A stretch of DNA of 64,000 nt from Acanthochlamys bracteata (Eukaryota; Streptophyta; Magnoliopsida; Pandanales; Velloziaceae). A program made the position numbers and the translations under genes. The stretch spans positions 6,448,001 to 6,512,000 of the forward strand of contig CM034130.1 in NCBI GenBank assembly GCA_019914995.1. Direction: 5' to 3'. The notes under the pieces were generated by a model that saw only the letters and a list, made by a program, of their open reading frames with translations, was not told the origin of the DNA and made no database searches. Below are positions 1 to 64,000 of the stretch, piece after piece (the stretch's first letter is position 1; each line of letters begins with the position of its first letter).

Positions 1-1050
1 ACAATTATGTACGTTGGGTTAATAACTGAACTTCATAAAAGTTTCGGGCACTTCTACTCTTGGAGTTGTTTTAATTTGGATGCTTAGAACTAACATTGAA
101 GCTAACCTAAGATTCCTATAAGATAATCCGTAAGCTTACAACTAATTGCCTTATCGGTTGAATTGCTAAATTTTTTAACCTATCACTACATCAAGCAAAC
201 TAGTAAGAAAAAAAGTTAATTGATTCAACTACTAATTCTGTTCTGTATCAAAGTAGCAAGTTCAGAAAGAAAATCAGCTAACTGTTATACCTGCTGATAG
301 CTGTCGATTTAGAATGAGAAGGAAGATCAATACGACAATCGGTTAGCTAAATTAACTTACTTATTTTTGTTACTAGGAACGCATATATTCAGCAAACCCA
401 ATAGCTCAACAAATCAACTAGTTTACCAGCCGATTTTCTTACTATTTAATTTAAAACGTTTTAAGTTTGATTTTTATTTTACAACTCAATTTGTTCAATC
501 CCTATTAAGTTACTTAGGCATATGAACCAAGAATACAAGAAATAAGTGTTAAAGGCAATTGCTTATCTCTTGTGATGGGCCTAACTATTTTTGAGTTAGA
601 CTTATAAAGGCACGTCGGAGAGAGCTTATGGAAAAATCGCTTATCAATTTTTCAATTTCATATTTTTTAATAAATATTTTATAATATTTTATAGAATTTA
701 TTTAAAATTTTAGAAAGTATAAAAAAATTCTACATTATAAAATCTTATTATTTTTAATTTTTATTATTTTTTCTAAAATTAAAAAATAAAGCTCATTTTT
801 CAAAATAGGATAAAAATAATTTTTATTTCAAAAAAACTTCTTTTATAAGCACTACCAAACACTCCATTTTCATAACTTTTTCTCTTCTATTGCCTTATGT
901 AAAGAGCTACCTACGGTTTGCTTCACTGGCATATTTGAAAAAACTTGCATATATTGAAGTGTGTTGCTGTCTCCATTAGCTAGTTTGAAATACGCAGTGG
1001 TCACATGTAAAATTTTTAGCTTTGTCTTTCTCTCCATGTGAAGGTTTTAG
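1..1050. other. AT-rich intergenic DNA, no gene seen
   Basis: No coding similarity is recognised here. About 630-870 is an extremely AT-rich block that ends in a motif of the type 'ataagcactaccaaacac'. Similar blocks recur at about 5262-5510, 7620-7872, 22492-22725, 31823-32060 and 62345-62830, which suggests dispersed AT-rich MITE relics. Their termini are not clear enough to define. Confidence 0.4.
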
Positions 1051-1231
1051 ACCATAGTGATTACATTGAACGCTTAGAAAAGACATGCACTAATAACTTT
1101 TCAAAATTTATCAGCAAGAGATTGATCGGCTGTATGTTCAAATGGACGTCAAATGGTTGCTTTGGATACACGGTTGTCTTGGTGATGAGATTCGAGAAGA
1201 TGATGGAGGTAGATGAAATCTTTTTAATCTT

Positions 1232-3323
1232 ATTCCTTCAACACAATACAAATACATATATATAAACTCATAATAATACTAAATAAAAAAAGTTCTAAAT
1301 AAAAAATTATCTAAATCTAAGATAATATATATATAAAATAATTACATTTAAATGTATTGACTCACATCCACACACTCCGTCAAGTTGGTCCAAAGATGTC
1401 ATCGATGACCAACTTATTTAGTGAGTCATAAAAAATTTTACTTAAGACTTTTTCTATGAATATGCTTTCTAACTGTGTTTCTAGACTAACAAATAGTAAC
1501 TCAATTCGCTTTTCCTCCACTTTTTCTATAATAAAACGCCGATCCACTTCGGTATGTTTGGTATGATCATTTTGTACTAAATTATGAGCAATATTATTGT
1601 GGATTATTATTGCAGAAAGTTTCATAAAATCTTGAGGAGGAAAATCAAACTCTATCAATAACATTCGTAACCATAAAAGTTCATATGTATTATTAGTATT
1701 ACTCTATTGGTAATTATATCTGCTCAAGAATTGATTAAATCTTCCAAACAATACTTTTAGAGATTATTTTAGCCTATATAAAGTCTTCTTAAGCTTGTAA
1801 ACATAATTAGTTCTTCACGATACACTATATTCAGGTGGAAGCTATATGTCAGTTTTTTTCTATTTCAACATGAAAAAATATATTCTTTACATCAAGCTAC
1901 TGTAAATGTCAATCAAGATTGTCTACTAGACATAGTATTACCCTTATATTATTGGTTTTAACAATAAGTGCAAAAGTCTCGTGATAATTCGCTCAATAGG
2001 TGTATAAGTATTTCTTGGTATTAAGCTTTTTTTATACGTTTCGATCGTTCCATCTACTTTGTGTTTGATGGTGTACACATACTATAGTTGACTGCTTTTT
2101 TTATCCTAGTAATGATATTATCCTTAAGTAAAATTCTTTTGATGAGCTTTCATCTTTTCATTTATAGCCTTAGTCCATTTAGGAATGGATAAGACTTCTC
2201 TAGTATTAGAAGAAATAGCCATATCTACTACTTGATTAATAGAATCCACAAATGATTGAGACAAAATTTGCAAGATAACACTTGATTAATAATAGAATAT
2301 ATGGAGGCTTTTCTTTTTAGTGAATATCTCTAAAAAAAATTTCACAATTTTTTTATGTGACAACTGATAACTCATATTAATAATATTAAATTTATCCATA
2401 ATATTATTTTGAGTCTCAGTACTTAATTCAGAAATATCTTCAAAAGTTTAAATGGATATTGTAAAATGTGAGAGAGTGGTTTATTCAACTTCAGCTCTTT
2501 CTACCTCTTTCGTTTCTTTTGGTTCAAATTCAATAGTTGCTATCTAGTCGAGAGTTGAGACATGACTCATATATTGCCTCTGACTACCATTAATATGTAT
2601 GCTAAGTTCAACATAAAGTCAATTAAGATCTCTATATCTTCTATCTTCCTATTAAGATCCGAATGTGATGCAGGTTTTACAAAATGTATTTCTGACCATA
2701 GAAATAACACAAACATAATTACAAAGATATAATGTTTCGGAGGATGATAGTAGCAATAATCTTTTCGGAGTGGATCATAATAAAAAAACACGCACGTCAA
2801 AACACATGGATTTAATTTATTTATTTGAATATTTTGCAAATGTACTAATCTAAGAGATCCAAATATCCGACGGAGAAGTGAGAAGACTAAAAATAGTAAC
2901 AAATATATATATATATATATATTTTAAAAGGGATATATCAATTACTCCCAAGCACTCCTTTCCTATATTTATGATCGGGGTGACCTTCAAATCCAATCTC
3001 CACCATTGGATATGAAAAATTATGAATTAAAAACATATCCATAAAATTTCAGCTCAATCGGACTACGAATTCACGCCATCTAGTCACTTGATCAAGATGA
3101 CAGAAATAATACAATATATATTTTTTTAAATTTTTTTACTTTTTGTCATCTTGATCAAGTGACAGGATGGCCGTGAATTCGTAGTCCGATTGAGCTGAAA
3201 TTTTATGAATATGTTTCTAACTCATAGTTCTTCATATCCAACGGTTGAGATTAGATTTGGAGATCACCACGACCATAAACCAAAAAAGGAGTGCCCCTAA
3301 AAAAAAAATACTACTATCTCTCT

Positions 3324-3364
<41 letters not shown>

Positions 3365-3462
3365 ATTAAATAATGAGATTTTTAAATGAAAAAACATATC
3401 TAATTTTAACAAAAAAAATCTAAAATAATTATATTTAACTATGTTGACTCACGCCAACAGAG
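1232..3462 (-). mobile_element. Ty1/copia LTR retrotransposon fossil
   Basis: The minus strand carries the remains of a copia pol region in copia order: integrase C-terminal part (about 2900-2600), reverse transcriptase start (about 2110-2000) and RNase H end (about 1664-1380). Short, diverged direct repeats near 1320-1375 and 3415-3462, sharing 'TTGACTCAC', may be what is left of its LTRs. The element sits inside a receptor kinase relic, and a palindromic MITE has inserted into it. It is broken many times and clearly old. LTR edges are approximate. Confidence 0.7.
2930..3325. mobile_element. Palindromic foldback MITE, copy A, flanked by TA repeats
   Basis: Two arms of about 170 bp (about 2975-3115 and 3140-3290) are near-perfect inverted repeats. 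Each contains 'TTTCAGCTCAATCGGACTAC' and 'CTTGATCAAGATGACA' or its complement. A (TA)n run precedes the element (2903-2922) and another follows it (3326-3359). Copy B at 44476-44851 has the same arm sequence in diverged form, so this is a dispersed family. No coding capacity is seen. The long hairpin could be transcribed into double-stranded RNA; that is inference. Confidence 0.85.
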
Positions 3463-4304
3463 ATTAGAGAGAGGGAGTTCTTTCTAAAGAAGAGAGAGCT
3501 ATCGAATGAACGAATCACAGGAACCTGGTGAAGAAGCTTGGGTTCTACAAAGAAGGTTGTCACCGATTACTTGTCTATAAGTACATAAAAGATGGATCAT
3601 TAAATAAATTCATGTTCAATCTCGATTTTTCTTCTTTAATGAATTGACATAATGAAAATTATGCTTGATATCTCCAGAGGGCGCAATATTTGCATGAAGA
3701 GATTGACACACTTCATCATCCAGTGCATCAAAACCATAGAACATCTTAACGGACGATCAAAACCTGCCAAGAGACCAAATTTTTGGTTGGCAAATACTAC
3801 AGCACTATGCTTTTAGGACAAAGAAAAGTTACTCCCGGCTAAAAGCAAAAAATGTTCCCTACAATATTAGGAATCAAAAAAATTTGGGTCGCAAATGTGG
3901 TCGCCGCCAATGCCTAATAAAACAAGAGCATTCATCAGTATCGATGGCATGAGAGGGTACCTAGCACTAGAATGGTAGCAAAACAGACATTTATCTGTTA
4001 AAAGGATGTGTATAGTTAGGGCATAGATTGTTTGCGGCAACAAAGCATGGAGATGGAAGAAGTAGGGGAAGATATCGATCTCAGTGAGTGGGTTTGGAAA
4101 TGTTTCATCGTTGTCGAGTTGAGAGTTCTTGAAGGTGAGGAAGGAGAAGGATCGTATATGAAAGAAGTTGAGAGAATGGCGAGGGTCAGATTGTGGTTTG
4201 TGGCCGTTGCAGTGGTGAGGCCTTGCATGAAAATTGTGGTATTAACACTTGAAGGATACATGCAAGTAGTGTCTCACCTTCCGTATGCTTCTTTTTCATG
4301 ACTT

Positions 4305-7300
4305 GATGTACATGTAATATATATGTTTCACCTTTCACTCTTGTAAAAGATTGTCGGTTCCAGTACTCGCCATATGTGAAGAAACATTACACTACTTACT
4401 ATGAAAATTATCATAACTGTATGTCAGGTGTCAGCTGAAGATTTCAAATTTAATGATTGTTGACATATTTTCCAACCGTAACTTCTTTGTTGGTTTCTTG
4501 GACTGCGTATGATAGCTACTGGTCTAATATGGATGAAGCCCATATTATAGCCCGTTCAACACTATGGGCTTGCATACAGTCTTCGTGAATGCGTAAGAAG
4601 AAGATATACACGAATAATAGTAATGCCCTTCAGAGAGTATGATATTTTTATTCCCGCCTGAAAAGAGCGAATTTCCATGTTATAAAAAATAAACTATGAT
4701 AAAGCTATGAATGGAATTTAAGTAGTACTACTTTTTTTTAGAAGATTTAATTGCCTTTGGCTGGTATTCATGGATGGCATGATAGTTCATAATGACAAGC
4801 GATTGAATTTCATCATATCAGTGTAGTGTTAGTAGGGAAACTACAGCTGGTATTATGTTAATCATGGCTACGAATTGTTCAGTTATCCGTAGGTAATGCA
4901 ACATACAATTAATTACGACATCTGAAGCTTTGATTATAAGATAAACGCTGGGCTCCTATGGATGAGAACGCAATGCCAGCTTGCGTAAATGAGTACTACT
5001 GTATACCTTCTAGATTTAAATATTTGATAAAATATTCATTATTATATGAAATAAATAGTAAATAATAATCGGTGCCAAATTATGGATCATGTAGACATAA
5101 TGACATTGATTAGTTAGGCTTGTAATTAGGTCGACACTAATTACACTGTTATATAATTATTATTACTTATAGGCGTTGTAGTGGATCAAGAACTGTATGA
5201 ACCACTTGGAAATAGAATTATAAGTGGAAACACAGAATACTGATTTATCAGTTGTATACTATTTGGGTGGGAGTGCTTATTGAAATAAAATTTTTTAAAA
5301 AAATATATTTTAGAAATTTTTAAAATAAATAATTTTTTTTAAATTTAAAAAAATAAATTAAACAATTAATAATAAGATTTCATACAACCTAAAATTTTTT
5401 TATATTTTTTTTTTAAAAATATTTTAATATTTATTTAAAAATATAAAATATAAAATTAAAATGAAAAATATTTTTAAACTATTCTAAACATTCATAGTCG
5501 AATATGAGCTGATATTTTGGGGTTTACGACTGAACCCATAAGGTCCTCAGGGTAGGTGTAAAAGTAATCTAATGGGCCAAATATAAAACGTGCATGAGAA
5601 ACATAATATTTCAAAATTCAGAAAAATAAAGACATAACTAATTATCAAGCTTAATAAAAAGTCTACAATGTTATATATTGCTTGTAACTTTCAATAAATT
5701 TTGTAGGTAGTACTACTTTATAGACAGAAAATTTTGAAGAATATTATTAGGAGAAAATAGTTATACCAGCTAACCAGTCTTTGGTATGAGAAACAGATAG
5801 AAAGCTTATAAAGTTCGAAAACTAAATTCATCAATGAAATATGATTTTATTCTCTGAAACCATTACATTGAATTTCTTGATGTCCAATGTTTCATTTGAA
5901 GCCATAGTATTAATTCAATGAATAATGTTTAAAGTGGAATTTTAATGGTTACTAAGGACTAGATTACCTTCTATCTTCTTCTTCTTTTTTTTGTTTTTTT
6001 TTTAAATTTTTGTTTGGGATAATAAAAGGCGTGTCCTTGTGTTTGGTGAAACGGAGAACATTTGAATTTAGTCCTAGTGTAAGTTTGAAAAAAGTGGTTG
6101 AACTTGATTAGTGCCATAACATTCGCGAAAATCGATTTTGTCAAATTAATATAAAAAATTTTCAAATTTTATAAAATTAGTGAAAGCAGCTTTAATTAAT
6201 CAGGACGAGAAAACAACAATTATTCACAATCAAACTCTCAGCACTGGATTTAATCATAACATAACACACTTACAAATAGATCAGATCTAAAATAAGATAT
6301 ACCTAACACGAACTAACATGTGTTTTTCAACATCATTATCTCCTCTTATAAAAACATATACATACAGCATGCGTGAACAATGCAATGCTACTAACTAAGC
6401 AAACCGAGGATCTTGAAATTCACGATCTCCTAATGAGTTTTAAGAAAAAAAGGCCTGACTTTCTCTGATTAGATTCTTCTACTACGCATCTCTACAAGAA
6501 GGTCCCCGTTTTCTCATCTTTGTTCGCACGTGAAAAACAACTCCGCACTCAATTATTAATTCTTCAACATTACGTTAAATACTGAAAAATTTTTATACGT
6601 ATAAGTTATCTAGTTTCATATACGTAGAACTAACTAAAGATATCAATTAGATTGATGTAAATGAAAATATTTTCACATTTTTACCATAGAATGTTATGGC
6701 ATTGCTTTTACTATGGTCAGACCAAAAATTATACCTCTGAAGCTCCGAACGGCTAGATTCTTGTTTCAGCAATTTCCATTTTTATGAAATGAATGATGTT
6801 GAAATCTGAATGTAAATAATACAAGAAGAGCAGAGTTTGACGCTGAAGGGAGTACTTCTCTACATAGCTCTACGAGCTAGCTTCACGGCAAAAATATTTT
6901 CTTTATTTGCTTACTTTATTCAAATATTTGCTAGATTTATTAATGCGTGTTTTATTCATTTCAAATTTTAAATTTTTAAATCAAAATTAAAATTTTAAAT
7001 AATTCATATATATTATTCGTGTAAAAAATTAAAAATTTTAGATTCTCGCATGAAATTTTATTTTTTTATTTTAAAATAATTAACATATAAAATTTAAATT
7101 TTATTTTTAATCTATTTTTTTAAAATTTCATTTTTTATTTTTTATTTATTATTTATATGTAAATTTAATTATAAATATCTAAAGATTTGGAAATAAAAAA
7201 CAATTTTTTATTTTGTCTACATGTTCGGTTCTACCGCATTAGAAGAACATGGGTCTCCAGACTAGTCAATCTAATCAATAAAGTAACAAAAAGCCGAAAA

Positions 7301-8077
7301 CTTAGACGCACTGAACTATAAGAAAAGCAGCAACAGTAGACAGTTGACAAGATAAAGCGTGAAGAAAAAGTATAGAAGAACTGAAAACAAAAACAAGAAC
7401 AAGAGCAAGAATTATATCAAAGTTCGTTAGTTTGCAACAATAAAAAGTTAACTTTTTGTTTTTTTTGAAACTGTGGCCATGATTTAATGCGAAGTCTAAG
7501 GACTGCCGTGTTTCTTTTGAAGTTTGCGAGTCCCGCTGCGACCAGCGTACCGGAGAACAGGTCGGCTATCCCTATCTCGAATCTTATTCTATACAAGTCC
7601 AACCTATGATGACCTAATATCGGGGTGTTTGAGATTGCATATTTTAAATATTTTTTTAATTTTTAATTTTATATTTTTAATATATATTTTATAAATATTT
7701 TAAATATTTATTTAAATATTTAAAATATAAAAAAAAAATATTACATAAATTTTTTTTTATTATTAGCCAATTTCTTTGATAGGAGTAAGCTCAAAATTGA
7801 GACAAAAAACACGGTGTTTTATAAATATTTTTTATTTTAAAAAAATTCCGTCCGTAAATATTTCTAAACGCTTACTGTAGGTCACTATTGATAGCGTACT
7901 TAAAAATTCTACAACACCACCGCTGGATTTATTAGAGTCGTTGCCACGTTAGTATGCCATTGATGTGTGCTGGTGTATTTTTAGCTTACGTGGAACTACT
8001 CGACTATCTGGTTATTATTGTTCTACATTATTGTTTAGTTTTATGTTTTAAGTTATAAATATATTGAAATTAATTAC
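4305..8077. other. Gene-poor AT-rich intergenic DNA
   Basis: No gene is recognised. AT-rich blocks at about 5262-5510, 6890-7200 and 7620-7872 look like diverged MITE relics similar to those elsewhere in the window. Short open frames in this stretch show no family motif and look like chance. Confidence 0.5.
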
Positions 8078-8085
8078 CTCCGATG

Positions 8086-8733
8086 CATAGTTATAAAATC
8101 TGAACCGATCCATTTGGATCAATTCGGAACGTAAATCCGTCCGAATTTATAATAAAATCGTTTATACAATCGATCCGTACTGACTCGCTTCGATCTATTC
8201 TGATCCGTTTCGATTCGGTCGACCCGCTCGTTCGGATCAAATCGAGTTAAATTAAATTTTAAAAAATTTAAATTTGTAATATATTGATGCAAAAATAATT
8301 ATTAATAGTCTTATATTGAAATATAATATATAGTTTAGATTTTATATTTAGATATGATAATATAAAAAAATAAATTTGTTATATTTTATTTGTAAATATT
8401 TATTATTAGTAATTCTTAAGTTTTTATATTACTAATTTTGTTAAATTGTAAGAAAAATAACAAAATTATTTTAAAACAAAAAATTTCTTTTGAAATTTAT
8501 TACTTAAAAATATTTTTTTATTTTTTTATATCTTTTTTGTTAGTTTTTTTTTTATGCCTTCTAACAAAAAAAAAATTTATTATTTTTTTTGAAATAATAT
8601 GCGTTAGCACTACCGTCAATGTTTTAGTATTTTTGACATGACAGTTCAATCTATTGACCTGACGGGTCAACCCGTGATCCGTTAATCCGGATAATTTTTT
8701 GGTTCAATATTCGATTCAGTTTTTATAACTATG
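8086..8733. mobile_element. Non-autonomous DNA transposon with 8-bp target duplication
   Basis: Terminal inverted repeats are visible: the left end begins CATAGTTATAAAATCTGAAC and the right end, read inward on the minus strand, begins CATAGTTATAAAAACTGAAT. About 21 of the first 23 bases match. The flanks are CTCCGATG (8078-8085) and CTCCGACG (8734-8741), an 8-bp duplication with one mismatch. Eight bases is the length typical of hAT elements. The interior is AT-rich with GATCC/GATCCG-rich subterminal stretches and no transposase. Confidence 0.8.
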
Positions 8734-9288
8734 CTCCGACGGAGTTTCTTATATGTATTTCTAAAAATTTTACTTTCTGAAATGAAACGTTGATAAATTT
8801 GTTTTCTGAATCGAAGGAGCTGTGGATGAGTTCAACTCTTCTGAAAAAAAATTTCATGTTTGAGAGGCCATGTGATATTCTCAACAGTTCAAAATTAAGA
8901 TATTTGCAGCCTCACCTACTAATTTGTAACAATCTCAAATTTTGTCGGTGGAAATTATTTTACGTTAATAAATAGAATTTTTTTAGAAAAACATATAACT
9001 AGTCTTACAAAAAATCGCATTTCTTACAACTAAATTTTTACTTCAAAAAGAAAATGAGAATACTTATGTTAAAAGTGACAATTCGATTTATAAATCGGTA
9101 CTTTATTTTTTATTTAATAAGTGCTTTATGTATCTCTTTAGTCTTTAAATATAAATAAAGTATAACTTATATCCAACTCTTCGCTCGGCCAGCGAGTTGA
9201 AAGTCGAGTCCGGATCCTTTTAAACAGCCTGGCTAACAGATCGGGCTTACTTTACCGCAAAGGATGAGTCAAGCTAGCGTCCATTTCC

Positions 9289-9295
9289 TATATAA
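9289..9295 (+). promoter_or_regulatory. TATA box of the extensin-like gene
   Basis: TATATAA lies 83 bp upstream of the chosen ATG (9372), a plausible spacing for a short plant 5' leader. No other good TATA motif lies between it and the start codon. Confidence 0.7.
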
Positions 9296-9371
9296 TGGGG
9301 AAAGAGGGGTGCAAGGATTTACACAGAACCAAAGTTTCTAAGCTCACCAAGTGAGCAGAAGCAGAGCAGCA

Positions 9372-10670
9372 ATGGTTAGTAGCAGGAGAACCATGATAGC
9401 TCTCTGCATGGCTTTCATGGCCATGCTCTTCAGCACCACGACTGCTACAACTCCTCCTGCTTACTTCTACCATTCTCCTCCACCACCTAAGACGGTGCAC
9501 GTTAACCCGCCACCCATTTACCACTCTCCTCCATCGACACCTCCCTCGCCGGGACTCCCTTATTTCCCTCCACCAACTCACTCAAAACCACCACAACCAT
9601 CTCCCCCTTATCATCATATACCTTCTCCGCCGTACCACACCAAGCCTCCGGTAGCAAAGCCACCACATGTGTCTCCACCATATCACCACAAACCGCCGCA
9701 TGTTTCTCCGCCTTACCACCACAAGCCGCCGGTAGCGAAGCCACCGCACGTGTCACCGCCCTACCACCATAAGCCATCTCCGCCACACCATACTAAACCA
9801 CCGGTAGCTAAACCACCACACGTGTCTCCGCCAGTGCACTATGCACCACCAGTTTATCATTCTCCTCCTCCGACACCAGTTAGTCATGGAACTCCACCGC
9901 CGGTGCACTACACACCGGCACCAGTTTACCACTCTCCTCCGCCGGCCCCTGTTAGTCATGGAACTCCACCGCCGGTGCACTACACACCAGCACCAGTTTA
10001 CCACTCTCCTCCTCCGGCCCCAGTTAGTCATGGCACTCCTCCGCCAGTACACTACACACCGCCAGTGTATCCTCCTCCGACACCAGTTAGCCATGGCACT
10101 CCTCCGCCAGTGCACTACACACCGCCAGTGTATCATTCTCCTCCGACACCAGTTAGTCATGGCACTCCTCCGCCAGTACACTACACACCGCCAGTGTATC
10201 CTCCTCCGACACCAGTTAGCCATGGTACTCCTCCGCCGGTACACTACACACCGCCAGTGTATCATTCTCCTCCGACACCAGTTAGCCATGGTACTCCTCC
10301 GCCGGTACACTACACCCCACCAGTGTATCACTCTCCCCCGCCAACACCAGTAACCCATGTGTCTCCACCGCCGCACTACTCTCCAGTACCAGTTCACCAC
10401 TCTCCTCCGCCGACACCAGCAAGGCACGGAACTCCGCCGCCGGTGCATTATACTCCACCAGTGTACCACTCTCCGCCGACACCAGTTAGCCATGGAACTC
10501 CTCCACCAGTGCACTATACCCCATCACCAGTGTACCACTCTCCTCCAACACCAGTGAGCCATCACACTCCGCCGCCAACACCAGTGAGACACCCAAGCCC
10601 ACCGACGGCGGTCTACCATTCTCCACCACCGCCAACTCACCACACCGTTCCTCCACCACCGTACCACTGA
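9372..10670 (+). CDS. Extensin-like repetitive proline-rich cell wall protein
   Basis: This encodes a 432-residue secreted structural protein of the hydroxyproline-rich glycoprotein (extensin/PRP) superfamily, expected to be hydroxylated, glycosylated and cross-linked into the cell wall. The start is the ATG at 9372; an in-frame GTG at 9351 is upstream but is not a likely plant start. Residues 1-25 or so form a signal peptide (basic MVSSRR, hydrophobic core, small residues before TTPPAYFYHS). The mature chain is nearly all P, H, V, Y, S, T and K. The N-terminal third repeats KPPVAKPPHVSPPYHH-type units. The rest repeats units of 21-24 residues beginning HGTPPPVHYT, with nine exact copies of that decamer. 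SPPPP motifs occur only near the two ends, so it is not a classical SP4 extensin; VYHSPP and PPVHY tyrosines are potential cross-link sites. There is no intron. Large antisense and alternate-frame open reading frames over the repeat are shadows. Confidence 0.93.
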   Translation: MVSSRRTMIALCMAFMAMLFSTTTATTPPAYFYHSPPPPKTVHVNPPPIYHSPPSTPPSPGLPYFPPPTHSKPPQPSPPYHHIPSPPYHTKPPVAKPPHVSPPYHHKPPHVSPPYHHKPPVAKPPHVSPPYHHKPSPPHHTKPPVAKPPHVSPPVHYAPPVYHSPPPTPVSHGTPPPVHYTPAPVYHSPPPAPVSHGTPPPVHYTPAPVYHSPPPAPVSHGTPPPVHYTPPVYPPPTPVSHGTPPPVHYTPPVYHSPPTPVSHGTPPPVHYTPPVYPPPTPVSHGTPPPVHYTPPVYHSPPTPVSHGTPPPVHYTPPVYHSPPPTPVTHVSPPPHYSPVPVHHSPPPTPARHGTPPPVHYTPPVYHSPPTPVSHGTPPPVHYTPSPVYHSPPTPVSHHTPPPTPVRHPSPPTAVYHSPPPPTHHTVPPPPYH

Positions 10671-10825
10671 GGAGCTTTCAATTACTTATATGAAGGGTTT
10701 AAGTTAAGCATGAATGTTGAAAGTTTGGTTAATTACTTACGGTGGTGCAAATAGTGCATGGCCTGTTGTAGGGTTGCTGCTGTCTATGATACAAAAGTGT
10801 TGATTAGCAGCATGCTAAGCTAGTA

Positions 10826-10831
10826 AATAAA
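10826..10831 (+). promoter_or_regulatory. Polyadenylation signal, extensin-like gene
   Basis: AATAAA lies about 155 bp after the stop codon, a normal 3' UTR distance in plants. No better match occurs nearer the stop. Confidence 0.5.
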
Positions 10832-12900
10832 AGAGAAACAACCTCCTGTACGTGTCTTGGTTTTTATGTATGATGAAAAAAGTATATGCAGTCTTGTCTT
10901 CTTAAGTTGTGTCTCAACCAGAACTGTTCATTTGAAGTTGAATGGTGTGAAATTATGAATGCTCTTGTTTAATTAAGTACGTGTTTAAGAATGTTTCTAT
11001 GCATAGCTTACATGAGCATATATAGCACTCCGGCGTGTTTACTCTCTTACGCAGTCGAACATAAAGTTAAATAGAACTTGCATTCTTCGACTTTTATGAA
11101 TAGTTATAACAGGAACAAATGCATCACTCTGATTAAAAAAGTAATAATAAAAAAAAGAGAAAAATGCATGCTTTTTCAATTTAAAGGTGTTAGCTAAAGT
11201 CCTGCTTTTGAGCTCTTCAATGTCTAACCAGTCTCAACTCTGAACTTGAGTTCCCCAAACAGGTCTCTCTTTGTGGTTCTTTCTGTATCACGGCATTGGT
11301 AGAATGGCAGGCCTTCATTATTGAACCTTAAATTCTGAAAGAGTTATGCTCTTCTGATTGTGACCAAATTAAATGCAAGTGGGTCTCACGTTTGTAGCAC
11401 CCGCGTGATATTTGATACTAGTGTCACCAATACGAATCAGGTTTTACCATTTCATTATGTCTATGTCTCACTCGAAATTTTCCAAGAGTATATAGTGGTG
11501 TTTTCGTTCCCAGATCTAACCACTGCTCTTGAAAATAGAAATGTGTTCGCATGTGACGCATCACTAAATTTCTGGCAAGTAAAAGAAAAGCATGCGTGAT
11601 GCAATCATTTACATACAAAAGAGTAAAATCGTATTGAGAACCTCACTACTCCCTTTGGAAAAAAAAAAACAAAAAGTTTCATCTAATAGCTGCAAACGCT
11701 CCCTCCGTACGTAAATGCTTCTTGTTTCAAGTTGAATCTGTTGATTTGAATTGGCGTACGTACGGCTGAAGCTAACCATGGGACCACATCTACAAACCAA
11801 ATGGTGAAGGATTCAAAATGGGCTAATCTTACACCCAGCAAACAATAAAAAATTAGACAGCAACCTAACCTTCCCCGGATCAAAGGCAACACGGTCTTGA
11901 AGAACAGAATTGCTTCCGTAATCGATGCATTGCCCCAACCTATGTGCCCGTTCTTCCGCATCATGAGAAAACAAGTTGTTCGTCCGCCATCACCGACACT
12001 AAACACCATACTAAAAGTCCAAAAGATTTCAGATTGGATCGCCTCTGCTAGTACAATTTTTTGTTTTGATAAATTATAACAATAATATCAAACCAACGGT
12101 AAACAGATACCAATTACATTAACAGTGAATAAAAAACTACACAAGCCGTCTTTCAGAATCAAAATCATTGTACAGAAAAGAGTTTTTAGAGCACAAATAA
12201 CTTCAGAATGAGTTTGATCCAATGAATATCCTAAAGCTAGCCTAGAAATTCAGAAAAAGAGGCTCCAAACATGAATCTTGTTTGTGCTTTTATGTATGGA
12301 TGAATCTGCCATTCCCACTCGAATTCTATATTTCCATCCAGACTTAAATCTGAGGCCAGATGAAAATTTGACGTTGCAGTTGCTCAACCAAAGATGGGGG
12401 AGTACAGACTATCAGTAATACTATTCCAAATGGTTTAAATACTATCAGTACACAACCAGAGAACTCTATTCCAAATTCAAGAAACCTGATTGAATTTTCA
12501 GTAATACTTACAAGATGGAGTCAGCTGGTCGGGGCCCCAATAGGGAAGGCCACACCTGTCTCCCATAATTATGAGGATATTCCAACAATAGTCCAAGGCA
12601 TAGGCCCCATGACTTATTCCATTCACAGTTTCTGTCAAAGAACTCCTGGTTGCTAGATCCTCTCATTTTAAGTTCATCAGCTGTCAAATGCTACTGTTCA
12701 TCCAGTACAGGAATGCTTATGACAATAGGGGAATTATTCAGCCGTCAACTTATGCAGGTCTCTTACCACTGTTATATGCATGTGGCAGGAATACAGAAGA
12801 ATACTAGTTAAATATCACTGCAAATTATTGATGGGTTGGAGGCAATAACCAGATCTAAATAAATAGTGTAGTAGATGAAAGCATAGATGCCCCACATCTG
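10832..12900. other. Intergenic DNA with an unassigned exon-like fragment
   Basis: No intact gene is seen. On the minus strand, about 12000-11860 reads open in two frames and ends in a fair splice-donor context (GGGGAAG|GTTAGG). One frame reads AEERAHRLGQCIDYG and FDPGK. I do not recognise the family, and no neighbouring exon was found, so it is left as a possible gene relic. Confidence 0.35.
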
Positions 12901-12949
12901 CTAACCTTATCTGCCAATGACGACATCCTGCTTTATAGAAGTTCGGCCA

Positions 12950-13190
12950 CAATACCATTGGCATTACAGCAGATCATCCGAAGTCCAAAACCACAACATC
13001 ACCTCCAGTAAGATGCTTATATACCCCAAGATCTTATGCACCCTTCCAATAGAGTGGCTCTGTAAAGACATAATATGCAACACCATTGGCATCACCAGCA
13101 GATCATCAGAAATCCAGTGAAACTCACCAATTGCCTCCAGTGACACTTCTATACCCCAAGATCTTATACATCCTTCCAATAGAGTGGCCT
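12950..13190 (+). repeat. Two-copy tandem duplication, about 126-bp unit
   Basis: The segment starting near 12952 (ACCATTGGCATTAC, then CCCCAAGATCTTATGCA, then CTTCCAATAGAGTGGC) is repeated in diverged form from about 13078 (ACCATTGGCATCAC, CCCCAAGATCTTATACA, CTTCCAATAGAGTGGC). The copies differ by scattered substitutions and small indels, so the duplication is old. No coding function is recognised. Confidence 0.75.
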
Positions 13191-13199
13191 GTCAAGGCA

Positions 13200-15160
13200 C
13201 CAACAATACGCAACTGCTAATACGACATATACAGCATATTGTCTTCAATCTGATGTGGTGAGTTATCATCTAGCAACCAAGTCTACAAGAAAACAATTTC
13301 TTATAAGAAACTCTAGAAGAAAGTAAAACAAGAGCTTCACTGAACTGAACAGAAATGACAAGTGCATGCAAACTAAGTGTGAGTTCCCATATTCAAATAA
13401 CAGAAGCGACTTCTATTGATTTTATAAACAACAATTATGGTCTTTACATCCTCTACCCCTCTGCTTATCCAGAATTCTTTAAGAAGAATTTGTGCTGCTT
13501 ATTGCCAATGTAGAGTTCCAGTGCAGGGTAGATACAACCATGGAAAGCATGTGTTAAGATATTCATATGCTAGTTCAAGAAAGACTACATGTACATAACA
13601 CATTAAACTTTATTCACATTCTAGAATGTTTACGTACTCAATCAATGCAACATCCCTTACTGGTGAAGCTTAGCTATCAACTTCTTCCAACAGCAATCAT
13701 ACCACCAATTTGCTTCCTGTCTAGAACTCAATACAGCTTTTGAGAAATAAGATAAAGTTTTGAAGAGGATGGAAGCTCATCGTAAATCACTTTCAGACAA
13801 GTTGCAGGCTTTAGGTAAAAAATTTTGATCATCACTAAGAATTTAGATTGCATAGATGTGAATTACAAATTAAGAAAGGATTCTATCAGTCGTTATTTTA
13901 ATCTTCTACGAAGAGTGTCTATTCAACATTTATCGAAGAATGACATAATCAGTTAAGATGCAAACAGCCACTAATTATACCAAGAACATTATATCATTAT
14001 GGCATTACATTGTGCATATGTTCTCCAATAGTTGGAGCTCAACTTCATTGGCTAGAGGCCATATTAAAGCTCCTCTTCCTACATCCTCAAGTTACCAACT
14101 CTATTGATTTACTCAGTGTATCTATTGTGGTGGTTTGGTCAAATTCAATTTTCCTATGTACTGATCCCTAATCTCCAAATTGAAATCTCTATTTGTGCAT
14201 ATCTAATGGACCATAAGGACATGGTGAAATAATGGAGTAGACTATTTTATTATTATTTTATTTTTTATTTTATTATTATTATTTTTTTTAAGTAATAGTT
14301 TGTAAGTTTATTTGAAAAAAGTATTATTTGCTTAGAAATTATATTTGATTGGGTAGTAGAAGTTTGTTATTAGAATAATGTTATGAGTTGATTTTGTACT
14401 CCAGCAGTTTTTGGTTATAGAATAATGTGTTATGATTTGATTTTCTACTAATTTTGTTCTTCTTTTGTCTAGCTTCTTCCTAATTCATCTTCTCAACTCG
14501 AATTGCATTTCTTTTTCTATCTTCTTCTTCCTTGTTCTGCATCAGACTGAACAACTCATGTCAAGGATGTAATGCATCACAGACACACTAATGTACAAAT
14601 AAGATCAACATTGATGATGCAGAATTCAAATTCATCAAGACCTCGACGAGTCAAAAGAGTCATAGGAGATTTTTCAAAAACATATGCCACAATGAAGAAG
14701 ATTGACCTAGTCTGCCTGTAAGCTTTAAAATTGAAGTTCAATGAGATGCACTAGAATGCTTCAGAATCTGTTGCTATTTATTTTCCTAAAGTCATCTCAC
14801 TTGTACAACAAAAGCGGAGCACTGACTCTGACATAGAAGATGACGAAGTTATAAAAAAAAGAAAAATATATATTAAGACTTTCAGAAATATATACGAATC
14901 GGGAGGGTTGCAATCGATGACGATTACTTCAACATGCTTTGTCTTTTTGATGATCGCTAACCTTTGAGAAGTTATACAACAAGCTAACAAACAATGTATA
15001 TATCTATATAATAAAGGAAACACTTAAACACAACAATCAACATATTTCCATCGACTCTTGAGTGCTCTCTCTTGATTCTCAGTCCTGAAACTTACCTCAA
15101 AAAGGGAAATTTTATAAGGCTGTTCAGAAATTTGTTAATACAGAAAGAGTAGAAGTAGCA
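13200..15160. other. Intergenic DNA, nothing recognised
   Basis: No gene is seen. Around 14230-14300 there is a low-complexity ATTATTATTTT stretch. Short open frames show no family motif. Confidence 0.45.
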
Positions 15161-15164
15161 CTAA

Positions 15165-15420
15165 TTGAAAGCAAAAAAAAAAAAAACTCGTGTGAAATGG
15201 TTTGACCATATAAAGCGAAGACTTCCAGAATCTGAAAATCATTGGCCATACCTAATGCTAAGAGGGATAGGGAGAGTTCTAACAAGATTAGGTTGGTTAC
15301 CATGTAAAATGACTTATCTGTATGCTGAACAAGGATGCTGCTTCAGATAGGGTTCAATGGCGTAATAAGATCTCTCCAAATAGCCTACGCACCTAGTGGG
15401 ATGAGGCTTACGTTCTTTGT
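15165..15420 (+). mobile_element. LINE (non-LTR retrotransposon) 3' fragment
   Basis: The plus strand reads VKWFDHIKRRLPE near 15190-15230, then, after frame changes, DKDAASDRVQWRN near 15325-15370. These resemble the C-terminal end of plant LINE reverse transcriptase ORFs (RWFGHV.RR... and ALDRAQWR.RI). The fragment is short, frameshifted and isolated; no endonuclease or poly(A) tail is recognised. Confidence 0.5.
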
Positions 15421-15639
15421 CATTTTTCTAATGGAAGGTTTTATAAATTTATATATGTTTTTTAGATCAAGGTATAACCCCAACAACTTAAAGATGTTAA
15501 CAATTTTACAAGAGAAGAAAAACGAATAACAAGAGAATTTGATTACAAGCAATACAATATGCATTGGGGTGATAAATGGTATCAATATCATTTGATACTT
15601 TGCAAAATATCCATCACTTCTGTAACTTTTTAAGTTCTT

Positions 15640-17130
15640 CATAAGTGGATATTTGAAATGTTACAAAAGATAATTTCCCAAATGATTAATTTAATGTAAA
15701 TGCCCGTGATTAGCACGTAACTAACTAATGTTGGAAGAAATAATATGCCATTAACAAGAACGACGATAGGAGTAAACAGACACAAGAAGGCCATAAAGCT
15801 GTTGGAATCAAGGTGCTTCTTAAAATGCGAGAGGAGAGGTATAGAAGTACAAGGCAATATTAGTTGCATAGGGATACAAGCCTATTATTAAGAAGTGTTT
15901 TACACTAGTGGCTTAATTGGAAATGATGACAATTGTTTGATCTCCTTGGAATTCAAAAGAAGTGAAATTTCCAAATGGACGCACAATCCACTTTCCTTAA
16001 CAAGCATTATGAAGAGTAAGCCTATTAACCAAGGTTTCTCACCAAGGGCCACAAAGATCAAATGTACATGTTGAAAAGTTCTTTATAGGCATACGTAAGC
16101 CCCTTGTGCATAGAATTCTAGAATTGATGATTATTTTATTTAAAATGGTATTGGTAGGTGCCTATTTGAGCATCCTTTGTACACTTGGTCTAATGCAATA
16201 GAGATATTTTATTGTTTGTCTCTATATAGATGACTTAATCTTCACAATAAGTAACTCCATCATGATCAAGGCAGAATAGTTCCAAAATGATGGATTCCAG
16301 TCTCATGGCTTTGTTTCTTGGAACTGAGGTACAATTACGTGATAAAGAAATTTCATCTCTCAAACTAGTATGCTCAAGATTTATTGGAAAGTTGACAACA
16401 GAGGACTGTATAAAAACATTCTGTTGCTACTTCTAATGAATGTAGCCTAAAGATGGCCAAAATGGGAGAAGGAAAGCTTTAAAAGGTTAGTTGGGTGTCT
16501 TACACACCTAACTCATACTAGGTCAGATTTTTTGTATAGTGTCAGATTAATTAGTTAATTTACTGAGACACTAAGGCTTGTCACTTAAAAGGTTGCCATA
16601 AAATTGTTGTAGTACAACTAGGAACATTAAACTGCAGGTTGTTCTATACTTCTTAATATGGATTTTTTTTTTGTGGGTTCCAACGACAGTGTATGGGCCG
16701 AAAGTAACTATAAATGCAAAATTACTACGGGCTTTGTTTTCTATCTTGGTGGCAATGCATTTACATGATATTCTAAGAAGCAATCGATAGTTACATATTA
16801 TAGAGCATGTTTCGAAGACTTCTTGTGTTTGTCATGCTATATGGTTAAAAATGTTTCTTTAACAACTTAATAAGCAACAAGGTGAGTCATGAAATTATTT
16901 AAAGACAACAAATCGGAGAACTCTCTTGTCAAGAATTCGACGAATCATAAAATAATACTCATTTTCACTTCACCAAGGAGTACATCAAGAGAAAAAGGTT
17001 AAGCTCATGCATGTGAAGCCACTTGCCAATATATTTACAAAGCTACTCACACTCGAAGTTTTGAGATATTAGGTACTTGGAGTCATAACGCCACGAAGAA
17101 CAAGTTTAAGGCAAAATTTTGAGATAAGAT
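15640..17130 (+). mobile_element. Ty1/copia pol fossil
   Basis: The plus strand carries, in order, remnants of a copia reverse transcriptase (including the YIDDLIF-type active-site region near 16215-16250 and a later TRSD-type motif) and RNase H (KITTGFVFYLGG near 16715-16755 and YSKKQS soon after), ending with a conserved C-terminal tail near 16980-17090. It is broken in many places and old. No LTRs are recognised, so the ends are approximate. Confidence 0.75.
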
Positions 17131-20100
17131 TGTTCGTGAACCTGTTTAAAACGTCACTATAGATTTAGAGATGTAAAAAGAAAGAGACATACTAGAAGCT
17201 CAAAAATGATAGTTGTAATTTGGAATTTGATCTTATATTAAATGTGTTAATAACCATCTCATGACTAAATTCATCCATGCATTTTAGATGTACTATTAAC
17301 TTGGTAACTATGAATGAAATGAGAAGAAGAATCAAACAAACAAAATCTATATGTTCTCTCTGTCTTATTTGTTTTGTCCTATTAGAATACCATACTCTCA
17401 TAGAAAGAAGATTGAGACGATAGCCCACAACTTCCCAATAGGCTTGTTAGTCAACAAAGATTCGGAATAGAGAAGATATGATGATGATTGATAGGGTATT
17501 TATAAATCTGAATGGTAGTTGTGATAATACTGTGTGACGACCAATTAAGGAGAAGATGTGAATACAATTAGAGGTTGATGATAGAGAATACTAGGGAAGA
17601 CCAAAAAAAGTGCGTCAAGCCCAATGTTTTTAGTGAAGATCATGGAGGGTATTTTAGTAAGTGTGGTGAATCCCTATAGTTTTAGAAGACAGAGCAACGC
17701 CATCTGTTTTATAAAACAATCATATTTACTTAATAATGTGGTAGAATTACTATTATAACCTACCGAACACTAGATTTGCTACTTTGTTACCATGCATTCA
17801 AATACCATAATTTTTGCTCATAATACCATGATATTCAATCAACTACCATACTAACACGAACTTAATCAAGTCTATTATTTTCTCAGTGTCATGCGAGATT
17901 CTCATTCTTCTACAATCTAATCAAAATAGTAATTCCGCACTTCTATATTCCTTAGAGAAGCATACTATCCATAGGAGGTGCAAGGCTTGCAGTATAAAAT
18001 AAAAGATTATGATAATAACCAATGGCTTAAGATCAAGAACACATCAAAATTTGGCACATATTATAACTTACATAAGGAAACTTCTAGATACACCCACTTA
18101 AATTTCAAACAAAGTTTTTCACTCGTGCACTGGGAATAACTTACCTATAGGGATGGAGCGATAAATTCCTGTAAAGTGTGTTGAACTCCGTCACTCTTTC
18201 TACATATTTAAATCTTGCAATAAAAGGCTATACTAACTAAATTACATATGTTGCATGAAGATAATTTATTTTGCATAAGCAAGACCATCTATAATGTGAA
18301 AATCTGAGCTCTTCCAATCAAATGCGTACTGACGATGTCTCATATATTGCAAGCGTTGATTCTAGTGCTTATACACTAATAAATTACAATTAACTATACT
18401 ATGGTAATCAACATATTCAAATAAAGCCGTTACTCTTATGTAGTTAGTCTTGTTGGAAGCATAAGACCATTATGTTGTTATTATGAAAATAAGAGATACT
18501 TTTCATGTAGGTTTAATACAAAAAATCAGACTGCAAAGTGCAATAGATTTGTAATGGTTTCGCAGTTAATGTACTTACCAAAACATTACTAACTACTAGG
18601 TTATCTTAGGCCATAAAATCTCTAAATTCTTGTTGTTAAAGAAATTAATGAAGTTTGAAAGTTGTTAAGTAGTATTATTAGCATGTAATCAAATTCTTGA
18701 ACAGAGATGTATTAGATCGCACTATGGTGAGTGCATGTAGTTACTACTCTAATATGTTTTGTGCCTTTCTCAGAGTCGACTTATGACTTCTATTACTACT
18801 AATAGTATAGGTGGTTTATATGTTCATTTGACAAAATTGTACTTAAAAAGAGGGATTAGAGGTAATTTAATAATTAACTTAGGACATTAAATACATTAGA
18901 TTTAGTTGTTACACGTACCATACAAGTGGCTTTACTTGAAACCTCATAATCCTTATTTCTATTGTTTCAATATAGCAGTAATCTAAATCTAAGAGTAGGA
19001 TCAATTGAGATGGGATTTTCCAAGTGCAACTGACAGGTTTTGTTAGAAATACGAGTATTGCTGCCTAACTTTATCTTTACATTTAGCATAATTAGTCATT
19101 CTTTTAAGGATTCTTGATTAAAATTGACAATTAATATATCATAAGGTTTAAACTAACACTACATATATTGTTGAAAACTTTACTTTAATTACCAAACTTA
19201 CTGAAATTATTAACTAGGTGAATACAAAATCTACTAGAATGGCATATAAAGCATCTGTGGCTCTTGACAGAAATAAGAAGATGATATAGCACTTTAAGAA
19301 GCACATAGAATGTATATAACTAACACTTAGTAAACTAGTTATCCTTCATCAATAATTATGTTTCAATTGCATTTTCAAATGTTAACTCAAGGGATATTGG
19401 TGGATTCTAAAAATGAAAGTCTTATTGAGTATATATTCATCTTAATATATCCATTGACACCAACAAAATACTATGAGTGATGAGTAAAAGTTACTATATC
19501 ATTCGCTCAAAATTTTGGGGGCAAATTTTAAGTACACTTTTAGTGATCTAAAGCAGCCGTACTGCATGCCTAGTCAATATTAAAAACACTTTTTAAAGTT
19601 AAAAGTAACATAAGTACAAGCTCATAGATTTTAATTAACAGCAAATACAAGTTTTGTTAGTACTTGTTATAATCACTATATCGGTGTCATATTAAGGTAT
19701 ACCTCTTTCTAATATGATTCACAAAAAGTACTAATGTTACTACAAAATTAGTACACTATTACAAAACACTAAACTTCTCAATGTAGTTTAAGATCTTCCT
19801 TCAAATTACCATTACCATCTATTAGAACACCACAAAAAGCATGAGTAAGGCCACAGTAAGAACTATAACTTTTAAGATTCGTCAATTATATATTGGGAAA
19901 ATACTTTTACTTTCTAAGATAATACTATGATAGAATAACTATGCATCAGTGCTATTTAGAGAAGCCATTCTAACACGTGTGAAATGCTGAAAGTAGCTGT
20001 TATACTTAGTAAATTCTAAATCTTAATTAACAATAATGGTGGTAGTTCACTGTTAGTTGCTAATCATACTTAATATTGGCAAATAGATGGTTGAACAGTA

Positions 20101-20350
20101 AACTTTTGCAATATGAATCTTTACATCATCATCAATGTGTGAAAGCATGATGATTTTACACTTAAAAAATCTACCACCAATTCTAGAGATATATCTACAA
20201 GCTCGTGCAAAGAACATGTATAGTGTCATGTACTAGAGCAGTGACAGTAGTGAACCAACACCAAATAAAATCAGTCATTAAGAAAATCAATTGCTAGATG
20301 AAAGTCCAACATACTATATACTCTCAAGCAGCACCACTAATCAAGATAAA
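17131..20350. other. Gene-poor AT-rich intergenic DNA
   Basis: No gene, structural RNA or element with clear ends is recognised. The stretch is uniformly AT-rich with only short chance open frames. Confidence 0.5.
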
Positions 20351-20377
20351 TCGGAGACTTAAACGTATGAATTACCT

Positions 20378-21484
20378 CTATGTGTCATGGCTGACAACTT
20401 GATTATCGATATGAGCAGAAAGTTCTCTAGGAGTTCGAGGGGCAAAACAATGAACATCAGGCGCCAACACTGATGCATCAGAAGAACGATTCTGCCAACA
20501 AGGATATAGTTGACAACGATCTGCTGCCTCAATGCCTTCAAGCCTTGATTTTCTCCTGCTATACTTCTTCAAGTACCAATCTTTTTTCCTACTGTACTTT
20601 ACCAAATAGCTCTTGTTATCATCTCTGCTACTCCCTTCTTGTTCCCCTTGTTTCAAATCTGAAGAAGAACAGCTTCTCTCATGGTCGTCCTCCATGCTCC
20701 TCTCCACACAACTAGATCCACTCGAACAACTCTGTCCTGCAGCTAATAACGATTTATCTTCAGTACAAAGCTGAACATGCACATTATTACTCTTAGATCC
20801 TCCTCTATTCCTCAAAATTCTCCGTGATCCATTCATCGCAAGGTGAAGCCTGAGAGCAATCTCCTCATCCCTCCGCGAAGATAACGATCTCCCTTCTTTG
20901 TCTCTTTTCTGTACAACAACCAGCGCATCAAGCGCTGAACGAGCACGCTCCGCAGCACGCTTTGCCGCAGCAGCCTTCGACAAAGCATTGGCCTTAGCCC
21001 GCACAGCAATGCGTGATTTTTCTTCCGCTTGACGCCGTAGATGATCTATCGAATGATTGAATTGAGAATTTATGGTTAAAGGTTTGAGCGATTTTGGGAG
21101 AGCAGAGCAATCAACACATGAGAAATCATGAGCGTTGGGGCAAAGATCAGAAACTAATAGATAACGTTGTTCACGGGGAGCGCAACGAAGATGAACGCGA
21201 GCAGAGCAACGGTGGCATTTAACGGAATCAGTAACGGAAGAAGGTCGGAGACAGTAAGAACAAATCGAACCTGATCGAACGGTGGAGAGGCAACTAGTGC
21301 ACAAAAGAACGATTCTCCACTCGCTCGGTAAAGCGCAAAGATAGCCGCCTGTGATGCCGTTAGCAGGAGGAAAGTGGTCCCCACATCCTTGACAATGAGT
21401 CAGGTCCGGTTGGTCTCTCGATGGCCGGTAAGAAGAAGGAACTACCACGGCGGCGTCCGAGGGAATCTTCTCCTCCGCCACCAT
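20378..21484 (-). CDS. Plant cysteine-rich PHD-like zinc finger protein
   Basis: This is an uninterrupted 368-residue reading frame from an ATG at 21484 to TAG at 20378-20380. Residues 31-126 hold a dense metal-binding pattern: Cys at 31, 34, 50, 62, 65, 75, 78, 90, 93, 101, 115, 123 and 126, with His98. It includes CQGCG, CTSC, CSYC, CHRC-x4-H-x2-C and CVDC pairs. The spacing resembles a PHD/RING-like cross-brace fold, which usually binds protein or histone tails, but no named family is certain. Residues 150-195 are an alanine-rich basic helix or coiled coil (RAKANALSKAAAAKRAAERA). A conserved-looking basic block, KYSRKKDWYLKKYSRRK, follows near residues 305-325. The protein has neither a signal peptide nor a membrane segment, and a nuclear location is inferred. 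A telo-box in the 5' leader fits a broadly expressed gene. Function is unassigned. Confidence 0.85.
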   Translation of the reverse strand: MVAEEKIPSDAAVVVPSSYRPSRDQPDLTHCQGCGDHFPPANGITGGYLCALPSEWRIVLLCTSCLSTVRSGSICSYCLRPSSVTDSVKCHRCSARVHLRCAPREQRYLLVSDLCPNAHDFSCVDCSALPKSLKPLTINSQFNHSIDHLRRQAEEKSRIAVRAKANALSKAAAAKRAAERARSALDALVVVQKRDKEGRSLSSRRDEEIALRLHLAMNGSRRILRNRGGSKSNNVHVQLCTEDKSLLAAGQSCSSGSSCVERSMEDDHERSCSSSDLKQGEQEGSSRDDNKSYLVKYSRKKDWYLKKYSRRKSRLEGIEAADRCQLYPCWQNRSSDASVLAPDVHCFAPRTPRELSAHIDNQVVSHDT

Positions 21485-21510
21485 TGTTGGAAATCGAGAA
21501 CAGTCTAGGA

Positions 21511-21519
21511 TTAGGGTTT
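21511..21519 (-). promoter_or_regulatory. Telo-box (AAACCCTAA) in the zinc finger gene leader
   Basis: AAACCCTAA on the coding strand lies about 27 bp before the ATG. Telo-boxes are common near starts of plant housekeeping and growth-associated genes. Whether it is functional here is inferred from position only. Confidence 0.45.
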
Positions 21520-21549
21520 GCTTCCTTCAATCTCTTGAACTCTCTGTGT

Positions 21550-24500
21550 CAAATAATTTGAATTAGATAGATAGATTATTTACATCGGTGGCTGTTTCAT
21601 GGTTGGGCAGAACCGTCTGTCTGAGAGCGCGAGAAGAAACAGGCGCTGTTGATGATGTTTCCGTTCAAGGGTTGGATTAACGGAAGATTAATTAACAAAA
21701 GTAACAGATAACGAACACTTCTCTAATTAGCAATGCAGTTTTAGTAACGCAGTTTAGTCCAAGAAGGAACTGAATTGAGGGGTTTGTTTTAAAATTACTT
21801 AAAATAAGGATAATTCTTAAATTTTAAATATGAGATTTTTTATTTAAACATTAATTTAAGAATATTATTTATATATATTGACATACAATATTATTCAGTT
21901 TTTCTATCTTATAATAAATTTTTAAAAATATAGTACTAAAAATTTATTTTGAAAAGTGCAAAGCTAAAATGAGATAAAAATAGAATTCAAATTAAGAGCC
22001 AAATAGCTCTCGCTAAGTGCGTCAATCAGGTAAAAATAAGTTTTTCTAAAAGAAATTTTAGATTTAAATGATAATTAATACATATGATGTGAAATTTAAA
22101 AGAAAACTTTTGTAAAAATAAAATTTGATAAATAATAAAATAAAATTCAAATAATAACTAAAATATATATAATATTAAACTCAAATTTCTGAAAAAAAAA
22201 TTAAATTCCTTGATAATTGCAACATGCCCTGAGCATCATTCTCTAAATTACAATTAAAATAACATATGATTATTGGTGATCTTTTTAAATGATTGTTTCA
22301 CATGTAAACAGAAAACAATCAGAATGTTGACTAAATTTTACTAGATCACAAAAAATAATATTTTAAAAGACTAAATTATATAGGAAAGTAATCTCTAAAG
22401 TAAAAGAGACTCACTGTATTTATCTTTCTGGCCATTAATAGAGTCAAATATGCGAACAGATATCAATGTATGGTCGGATTAAGAATCATTAAGGCCATGC
22501 TTGGCATTATTTATCACTGCTTATCGAATTTTCATTTCAATTTTAACTTTTATAAAATTTTACATATTTAAAAAAAAGTTTTTCAAAGTTAACAAAATTA
22601 GATAATTGCATGTCATAAATATATATATAAATTTATAGAAAAATTTAAGCTCATTTTTTTAAGAGTCTCAAAATAAACATTTTTTATTAAAGCTCTTTAA
22701 TTTAAGCAGAACCAAACATTCCCTAATTTATTGAAACTATAACTCATTTTATATTAATGAAAATCTAATTATTATTGATACAGCAATATTTATCATATAT
22801 CGTGTCAAAAATAAAAAAAAGAACACTACTATGTGTTACCAACCGAAGAACACATGATAAATTTTAACACAGAGCCGCTCCTAATAAATACAGCAAAAAT
22901 TCTAACGATCTTGCGATAAAAATATAGCAATTAAAAAATACAACAAAATATGATAATTATTTAGAAAAATTTTCATCAATCTAAAAAAGAATTTTATTAA
23001 CGATACAAAAAAATTTTACTTTTAATAATTGAGTTATACCATTCACTACTTCAGAAGAATAATGTTCTCTTGTCGGAAGCAAAATACATTCAGATATAAT
23101 AGTATAAAAAAATTTTATAAAAAGACATTATATAATGTTTCACACTCACATCGTTACTGTATAATATACAGCAATATTATACTAGAAAATTTTAGCAACA
23201 CATACCGCAATTCTTATATCTCATTCTGCACTGTCCTTTCTCTTTATCGGCTGCTCTTTCTTCTTGCGGATTGTCACCGTGCAGCTGCCACTCTAAAAAA
23301 AAAAAAAAAAGCACACTCTTTAATCCTAATTAGAACTAATCTAATTAGTAGATAGACTTTTCAATTAAAGGCTAAATGGACCTAACAGCATATAAAGCCC
23401 ACTGCAAGATGTTTTTATTTCCAACACTATTGACATCTTCCTGATTAGCTTCTTTTTTATGTTCTTTCTTTATTGCCCACGGTGGAAATACACCTCCTAA
23501 AGATATTGGCATAAAAATGAAATGGAAGAGTTTTATGCAAAAGTGAATTTGAATAGTTTTATTTTTCTATTTATAAAACTAGATTACTCTTCTCCTAACT
23601 CAAGGATAAGATTAAAAGAAAAGTGTTTAGTCTCTATGCCATGATGATTAGAAAATTGAACATTTTTTAAATCAGTGGAGATATTGAACGAAAAATTTGA
23701 TGTTTTATTTAGATATAATAATAGGAGAAAATAAATTAAAATAAAAAAATTTATTTGATCCGTAATGGTTATACGCTTTTGAATTGCAAAATCACAAGTA
23801 CTAATTTACGCTTTAGTTTTAAAAAGTGCTAGTTACGCCGTTAGGTTCAAATTAACGACAGAATTATCCTTTTACCGAAATTGAAACAATAGAAACCAAC
23901 AAAGAGCATAAGCAAATACAGAAGGTCAAAAAGAAACCTTTGTAAACCATATAAATTTTTTTTATGTTTAGCAAAAGAAGGTACCCATATTATTGTTGTT
24001 GTGATATTTTTATGGGATCAAAAAACATATACAAATTAATAAGCAGTTCATTTGCCTTATAAAATACCATAAACATATCAAACAAAAATTATACATTTAA
24101 AGACCAATAATCTTTGTCCTTAAGAAAGACGTTCTTTCAAACATTGCAAAACATAAACCAAAAAAGAAAAAATTTCACAGCTTCCAATAAATACAATGGT
24201 AACTTCAAAAACATATTTTCATATTCTTGTATAGTGTAAGAAAACTCTGAAAGATGAATCAGTATATCAAGCCATCCAAACTGGCTACTCATGAACTAGT
24301 TTTATCGGCAAAACATTAAGTAGACAATCTCAGGGTGGTCAAAGAAGAACAACTTTAATATAATGATTGACCGATTTCAAACTTGCTCCAAACCTCTTGC
24401 CAAAACTTGCCAGAGCAAATTGCCCGTCTACCCTAACTTTTATGTGCACCTAAGCAACCGCAGATACAGCCATCTACGTACTAATAAAAAAAGAGCTATC

Positions 24501-24650
24501 TCGCCAAAACTGCAAAGTGAAGGGTCCATTGTGTTGCTTAAAATGAAAATGGATATGATACGACCAATGAGAAAGCGCGCACATTTAAGGGGAAAAAATC
24601 TCCAACAACCTGCTGCTACTGCTGCTTTCTTTTTCTCTAACTCACTATTG
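21550..24650. other. Promoter side and AT-rich intergenic DNA
   Basis: About 21550-21750 is the likely promoter side of the zinc finger gene. About 22492-22725 is an AT-rich block bounded by 'ggccatgcttggcat' and 'aaccaaacattccc', similar to AT-rich MITE relics elsewhere in the window. The rest is AT-rich with no gene recognised. Confidence 0.4.
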
Positions 24651-24659
24651 TGCATCGAT

Positions 24660-27600
24660 ATAATAGCAACAGTTCCTCTCCACAGCAAGCCTCCAGAGGA
24701 AGTTGCAGATTAGTCTCCACCAAGGAGAGCAATGAGAATGTATAAGAAGACTACAAACTTCACATTTGACGTTAGGAAGAGGGTAGTTTGCTTGCACTTC
24801 CCACATTGCATTTCAATCGCAGGTTCTAAACTAGCAAGATCCTCCTCATCCAATCTCATACCATATGTTACCTCATCTTGAAGGAGGTCTCATCATCATG
24901 CATGCCATTTGCAGGTTTAAAATCCCCAGGGACATCAGCAGGCATGTTATCCAACTCACCATCCTCATGGTCAACAGTAGTTCTGTCAAATAGAAGTACG
25001 TTTAAGGCTCAATTCCATTCCCTCAGCACCCGTAAGGTCGGGGTCTGATGAATCATCTTGCAACACACCAAAAGCCAGAGACTTTCATGCCTGAGACTTC
25101 ACATTCAGCTTGAGGAGAGGCCACCTGAGCCATCAACATAAAGGCATTCACTTTCTACAATATTTCGTTTGACAGGCAGTTTCCCTGAGCCATCAAAGCA
25201 TGGCATTAAAGGATCTGCACAACTAGCGGTTTTGGTTCCATTAGAATCTGTTACATGAATTGCCTTGGATCCCTAACAGAAAGCTTTCTTTGATTTGCAA
25301 AGCCAAGGACTCGTTCAATTCAACTTCACATTCACTTTTTGAGGTCCAATAGGCTCAACTTATTCCAAAAGACTGCACGAGAGGATCATCATTATTTTGC
25401 AATTCAGCTTCCGATAATGACGACAGAGACAATCCAAGTACAGATCTCATACTACTCTCAACATTCTGATGTTCCAGATGGTGGTAAATGGCTTTTTTGT
25501 TGTGAGGGTCGTGCGGACACTTAGGAGATCTTATCCTCCGGACTTGCAACATTTAGACCCAACCAAATCAGATATCTTAGATTCTTCAAGGTTCACTGCA
25601 TCATCATGGTACCAATCTGAAAACCAAAGAACAGAAAAGATTAGGAAATATACCACAGGACATGAACACCATAAAAGTTCAAAAGGAACAAATGACAAAG
25701 CAAAAGGAATAAAAGACTCAAGCATTTTTCACAGAGAACATATATCAGATCCGGATGGTATGGTTGTTTACAGAGATGGCAGATAAGACCGCTCAAAGGA
25801 GCCACACCATCTTCCTTTTAAAGAAGAACATACTTTGTCCTGAAATCCTTACCGGAATCATCAGTGTTCTTCTTTTTCCATATCACACCAGTGGGAGCAA
25901 AACCATTACTTGGACTTGCTTTCTGATGCCAATTTCAAAACAGAAAAATTCCCATCTGAATCAACCTTACCTTTAGCAACAGATGAAGGTGTATGCTCAC
26001 ATTCATTCCTTGGTAGTTGTTGGCCTGCATTGTTGATCAGCTTCGCAGTGTCTGGAGCAGCTTTAACTTTAGCAGCTGAGTATGCTAAAGTTCTTCGGAA
26101 CTGGTTGACTTGTGTTGTTGATTTGCCGCATTGACGACTTGTGCAGCATCTAGATGTTTTTTACTTTTGACAACTGAATGTGTTACGGGAGTAGAGACTT
26201 GTTGACCTAGAGAATGTGTTCTCATTGTACAGTGTTGTGCCATGCTGGGATATCCATCTCCAGGAACAGATGGTGCTTTATAGCTCTAAACTGTGCCACC
26301 AGAGCTTCCCAAAGACCATTGCCTCCATGCACAGATATCTGGCATCAGAATCACTTTATTATTCCATTTGATTATAGCAGACTGAGAATGAACGCACCTA
26401 CTGCACGATACAAAAATTCCATGTCATTTTTCATGAGAACACTTGAAGGCATGGTGCAGTCTTGTGACAAAAACCTAATCTGAAACATGAAGGTAGAGTA
26501 TATTAGCTGGAGCAATTTTCTTGTATATAAAAAACATATAAAACTTCATACCCTAGGCATTTTTTGCACTTGACTGCATCCGTGCATCAATAAGAAATTT
26601 AAGAAAGGCAACAAGTTAGCAATCCATAAAAGTTGAAGCATCAGTACACCAAAAGAAACAGTGAAACGAATACCAGGGAGACATCGTTTTTACAAGTAGC
26701 ACATGCAAACTTGCTTGGCTTTTTGCCATTAGTGAAAAGATACAAGAATATATTTTTATGCTGAGCTCTTGCTGTTCTTCCTTGCAATTTGGAAAAATAG
26801 CTTATGTTGAACATTGCAGGTTGTAATGAGCCCAATCCCACCCGTTCTTCATACTGTTCTATCAAATATAAAGGAAGATGTATCTCCCAGAACCATAACT
26901 TGCTAATCTCTACGTGCTTTGTGATACAGACAGGCAGAGATGCTTTTGATTGTTGAAGGTCAAAGCATATAACAATTTGCTTGCCATGTTTTTTTTTTTT
27001 TTTTTGCCAGAAATGACAGCATTTTGGAAGATAGAGGCATCACCTGAGCCTTTTCCATCACCAGGATATTGCTCTGGTTTAACAAGGTCCTTCCCTCTAA
27101 TATGAGCATCAAGATAACGAACCTGATAGAATATCAGCACCTACTCAACCCAAATCACTAAAAGCATCAATGGAAGGGTGAGGAGAACTTACAGCAAAAC
27201 TTATAGCCTACCTGAAGAGCGAGCTGAGAGGCACTTTTACTCATTTCAACAGACTATCGATGTAAGACGCCAGTTTCCTATAGGGAGAGCAGAGCTTGCT
27301 GTATAAGAAACACTAGATATCCTTCTACAACCACCTGGTAAAGACTGCCATTGATAAGCTATATTTTGTTTCAAAAAGAGGTAAACAACAACTATGCACC
27401 AGGTACAACATCTGCCTTGTCAAGCCAACTTTTTACTAGTGAAATAGGCAGGGTTGCTCCTGGAAAACAAGTTTCTCAAAATTTCCCTGTTGAACCCACT
27501 CCCAGCTTTCATAATGCCATCACCACCAGATTCAACAGCTGGCATTTCTACAACGGCTACCTACAGGTTGGTGCTTTTACGAACAGTATTTGACAAACTT

Positions 27601-30600
27601 GATACTGCCGCAGAGGTGTCAACATGGTTACCTACTGATTTGCCCAGCTGTCAGAAAAGGTAATTCCACAAATAATTTTCTTAAGCTGAAACAAAGTGCG
27701 AAAAAATGCATATTTAAGTTATAACAAGATATAGAGGATAACCACGCAATTTTAATCCAACATTTAACAGAGCAGTGCAGGCAGGCTATAGGAAACCACT
27801 TTGCAGATAAAAAGATGGAAAAACATACGGAAAGAGGAAACTAATAGAAGGCCAAATACGAGCAGTATTTCCACATAAGTAACTTGCCATTTCAACAATA
27901 GCTTACAGCAAGCAAAAGAACTGATGGTCAATAGCTAAAAACTTGGCATAGACTACAAAAGAAATACTGAGAGAACTAGTTCAGTAATATGACATGTCCG
28001 GATTATTTTGATCATGCATTGAAATGTCTATTTGCATAAAATTTCCAACATTGTTTGTTTCCATTCATACTGCCATTATTATGGAAATAGATAAGCATAG
28101 CTAGCTAGTATCATATGATTCACCCATAAAGCTTCAGAAACTAGAAGGAAATGAATATAATATATAAATCAAGCACTAAAAACCTTTAGTAAGTCCAAAT
28201 TAACCGACAGTAACAGAGGATACTTTCAATCAGCCAAAGCTTAGGAAAATGCTAGGTAACAGAAGTCCTATACTTCTAATGCCTCATAACCAATCACCGC
28301 CACTTTGAGGAGAATGATAACATTTTTCATATTTGTACCTTGTCCCAATGAATATGTAATGAAAAGTGGAAGACTTATGATGGAATCAGAATACCGAAAA
28401 TTTGTGATTGGATATACCAGAGTTTATTAAAAATACCTAAGCTTATACATTTTGTGTATTATTAAGAAAACGTATATATTGATTACTGTATGTTTTGACT
28501 ATTTTCATACTTTATGATAGAATGATAGCACATATATCAATTTATAAGTTCGGTTTAAGCATTAATAAATATAAGTTCAATTAAGTAAGGCACCGACAAA
28601 GCTAAGTGCCAACATCCAACAATTGAGCACAAAGCTAAGCAGTGAGTGTACCAAAGCAAAGTATAACCAATGGTAAGACACGTCTAAGAAATGGAAGAAT
28701 CTTACTTCCAAGAGAAGGAATCTAGTGATTCTCAGATCGGTGGCTTCTCGTATGTGCTTATGCCATTGCTTATTGAATTCCCTGTCTTAAAAAGGGCTAG
28801 CAACAAACCACACAAGCTTTCTTCCATGGCTGATATATATGATGTAATACTAGGGAGCTGGCTCTCATCACGCCTTAAGGGGCGGAAGTTACTCATGCAT
28901 CTTGGATAACCTTTAATTGAATTTGAGGCAGCCAGATACAGCAAACAACCTTTTCTATTTGAAGCCACACCTTTGCACACAGTGCACCAACCACATCTAT
29001 CTTGTGGAACTTCAATAAGCTTTTTCTCAACTTTGCCACACAAAATGCATTGCAACTCCAGAAAATGCTTTCATTTGAACTGTTCAATTGCAGCTGCTGC
29101 TTTGGTAGGTTGGAAGAAGCCGATGAACCTCTAGAGTCTTCCAGTGTAAGAGCAGCTAAAGCAGCAACATCACCATGAACATATTAGTTGAGATAAGCAT
29201 GAGGCTTGAAACAGCCGTCAAAGCTTTGTTCCTTTCATTCTGTGCCCTTGTTTTCTCATCAGATTGAGCAGCGCATCTACTGTTCTTAAGCACACCAGCG
29301 CCTGCAGTATCAAACACGTCTGAGTAGAGCTCAGGTTCAAACCAGAAGCATAACTTATGAAACTCCAGAGTTAGATTGTTCGGATAACATCTGGGAAACC
29401 AGAGTAGAATTTCTAGGTCCAACAAGTTCATCTCTAAAAGGAAATGATTTCTCACTAATGAGTTCTAGTGTTTTCTTAGGAGATACAGCGTGATTCTCTG
29501 ACTGAACTTTTCGTCCCTCAGATAAATGAGCTATATCTAAATGGTTTCCAGCAATGTTTTTAACATCAACCTTCCAAGTAATCGCCCTTCTGACATGAAA
29601 CTTTGGCATTTTCTGTCTTTGTACTGGTCGATCCACCTGTGAAAATTTCCTTGTACTGCTTTCGTGTGCACTATAGACATCTTTAATACAAGCCAATAAA
29701 GTGCAAGTTGATTCTTAAGTAGAGGATCAACGGCAATGTCAAGTTTCTGACATGCAGTTATTTGTCAAAATGCCAATATTCTAAGATCCCATTGCACATA
29801 TCAGCATAAGTAGATGCACACTCTTGTGACAAGTGTAAGGTGTGGAGGACTCCAGCTACATCTTCCTGATTATAGTACCTGACTTGTATCTCCATTTCCA
29901 GAGAGGTACCTATCATACAAAATTAATAAATCGAGATAAGCAGATAAGAAGTCACCAATTAATGCAGAAGCTCATATAGCAAACAACATCAAACCGAGTA
30001 GCTGTCCAGCTAAGGTAAGACAAGAACAAGTACTAACAATAATACATGTCATACCAGTAGATTTCTTGTGATATAACAATGCATGCTAATCCTAAAATCT
30101 AAAATGCTAAAGTAACAGAAATAATAAGATAAGTATACAAAGTAATTGTTTTGCTGCCTAATAGTACCTGAAAAGTTATGCAGAGTAATGCATATCAGAT
30201 TTGATAGTAGAATATGTAGACAAGATTGAATCTAAACAAAATGCAACTAAGAAAGACCATAAATCTGATATAAGGTCTTACATGAGCAAGTAGTTGCAAA
30301 TCCCAAGAAACAAATGGCCATAGGCATCAATCCTCAAAAACTCAGCCCCTCTGATTCTGGCTGCAATTCGTGAAGCAGCTGAAACCACAAACCTTCCGGT
30401 AGTAATGCTTGCTATACCAATGCATCTCGAGTGGTATGCAGAGGGCACCCGTCACAGCATATCCAGCATTCCATCCATCCTATATAGCGAGCAAACATCA
30501 CTATTCCTATCCTAACAGCACTCTGTGGCTTTTGGTTCAACAGACTTCTTCACTGCCTCCTCATCTTTGCAAGCAGAGGTCTTGGCATACCTCAGGTGTA

Positions 30601-31300
30601 CCCTCTTCAGTCTACCACTAGCTTCAACACTAGAATCTACTGTATCTGCGCCGCTCTCCTCCTCCTCTTCTGTAACCTCTTGAGTACCAAGCTCCAGCCT
30701 TTATCTCCAAAGAATCAGTGATTGCATCACATAAAATTTGTAGCACCTTCAGCCTGACATCTATGGGCAACATGTAGTATTCCCGTTCACTGGCCACAGC
30801 AGGGGTGAGCCCATCCTTCACTAATTCTTTGTGTGTCCCATCAAATACAAAAACTCGAGCAGAAACACTGGCCATGTAAAACAAGCAAGTCCCAAAATCT
30901 TGGCATCTGCAGTAAAACAATTCAACAATTCATAGGTCATAATTTATAATGGAGCAAGTTACTCTATAAGCACAAATGGTAAATCAAGTTTGCTCACTTG
31001 ACACGAGCAGCAGCTAACATGCAGCCTTCAGCAGCACGGTTCTCAAGGTGGCGTCGGAGAACACGAAGTAGGGCGAGGTGAAGGCAATCAGCAATGGAAT
31101 CGCGAGCAGTGCGATTGAGAGAACAAACGAAATCGTCAAACATAAACAGGCTAGAAACAGACACCGGCTAAATGAACGAAGGAAGCTGTAGACAGAAAAG
31201 AGACAAAGCACCAATTTCTCAGAAACATTAATATCATTTGAAGACGGCGGGTAGCACCGGTGGCGGCGGCAAAGGAGGATAATCAGGCTCTGATCTTTGA
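24660..31300 (-). pseudogene. PTM-like: Decayed PTM-like DDT/PHD-domain gene
   Basis: Colinear remnants of a plant DDT-PHD protein of the PTM family run down the minus strand. They are: DDT start (PPSSNDINVSEK, LFSVYSFLRSFS, about 31255-31150) continuing in another frame (FDDFVCSLN, LALLRVLRRHLE, to about 31020); YYMLPIDVRLKVLQILCD (30790-30730); ARIRGAEFLRIDAYGHLFLG (30370-30300); YYNQEDVAGVLHTLHLSQE (29880-29790); CILCG with GWCTVCKG (29045-28950) and LPSITSYISAMEESLCG (28870-28800); RYLDAHIRGKDLVKPEQ (27115-27060); LQGRTARAQHKNIFLYL (26800-26740); GVIWKKKNTDDSGKDF (25890-25840); WYHDDAVNLEESKISD (25615-25565) and CRRIRSPKC; and CEVCSLLIHSHCSPW (24755-24710). Intervening non-coding gaps fit retained introns. 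The gene is broken: there are at least two frameshifts (in the DDT part, and one base lost in the GSKCCK/CRRIRSP junction), an in-frame TAA after YVLL, lost PHD cysteines and no N-terminus. Intact PTM proteins are about 1,600-1,700 residues; in Arabidopsis PTM is linked to chloroplast-to-nucleus signalling. Confidence 0.85.
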
Positions 31301-31449
31301 CACGGCTCGGTGTGGGGCCCAATCGGAATCATCGGAGGCAAATGATTCCGGCCGCGGTTTGCGAGCTGCCATTTGCAGCGTTACCTTACAAGCCTTTGAT
31401 TCCGGAGAAATCAATCGATCGTTCAAATTGGGATTTCTCGATTAAATAT

Positions 31450-33300
31450 CTAGGTATAGGGTTCAAGAATCTGGAAATTTCAAAACAACACGTACAGAGA
31501 GAGAAGAGAGAGAAGGGGGGAGGGAACAGAGAGAGAAAGCACCGACGTTTTTGTTGGCTGAGAAGGGAAAGAGTGAGTTTTCGGTCTGGTTAGTATAATT
31601 GAGGCGGAGCAGTTGATAAACTGATCCGGGTGGTGTCATACCAGTTGGTGAAACATCAGGGCTGTAAGAGAACGAGACGTGGAGTAAATTTCACGGGGAG
31701 AGAATAGTTCGCCGACGTGAATAAAATCAGTTGGTTGACAATGGTGTTTGGTGTAGTTATACTATCGTTTAGGATCATAGGTTTATATCTTTGCGCGCTG
31801 AAGTTGTCAACTAGAGACTCTAGCCCCGTTTGGGTTTAGCTTAAAGCAAAAATATAATTTTTTAATTTTTTAATTTATATTTTTTAATATATATTTTATA
31901 AATATTTAAAATATTATTAAAATTTTAAAAAATATACAAAATTTTACATAATAATTTTTTTATTATATATTTATATTATTTTTTAAAATTAAAAAATTAA
32001 AAATATTTTTTATTTTAAAAAATTTATTGTAAAAATACTTCCACACGCTCTAAGAAAGACGGTAGAAGCAGAGATATCCCACCATTTCAAGTTGACGAAG
32101 ATTTAAATTTGAACATTTTTTAAATACCAATAACTCTATTTTCTTCCGTCTAATTTTTAATTTCAAAATATTTATATATTTCAACTACACAAAAAATTCA
32201 AAATTCCACTTTCACATACAAAATTCTAATTTTAATTTTTTATTTGTACATTTTCCAATACTATCATATTTTTTAATTTTCAACACACTTCAAAAACTAT
32301 TGAAATACAAACGCTGAACTTTAATTTCACTTTATTTTTTCAAAAAATTCTACTTCTATTTTTTACTTTCACGAAACTCAGTTACGAATATTTAAAACAC
32401 TATTTAGCAAACCCGCACTTCGATTGGAAAGACTATGAAGTGAAGGTGGGACCATGTAATTTTAGGCACCAAACTAAACATTAGGAAAGTATAATAAATA
32501 ATGTAAATGATACTAGAGCAGCGTCGTTGAAGGTTAATTAATATACTGAGTTAGATTATGCTAAGGAATTAGATAGAGACAACAGGCGTAACATTATTAT
32601 CGCAGGCGCCAATGAAATTTGAAGCTGCTAATATCAAGTAAGTGACAAATATGAGCATCAACAAAGGTCGGAGTCCCGAAGCAAGTCGCGAATTGGCATT
32701 TACCTTCCACAAGCACTAGCTGCACAATGGCAAATGCTTGCTTCAAAAAGTGAAGAGTATTCTAGTTACGCCCTTTCGGGAAGAGCTACGATATTCCATT
32801 GCGATATAAGGAAACATTTATTCAGCATCAAACTTACAGGCCCATGATTACAAGCACAAACATCTCTGCACAAGTGATTCTTTCGGAGGAACAGATAAGT
32901 TACCGACAGCAGTAATTGGGGTTTCATGTCTGTATACAAATGCTTTCAGTAAAAACCAGCTTCTGAGAAAGTCTATCTTCATTCTTAAAACTAATCAACT
33001 GAAGGCTGTATGCGGTAGAGTCTACAAAAACCCAAGACAAATCACGTTAATCGATAGCCTCAACCATTTTTTGTTTTTCCACTTACCATTTTAGTTGCTG
33101 GTTTACTTGTGGAATCAGGTAGGTCTTAGATAAACAAAATTCATAATTTCAGCAAACAGTTTCGACAACAGGTGGTTTTCTTAAGATTGGCTGTACTACT
33201 TATTTCAATGATGAGAACAAACAAAAGAATTCCTAAAATGACAAGTCAGATGAGAACAAACAAAAGAATTCCTATAATGACAGAAGTCAGCTGAGATTAC
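31450..33300. other. Intergenic DNA between the PTM relic and the kinase gene
   Basis: About 31823-32060 is an AT-rich block that opens with 'ccccgtttgggtttagctt' and ends with 'acttccacacgctctaag', resembling a MITE relic. About 32400-33300 includes the 3' flank and probable 3' UTR of the kinase gene. A short duplicated segment near 33230-33290 (AGATGAGAACAAACAAAAGA) is a local repeat. No other gene is seen. Confidence 0.4.
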
Positions 33301-33304
33301 TATC

Positions 33305-36300
33305 TCATACCTTAACCTGATCCAAGAGTTCTTCAAGTTCAGCTGATACATCCAAGAAGGAGGGGCGGTTAGTAGGATTCCTCTCCCAGCATCTCTGCAT
33401 TAGTTCCATTAATTTAGGGTGTGTGTCTACAGGAAGTTCTGGTCGCAAACCCTGTTATAAAAAATCGCAGATAAATGGTTAAAGCTAAGAAAGAGAAGGC
33501 AATAATGTGGAATTTTCCAACATGGTGAAGTATTTCATATGGGTCAAACAGTTCTAGATGTTATGATTGTTTCCACTCATGGAAATTTTGTGCAGGTTGA
33601 AATATGATCTTTTGGGGAGAAGACGCCACAAACCTTTCTTACTCCTAAAGCAGCTTGCAGCGGTGTCATTGATCCGTAAGGAATCTGTAGATAAAAGGGT
33701 AACAATATAAATCTAATTATGGCAACACAAGGCAATAATATTCTAGAGTCAACTAAGACGGTGAAGAGAATACCTTTGAGGTTGCTAGCTCCCACAGCAC
33801 AATAGCGAAGCTGTATACATCTGCTTTTTCGTCATACAGTTGGTGATTTATAACCTTGTATAGAAATCAGAAAAATTTTATCAGCAAGATTCTACAAGAA
33901 AAGGATCAGTGATGCTTTGCACTATGTAAAAGGAAAAGCATGTTAGTGCAATCAACATATAAGAGCCCGACAGCATTTCAATGTCCGTAGTCCAGCGTAT
34001 GCTGTCTTTTTCCCTCATTCTTGTTTTAATTCCTCGCAAAAACAAAAATCATAACCAAAAAGACTTTCACATGCCAGATGCTTCTAAACGAAGGCAGATT
34101 ACTGTTCATAATGGCACAGCATGCATTGTCATTTCTCAAATGCTTTTACTAGAAGAAAGGTACCTCAGGGGCCATCCATCTATATGTTCCTGTTTCAGCT
34201 GTCATAACTCCCCCTTGGTTTTTAAATCGAGCCACACCAAAGTCTGCAACTTTCACAACCTGCATTAAATGAAATATTCCTGCTTCATCAGTCTGAACAG
34301 TTATACTTGGAATAAATGCACTATGATATTCCAGCAACAACACATACACGATTCTCATCTAATAGGAGATTAGCTGTTTTGAGATCCCTATGAATTATGT
34401 TATGCTGGTGTAGGTAGTCCATCCCCTTGCAGATATCTAGCGCAAACTTTATCAACTCTGGAAGCTTTAGGACATTGTGATGCTTATGAAGAAAGTCATA
34501 AAGATTACCTCCAGGCATATACTCTGAAATACAAATAGAAGAATCCATATAAAGATAGTTATTAAAATAATCTCATTATAAGAAACTAGAAACTGATTGT
34601 GTGGGCATAACAAAATACAAAACAAACACAAGGTTGGACGGATCTACTGAAGGAGGCTGGATAGAAACATAACTAATCAATATGTTTGTACTCTCTAAAG
34701 TGATATACAATCTCTGACAGCTCTATAAGTTGAATCATAGCGAAGTTTTGATTTAAATAAGAGGCTAATTGCATACAAATTTTACCAAGACAAATGAGAA
34801 ATCAAAAGTACATAAGAGGAGGAACACAAAAGTTTAGCAGCCGCTCTAAGTGAGTAAATCTCCCTAACAATACACAAAATATTCCATTAGCCAAACAGCC
34901 AGAAGCTCATAACATTGTTTTCCATATATGCATACAGAGCAATACCTGTTACAATACAGAACTGTGGTGGTTTTGTGCAAGCACCAACAAAACGAACAAT
35001 ATTTTTGTGTTGAACTTCCCTGACAAGAACCCCAACAATTCAAAATCAGGAACTATTGAGATAGATAACTTCCAAATAACTTTGTATAAAAAGTATTTAC
35101 ACTAAACAGCACAACACAAAGAAGAGCAAAAGTCAGTAAATAGCATAATGTTATGCACCTTAGGATGTTTACTTCTTGTGCAAATTCAGCCCAGAGTGCC
35201 TCAGTTACATGCTCAGATCTTAAGATTTTTATAGCAACATCCTGACCCTCGTAATTTCCACGATATCTGAACACAAGATCACATAAGAATCCTAAGGAAA
35301 ATGTTTAAACCAATAAACTAACTGATTCAACCAAAAATAAGAATAAGATAAGCATCCTTCTCTTATTGCTCTGACTTACAAGTCTCCACAAGAGCCAGAT
35401 GCAATCCTCTCCCCCATATTTAAAAATCTTTTGTCAATTTCTAAATCACCAATGTATGCTTGCACAGCTAGCATTCTTTCTGTTACTGAAGAAGGATTTG
35501 AGCTTGAGCCAGACCAGTTTCCCTGGGTTCACATAGAAACAATAATCATGTTTTCCCCATTTAGTAGATAATTGTAGTGCTATTTACTTTGAGATTTGTC
35601 GCTTCTTATTATGTTGTAATACAGTTATGAGGAGATAGGTAGGGTAAGGCCCTTGGTAGATTGGGCATGGATTACTAGTTGTTACTTTCACTTGTTCCCT
35701 TCAAATTATGACTCTTGGAGCTTTACATTATATAATGGCAATGCCAAACTACTCCAAAAACATCTTATCACTCTCTTACCCAAGGAGAGGTCCAACCTTA
35801 CAACTAAAGCCCAAGCCTAACCATCATAAAAGGTCAATGCAGCTTTAATGCGGAGTTTTATTGGGTAAGAGAATGCATTATCATAACGCAAAAGAATGCG
35901 TTATCATAGAGGGGGGCAAATTTTGAGAAGCCACAATCATGGGACTATGGATTTTAAACATTCCAAAGAACCTAATTGGCTAAGCACAGCCTCCAAAAGA
36001 GATTATCAATCTTGAAGTGACCATCACAATTGCTTATGAAGGTATCGGTACTCTTAACAATTGGATTTCTCAAAAGAAAGACATGATACAAAAGCCTGAA
36101 TACATGCGTAGTTCATAATTTACATTTGCCAAACACTTAACCAAAGAAGAGAACTTACTTTAAGAAAACTGATGACAAATGAAGCTAAAGGGAATTTACC
36201 TCATTTTTCTCAACAGCAATCTCAAGCTCCCTCTGCAACTCATCTGTATCCTGAGCATACCAGTGCAAAGTCAGCAACATTTGTTCTTGTCAAAGATCCC

Positions 36301-39300
36301 TGCCATTTAGAAAATAGAATCACAGTGCCCCTTCATATATTTATAGGGCCTGCATGTAATAGACACAACTAGCACAGATATGACTAGTCCAATCAACATA
36401 GACAGGCAAGATGATCAATATTTGTAGACAGAGGCCGATGAGCCGCCTGAAAAAGCATGACAAAGCTTCCGTATCCATATGAAATAAGGCCTGGTATTCC
36501 GTACAGATGCTAGTCACAGATGTGCACCGTAATGGTTTGAGATAGTCCTAATTTTGTTTAACTCTTGATAAATCACGATGCAGTTCTTATTTCTTGCACT
36601 CAGTTTTCGTATTACAGTTTGATCTTTTGGAGGTACTTGGTGAAAGAATGGACCATGTCATCCTACTATAACTTTGTGAATTTATTTAATGTGAATCTAA
36701 ATGACGAAGAAGCAACATTACACTGAAAACATAAAATAAAAAAGAAGTTCTTGAAAAAAACAAGACCAAAATATATGTATCCACGTTAGTTTCAACAACC
36801 AAAACTTCAACAAGTTTTTCATTAAAATTACCTCCTCATGCCATCCATCGACAACAAATACGTCCAAAGAGTAACCATCTGCCGTTGAGAAGACATGAGC
36901 TTCGCGTATGTTTAGCCCGAGGTCAGAAAGCAATGCAGAAAGCTAGCACCACCGTAAGCTCTATGAGAACTTTGAAGTAATGCATACAATATTGTTCTTA
37001 AGGGTCTGTTTGGATTGAGAGGAAGAGAGAGTAATGAAGAGTAAGTCAATGAATTACTCTCCGTTGTTCTTGTTTGGCATCGAATTTATAAGATTAATAG
37101 GGAGTAAAATTTCTCCCCATTAATCTCTATTCGGGAGTAATCTGTTACACCCCAATATGGGGTGTAACCTGGAGTAAGAGTAATTTTGGATCTGCTAAAA
37201 TTCTCAAGTTCCTAATTTACCCACGTTATTTCATTGCATTTACTCATTGCTTAGGTTTTCTTTCTCGTCTCTCACTCGACTCGTTCCCACTCACCGCACC
37301 GCTCTGTTCTCCGGCGATCTGAAGGTGTTGCTGCTCTGCTCTCCGGCTTCTCCGCAACGGTTCTCCGACAAACTCATTTCTTCTTTGATATTTTTCTGTT
37401 TGTTTTCCTTCTCGCTCTGTTCTAATTCACTCTTTCATTCATTCTTCTTCTTCTTCTTTTTTGTTTATCAACAAAGTACTTCACCTCTCGCTCTCATTCA
37501 TTCTTAACACTGCCGTGGCGTCTCGAAACCGTTTTCTTTCTTCTTCGTCCAGTCGATTTGTATTTTTTTTTTTAAAATTCAGTTTACGTCAATCAAAAGC
37601 ATAGATTTCTGATTCGTCGCACGAAATTTTTTCAGAAGCAGCAAATGCGTAGATTGATTGATGCTTCATTCGGTAGTAGAATCGAACTTTACTTTGTTCT
37701 CAATAAATTTCGTTTATTTATTCATTGATCTGCTTGCTGTTGGATGTAATAGTTGGGCATAACATTAACTTCAGGTTCGATCTGTTGCTATTTGTGGATA
37801 ATTTTTTCTAATTTTTTGTCCATTTTTAGTGGATAATTTCTGCTGTTTTTTGCACTAAGACTATAATGAATAGTATATATGTTAAAGTAATTTTTGTGGA
37901 TTTTAAAAAATATTTTGCTTCCAATTGATGCCCATGTATTGATTTTTTAAGAGATGATATATTGTAATCGAAATATCTATGTTTCATGTTGAAATTTTTG
38001 CGTATGCTTTCCTTTTTCTCTCTTAATGAAGCTATGGTTCTGTTGGTGCTCATACAATAGTTCTATTGTTTTTGGAGCTGATTATGTGCTGTTTCTGGCA
38101 GCTAGTATGTGGTATTTTTGTTTGTCATGAAAGAATTGGGTACTTTTGATCTGTTTTCTAGTAAATGATTCTTCGTCTTTCTGTTGCAATAATGGAAGTC
38201 CTGGTGCATGATTGGGAGACAGAAGAAGGGGAGGGGTTAAGGTCAGTGACATGTAAGGAACTAGCTCTATGGATATTGATGTTGAGAAGCTAATGGGATC
38301 AAACCTGAGAAATTTGCAGCATGTGCTTACTGAAGCTAGTAGGAGCCCAAGAAATGATGATATGAGAATGGAAAATGCATTAGCATGTATAGCTTAATTA
38401 ACGAGCATTATATCTTGTAGGTGATCATTGATGGTGGTGGTGGTGCATTCATTGGTGGTGATTCTACTGGTGCTATAGCAGGAAATTCTACTGGTGGTAT
38501 TGCTGCATACTAGAATTTTTTTGTCCTGTATAGAACCTTGCCATTCATTAGCATGTTAAAGTTTTTGTGTTAAACTTGTTGATATTGTGGTAGATACAAC
38601 GTTCTAGACGATATTTGTATCCAATTTATGAGATTTATCACATACTTAACTTTTGAATGCGGACTATTAAAAAGAATGCTGATGCTGTCAATTATACTTT
38701 CTGCATTTGTTTTCCGTTATATGCTTTTAAAATGAAGCAGGCTGTTAAAATATCTTGTATAATAAACTTTCTATATATGCTTTCTGTTATGTACAATAGA
38801 GCTTTCCTTATAACAAGCTTTAGTATTGCGGTGCCCGTTACATAACAAGGAGCATGCAAATGGTTTCATGAGTGCAAAATCTTTCTTTTGCTTGAATTGA
38901 AAGGAGATCTTTTTAAAGGATATTTTAGACTTTTTATAAACATTACTCTTATTTACTCCTCAATTACCAAACAAGAATAATTATTTACTCTTCATTAATC
39001 TTATTGATATATCCAAACAAAACGAGATTAAATTATTCTCTTACTCTCGTCTCCTCCCTAATAATCTCCTCTTGTTTAATCTTACTCTTATTTACTCTTA
39101 TTTATTACTCTTGTATCCAAACAGACCCTAAGAGATAAAGTCAAAAAACTCTAAGTTAATAACCCCCTGTAAATTCTACAACAGGGATTTAGAAAATTGT
39201 GTGTGCCCACCTGGCTAAGGAGCTTTGGCTTATCCAAAGTTGAGAATACTATCTCATGAAGTGGGGTATAGTTTGACTCCTCTTGCCTGCAAATGCTATA

Positions 39301-41712
39301 TTTTTCAGATCACAGCTATTTACAAGAAGAAACAATAAAATATTTAAAGAAAATAAGTCACAAAACTATATTTTATTCATTTCAGATAACATAGAATAAG
39401 TCCTATTTTCAGTGATGCCTTAGTTTTATGCTTAAAAGTCACTAGTAATCCTGATAATTCAAAAACAAATAGCTCAAAATATGAATGCTTTTCAAGAATG
39501 TTAACTGAACCATCGTGTAGAATGATTCAGATGCGAAGCCACAACATGAAGTGCATACCTACAGAAGCAATTAAACCCCTCAATCAAACCAGGATGTCAA
39601 GAAGATATATGGTAACAACTGCAGCCATGTTTGGCATGGCTTTTGGGAGTGGGTTTGGGCTTTTCAAGCCCAAAACAGCCATGTACAGTATTTTAGAAAT
39701 TATTTTTTAAATTTGGAGGGGATGGATGAATTGTACCAGAGAATAATTATACTTACAAATTTCTTTTTTGAAAACAACCATAAAATTTTTCTGAAAAGTT
39801 TGAGCTAGTTGTGCCTTGCTGGATTTGATCTTTCATTCTAACCTTAATCATTATAATCTTGTACCAGCACAATGGAGAAAACAGATGCTGCAGACAAACA
39901 GCATACTTTAAAACAAAACCTCAAAATCCTCATCTGAGAACTAGGTAGACTTAAGAGTATGCCCGTATTGAGTTAAATCTAACAGAATATGTAAATAAAA
40001 GGAATGCATACCCTGCTGAAGAAGAATTGGTGAGGTCATCTTCATCATTATTATCCTCTACGCTCTGTGCATCCTGACTTTCTTCGAACTAGGCAGACGA
40101 AATGCACAAAATCAGTTACATACCTTATTGTAGCCACACTATGTTAACCTATAATCACTGATCGAGCTTAAGTAAAAAATCTGCAACCTAAAAACAGATG
40201 GGGTTAAGAATTGTGAACTCAACCAACAAATAATGCGAACAAATGATGTTCTTGAAAATCTTAATCAGTACATGGGTAACCAAGTTGCTAAAGAAGTATG
40301 GGAATTAGAAAGCCTAGTAACAGAGTAGAAAATATTACTGCTAGAGACTGTTATCCAGTAACATTTCCGCAAAACTTCATATCATCAATGCAGAGTGTCG
40401 GAGAGCGAAGCAATTACCTTTAAGAAACGAACGTGGAATGCTGGACGTTTATCTGGATCCCTTGCATCTAGAAGGGTCTTTTGGTGTATCAGGACATCTT
40501 CTGCTCTCTCGACACTAACATCAAGTCTATAACTGAAATGAATAAAAAAACAAGAAGAAAATATTTAAGAAGCTAGATCCTTGGATCATAATGTTGAACT
40601 ATGACTTAAGAGTTGGCACTTGTTAATCTGACCATTAGATGTTAGGAGTCAACACAGGAATACCAATATAAGTAAAATATGGAGAATGACTAGTCAAAAG
40701 AACAATAATTTCACTGAAATGCACAACAGCTATCATATATTTAAAGAGAATATGATCAGAACTTGTTGTAATTGAATTCTTTGAAGTTATTGCATCCTTG
40801 AAGCAACTGGTATAACTCATTAACAAAAGGAGGCACTGATCACGCTGGTGTAGAAAACTCAGAAAAGTATAGTAATTGTATGATTATATCTCGTGTTATC
40901 AACTGGTACTACCTCTCCACTTTGACCAAGCAAAGACCATATGAAAATCTAAAACAAAGATATCATATCTTTTCTTCAACACTCCTAATAACCTCGATCA
41001 AGGAAAACCTCAAATGACAGAGAGTAGAAAGTCAAGCTCCAATATAGAAACTATAAGATGAAAGCAGCGGTGTTTTGAATCAGCTCATACTAACTCATAA
41101 TGCAATCAAGCAAACTTTTAGAGACAGAGAGAAAGAGAGTACAAGTCTCTTTTGTGGGATACTAAGATATATAGTATAAAATACAAATGAAAATAACGAA
41201 ATATTCTCAAATTCAATCAAGCAAGAATTAATATAGATAACCAGGGATATTGATTTCAAGCACAGAAATCTCAGAATCAAACTAATTGCATCTTTGCATT
41301 CCATCAAACAAGACCGTATAGAGCATTTTACTTGAACTCGCCAACAGATAAAAATTTTCAAGTAGTATCAGATGATCAGAAACTCCTCACAACTCAACGA
41401 ATTCAATCAACCGAAACACAAATTCAGAAGCAGAGAGAAAGCACGAATCCCGATACATAACCAGCAAAAATTAATAGATTAATATAATAATTATTGCCTC
41501 TGAGGCAACCGAGCGAAGTGTGCGTCAAGCTCATTCCTGAACTCAGGATCAGAAGCCTCAGCTATCCCTATCTCCACAAGCCTTCTATAGATCGCACCAA
41601 CAATATCAAATCCTCCGGCCAGAACTCCGGCGACGCCTCTACCGCCGTGAACCCTCGATGGCGACGAGCTCTCTCCGACTTGCTCCACAGCCACCGCCGC
41701 TCCGAAATCCAT
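33305..41712 (-). CDS. STY46-like: ACT-domain Raf-like Ser/Thr/Tyr kinase, STY46-like, 14 exons
   Basis: Complete 506-residue kinase of the STY8/STY17/STY46 group, whose Arabidopsis members phosphorylate chloroplast transit peptides in the cytosol. Exons, in coding order: 41498-41712, 40418-40532, 40012-40088, 39211-39286, 36832-36942, 36200-36250, 35380-35522, 35159-35266, 34946-35019, 34348-34523, 34164-34259, 33774-33854, 33634-33684, 33305-33451. Phases agree across all joins. Introns are GT-AG except the first, which seems to be GC-AG. Residues about 145-198 form an ACT regulatory domain ([27 protein letters not shown]). The kinase domain has a glycine-rich loop (ASGSCG, 256-261), ATP-binding Lys276 in [12 protein letters not shown] (368-375, Asp370), DFG (388-390) and MAPE (411-414), all intact. 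Arabidopsis relatives are some 550-575 residues, so the linker regions here are short. Which paralogue it is cannot be settled. A PIF/Harbinger-like element fills intron 4. The TGA stop is read from the last exon; no further exon is seen. Confidence 0.93.
37002..39128. mobile_element. PIF/Harbinger-like element inside kinase intron 4
   Basis: Both ends carry the same 14-bp terminal inverted repeat GGGTCTGTTTGGAT, and the element is bounded on each side by TAA (36999-37001 and 39129-39131). A 3-bp TAA/TTA duplication and this TIR type are characteristic of PIF/Harbinger. Subterminal regions are rich in GAGTAA/TTACTC repeats. The 2.1-kb interior has a GC-richer leader-like part (about 37200-37550) but no recognisable transposase, so it is probably a non-autonomous deletion derivative. 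It makes intron 4 about 2.27 kb long without disturbing the splice sites. Confidence 0.85.
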
Positions 41713-42060
41713 TCTTCGAACCGATATCCGATCATCGGATCGCCATCAACAATCTCCGGAGATCAGAGAGGTGTTTGAGTAGAAGGAGAGAAAAGAGAGA
41801 GTGGCGGGGGCTGACGATAGGTATCGCTGGTTAAAGGGATACGAAGGTAACGAAGTTTTGTTGAGGAACGTGACGAGAGGAAAAAAAAAAAAAAAAAAAA
41901 GAGAAGAAGCGGGACATATGGATGACGTGTATCATAGAGGACTTTGATCCCGTGCTCCTGACCAACAGCGAACAAACAATGAACGAATCTATTCGTTATT
42001 TTTTGCGATTTGTTGCTATTTGTGCATGTGGTGCAGTGGTGGTTGGTTCGTTGCTGTTGT
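41713..42060 (-). promoter_or_regulatory. Kinase gene 5' leader and promoter region
   Basis: This is the sequence upstream of the kinase ATG. It includes a purine/pyrimidine-biased leader (AGAGAGAAAA on the plus strand) and a poly(A) tract at about 41881-41900. No convincing TATA box was identified, so the transcription start is unknown. Confidence 0.35.
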
Positions 42061-42394
42061 AGCTTTATATTCCTGCTTACTGACACGATAGTTCAATTTA
42101 AGTGAAAAACATTTAAGAAAGATTTGTTTGTTATAATTTGAAGTTTGGAATAATTGATTAAACAGTCCTGTCTGTTCATAATTAAAACGAGGTCAAAATT
42201 ATATATTCCAAAAAAGCTTCAGAATTTTAATATTAAGATGAGTGATATTTAAAAAATAATAATCAAACTAGTGTGAATTTTAGTTATAATAGTTGTCAAT
42301 ATTGAAGGGAAGGTCAAAAAAACACCCATCAAAACATAAAATTTATATGTGGAATTTTTTATAGCACCAAATCACTTAGTACTATAATGGTTCC

Positions 42395-43075
42395 AAGGAG
42401 AGAAAATTTTGAAGGAAGAGAAAAAGATAGAAATGAGATGCTGAAAATGTCATCATATAGTGACTCCATAAGAGAGGAGCCATGTTAAGAATCATGACCG
42501 TCGGATCTAAAATATGATGTATGTGGTGAGACAATATGCGCACATCCGATTCCCTATATATATATATGAGGTTTCACATATCACGTTTGTTACACAGATC
42601 CACGCAGATTGTGTTGTGAACCGTTAGATCTTGATTGGACGGTCCATAATGCACTCGTTGGATGCTCGCTGCAGAGACAACGCGCGAAGGCATTTTCATT
42701 ATCTCACTCATAAAAACGTCTCATGCTCGCGTTACTTCTCTTCTCATCGCTTGTTTCTTCTTTCTTCTTCTCTCGCGAGCCAGATCCCTTCCGGCCTTGC
42801 CTTCTTCTCCCTTGCTCAGGCTCAATTGTCCCTCATCTCTTTCCCTTCTGTAATCACTCTTAAAATAACAAACATTTTCGCTTCAAACCCTAGCATTTCG
42901 TTCATCACTAGTCGAGCGTTCAATCACCGCCGACGAACAAAATTATGGCTAACAAAGCGTGAATTTCTCTTTTTCTCCTTTTTCTATGCTTTCTATCTCA
43001 TTCAATTTCAGGATTCGCCACAGTTCATCAGTCCTCTTTCATTGCGGCCAGAGCGTTTGGATGCCGGTTAAAAAT
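42395..43075. mobile_element. Probable remnants of two element ends meeting at a TA repeat
   Basis: At 42554-42568 a short TATATA run separates two sequences that each look like a Mutator-like element end. To its left, read on the minus strand, is GGGAATCGGATGTGCGCAT followed by ATCCGACGGTCATGATT. To its right is GAGGTTTCACATATCACG followed by GAACCGTTAGATCTTGATT. The right part continues into a CT-rich, GC-richer leader-like stretch (about 42650-42920, with AAACCCTAG) resembling the arms of the elements at 44.9-52 kb. No matching opposite ends were found, so these are probably partial. An open frame at 42631-43071 has no family motif. Confidence 0.4.
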
Positions 43076-44204
43076 CGAATTTCAGTTAGCTTTTTAAATC
43101 CTTTTCTGTTGTAGTGTTTTGATTTTACCGTTCCAAAATTTATAAATTTTTTTAACATCATCAATTTCGTCTGATACAAATTTTTACGGCCAAAAAAGCT
43201 TTATAAATACTATGTTATATGTATTTTGTTTCAATTTTTTACTGTGTTGTGTGAATGATAATTTTTTATGTGTATTTTAGAACTTCTTTATGTAACTTTT
43301 CTCAAAAAAGTTACTTCTAAAACAAAAGAACCCAACTAACAATTGATTGGAATTCTTTAATATAAGGTGCTTTTGAAAGAAAACCTTACTTTAAAAATAT
43401 TTTGCAAAAAGAGATTATCTTTCTTTAGTTTAAAAATAATAATAATAATACATGTGAAGATTTTATACTTTATAAATAACTTATACTTTCTAAATTTTAA
43501 ACAAATTAAAAAGTAATGCTAAAATTTTATTGGAAACAAAAAGTTGAAATTAAATAGAGAAACACTTTGAAACGCAATGCCAAAAGTGTGACCCTTTTTG
43601 GCCACCCATTGAGCTCATTTTCACAAACCTATTAAGAAGTTCGACTTCGGATTAGCTAGTCGAACTCTACCTTACTCATTAATAAAATATTTACTATTAT
43701 TTTATAATTATTTTAATCTATAATACCGTTAGATTATTAGTCTGATGAGCTAATATATAATTTTTACCAGAGTAATAGGCATATAACTTTTATTGTCTAA
43801 AAAAAAATAATGCAAGAGTTGTATCAGCTCAAAAATTGCTTTCGAATCGTAACTACAATTACATGAGTCAATAAATAGTTGGATAAATATTAAGAAACTT
43901 AATTTGAAAATATATGATGCTTTTTTAATTAGCCTCTCGTTTATCAATCCCTCTAATCTCACTTTTCTAAAACTCATTTTTAATACAAAATAAATTAAAA
44001 TTTTATAATATTATTTTGATAAAAAATTTATTTTGTAAAGTTTAATTTTAAATTTACTTATAATATAAACTAAATATAAAATTTATTTTATAAAAATATT
44101 TTTATTTTTATTTTTTAAACTTACTTTTGAAAAAGTAAGTTTATTCTAAATAAAGACGCCATTTTTCAAACTAACACGTCCATTTAGATATCAGTCATTA
44201 GGAA
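43076..44204. other. AT-rich intergenic DNA
   Basis: No gene or element with clear ends is recognised. The sequence is strongly AT-rich with homopolymer-like runs. Confidence 0.45.
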
Positions 44205-44412
44205 GGGGCGGTTTGGATAGACTTATTTTAACTTATAAATTAAAAATAGTAAAATAAGAGTGTTTGGATGAACAACTTATAAATTACTTTTTCAACTTAT
44301 AAGTCACAAAAATAAAAATTATGCTGAATAACTTTTCCAAAAAAGTCACACGCGACTTTTTTGTCTGTTTGGAGAAAAGACACTGTTGACCCTGTTAACT
44401 TAACATATTTAT

Positions 44413-44417
<5 letters not shown>
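44205..44417. mobile_element. Left half of a MITE split by nested insertions
   Basis: This begins GGGGCGGTTTGGATAGACTT, and its partner end at 62246, read inward, begins GGGGCCGTTTGGCTAAACTT (17 of 20 identical). GAA precedes the left end and GAA follows the right end, a possible 3-bp target duplication. Each half is 213 bp long and stops at a TA-rich array. The simplest reading is one about 430-bp MITE whose central TA-rich part received all the elements now lying at 44.4-62.0 kb. Confidence 0.65.

Positions 44418-44475
<58 letters not shown>
44418..44475. repeat. (TA)n microsatellite
   Basis: This is a 58-bp almost pure TA run bounding the left end of foldback MITE copy B. Confidence 0.95.
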
Positions 44476-44477
<2 letters not shown>

Positions 44478-44847
44478 ATAAAATATAGGCACATATAGGC
44501 CTTAAAGGCACATGTGTACACATGTCGGCCAAAAGTGGCCGGCGAGCTCTCCAAATCCAATCTTCACCGTTGGATATGAAGAACCATGAGTTGAAACATG
44601 TTGATAAAATTTCAGCTCAATCGGAATACGAACCTACCTTCATCGGAACTCTTGATCAAAATGACATAAACTTTTAAATTTGACAAAAGATATATATTTT
44701 GTTTTTGTGTCACTTTGATCAAGAGTTTCGATGGAGGTCGGTTCATATTCCGATTGAGCTGAAATTTTATCAACATGTTCTCAACTCATGGTTCTTCATA
44801 TCCAACGGTGGAGATTGAATTTGGAGAGCTCGCCGGCTACTTTTGAC

Positions 44848-44851
<4 letters not shown>
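44476..44851. mobile_element. Palindromic foldback MITE, copy B
   Basis: Two long inverted arms (about 44530-44670 and 44710-44851) share 'GCCGGCGAGCTCTCCAAAT', 'CCGTTGGATATGAAGAACC', 'TTTCAGCTCAATCGGAATAC' and 'CTTGATCAA'. The arm core is the same family as copy A at 2930-3325. The left end carries an extra terminal segment starting GGATAAAATATAGGCACA, with no counterpart at the right, so the right end looks truncated or the left extended. TA repeats bound both sides. There is no coding capacity. Confidence 0.85.

Positions 44852-44879
<28 letters not shown>
44852..44879. repeat. (TA)n microsatellite
   Basis: This is a pure TA run between foldback MITE copy B and the Mutator-like element that follows. 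Confidence 0.95.
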
Positions 44880-44880
44880 G

Positions 44881-46796
44881 GGATGGGATATGTGCACATC
44901 CCATCCCTTTATACACATGAATTACTATAGGCACAGGTATTGAATGAACGGTTGTGATGATTTGTTTTTTGTTTTCAACGGTGCAATGAATCAGCGAGAA
45001 GATAAGCTACGCACACAGCCGTAGGGTTTCATTTGTGCACCGCGCTCATTTCTTTTCTTCTCTCTACAGCGGCGCGATTTTGCCGTTCCTTGGCTCGATT
45101 TCTTTTCCCCTCTCTGAATCGAGTTCTCCTTGGCTCGATTTTGCTATTCCGGTCTTTGTTCGGCTTTTGATCAAGGGTCCGACTCGATTCCGTCCGACTC
45201 GATTCCGTCTCCGGCTTCGAAATGAGCAAAATTGAGTTCTCGGCGCTCGATTACGGCTCGATTTCGTCTCTCGGTGTCCATTTCGGCTGTCGATCGGGAT
45301 CTGGGCTCAGTTTCGTTGCCGGTTTCGACTCCGACCGACTTTGGCTCCGGCTTCGAAACGAGCAAATCGAGTTCTCCTCGCTCGGTTACGGCTCGATGTC
45401 GGATCTCGGTGACCATGTCGGCTTGTGATCGATATCTGGGCTCGAATTGATCTCCGGCTTCGTCTCCGACTCCAGTGACACATGTTTTACTGTTGGCACA
45501 TGACTTGGGTCAACAGCTGTGATTCTTGTAGCATTATCGCTTCAACAGTGCAGATGCAGCCGCAGAAACGAGCAAAATCGAGTTCATCGCTCGGTTACGG
45601 CTCGAATCGGCTTCCGGTGTCCATTTTCGGCTTGGCTTTCTCTCCGGCTTCGACTTTTTATTTTTTTATTTTTATTTCAATTTTTTTATGATTTGTTTTA
45701 ATTTCCGATGATTTTTTTTTATTTTACCGATTTAATTTTCGTTGATTTGATTTATACGGTGTATTGGATTTGATTTATACGGTGTATTGGTTTTGTTTTA
45801 TACGGTGTATTAATTTTGATTTATACGGTGTATTGGTTTTGATTTATACGGTGTATTAATTTTGATTTATACGGTGTATTGGATTTGATTTATAATGCGG
45901 TGGATAGTTGGCTCGGAAATATGTTGAATGAATGCATGAGTTGCTAAGATTGGGACGGGATGTTGGTTTGCTGTATCACAGCCGTTGTGAAAATTTTCGA
46001 TACGAGACAATGATGGAGTTGCTTATAATTCCGCACTACCTATTTGGAGCACACAGCAAGGCAGTTAGGATGGCCATGCATGGCAACCTCTGCAGCTGTG
46101 CCTCTATAACAGGCAGTGCGGAGAGGGAGACAACCATGGATTGTTTCCAAACAGTCCTGGACAAAGGTTGTACCTTGTTTCTCAGTGCCTGACGTAAAAG
46201 CATGACTCTGAGCCTCATTCCTCCTTCCTCTTCATTGCTGCTTTGTTGTTGATGAATGTATGCTGGAAATCTCGATCATGTGATTGTCGCCGTTGTGAAA
46301 TACTGGAAATGTAATTTTAATTCTTCCTCTGTTGTAATCTTCTCAATGTAATTCTCTCGTCAGAATAGCTTGTAATTTCTCTGCTGTGATTCTTTTATAA
46401 GAATGCTTATGTAATTCGATTCAAAGCTGTGAATGAAATTTTTAAGAACTTGCAGAAATAATATTACATTATTATCAGCAAACTTTAAAAAAAAAACTTC
46501 AAAAAATAAAGTCAAACAAAATGCTATTATTAATAAAATTAATTGAAATATATTAAAAATATTCAAACAAAATTAAATCAAACGTCACATGCTCGCTGCA
46601 TGCATTTTAATCACACAGCAGCCTGCGTTTAATCACAACGCCTCCTGCGTTTAATCACAACGCCATGCAAAATAGCGCCATTCCTGCAAGCGATAAACAC
46701 AACTCTAACAATAAATGCTACTTACACGCTTAATTACAACATTTAATCACTCGTTATTAAATAATAGCTACAGTATTCACCTACTTTTTTTCCCGC
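44881..46796 (+). repeat. Left terminal inverted repeat of the MULE
   Basis: This is about 1.9 kb and pairs with 49977-51792. Within 45060-45640 the motif CTCG(A/G)TTACGGCTCGA occurs three times and the shorter GGCTCGAT more often; such clustered subterminal motifs are candidate transposase-binding sites. The part at 45920-46260 (GAGGATG-type, then GGCAGTTAGGATGGCCATG and AACAGGCAGTGCGGAGAGG) also has relatives at 60.4-61.0 kb. Confidence 0.85.
45751..45888 (+). repeat. 23-bp subterminal tandem repeats, six units
   Basis: Units start at 45751, 45774, 45797, 45820, 45843 and 45866, each beginning TTTATACGGTGTATT, with a degenerate seventh at 45889. The complementary array is in the right arm at about 50840-50985, and a diverged version (CAATACACCATAAAATCAAA) lies at about 61270-61335 in the second MULE. 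Regular spacing suggests a protein-binding array at the element ends, but that is inferred. Confidence 0.88.
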
Positions 46797-47214
46797 TGTT
46801 TCTTTCTCCGTTCTGTTCGAGCGCGTATTTCATTCTTTACTGTTTTATTTCGTTCTTCTTTTCTTGTTTCTAACATGTTTAGATAAATCTCAAATACAAA
46901 TGCATCTGTGTGATTTTTATTCTCGTCTACAAACAAGCACAGCTACTGGGCTCTTCTTTTTTCTACATGAATCCAGACATTTCAAATTGTGAAGGTGTTT
47001 TACCAGACGAAAATTTTGATAATGTGAATTTTTTTTGTTGTAATATTCTATTACTGAATTTAAAACAAAGCATAACAAATACAAAATCTAATATCTCTGT
47101 TGCTGTTTTTAGTTTTTTTTATATCAAAAGTGGAATAGAATAGTGAAAGAATGAAGAACGAAATTTTTTTAAAAAAAATACATCTCTGTTATGTTCTAGC
47201 TTTTACATTGTTAA

Positions 47215-49651
47215 CGCAATTTTATTTTTATAGCTTTTGAAACAAATGCAACCGAGTGTTCTGCTGCATCAACTCAGAATTTAAATGCACAGAAGGAGAA
47301 GTCACCATGCTTAGATATGATTTTTCCAACACTTGAAGCAGCAAAAGAACTTTATATATATTACGGAAGAGCAACCGGATTTAGTGCTGTTATTCGAAGT
47401 ACTGAGAAGAAAAAGGGTTTCGATGAAGTCAATGCTTGTCTAATGACTTGTCAGCGTTTTGGAAATTATAGAGAGCATGCCAAGAAACAAACGTATGAGG
47501 ATTCCAACCGAGCGTCTACTAAGAAGAGAAGTAGGTTTACAGTAAAGTGTGGATGTCCTGCAAGAATGAAAGTGACAAAACAACCAACCGGATTGTGGAA
47601 GGTGACTCAGTATATTGATAAGCATAACCACAATTTTATCAGTCCCGCTAAGAGGATGCGTATGCCTGTCTGTAAGCATATGCCTGCTGCAGCTAAGTTA
47701 TTAATTGACTCATTTCGTGATGAGAGTATACCTGTGAATAAAGTTGTAGATATTCTCGATGGATCACAGATTGGTTTTGATGATAGAGATTGTTGGAATC
47801 ATTTAGGACCGTCGAAAAATTACAAAAAACCTGTCCAAAGGGATGCAACCGTAGCACTCAATTTTTTCAAAAAGAAAAGTATAGAAGATCCAATTTTTTT
47901 TTATGCAATACAGATGGATAGTGAAGCAAGGGCAATAAACTTTTTTTGGGTTGATGGTCGATCTCGCCTGCAGTTTCAATATTTTGGTGATGTGCTATTT
48001 TTCGACACTACGTATCGTACGAATGTGTATGAAATACCGTTTGCCCCATTTATTGGAGTTAATCATCATATGCAGTCAATTCAGTTTGGTTGTGCATTAC
48101 TTTTGGATGAGACGGAAGAATCTTTTTTTTGGCTGTTTGAGACATGGCTTGCAGCTATGGGAGGGCGTGCTCCATCTTCTATTATTACAGATCAAGACCG
48201 AGCTATGACTGCAGCAGTTGAGAAGGTATTTCCTACAACACGACATCGATTTTGTTTATGGCATGTGATGAAAAAATTTCCAGAAAAACTTCCACATATT
48301 TATTCAAAAAATCACAATTCAAAAAAGATATTCGAATGTGTATTCGAGAAACCTATACTCCTTCTGTCTTTGAATCGGGATGGAATGAACTGATATTTAA
48401 GTACAATTTGGTCGAGAACGAATGACTTCAGGGAATATATGAAATTCGAAAGAAATGGGCTCCAGTTTATCACTTGGATACTTTTTATGCCGGTATGAAT
48501 ACGACAGGACGCTCAGAAGGTATGAATTCTGTTTACAACAAATTTTTTCATCCAACTACAACTCTTCGCGAGTTTGTAGTAAAGAACGATAAGTGTTTAG
48601 CTAAAATTGTTGAAAAAGAAAAAAAAAAGGATTATATTAGCGAACACTTTGATCGTATTGTTGATGGTCATGCCTTTCTGTTGAAGAATGCAGCAAATAT
48701 ATATACTAGAAATGTGTACGACAAATTCAAAAAAGAATTTGAGAAAGCTCTAGCAGAGTATATCTTATTTGACGATGAAAAGAATAGTGATGGCTTCACG
48801 ACGTACATATATAAATCTCGGTTGCTTGGTGACAATCGTACGTGGAAGGTTAAATTCAACCATGCCACGAAGGAAGGTTGTTGTGAATGTAAATTGTTTG
48901 AGTTTGTAGGAATTCTCTGTGGACATCTTTTAAAAGTTTTTCAGTCCCGTGATATGGAAATACCTGATAACTTCATTCTTAAGAGGTGGATGAAACGAGC
49001 TAACAAATATAGAGCTCAGTACGATGGTGAAGCAGTACGAGGGCTTGCAAATTCTGACCTACTGAGAACTACCCAACTTTTGAAGATTTCTAGCCAGTTG
49101 TCCTATGATGCAGGTGAAACAGACGAGACTTTTCAGTTGATATTGCAAACATTACAAAAATTGTCATTGCAAATCAATGAAGTAAAGAAGACTAATGATA
49201 GCTCAAAATTCAGTTCATACACCGGTAATGAGAGCTCTCAAGTTGATGTCAATGCGTCTCAAGTTCTACTATTGAATCCAAATATTTCACAGACCAAGGG
49301 AAGGAAAAAAGAAATAAAAGCTTCCGTCAGTAGTAGTAGAATAAAAGGTGGTTTGGAAAAATCTGTTGCAAGAGCCAAAGCTAAAATATATAGGAGATGT
49401 GCTTGTTGTAACAAGATTGGTGTTAAACACGACAAACGAAATTGTCCTGAAAATCCAAATCGAAAGAAGAAGATAAGTAAGTGTAATTGTTACTTAATTT
49501 TCTTGTCCTAATTTACTATGTTTTCAAATTAAAATTAGTGTTAACTTTTGTTAAAATTTTTACTTGGCAGTTATTGATGAAGATACCGACGAAGACAAAC
49601 ACAGTGATGAAAATGAAAGTATACATAACGACAGTGATGAAGAATTATGAA
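47215..49651 (+). pseudogene. FAR1-like Mutator transposase, interrupted
   Basis: DDE-type MULE transposase related to FAR1/FHY3. The first open stretch, with its first ATG at 47317, has an N-terminal FAR1 zinc-binding domain (GFSAVIRSTEKKKGF, CPARMKVTKQ, DKHNHNF), then the transposase core: FFDTTY (first Asp), HHMQSIQFGCALLLDETEES, IITDQDRAM (second Asp), and HRFCLWHV with the C-x2-H motif of Mutator transposases. The second stretch, 48474-49511, has TGRSEGMN (likely catalytic Glu), a SWIM zinc finger (CECKLFEFVGILCGH) and a CCHC-like knuckle (CACCNKIGVKHDKRNC). Between them there is a frameshift near 48310-48320 and a TGA at 48423-48425 where relatives have Trp. A final small exon is likely at 49570-49650 after an intron with donor GTAAGTG at 49477-49483; it codes a short acidic tail (DEDTDEDKHSDENES). 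An upstream exon with an ATG at 46967 is possible, but its phase does not fit cleanly. Confidence 0.88.
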
Positions 49652-49976
49652 TAGGTGATGATTTTGGGATTGATTTATGAAGCTGGATGACTGTAGTTTG
49701 TAAATTCTGTATAGCTATCTAAGTGTAAATTATGGTTTTGTTCAACTGTAAAAGTTGTATAGGTTTTGTTCTAATATATAACTTACTTTTATGTTTGTAT
49801 TTTTTTTATTATAACATCATTTTCTTATTGCTTATTACTTATACCATTACTTGTTTTTAAAATAAAATTTAAAAAAAATAGAGAGACATAGGGAGAGAAA
49901 CAGAGCCGTAGAGAAACAGAGCTCGGGCGAGAAACAGAACGCTGGAGAGAAATAGAGCCACTATGGCTTGGCTGTT

Positions 49977-51790
49977 CGCGGGAAAAAAAGTAGGTGAATA
50001 CTGTAGCTATTATTTAATAACGAGTGATTAAATATTGTAATTAAGCGTGTAAGTAGCATTTATTGTTAGAGTTGTGTTTATCGCGTAGGGAATGGCGCTG
50101 CATGGCGTTGTGATTAAACGCAGGATGCTGTGTGATTAAAATGCATGCAGCGAGCATGTGACGTTTGATTTAATAATATATTTCAATTAATTTTATTAAT
50201 AATAGCATTTTGTTTGACTTTATTTTTTGAAGTTTTTTTTTAAAGTTTACTGATAATAATGTAATATTATTTCTGCAAGTTCTTAAAAATTTCATTCACA
50301 GCTTTGAATCGAATTACATAAGCATTCTTATAAAAGAATCACAGCAGAGAAATTACAAGCTATTCTGACGAGAGAATTACATTGAGAAGATTACAACAGA
50401 GGAAGAATTAAAATTATATTTCCAGTATTTCAAAACGGCGACGATCACATGATCGAGATTTCCAGCATACATTCATCAACAACAAAGCAGCAATGAAGAG
50501 GAAGGAGGAATGAGGCTCAGAGTCATGCTTTTACGCGAGACCGAAAACAAGGTACAACCTTTGTCGGGACTGTTTGGAAACAATCTATGGTTGTCTCCCT
50601 CTCCGCACTGCCTGTTATAGAGGCACAGCTGCAGCGGTTGCCATGCATGGCCATCCTAACTGCCTTACTGTGTGCTCCAAATAGGTAGTGCGGAATTATA
50701 AGCAACTGCATCATTGCCTCGTATCGAAAATTTTCACAACGGCTGTGATACAGCAAACCAACATCCCGTCCCAATCTTGGCAACCCATGCATTCATTCAA
50801 CATATTTCCGAGCCAACTATCCACCGCATTATAAATCAAATCCAATACACCGTATAAATCAAAATTAATATACCGTATAAATTAAAACTAATACACCGTA
50901 TAAATCAAAATTAATACACCGTATAAATCAAAATCAGTACACCGTATAAATCAAATCTAATACACCGTATAAATCAAATCAACGAAAATTAAATCGGTAA
51001 AATAAAAAAAAATCATCGGAAATTAAAACAAATCATAAAAAATTGAAATAAAAAATAAAAAAATAAAAAGTCGAAGCCGGAGAGAAAGCCAAGCCGAAAA
51101 TGGACACCGAAAGCCGATTCGAGCCGTAACCGAGCGATGAACTCGATTTTGCTCGTTTAATCTGCGATCAAATCACAGCCGTTGACCCAAGTCATGTGCC
51201 AACAGTAAAACATGTGTCACTGGAGCCGGAGACGAAGCCGGAGATCAATTCGAGCCCAGATATCGATCACAAGCTGACATGGTCACCGGGATCCGACATC
51301 GAGCCGTAACCGAGCGAGGAGAACTCGATTTGCTCGTTTCGAAGCCGGAGCCAAAGTCGGCCGGAGTCGAAACCGGCAACGAAACTGAGCCCAGATCTCA
51401 ATCGACGGTAAAAATGGACAAGAAAATCGAGCCGTAATCGAGCGTCGAGAACTCAATTTTGCTCATTTCGAAGCCGAAGACGAAATCGAGCCAGCCCTTG
51501 ATCAAAAGCCTAACAAAGACCGGAATGGCAAAATCGAGCCAAGGAGAACTCGATTCAGAAAGGGGAAAAGAAATCGAGCCAAGGAACGGCAAAATCGCGC
51601 CGCTGCAGAGAGAAGAAAAGAAATGAGCGCGGTGCACAAATGAAACCCTACGGCTATACGCGTAGCTTATCTTCTCGCTGATTCATCTGCACCGTTGAAA
51701 GCAAAAAATAAATCATCACAACCGTTCATTCAATACCTGTGCCTACAGTAATTCATGTGTATAAAGAGATGGGATTTGCACATATCCCAT

Positions 51791-51792
<2 letters not shown>
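49977..51792 (-). repeat. Right terminal inverted repeat of the MULE
   Basis: This is the inverted copy of 44881-46796, slightly shorter because of indels. Both arms retain the tandem repeat block and the CT-rich leader-like segment, so either end could act as a promoter-bearing terminus. Confidence 0.85.

Positions 51793-51860
<68 letters not shown>
51793..51860. repeat. (TA)n microsatellite
   Basis: This is a 68-bp TA run separating the MULE from the next inverted-repeat element. Confidence 0.95.
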
Positions 51861-51862
<2 letters not shown>

Positions 51863-52959
51863 ATCTTCATGCCATAATGTATCTTTGCGCATTATCGCAT
51901 TACATCAATTTCCGGCCGTCAGATGATGATTTGATGGCTCCTATGGCGCTCCCGTAAGAGCGCTTACGGGAGCACTGTTAAGGGCTTTGCGTGCCCAGCT
52001 ATAGTGCTCCCGTAATTTTTTTTTTTTTCTCTTCGTTCTCTTCTTTCTCTCCTAAGCTCGATCCACGATCGCCTCTCCCGAGCCAGCGATCATCGTTCTT
52101 CGGAGAAATTGTTTACCGAAATGTTGCCTCCTGCCTTTCCTTTCTTTAATTTTTCCTTCAATGGTTCCTTTCTCGCAGCCGATCGAAAATCCAAATGCGG
52201 CCAAAATCTTCACTCGCCGGCCGATGATAGTCAAAGTGGTACCAAATTTTTTATTTTTTCTTCTCCTCCTTTTCTTCCTAATTCCCTCATGAACTTATTA
52301 ATTACAACCGTGAGCGTAATGGAATCCGATCGTTGCGGGTATGAAGCATCACGAGCTCAGTGGTCTTGGGCCACGCCTAAATCAATACCGATGACTGGTA
52401 TTGTGATTTCTTTTAAGATTTTAGCAATATTTATTTTTCTTTATGCTTTTTGAATAAAATTTTTTTCTTGGTTTGATTGTCCAGTGTCGAGCTGGACCAA
52501 GGAAGAGTGAGTTCAACTCAATTGCAGGTATTTTTCTTTCAATTGTAGGTAATATGATTTCAGATTTTTATTTCAATTTTCTTCTTTCCTCTGGATTTAG
52601 GTTTTGATTCATACTATTTCTTTTCATGTTTATGATCAAGGACTCGGTTGTTTCATGTTGACTCATGTTATTTAGGTGAGTAGCTGAATTTCAACAATAT
52701 TTTTAATCGTTTTTTTGATCTACTTCTCTTTTGTTTCCCTGCTTTGCAGGATGCTCAGAGTTGAATTCTTCAGATTGTTGAACGCTGTAATAAATTCTTC
52801 AAATTATTGATTTCTTCAAATTTGTAATATATGCAGCTGCCACCGTAGATGTATAAATTCTGTCTTAAATTTCTTTTTCATTTGGATCGGTATATATGTA
52901 TACACTCAAGCATCCCCTATGGTAAGTTGATTGCACATTAAGTTTGATTAGCTCCATAG

Positions 52960-53820
52960 CATTGTTTGACAGAGCATGCCACGACTTGTACGCACCCAAT
53001 GTCTTAGGAATGTTAGATCAGCGAGCCACGTCTTCCTCTCCTTACAGATCCCAGGATGTCCACCAAGTAAATAATTCGAATATAATCTCTCTTAGTAGTT
53101 GAATTAGTTTGATCCAATGTGCGGAAGATTGTGATTTGTGAAGTGTTTGTTTGTTGATTGAGATAAGAGATTCATTATGGTGGTGTTCTTAAGCAGATAG
53201 AACGGAAGAACATAAATAAAAAAATCTTGTTGAGCTTATAATTGATTGTTGATTAGCTAAATTTGTGTTGTGTTTTTAGCATAGTTAATTATCCTGAGAG
53301 CATGTTGATTGATATAGTTTTAAACAGTAGCAAGAGTTTCATCTTCTTTACCTCTACATTTTGGTGCAGAGAGGAAGCTTGAAGATCTCCCGGCTATGGC
53401 TGTCGCAGGAATTTTTATAGCTGCTGATCTTGGGTATCTAACACTTTGTGCAAGTCACATCCTGCTACAACACTTATTGATGCTACTAAGGTTGTTGTTA
53501 ACACAGACGGTGATACCAAAGCTACAGCTGCCAAGTATTAGAATAAGTTTTAGTGATTTTGTTAATGGCTGGCATGTAAGGGCAATAACTTTAAGTTTTC
53601 TTTCAGTTTTTGGTGTTGGTAGTTCATGCTATTATGTTTTGTTTTGTTATGAATGGATGAATGAGAACAATAATATTATTGTTGGTATAACTTGGTGGTT
53701 CAGTACATATGAATTGTTTAGGTTTTTCGCGTATTATATTTTCAAAATTTTGATCAAAACGTATGATTGGCAAGTTTTCTTGACATTGACTGCTTTAAAA
53801 ATGAGTTAAAATGTTACAGC
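52960..53820 (+). other. Interior of the inverted-repeat element, possible captured gene fragment
   Basis: The interior contains a stretch that looks coding in places: near 53370-53440 one frame reads RKLEDLPAMAVAG and IAADLGYLTLC, with a plausible acceptor (TTTTGGTGCAG) before it and a donor-like GTAAAT near 53068 after an IPGCPP-like stretch. A 137-residue frame runs 53396-53809, but its second half is low-complexity. I do not recognise the family. Capture of a host exon by a MULE (Pack-MULE) is possible; chance is not excluded. Confidence 0.3.
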
Positions 53821-53829
53821 TTCAAGTAA

Positions 53830-55060
53830 TAATGATTGGTTTGCGCCAATATCTTCGATGTTGAAAAACAACAAGATCACCAAGAAGACGAAATTCGTGG
53901 AAACAGTTCTGTTGTCTAAAGGGCTAATCTTAAGTAGAGCATTTTGTACTTTTCCATAGCCAGATTTATTTCAGTTACACTCGAAGAACAATAACTAGTT
54001 CTAGATTTTCTATTTCCAAACAAATTTTGGTTTTACATATTGTTGTCAGATTTTCTACATACACAGCGTCATCATACATCAGTTGTTATGGCTCTAGGAA
54101 AAAATCTAAAGACAAAATGATATTTATCAAAATCAGAATGATAATTTTTGGTTAAGCACAAAGGCATACTCGTATTTCTATATCAGTTGCCATGCAACTC
54201 AAAAATATTACTCTGTAACTAATGAATGTCCGGAAGGATATGAATACATAAATAGCATTCTTTAGCTAAACTTTCCACAAGCATAGTTGACTTCATAAAG
54301 ATTTATAAATGAATTCTAATGAATGATGAACACCAAAGTTAAACACCATAAATTTAATGCATAGGCAAACTGTACAATAATTTTGTGTTCCATGATCTTC
54401 ACTAGCCAGTCAGAATATGTCGTTTGCTTGCATGGCTTTCTTCTACATGAAGTAGTATACATCATTGCAGGGGCACATCCAGATCTGGTCTTTGGTCTAG
54501 CTCTTTCGCCATGAAACTATCTAGAAAGGTATCATGGTATGCTACTGCTAGTTTATCTTTCATGCTTCTGTCAAAAATACATGTTCAACATTAGTTTCTA
54601 AACTATCCTCAACATCAACAATCTCTCCAGTTTAATACAGGAGAAAGTATCATTTCTGTACATAATTAAACTACTAGCTCTTTTTATTTCGCAATGTCAA
54701 GCAAGTATGCGTATATCATTCAAAATATTAAAATTTTCATTTTCAAGTGGACTCTCCTCATCTTTGTATCCATAACAAGATAGATAGATACATTAATATC
54801 TGCGTTCTTGGAATCTACAACAACAATAACCTCCAATCTACTAAACTAAGTAAGTATAGAGAAAAAGCTTTCAATCAAACTACAATGCTATTGAAATCAA
54901 CCATCCGTGTATCGCAAACAACCAGAAAACTTCCATCTCTCAGAACAAACAACCAGAATATCAACTTAAATCCAAACTTGAAAAAATTTAAGAAATTCAA
55001 GATTAAAAGAAGGATTAGAAAAGAAAAACAAAACAGAAACTTCAGTTACATTAAATGTTG
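53830..55060. other. Remaining interior of the inverted-repeat element
   Basis: No gene motif is recognised. The sequence is AT-rich, without tandem structure. Confidence 0.4.
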
Positions 55061-55955
55061 GAGAACTCTAAGCATCCTGCAAAAAAAGAAGAGGAGTAGA
55101 CTGAAACAACGATTAAAAACATCGTTGAAATTCAACTACTCACTTGAATAACATGAAACAACCGAGTCCTTGATCATAGACATGAAAAGAAATAGTATGA
55201 ATCAAAACCTAAAAACAGAGGAAAGAAGAAAATTAAAATTAAAATATGAAATCATATTACCTACAATTGAAAGAAAAATACCTGCAATTGAGTTGAACTC
55301 ACTCTTCCTTGGTCCAGCTCGACACTGGACAATCAAACCAAGAAAAAAAATTTATTCCAAAAGCATAAAGAAAAATAAATATTGCTAAAATCTTGAAAGA
55401 AATCACAATACAATTCATCGGTATTGATTTAGGCGTGGCCCAAGACCACTGAGCTCGTGATGCTTCATACGCGCAACGATCGGATTCCATCACGCTCACG
55501 GTTGCAATTAATAAGTTCATGAGGGAATTATGAAGAGAAGGAGGAGAAGGAAAAATAAAAAATTTGGGTACCGCTTTGACTATCATCGGCCGGCGAGTGA
55601 AGATTTTGGCCGCTTTCGGATTTTCGATCGGCTGCGAGAAAAGAACCATTGAAGGAAAAATTAAAGAAAGGAAAGGAAGAAGGCAACATTCCGGTAAACA
55701 ATTTCTCCGAAGAACGACGATCGCCGGCTCGGGAGAGGCGATCTTGAATCGAGCTTAGGAGAGAAAGAAGAGAACGAAGAGAAAAAAATAATAATTACGG
55801 GAGCACTGTAGCTGGGCACGCAAAATTACACGCGTGCCCTTAACAATGCTCCCGTAAGCGCTCTTACGGGAGCGCCATAAGAGCCATCAGATCATCATCT
55901 GACAGCTGGAAATTGATGTGCGCGCGCAGTACATTGTGTGCGCAGATTGCCTACC

Positions 55956-55972
55956 ATATATATATATATATA
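55956..55972. repeat. (TA)n microsatellite
   Basis: This short TA run separates two elements. Confidence 0.9.
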
Positions 55973-57029
55973 GATGGATTGGAGTATATACACAGCCATT
56001 ACTGTGCATACACATCCATACACTCAATCTCAGCCGTCTGATCGCTTGATCAGACGGCTGAAAGAGAAAGAAAACACGGTGCGAGCAAGGATTTATCCAA
56101 TTTTCACACGTTCCCTTTCATTCTTCTTCCTCGTCTCGCCCGAGCACGACTCTCTCTCGCCTTCCTCTCGATCGTTCCTGCCGGTGCTCTCCCGCCGGCA
56201 GGCTTCATTTTTCTTCGTTTCTTCTTCTTCGTCTCTTCTTCGGTGTGCTCTCCGGCGTTTTTTTCTCTCTTCGGGCGGAACGAGCGTGCGTGTAGATCGG
56301 TTTGGGTTTCGTCGTCGATCCCGATTAAGAGAATCTGACGACATGAATGGGAAATTCCCTCTGTCTCCCTCCTATGTTGCTTCTCTTAGCTTCAATTTTA
56401 CCCGCTCCGGTGATTTTTACGGTCCGGCTGGCTAAGGCTGCTCCGAGTCGCCGCAGTAAGGTAATTTTTTTAATTCTTGATTTCCTTCTCTCAATTGATG
56501 TTCTCCTTCGAACCCGTAATTTTGTTGAGTTTTTCTGAATTTTCTCTCCCGGAATTGGCGAAATGGCCAGGCTCACCTAGGATCTTTGTCGAAGACGATG
56601 GTCTTTGTAAGGTTGAATTTGCGATAATTTTATTAGTTTGCTTCACATTGTGGTAAGCTCTTGGTTGTTTTTGTTCAGTTTTTATTTTTTTTGGTGAGTC
56701 GATTTTGTTGATTTTTTCGTTGGTGATGATGTTCGGCGTGTTTCTTTTTTCCCTTTACATTCTGAGGGAAGAGTTCATGCAGTGTCGAAGATTTGCTCAA
56801 AGCATCCGAGAAGAAGGTTCAAAGCTGCTCACGGCTCACCATAATTTCTGTTATATTTTTTGAATTTCTTCTCAGCTGCAGCAGCTTCCTAAGCTCATGT
56901 TGTGTCATTCCTGTCAAGATTTCATTCTAAAATTTGCAAAGAAATGAAAAAATTCGTTCTTGTCAAGATTTCTGAATGTAGCATTTGTTTAGCTATTGTT
57001 TTGTGTACTACTGTCAAACCATAGTGAAT

Positions 57030-57365
57030 GAAGTTTTTATTGGATAAAAGAATGAATTCTGTTGTTTTGAATGAAATATTGAGCTAAAGCTGTGAATGGT
57101 TTCTTGTGGATGCTATCACTAGTGAATTGTTTGTGAATGAATGAATCAGAAGTGCTGTGAAAACAAATGATGTGCAGCTGTTGTCTGTTTAGTGAATGAA
57201 CGAATAAATGAATGAGGTGCTGTGAAATCAAAGTGAATGAAGTGATGTTAACTAGCAGTGAATGCTGGCAATGAATGAAAGAATGAGGTGCTGTTAAATG
57301 CACAGTCAATGAAGTGCTGTTAACTAGCAGTGAATGCTGGCAATGAATGAATGAATGAATGAACT
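57030..57365 (+). repeat. GAATGAATGA-rich tandem and local repeats
   Basis: GTGAATGAA, GAATGAATGA and GCTGTTAA(C/A) motifs recur, including a duplicated AACTAGCAGTGAATGCTGG (near 57250 and 57322). They look like slippage-generated local repeats within the element. Confidence 0.7.
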
Positions 57366-57824
57366 CATCTGGACAGTAGCATTTGTTCAAAACAGTGAAA
57401 TCAGACAATATATGTTCAAAACAGATAAATCAAATAGTATATATGAAATCAAAACAATAGAGGCTCCCAGCTTTCCTGTTCCCTTTTTTTTCCTAGAACA
57501 TAGAGCAGATTTATACAGAAAGCTATATTTTACTTGACAAAACTTGCACAGCAACAGAGAGCTGTATTGCTGAAAAGAACTTGTAGAGCTATATTACAGA
57601 GAGCTATACACGGAGCTTACTTAAGGAAAAACTTGCATCATCAATTCTCCTTCAAAGCCATGCATATCTCCAAACATTTTCGAACAAATATGATTTTTTT
57701 TTTAATTTCATTAAACAAAAACAGATACATAGCATCAGCACTTCATTAATTTTACTCCAAATGAATAGCTAACTCTTCGTCTACACTATCTCCATCTTCA
57801 CTTGTGTCTTTATCATCATCTCTA

Positions 57825-59712
57825 TCAAGAACTATCAAGTAGGAAAATGAAGACACATGTCAATTTCAATTTTCTTTCAAAAAAATAAAATATATTAGGA
57901 ATCAAAACTAAGAAAATTATAATACTTACTTGTCTTCTTTTTTCTATTTGGATTTCAGGACAATTTCGTTTGTCATGTTGAACACCATACTTGTTACAAT
58001 AAGCACAATTTCTTCCCATTTTCGCTTTGGCTCTTGAAGTAACTCTCTCCAAACCTCCTTTAATTCTAGTACTGCCCTTATAAACATTTCATTCCTTTTT
58101 TTTTCCCTTGGTTTGTGAGATATTAGAATTTAAAAGTAAAACTTGAGAGGCATCAATTGGTGCTAATAAGCTGTCATTGGTACCTGAAGTGTCAACAGGA
58201 ATCTTATCCCTATCATCAACCTTTCTTACTCTTTTGAGCCGTTGTGACAGTTCTTATGATGTTCGCAACATGATTTGATATCCCTCGTCTGTTTCGACCG
58301 CTTCATAAATCAATTGATTGAAAACCATTTGAAGTTGTGTAGTTCTCAATAGCTCAGACTTCTCATTGCTCTTTACTTGTCCACCGTTGTAGTTGGCTCT
58401 ATATTTATTAGCCCCTTTCATCCATCTTTTAAGGACAAATTGATCTGGTATCTCTATATCACGACTTTGAAAAACCTTTATAAGGTGCCCACAAGAAATC
58501 CCCATAAACTCAAAAAGTTTACATTCACAGTTACCTTCCTTGGATGGACAAAATTTTACCTTCCACTTACGCCGATCACCTTCTACTCGTGTAGCCATCA
58601 CTATCTTTTTCATCGTCGTAAAGGGCATATTCTGTTTCAGCTTTTTCAAATTCTGTCTTGAATTTCTCGTACACATTCCTTGTATATACTTTTTCTGCAT
58701 ATTTCAAAATAAGTGAATTACCATTGATAATACGAGATGAGTGTTCACTGATATAATCCTTTTTTTTCTTTTTCAACCATTCTGCTCAAAAACTTGTCGT
58801 TCTTCAATACAAATTCTCGGAGAGTTGTTGTTGGTTGAAAAAAATTTTTATATGTAGCATTCATACGTTCAGAGCGTCCAGTAGTGTTAGCGCCTACATA
58901 AAATGTATTCAAGTGATAGACAGGTACTCATTTTTGTCGAATCTCGTATATTCCTTGAAGCCATTCATTTTTCTGCAACTCATATGCACATATCAATTCC
59001 TCCCACCTCTTTTCAAAGGTGTTAGGAATATAAGTATCCCGAATGCACGACTTCATATCCTTCTTAAATTTTGACTTCTTGAAATAAACATGTGAAAGCT
59101 TTTCGGCAAATTTTTTCATAACATGCTATAAACAAAATCTATGTCGTGTATTTGGGAATACCTTCGCAACAGCTGCTGTCATAGCTCTCTCTTAATCTGT
59201 TATGATTGAAGATGGGGCACGCCCGCCCATAACTGCAAGCCATGTTTCAAAAATCCATTGAAATGATTCTTCTGTCTCATCCAAAAGTAATGCACAACCA
59301 AACTGGATTGACTGCATATGATGGTTAACTCCAGTGAATGGCGCAAATGGCATGTCATACACATTCTTTTTATAGGTAGTGTCAAAAAATATCACGTCAC
59401 CAAAATATTCATATTGAATATGTGACCGACCATCTACCCAGAAAAAATTGATTGCCCTTGCTTCATTATCCATTTGTATTGCATAAAAAAATTTCGATCT
59501 TCTATACTTTTTCTTTTAAAGAAATCAAGCACTGCAGTAGCATCACCTCCAATAGGTTTTTTGTACTCCTTCGAACGGCACAAATGATTCCAGCAATCCC
59601 TGTCATCAAATCATTTTGTGGTCCATCAAATATATTTGCAACTTTGTTGACGGGTAAGCCTTCATCCCGAAATGAATCAATCAAGCACTTAGCTGCAGGA
59701 GATGAATCATAA
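57825..59712 (-). pseudogene. FAR1-like Mutator transposase remnant, N-terminally truncated
   Basis: Reading down the minus strand are LIDSFRDEGLPVNKVANIF (59680-59620), DNEARAINFFWVDGRS then FFDTTYKKNVYDMPFAPFTG (59470-59330), HHMQSIQFGCALLLDETEES (59320-59265), GGRAPSSIITD (59220-59192), EKLSHVYFKKSKFKKD (59100-59055), TTGRSERMN (58890-58860), EGNCECKLFEF then GISCGH (58540-58490), a SWIM-type finger, and CAYCNKYGVQHDKRNC (58005-57955). It is about 70-80% similar by eye to the transposase at 47.2-49.6 kb. The FAR1 N-terminal zinc domain is absent, and frameshifts or stops separate the pieces (for example TAA just after IITD near 59192), so it is inactive. Confidence 0.88.
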
Positions 59713-59759
59713 TCTAAAAATTATTAAAAAAATAATTAATTTTAGTAAGCCGAGATTAT

Positions 59760-60300
59760 GTTTTAAAGAGGTTTTATAATTTTTTTTTATGCTTAATAGA
59801 TGCTGTTGGGAGGAGGAGAGATGTGATTTTGATTTTTGATTTTATTTTATTTTTTTCTCTGATTGTTATGAATTTTTTTGTTATCTGTTTAATGGGTGCT
59901 GTTCGGAAGAAGGGAGTTGAACAGAGTAGCTCTATGTTGGGAGGATGAGAGATATGGTTTGAGTTTTTATTTTATTTTTTTCTCTTGATTGTTATGATTT
60001 TTTTTTTTATCTGTTTAACGGGTGACGTTCGGAAGAAGAGAGTTGAACGGAGTAGCGGAGCTCTTTGGAGCAGGCGAGAGCAGTAGGCGTGAGAAAAAAT
60101 AAAAAGATTACATGCACTAAATATAATCGCTTCTGTTCCACACTAATCACAACTTAAAAATCGTTAAAAAGAATTAATTTTATTAATTAAACTATGAAGA
60201 TTACAAGAGCATGCATTGCATTACACAGTAAATTTTTTTACATGCAGCTTTCCCTCGCACGTAGACGAGGAGTTGATCACAGCATAAAGAAAGGAGTACA
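59760..60300. other. Low-complexity spacer inside the second MULE
   Basis: A roughly 130-bp unit is duplicated: GGTGCTGTTCGGAAGAAGG..AGTTGAAC..GAGTAGC near 59890-59935 and again near 60020-60055, with the preceding TTTTATTTTATTTTTTTCTC repeated. No gene is seen. Confidence 0.55.
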
Positions 60301-60404
60301 TTTGTAGTGTTACAATCAAGCTGATAAAAATGTGTTACAATTTCTAGCGTACATGAGTTACATTTCCAGCAACGCTTCCAGCAACACCAAAAAAGAAATA
60401 GAGG

Positions 60405-61045
60405 GAGGAAGAGAGGCTCAGAGTTACATTTCTAGCGTATATGAGCTATATTTCCAACATTCTTTCGATAGCAATATCAATATGCACTGTTATTTCCCTC
60501 TTTGCATTGCCTTCTCTAACTGTAGCTGCAGTGGTTGTCGACTAGCTTTGCCAGTGGCCCTCCTTACTGCCATGCTGCCCTACAATAACAAGCATTCATC
60601 AAATTGGTAATTGAAAATATCATATATTGATAATCACAGTAATCCAAATACATTTATATTGTTTGCACTTGTTACATTTCCACTAGAGATACTAGTTACA
60701 ATTTCATCCCCATATTATATTGATTACATTGGTATATTAGAGTACACTGAAATGCCTAACACTAGGATGCCTTATTTCGAAGCTGTAGTGAACTCCTGTT
60801 CCAACATGTCGTCCACAACATTGAACATAAGCTGAACATAGCAAATACAACAGAAAGTACTTAATATACTTTCCAACAACTACAACAACAGAGAGAGAGT
60901 CGAGGGAGGCTCAGATTCTCCTTTCTCACTCATCCACTGCTCTCATCCTCTATGCGCTGCCTTCTTTATATCACAGTTGCAGTGGTTGCCGGCTAACTTA
61001 TTAGCCATTGGCCATCCTACTGCCTTACTGGTTACTTTAAGAGAC
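60405..61045 (-). repeat. Duplicated MULE arm segment
   Basis: Two related copies (about 60410-60580 and 60905-61045) share GAGGCTCAGA, CATTGCCTTCT/GCGCTGCCTTCT, GCAGTGGTTG(T/C)CG(A/G)CTA and CTTACTGCC or CTGCCTTACTGG. Both are related to the MULE arm sequences at about 46060-46200 and 50530-50690. The duplication within one arm supports rearrangement of this element. Confidence 0.65.
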
Positions 61046-61993
61046 AATGCAAAGAGAGAAAGAACGAACACAAAACAATGTAACAAATCCTACATCATGC
61101 AATTTTCACCATCATTGCCTCTTCATCTCGAACATGATTTAAGCACGAACAAAAGCACCGTAGTCCAACCTGATTTAATTCCATTGTTTCCCAGTTCTTG
61201 CATGAACAGACATGCACAGAGCACCATAAGCCTTCGCAATTCGGCAACCAAATAAAAAAAAACGATTCAAAGCAATACACCATAAAATTAAAGTAATACA
61301 CCATAAAATCAAAACAATATACCATAAATCAAAGAGCAATCAACAACATTAAAAAATATTCAAGAAAAATAAAAAGTAAATCATCCAAATTCAAACAGAA
61401 AATTCGAATTAAAATAAAACATCGTCGGACTGAGAATCAAATTCCAACTGAGACAGCTGAGAAATCAACTTCTGATCTGAGGTGGGAGGGAGAAAGATAA
61501 TCTCGAGCTCAAAGCCGATGTAGCTGCCGACGAGACAAAGCTTCTCTCTGTTCGGAGAGAACGAGATGAAGATGAAAACCCGACAAGTTGTAGGGGAGAT
61601 TAGTGCAGTTTAAGAGACGAAGATCAGAGGAAATGAGAGGTGAAGGCCAGACGAGAGGAGCCGCAGCGGGATTGGAGACGAAGACGGGGCGAGATCGACA
61701 GAGCGATCAAGCGAAAGGAGCCGAAAGCGAAGACGGCCGAAAGGAGAAGATCGGAGATGAAGACCGGACGAGAGAAGCCTCAGCTTGATCCGAGAGCGAG
61801 ATCTGGGAGAGATGCGCTAGTGAACAAATCAGAACCGCGCGAGAGAGAAAGAAAAAATGACAACTTCAATTGAGAGGAGAAGTTTACAACGGCTGTGATT
61901 TGGATCCGAAAACATCACAAATAGTTCATTCTTTGGAGTGCCTCTGATTGCACTCAGAGTGTGTCTGGGAGAGGGAGTGCCTATATCCCTCCT

Positions 61994-62033
61994 CTATACA
62001 TATATACATATACATATATATATCACATTATTG
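61994..62033. repeat. Imperfect TA/TATACA array
   Basis: An interrupted TA run (TATACATATATACATATACATATATATA) bounds the right end of the element nest. Confidence 0.85.
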
Positions 62034-62246
62034 TAAATTATATTTTAGTTTTTGTATAATTTTTTTTAATTTTTCAGCTCTTTTTTGCCAAACACTTTAT
62101 TTAACTTTTTTTCAAAAAAAGTAAAATTTATCCAAGCACATACCTCTCTTTTTTAAAAAAGTTTTCAGCTACTTTTATTAGAAAAAAGTCAAAAAAATAA
62201 CTTTTGTAATAAAAATTAAAACTTTTAAGTTTAGCCAAACGGCCCC
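62034..62246. mobile_element. Right half of the MITE split by nested insertions
   Basis: This ends AAGTTTAGCCAAACGGCCCC, the complement of the left terminus at 44205. The internal sequence is AT-rich with CTTTTTT/AAAAAAG-type stretches typical of such MITEs. It is 213 bp, the same length as the left half. Confidence 0.65.
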
Positions 62247-62880
62247 GAAAACGGGTTTTAGAATTTCACCCTAATAAGCTTCAAAACTTTTCCAGAAACG
62301 AGTAAAAATCTGGTTAATGCCCAGTTCCTGTAGATGTGATGCACGCTTGGAGTGCTTATAGAAGTACTTCTTAAATATATTTTTTTCAATATTTTAAAAC
62401 ATTTTAGAAATTTAAAACATATAGATAAATTGTATGATATAAACTGTATATGTAGATTTTTCTTTACAGAAATAAATTTATAAAAAAATAAATTTGTTTC
62501 TCAAGTAATTTTAATAATTTTTTTAAAAATATTTCCCATCTGAATAACCTCCAAAGCAACTTGTGGTATGGAGCTTTTGTTTATTGTTCTGGCTTTTATT
62601 TTAGCGGGGTGTGGTATGGCCTATGAGAGTGGTCAATTCCAAAGAAAGCATGAGGAACAATTTCAGAATGCTTTTTTTTTTAAATAATTTTTTAATAAAA
62701 TAATTTTTAAAAATAAGTAATGAAAGAATTTATAATATATTATTGTTTTTTTAAAGATAAAAAATAAAGTTTATTTTTTAAAATATATAAAAATACTTTT
62801 ATTTTATAAAAATTTTCAAACATCTCCTCTGTTTGGACACATACTACAATTTATGCGTTGAAATTCGTCGACTGAAAGAA
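62247..62880. other. AT-rich intergenic DNA
   Basis: AT-rich blocks at about 62345-62545 and 62650-62830 resemble AT-rich MITE relics elsewhere in the window. No gene is recognised. Confidence 0.4.
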
Positions 62881-64000
62881 TGTCATGAATACTACTGATA
62901 TGTAGAGGTCAAGAGAAAAACAAGGAATTGAGGAGTCCAAAAAAAGAGCGTCACGGCCTCGCAAGCAGCCAAAAATAAAGATGTCAGCTTATGTGGGTTG
63001 TTATTGCACTTAATTGGTGCACGTAAGGCATGCATTTACAAAAGAAGCTTAGAAGATAGGTGTAGTATAGTAGTAGCTAGATTGAGTATTAGATAGTGCG
63101 ATTATAGAGGAGTTTAGCATCTAGTAGGAGTCTTGCATTTAAAATATGCATGTAGTTAAGAGTTTGATGTTTAGAAGAATACTTAGTGATCATGAGAACA
63201 AAGTATTCCAAGAAGAAAAGTATTTCATTTTGTAATAAACTCTAGCAGTGGCTACGAGTATAAGTATTAGGGTGTACTTCAGAAGAAGGTATGGAGAATA
63301 AAGCTTCTTTATTTCAATCTCTCCCTTGCTTGTTCATCTGTTCAGTATCTTGTTCGTCTTCTCTTTTTCTTATCTTGTTTTCTTACTTTCAATTGCTCGT
63401 CTAAGTGCCACATTTGGTATCAGAGCCAGTGATCAATGGAACATCCGACTTCCGTTTCGCCGAGGTCACCTAAATCACCATGCTCATCATAATCACCTGG
63501 AATCTTTCTCAAGACACCACCTCCTCCACTTAAAATCCAACCCAACCCTACTACGGAAATCGACGGCTATCACAGATTTGAACATCTTGCGTTCAATCTT
63601 TCTACTCGGCTTGCTCGTATGGCAACGGACTTTGAGGAGTTGCATAAAAAACTGAGTGTGTCACGACAAAACCGGCGCCGAATAGAAGCAGCGGTTCTCA
63701 CCTCAACGGCTCTTGTCAATCCTACTAGTGATCAACCTATAGAGACCCAATACCAACCATCCACCTCAACAGTCCTCCTAATACAAAATTTCCCAAACAC
63801 AGCCCTTCACCACTTGCTTCCTCCACCAAATAATCGATTCATACCTGACAACGCCAAGCACCATGAATCATTGCTAGGAAACTATACTCTTCCATCTAGT
63901 GCATACGAGAACACTACTCACCAACTTTACCAAACACCAAACCCTTATCCGAACACATCCAACAGAGCTCATCAAAATTCAACAAGTGCATCCACTGCAA
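62881..64000 (+). mobile_element. LTR retrotransposon, 5' part, truncated by the window edge
   Basis: A probable 5' LTR of about 532 bp (62881-63412, TG...CA) is followed two bases later by TGGTATCAGAGCC (63415-63427), the primer-binding site complementary to the 3' end of initiator tRNA-Met. The downstream sequence to the window end has leader or gag-like composition, with no recognisable pol motif, so the family (copia or gypsy) is not settled. The left LTR edge is a guess from TG; the 3' LTR lies outside the window, so age and completeness cannot be judged. Confidence 0.7.
63415..63427 (+). other. Primer-binding site (tRNA-iMet type)
   Basis: TGGTATCAGAGCC is the common plant retrotransposon primer-binding site. 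It lies just inside the putative 5' LTR and fixes the element's orientation as plus. Confidence 0.85.

Follow-up and report, generated by a model that had tools for sequence, protein, structure and literature searches.

The locus raises the question of how transposons with different interiors came to lie directly end to end with only TA repeats between them. In the window (the whole 64,000-nucleotide stretch of Acanthochlamys bracteata DNA that was analysed), a single TA stretch holds in tandem a truncated foldback element, a FAR1-type Mutator-like element (MULE) of 6.9 kb, an inverted-repeat element of 4.1 kb and a probably chimeric FAR1-type MULE of 6 kb, separated from one another by TA-rich runs only (Table 1). 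On either side of the array lies half of a single PIF/Harbinger MITE whose interior contains a TA-rich microsatellite. We consider it highly probable that the microsatellite of this MITE was there first, and that FAR1-type MULEs and foldbacks were inserted into it serially by ordinary cut-and-paste transposition with a preference for alternating TA.

Table 1. Features of the array and foldback copy A, in window coordinates.
Feature	Position	Strand	Basis or remark
Host PIF/Harbinger MITE, left half; begins GGGGCGGTTTGG	44205..44404	+	40 copies scored; both halves together in many copies
MITE microsatellite, left remainder; pure TA from 44417	44405..44475	.	Empty copies have a microsatellite at the same position
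Foldback element B, right terminus lost	44476..44851	+	Inverted arms; comparison with complete copies
TA run, foldback B / MULE1	44852..44879	.	
MULE1, FAR1-type Mutator-like element	44880..51792	+	Long arms; family members' ends TA-flanked
MULE1 reading frame, FAR1 DNA-binding and MULE transposase domains	47215..48393	+	Pfam FAR1 1.6e-13, MULE 3.5e-32
MULE1 second transposase frame, SWIM finger; break between first frame and second	48426..49511	+	Pfam SWIM 1.9e-4
TA run, MULE1 / element 3	51794..51860	.	
Element 3, inverted-repeat element, arms ~0.9 kb	51861..55955	.	Inverted arms; relatives on C19, C17, C8
TA run, elements 3 / 4	55956..55972	.	
Element 4, degenerate FAR1-type MULE	55973..61992	-	Pfam domains; end comparisons
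Element 4 transposase fragments	58254..59515	-	MULE domain in frame 59192-59515, SWIM in frame 58254-58703
Microsatellite, right remainder, interrupted TA	61993..62032	.	
Host PIF/Harbinger MITE, right half; finishes CCAAACGGCCCC	62033..62246	+	
Foldback copy A	2930..3325	.	Flanked by TA runs 2903-2922 (7 bp away) and 3326-3358

A sequence-only reading of the window had located these elements and TA runs, and the positions it gave were borne out. It had also taken nearly every long TA run for an element boundary, which holds for all six perfect TA runs of at least 14 bp in the window (2903-2922, 3326-3358, 44417-44475, 44852-44879, 51794-51860 and 55956-55972), the first of them with a 7-bp gap; foldback copy A, described as bounded by TA runs, is so bounded, adjoining the right run and lying this short distance from the left one. 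The picture of four elements stacked with TA between them stands, but not as four complete units, as the right terminus of foldback B is missing and element 4 looks chimeric.

The long terminal inverted arms of MULE1 (44880-46796 and 49978-51792) are 91.5% alike in one alignment. FAR1, MULE and SWIM domains were all found by Pfam in its open frames, whereas no match came from arbitrary frames of its coding region in which X stood for stops. The FAR1-type transposase has at least 106 matches genome-wide (the best 105 of 1,002 candidates were scored), and foldback B at least 208 (the best 40 of 1,548). Kinship with FAR1-type MULEs is claimed here by domains. For element 3, the three frames tested gave no Pfam match; the ends of its relatives on C19, C17 and C8 likewise meet TA-rich sequence. 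Element 4 has a Pfam MULE domain (4.9e-19) and a SWIM hit (9.3e-4; 19.1 bits, just below the cut-off of 19.6). Because its left end resembles the insert in another copy of the host MITE (L014) and its right end another family (L096-L100), it is probably a chimera of two MULE ends; no inverted repeat was detectable between them.

A common terminus of the form GGAT(N)nGATAT.GCACA, as the sequence-only reading had proposed, is present in some of the elements. The motif GATRTRKGCAC, derived from the MULE1 family, is matched at 10-11 of 11 positions in foldback B and at the right end of element 4. The shared motif reaches significance in both of these and in some copies of the foldback A type, but not in foldback copy A itself, in element 3, at the left end of element 4 or at three of 16 ends at host MITE copies. 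A FAR1-type transposase that recognises GG..GATRTRKGCAC ends probably mobilised the foldbacks in trans, as suggested by this short shared terminal motif in a comparison that includes no complete autonomous copy at both ends.

The association of ends with TA runs extends across the genome. Of the 78 ends tested, 67 lie no more than 3 bp from a stretch of alternating TA of at least 8 bp, comprising 34/42 foldback ends, 18/20 further foldback ends, 11/12 MULE1-family ends and 4/4 ends of the family of element 4's right end. Among control positions, the frequency is 0.14% for the 90,220 in the window that belong neither to foldback A nor to the array, and 0.21% for the 63,640 in the outermost 900 bp on each side of 37 loci, so that copies are TA-flanked far more often than by chance, as had been anticipated. 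The 42 foldback ends omit pairs with eight ends that have no recognisable G-run (L069, L077, L078, L079, L080, L083). Two MULE pairs in which one end was not found (L053/L052 and L056/L050) were omitted, as were single MULE1-family ends with no partner locus; the 37 control loci include two on contig C453 (L049 and L051), and the ends on this contig are outside the counted pairs. When exact 18-mer ends were used, TA was found in 45 of 54 distinct flanks, identical flanks counting once and 20 of the 83 exact sites lying outside the set. At L175, where one end was examined, the flank is non-TA.

The relative age of TA runs and inserts can be read from other copies of the host MITE. We examined 47 copies, classed by eye into 27 with an uninterrupted microsatellite (empty pads) and 20, the window copy included, with foldback- or MULE-like inserts (occupied pads). 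They were drawn from the best 40 of 133 left-half and the best 40 of 173 right-half candidates. Ten of the 28 right-half regions were counted as pads, one (L148) is the other half of the pad at L014, and 17 are other or longer subfamilies or not assignable; three long Harbinger relatives in the left-half sample (L028, L114, L118) were set aside. The microsatellites of some pads, also those with inserts, are mixed TA/TG/CA. Later growth of TA runs by slippage remains compatible with the data. Beside the left end of occupied pads the median TA run is 16 bp, as measured in 18 of the 20 (L144 and L146 are represented by the right side only, with no left flank measured), and in three of these 18 (L035, L111, L126) the perfect run is shorter than 8 bp. 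In all 27 empty pads there is a TA run no shorter than 10 bp (range 10-141 bp, median 19). Since the empty pads already have the run, that of the window is best regarded as a target older than the insertions. The suggestion that the elements carry TA runs and expand them at their ends finds no support here, given these pads and two foldbacks at non-TA sites (L080 and L088), which have no TA run at their ends.

Assignment of the host MITE to PIF/Harbinger is indicated by its sequence features. Duplications of 3 bp, mostly TNA, were read by eye around 10 of 15 empty copies (15 of the 27), and GAA flanks both outer sides of the window copy. A DDE_Tnp_4 domain at C10:6058195 lies inside a long relative (6054424-6061678) with the same ends, and further DDE_Tnp_4 hits on C9, C8 and C4 lie 2.9-3.2 kb from a right half on the same strand.

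The mode of insertion is seen most clearly in the two foldbacks with both ends outside TA runs, L080 and L088, which have exact 9-bp duplications, TTTCATAAT and TATTAAATA; L080 was analysed apart from the other foldbacks, by its exact ends. Together with the association of ends and TA runs, these duplications support the earlier proposal of a MULE lineage that, with its foldback derivatives, targets TA repeats. In 22 intact pairs of GGG ends, the flanks match exactly at 9 bp in 14 pairs, at 8 bp in two and at 10 bp in two. However, matches at 7 bp (14 pairs) and 11 bp (12 pairs) are as common as those at 9 bp, and thus within TA runs only an odd length is demonstrated. The flanking phase is odd in 15 of 17 intact GGG-end pairs, a restriction picked after inspection of the data; for all pairs with at least 5 bp of TA on both sides it is odd in 18 of 27 (p = 0.12), which is not significant. 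The duplication of MULE1 itself is hidden within its TA run.

The array very probably formed as follows. A PIF/Harbinger MITE with a TA-rich microsatellite would have inserted first, an order that the empty copies show for the family and that we infer for this locus. FAR1-type MULEs and their foldback derivatives would then have entered the microsatellite one by one, by cut-and-paste in which the staggered cut spans 9 bp and alternating TA is strongly preferred; here the duplication is shown by two foldbacks and the preference by association, while the enzymatic step is deduced. As each insertion would leave TA on both sides, the site would remain a target, and elements would stack end to end instead of interrupting one another. 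We also lean towards the broader view that one transposon superfamily spreads the landing site of another, with the Harbinger MITE dispersing a TA microsatellite that FAR1-type MULEs and foldbacks colonise repeatedly (20/47 copies examined), and the 9-bp TA duplication keeping the pad attractive, so that the array grows.

It might be argued that the elements were inserted at short or ordinary AT sites and that the TA runs expanded afterwards by slippage or gap-repair stuttering, as has been proposed for maize TAFT elements (reported in PMC5907723). Such growth would agree with the very unequal run lengths on the two sides, with the short runs of 8-11 bp at some sites (such as L087), with the length of the window runs (up to 67 bp), and with the MuTAnT report, in which occupied sites of wild ecotypes average 15 TA repeats per side versus nine at empty sites (PMC4486113). 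However, the TA runs of the empty pads and the lack of TA at the two non-TA copies make it quite improbable; the shorter median beside occupied left ends also speaks against growth, weakly, as it compares one side with a whole run. Broad insertion at AT-rich sites, with survival mainly in harmless TA repeats, is an unlikely reading that may act alongside serial insertion into the MITE. Standing copies alone are visible, and two of the foldbacks examined do sit outside TA repeats, but with a control TA frequency of 0.14-0.21% nearly all insertions elsewhere would have to vanish, even though copies of the host MITE do endure at ordinary sites.

Recombination of circles with TA filler, in place of direct insertion, would account for the uninterrupted stacking and for insertion in mixed TA/TG/CA microsatellites. 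We regard it as very unlikely, because the odd phase in the intact pairs and the exact 9-bp duplications of the two non-TA copies fit direct insertion, although the absence of a fixed phase from TA filler is our own expectation and filler of constant odd length would also pass. Assembly is difficult across TA repeats and long inverted repeats, and the elements might have been joined artificially via collapsed TA repeats. This is hardly credible, as the 17.1-kb contig C453, which lacks both outer MITE borders, shows the same elements in the same order with the three inner junctions, at ~80% identity. C453 was considered as a second, independent array and set aside; its arms are only ~71-73% alike in the main alignments versus the 91.5% of the window MULE1. 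Its divergence from the window is roughly even along the length, with mismatches outnumbering indel events and transitions in excess. The contig may be an unpolished version of the array locus or an old duplicate, and either way it supports contiguity. A locus on C535 (L101) looks like a poor copy of C11:4842973 and was left out of the counts.

Serial insertion into a pre-existing TA microsatellite bears on a dispute in print, where the site choice of TA-targeting MULEs is ascribed to pre-existing repeats, to later expansion or to circle recombination. In guayule and rice, unrelated MULE-type elements (SaTar; AgS- and ArS-MULEs) form uninterrupted arrays joined by microsatellites, mostly TA; the clusters include autonomous MULEs, and non-microsatellite copies of some families have 9-10 bp duplications (PMC5907723). 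On one rice chromosome, 20 of 51 sites correspond to TA repeats that carry no element in the other subspecies, an earlier demonstration of pre-existing TA targets; many flanks were reported to be inconsistent with cut-and-paste (PMC5907723). The window array resembles SaTar in ends that abut TA, different elements in tandem, 9-bp duplications outside microsatellites and end similarity to the MULE1 family. It differs in lying inside the microsatellite of a single PIF/Harbinger MITE for which empty paralogous sites exist, and in flanks that fit an odd-length duplication.

The report on MuTAnT and AutoMuTAnT of Medicago truncatula (PMC4486113) describes a MULE that has a Jittery-like transposase and occurs in TA microsatellites together with foldback derivatives, with 9-bp duplications at non-TA sites and TA repeats at empty sites. 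MULEs with derivatives in TA repeats, which had seemed unfamiliar from the sequence, are thus preceded by MuTAnT and by SaTar/AgS-MULEs (PMC5907723), the latter with arrays. The MuTAnT terminal mask GGGGTTTGCTAGAACA differs by eye from the ends here (GGGATAGGATATAGGCAC and similar), and the parts of that report consulted describe neither mixed arrays nor a transposon-borne landing site. The pineapple Ac-mMITEs are Mutator-type MITEs in TA repeats, with 46.1% of full-length copies in uninterrupted clusters; 9/10-bp duplications flank a minority, and the search for an autonomous partner found none (PMC8449440), whereas here FAR1-type MULEs and foldbacks have a common end motif. Micron of rice and TAFT of maize, MITE-like elements in TA repeats, are compared by their description in the cited papers only.

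TA-targeted stacking itself was already known; the Harbinger-borne landing pad is the new part. A MITE family with dozens of matched empty and occupied microsatellite copies in one genome is a natural experiment, which favours a pre-existing target and ordinary duplication, and suggests that one transposon family can influence the safe landing places of another. Other end-to-end rows of foldbacks were noticed by eye, outside any genome-wide survey, with five elements in L008 and three in L003.

On contig C5 of the 195.5-Mb genome, positions 44,417–62,032 of the window hold four consecutive elements separated by TA-rich microsatellite only. Nearly every long TA run in the window had been read from the sequence as an element boundary, and all six perfect TA runs of at least 14 bp do adjoin an element. 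The left part of element 4 matches the insert in another copy of the host element (L014) at 70–75%, while its right end matches a separate family (L096–L100) at 73–88%; no inverted repeat linking the two ends was found. For element 3, no protein was recognised in the three frames tested.

Elements of the array, in window coordinates
Element	Position	Features
Foldback B	44476–44851	Right end lost
MULE1	44880–51792	Arms of ~1.9 kb; FAR1/MULE/SWIM transposase split over two frames
Element 3	51861–55955	Arms of ~0.9 kb
Element 4	55973–61992	Degenerate FAR1-type transposase fragments, minus strand

An unplaced 17.1-kb contig, C453, repeats the array in the same order at ~80% identity, its own arms being mostly only 71–73% alike; it is either an unpolished contig of the window locus or an old duplicate. 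Arrays of foldbacks also occur, with five end to end at one locus (L008) and three at another (L003), and TA runs between most of them.

The host of the array is a PIF/Harbinger element. The array flanks, 44205–44404 and 62033–62246, are the two halves of a single MITE, with GAA at both outer sides, the pattern expected of a single insertion split in two. Three-bp duplications, mostly TNA, were read from the flanks of 10 of 15 empty MITE copies. A long relative (C10:6054424–6061678) has both halves and a DDE_Tnp_4 match inside, and three other DDE_Tnp_4 matches (on C9, C8 and C4) share the strand of a right half and lie 2.9–3.2 kb away from it.

The microsatellite is already present in empty copies of this MITE family, and foldback- and MULE-like elements have entered it repeatedly. 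Among the best 40 of 133 candidates scored with the left half (30 with flanks, L009–L038, and 10 fetched afterwards), classed by eye, 21 have halves joined by the microsatellite alone, 16 carry foldback- or MULE-like inserts there and three are long relatives. The best 40 of 173 candidates for the right half gave 28 further regions, 10 of which count as copies with an internal microsatellite (six empty, four occupied). In total, 20 of 47 such copies are occupied, the window copy included, a fraction that describes best-scoring copies and is not representative of the whole family; both searches are also biased to uninterrupted halves, and the hit rate in the rest of the MITE cannot be read from them. 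In all 27 empty copies the longest TA run reaches 10 bp or more (median 19, range 10–141). In 18 occupied copies, the run adjoining the left end has a median of 16 and is below 8 bp in three. One uninterrupted copy, L120 (C3:6366780–6367780), shows a partial internal tandem duplication of the MITE and its microsatellite.

The TA flanking proposed from the window holds for most ends examined across the genome. Counting an end as TA-associated when it lies at most 3 bp from a TA run of at least 8 bp, we find this for 34 of 42 foldback ends (208 matches to foldback B, with the 40 top-ranking of 1,548 candidates scored), 18 of 20 ends in ten exact-end pairs, 11 of 12 in six MULE1-family pairs including that of the window, and 4/4 in two members of the family to which the right end of element 4 belongs. 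The control rate is 0.14% for 90,220 positions of the window and 0.21% for a further 63,640 positions, all within the outermost 900 bp of 37 loci. The exact end GGGATAGGATATAGGCAC occurs at 83 genomic sites, its reversed control at none, and 45 of the 54 distinct outer flanks examined are TA-associated.

Where the target-site duplication is readable, it is 9 bp: the two examined foldbacks with both ends outside TA repeats, L080 and L088, have exact duplications TTTCATAAT and TATTAAATA, respectively. Of the 22 pairs whose GGG ends are intact, 14 have flanks with an exact match at 9 bp, two at 8 bp and two at 10 bp; as matches are similarly frequent at 7 bp (14) and 11 bp (12), odd phase alone, and not 9 itself, is readable within TA runs. 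Slippage in whole TA units leaves the phase of the alternating TA in either flank unchanged. When pairs are restricted to those that carry GGG at each end, a choice made post hoc with the data already seen, 15 of 17 have a flank phase that fits an odd length (p = 0.0023); without the restriction, 18 of 27 do (p = 0.12). The restricted set is preferred because the phase would seem reversed if the terminal G had mutated to A. In L047/L048, one of the two exceptions, the flank lies within an inverted duplication.

The 11-base motif GATRTRKGCAC, derived from the MULE1 family and thus circular for MULE1 itself, scores 10–11/11 in foldback B and the element 4 right end, and averages 9.6 in 16 ends within host MITE copies (p<0.05 against shuffles in 13). 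It is not significant in the ends of element 3 (p = 0.99 and 0.09), three element 3 relatives (p = 0.06–0.12), the element 4 left end (p = 0.10) or foldback copy A, elsewhere in the window (p = 0.07). Mobilisation by one transposase, as suggested from the sequence, is therefore likely for elements with ends like those of foldback B, MULE1 and the right side of element 4, and no more than possible for element 3. We propose that a FAR1-type transposase prefers alternating TA and probably moves the foldbacks in trans. As TA would be left on either side of each insertion, the site would remain open and arrays could grow without nesting.

The core of this phenomenon is already known. The papers on MuTAnT (PMC4486113), guayule and rice SaTar (PMC5907723) and pineapple elements (PMC8449440) describe it, and for rice and Medicago they also record TA repeats at the orthologous sites that lack an insertion. 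Among the titles listed by a literature search with most subscription journals outside its reach, none concerns a Harbinger-borne microsatellite as a repeated MULE landing site, which is the testable addition here.

Relatives of the MULE1 transposase elsewhere in the genome (for example C3:3028165, C3:4920914 and C17:3801808) have open frames of 768–831 codons that match without a stop, a sign of possible recent activity in the family. In two MULE1 relatives, L044/L042 (C7:8657336–8664340) and L047/L048 (C11:1900775–1907841), the inverted repeat extends 1.1–1.5 kb beyond the element end and TA run into flanks that are 94–97% alike, reflecting either inverted duplication or an assembly artefact. 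Elsewhere in the window, tandem 33/66/129-bp repeats at 9666–10577, in which proline codons appear abundant by eye, perhaps belong to an extensin-like gene.
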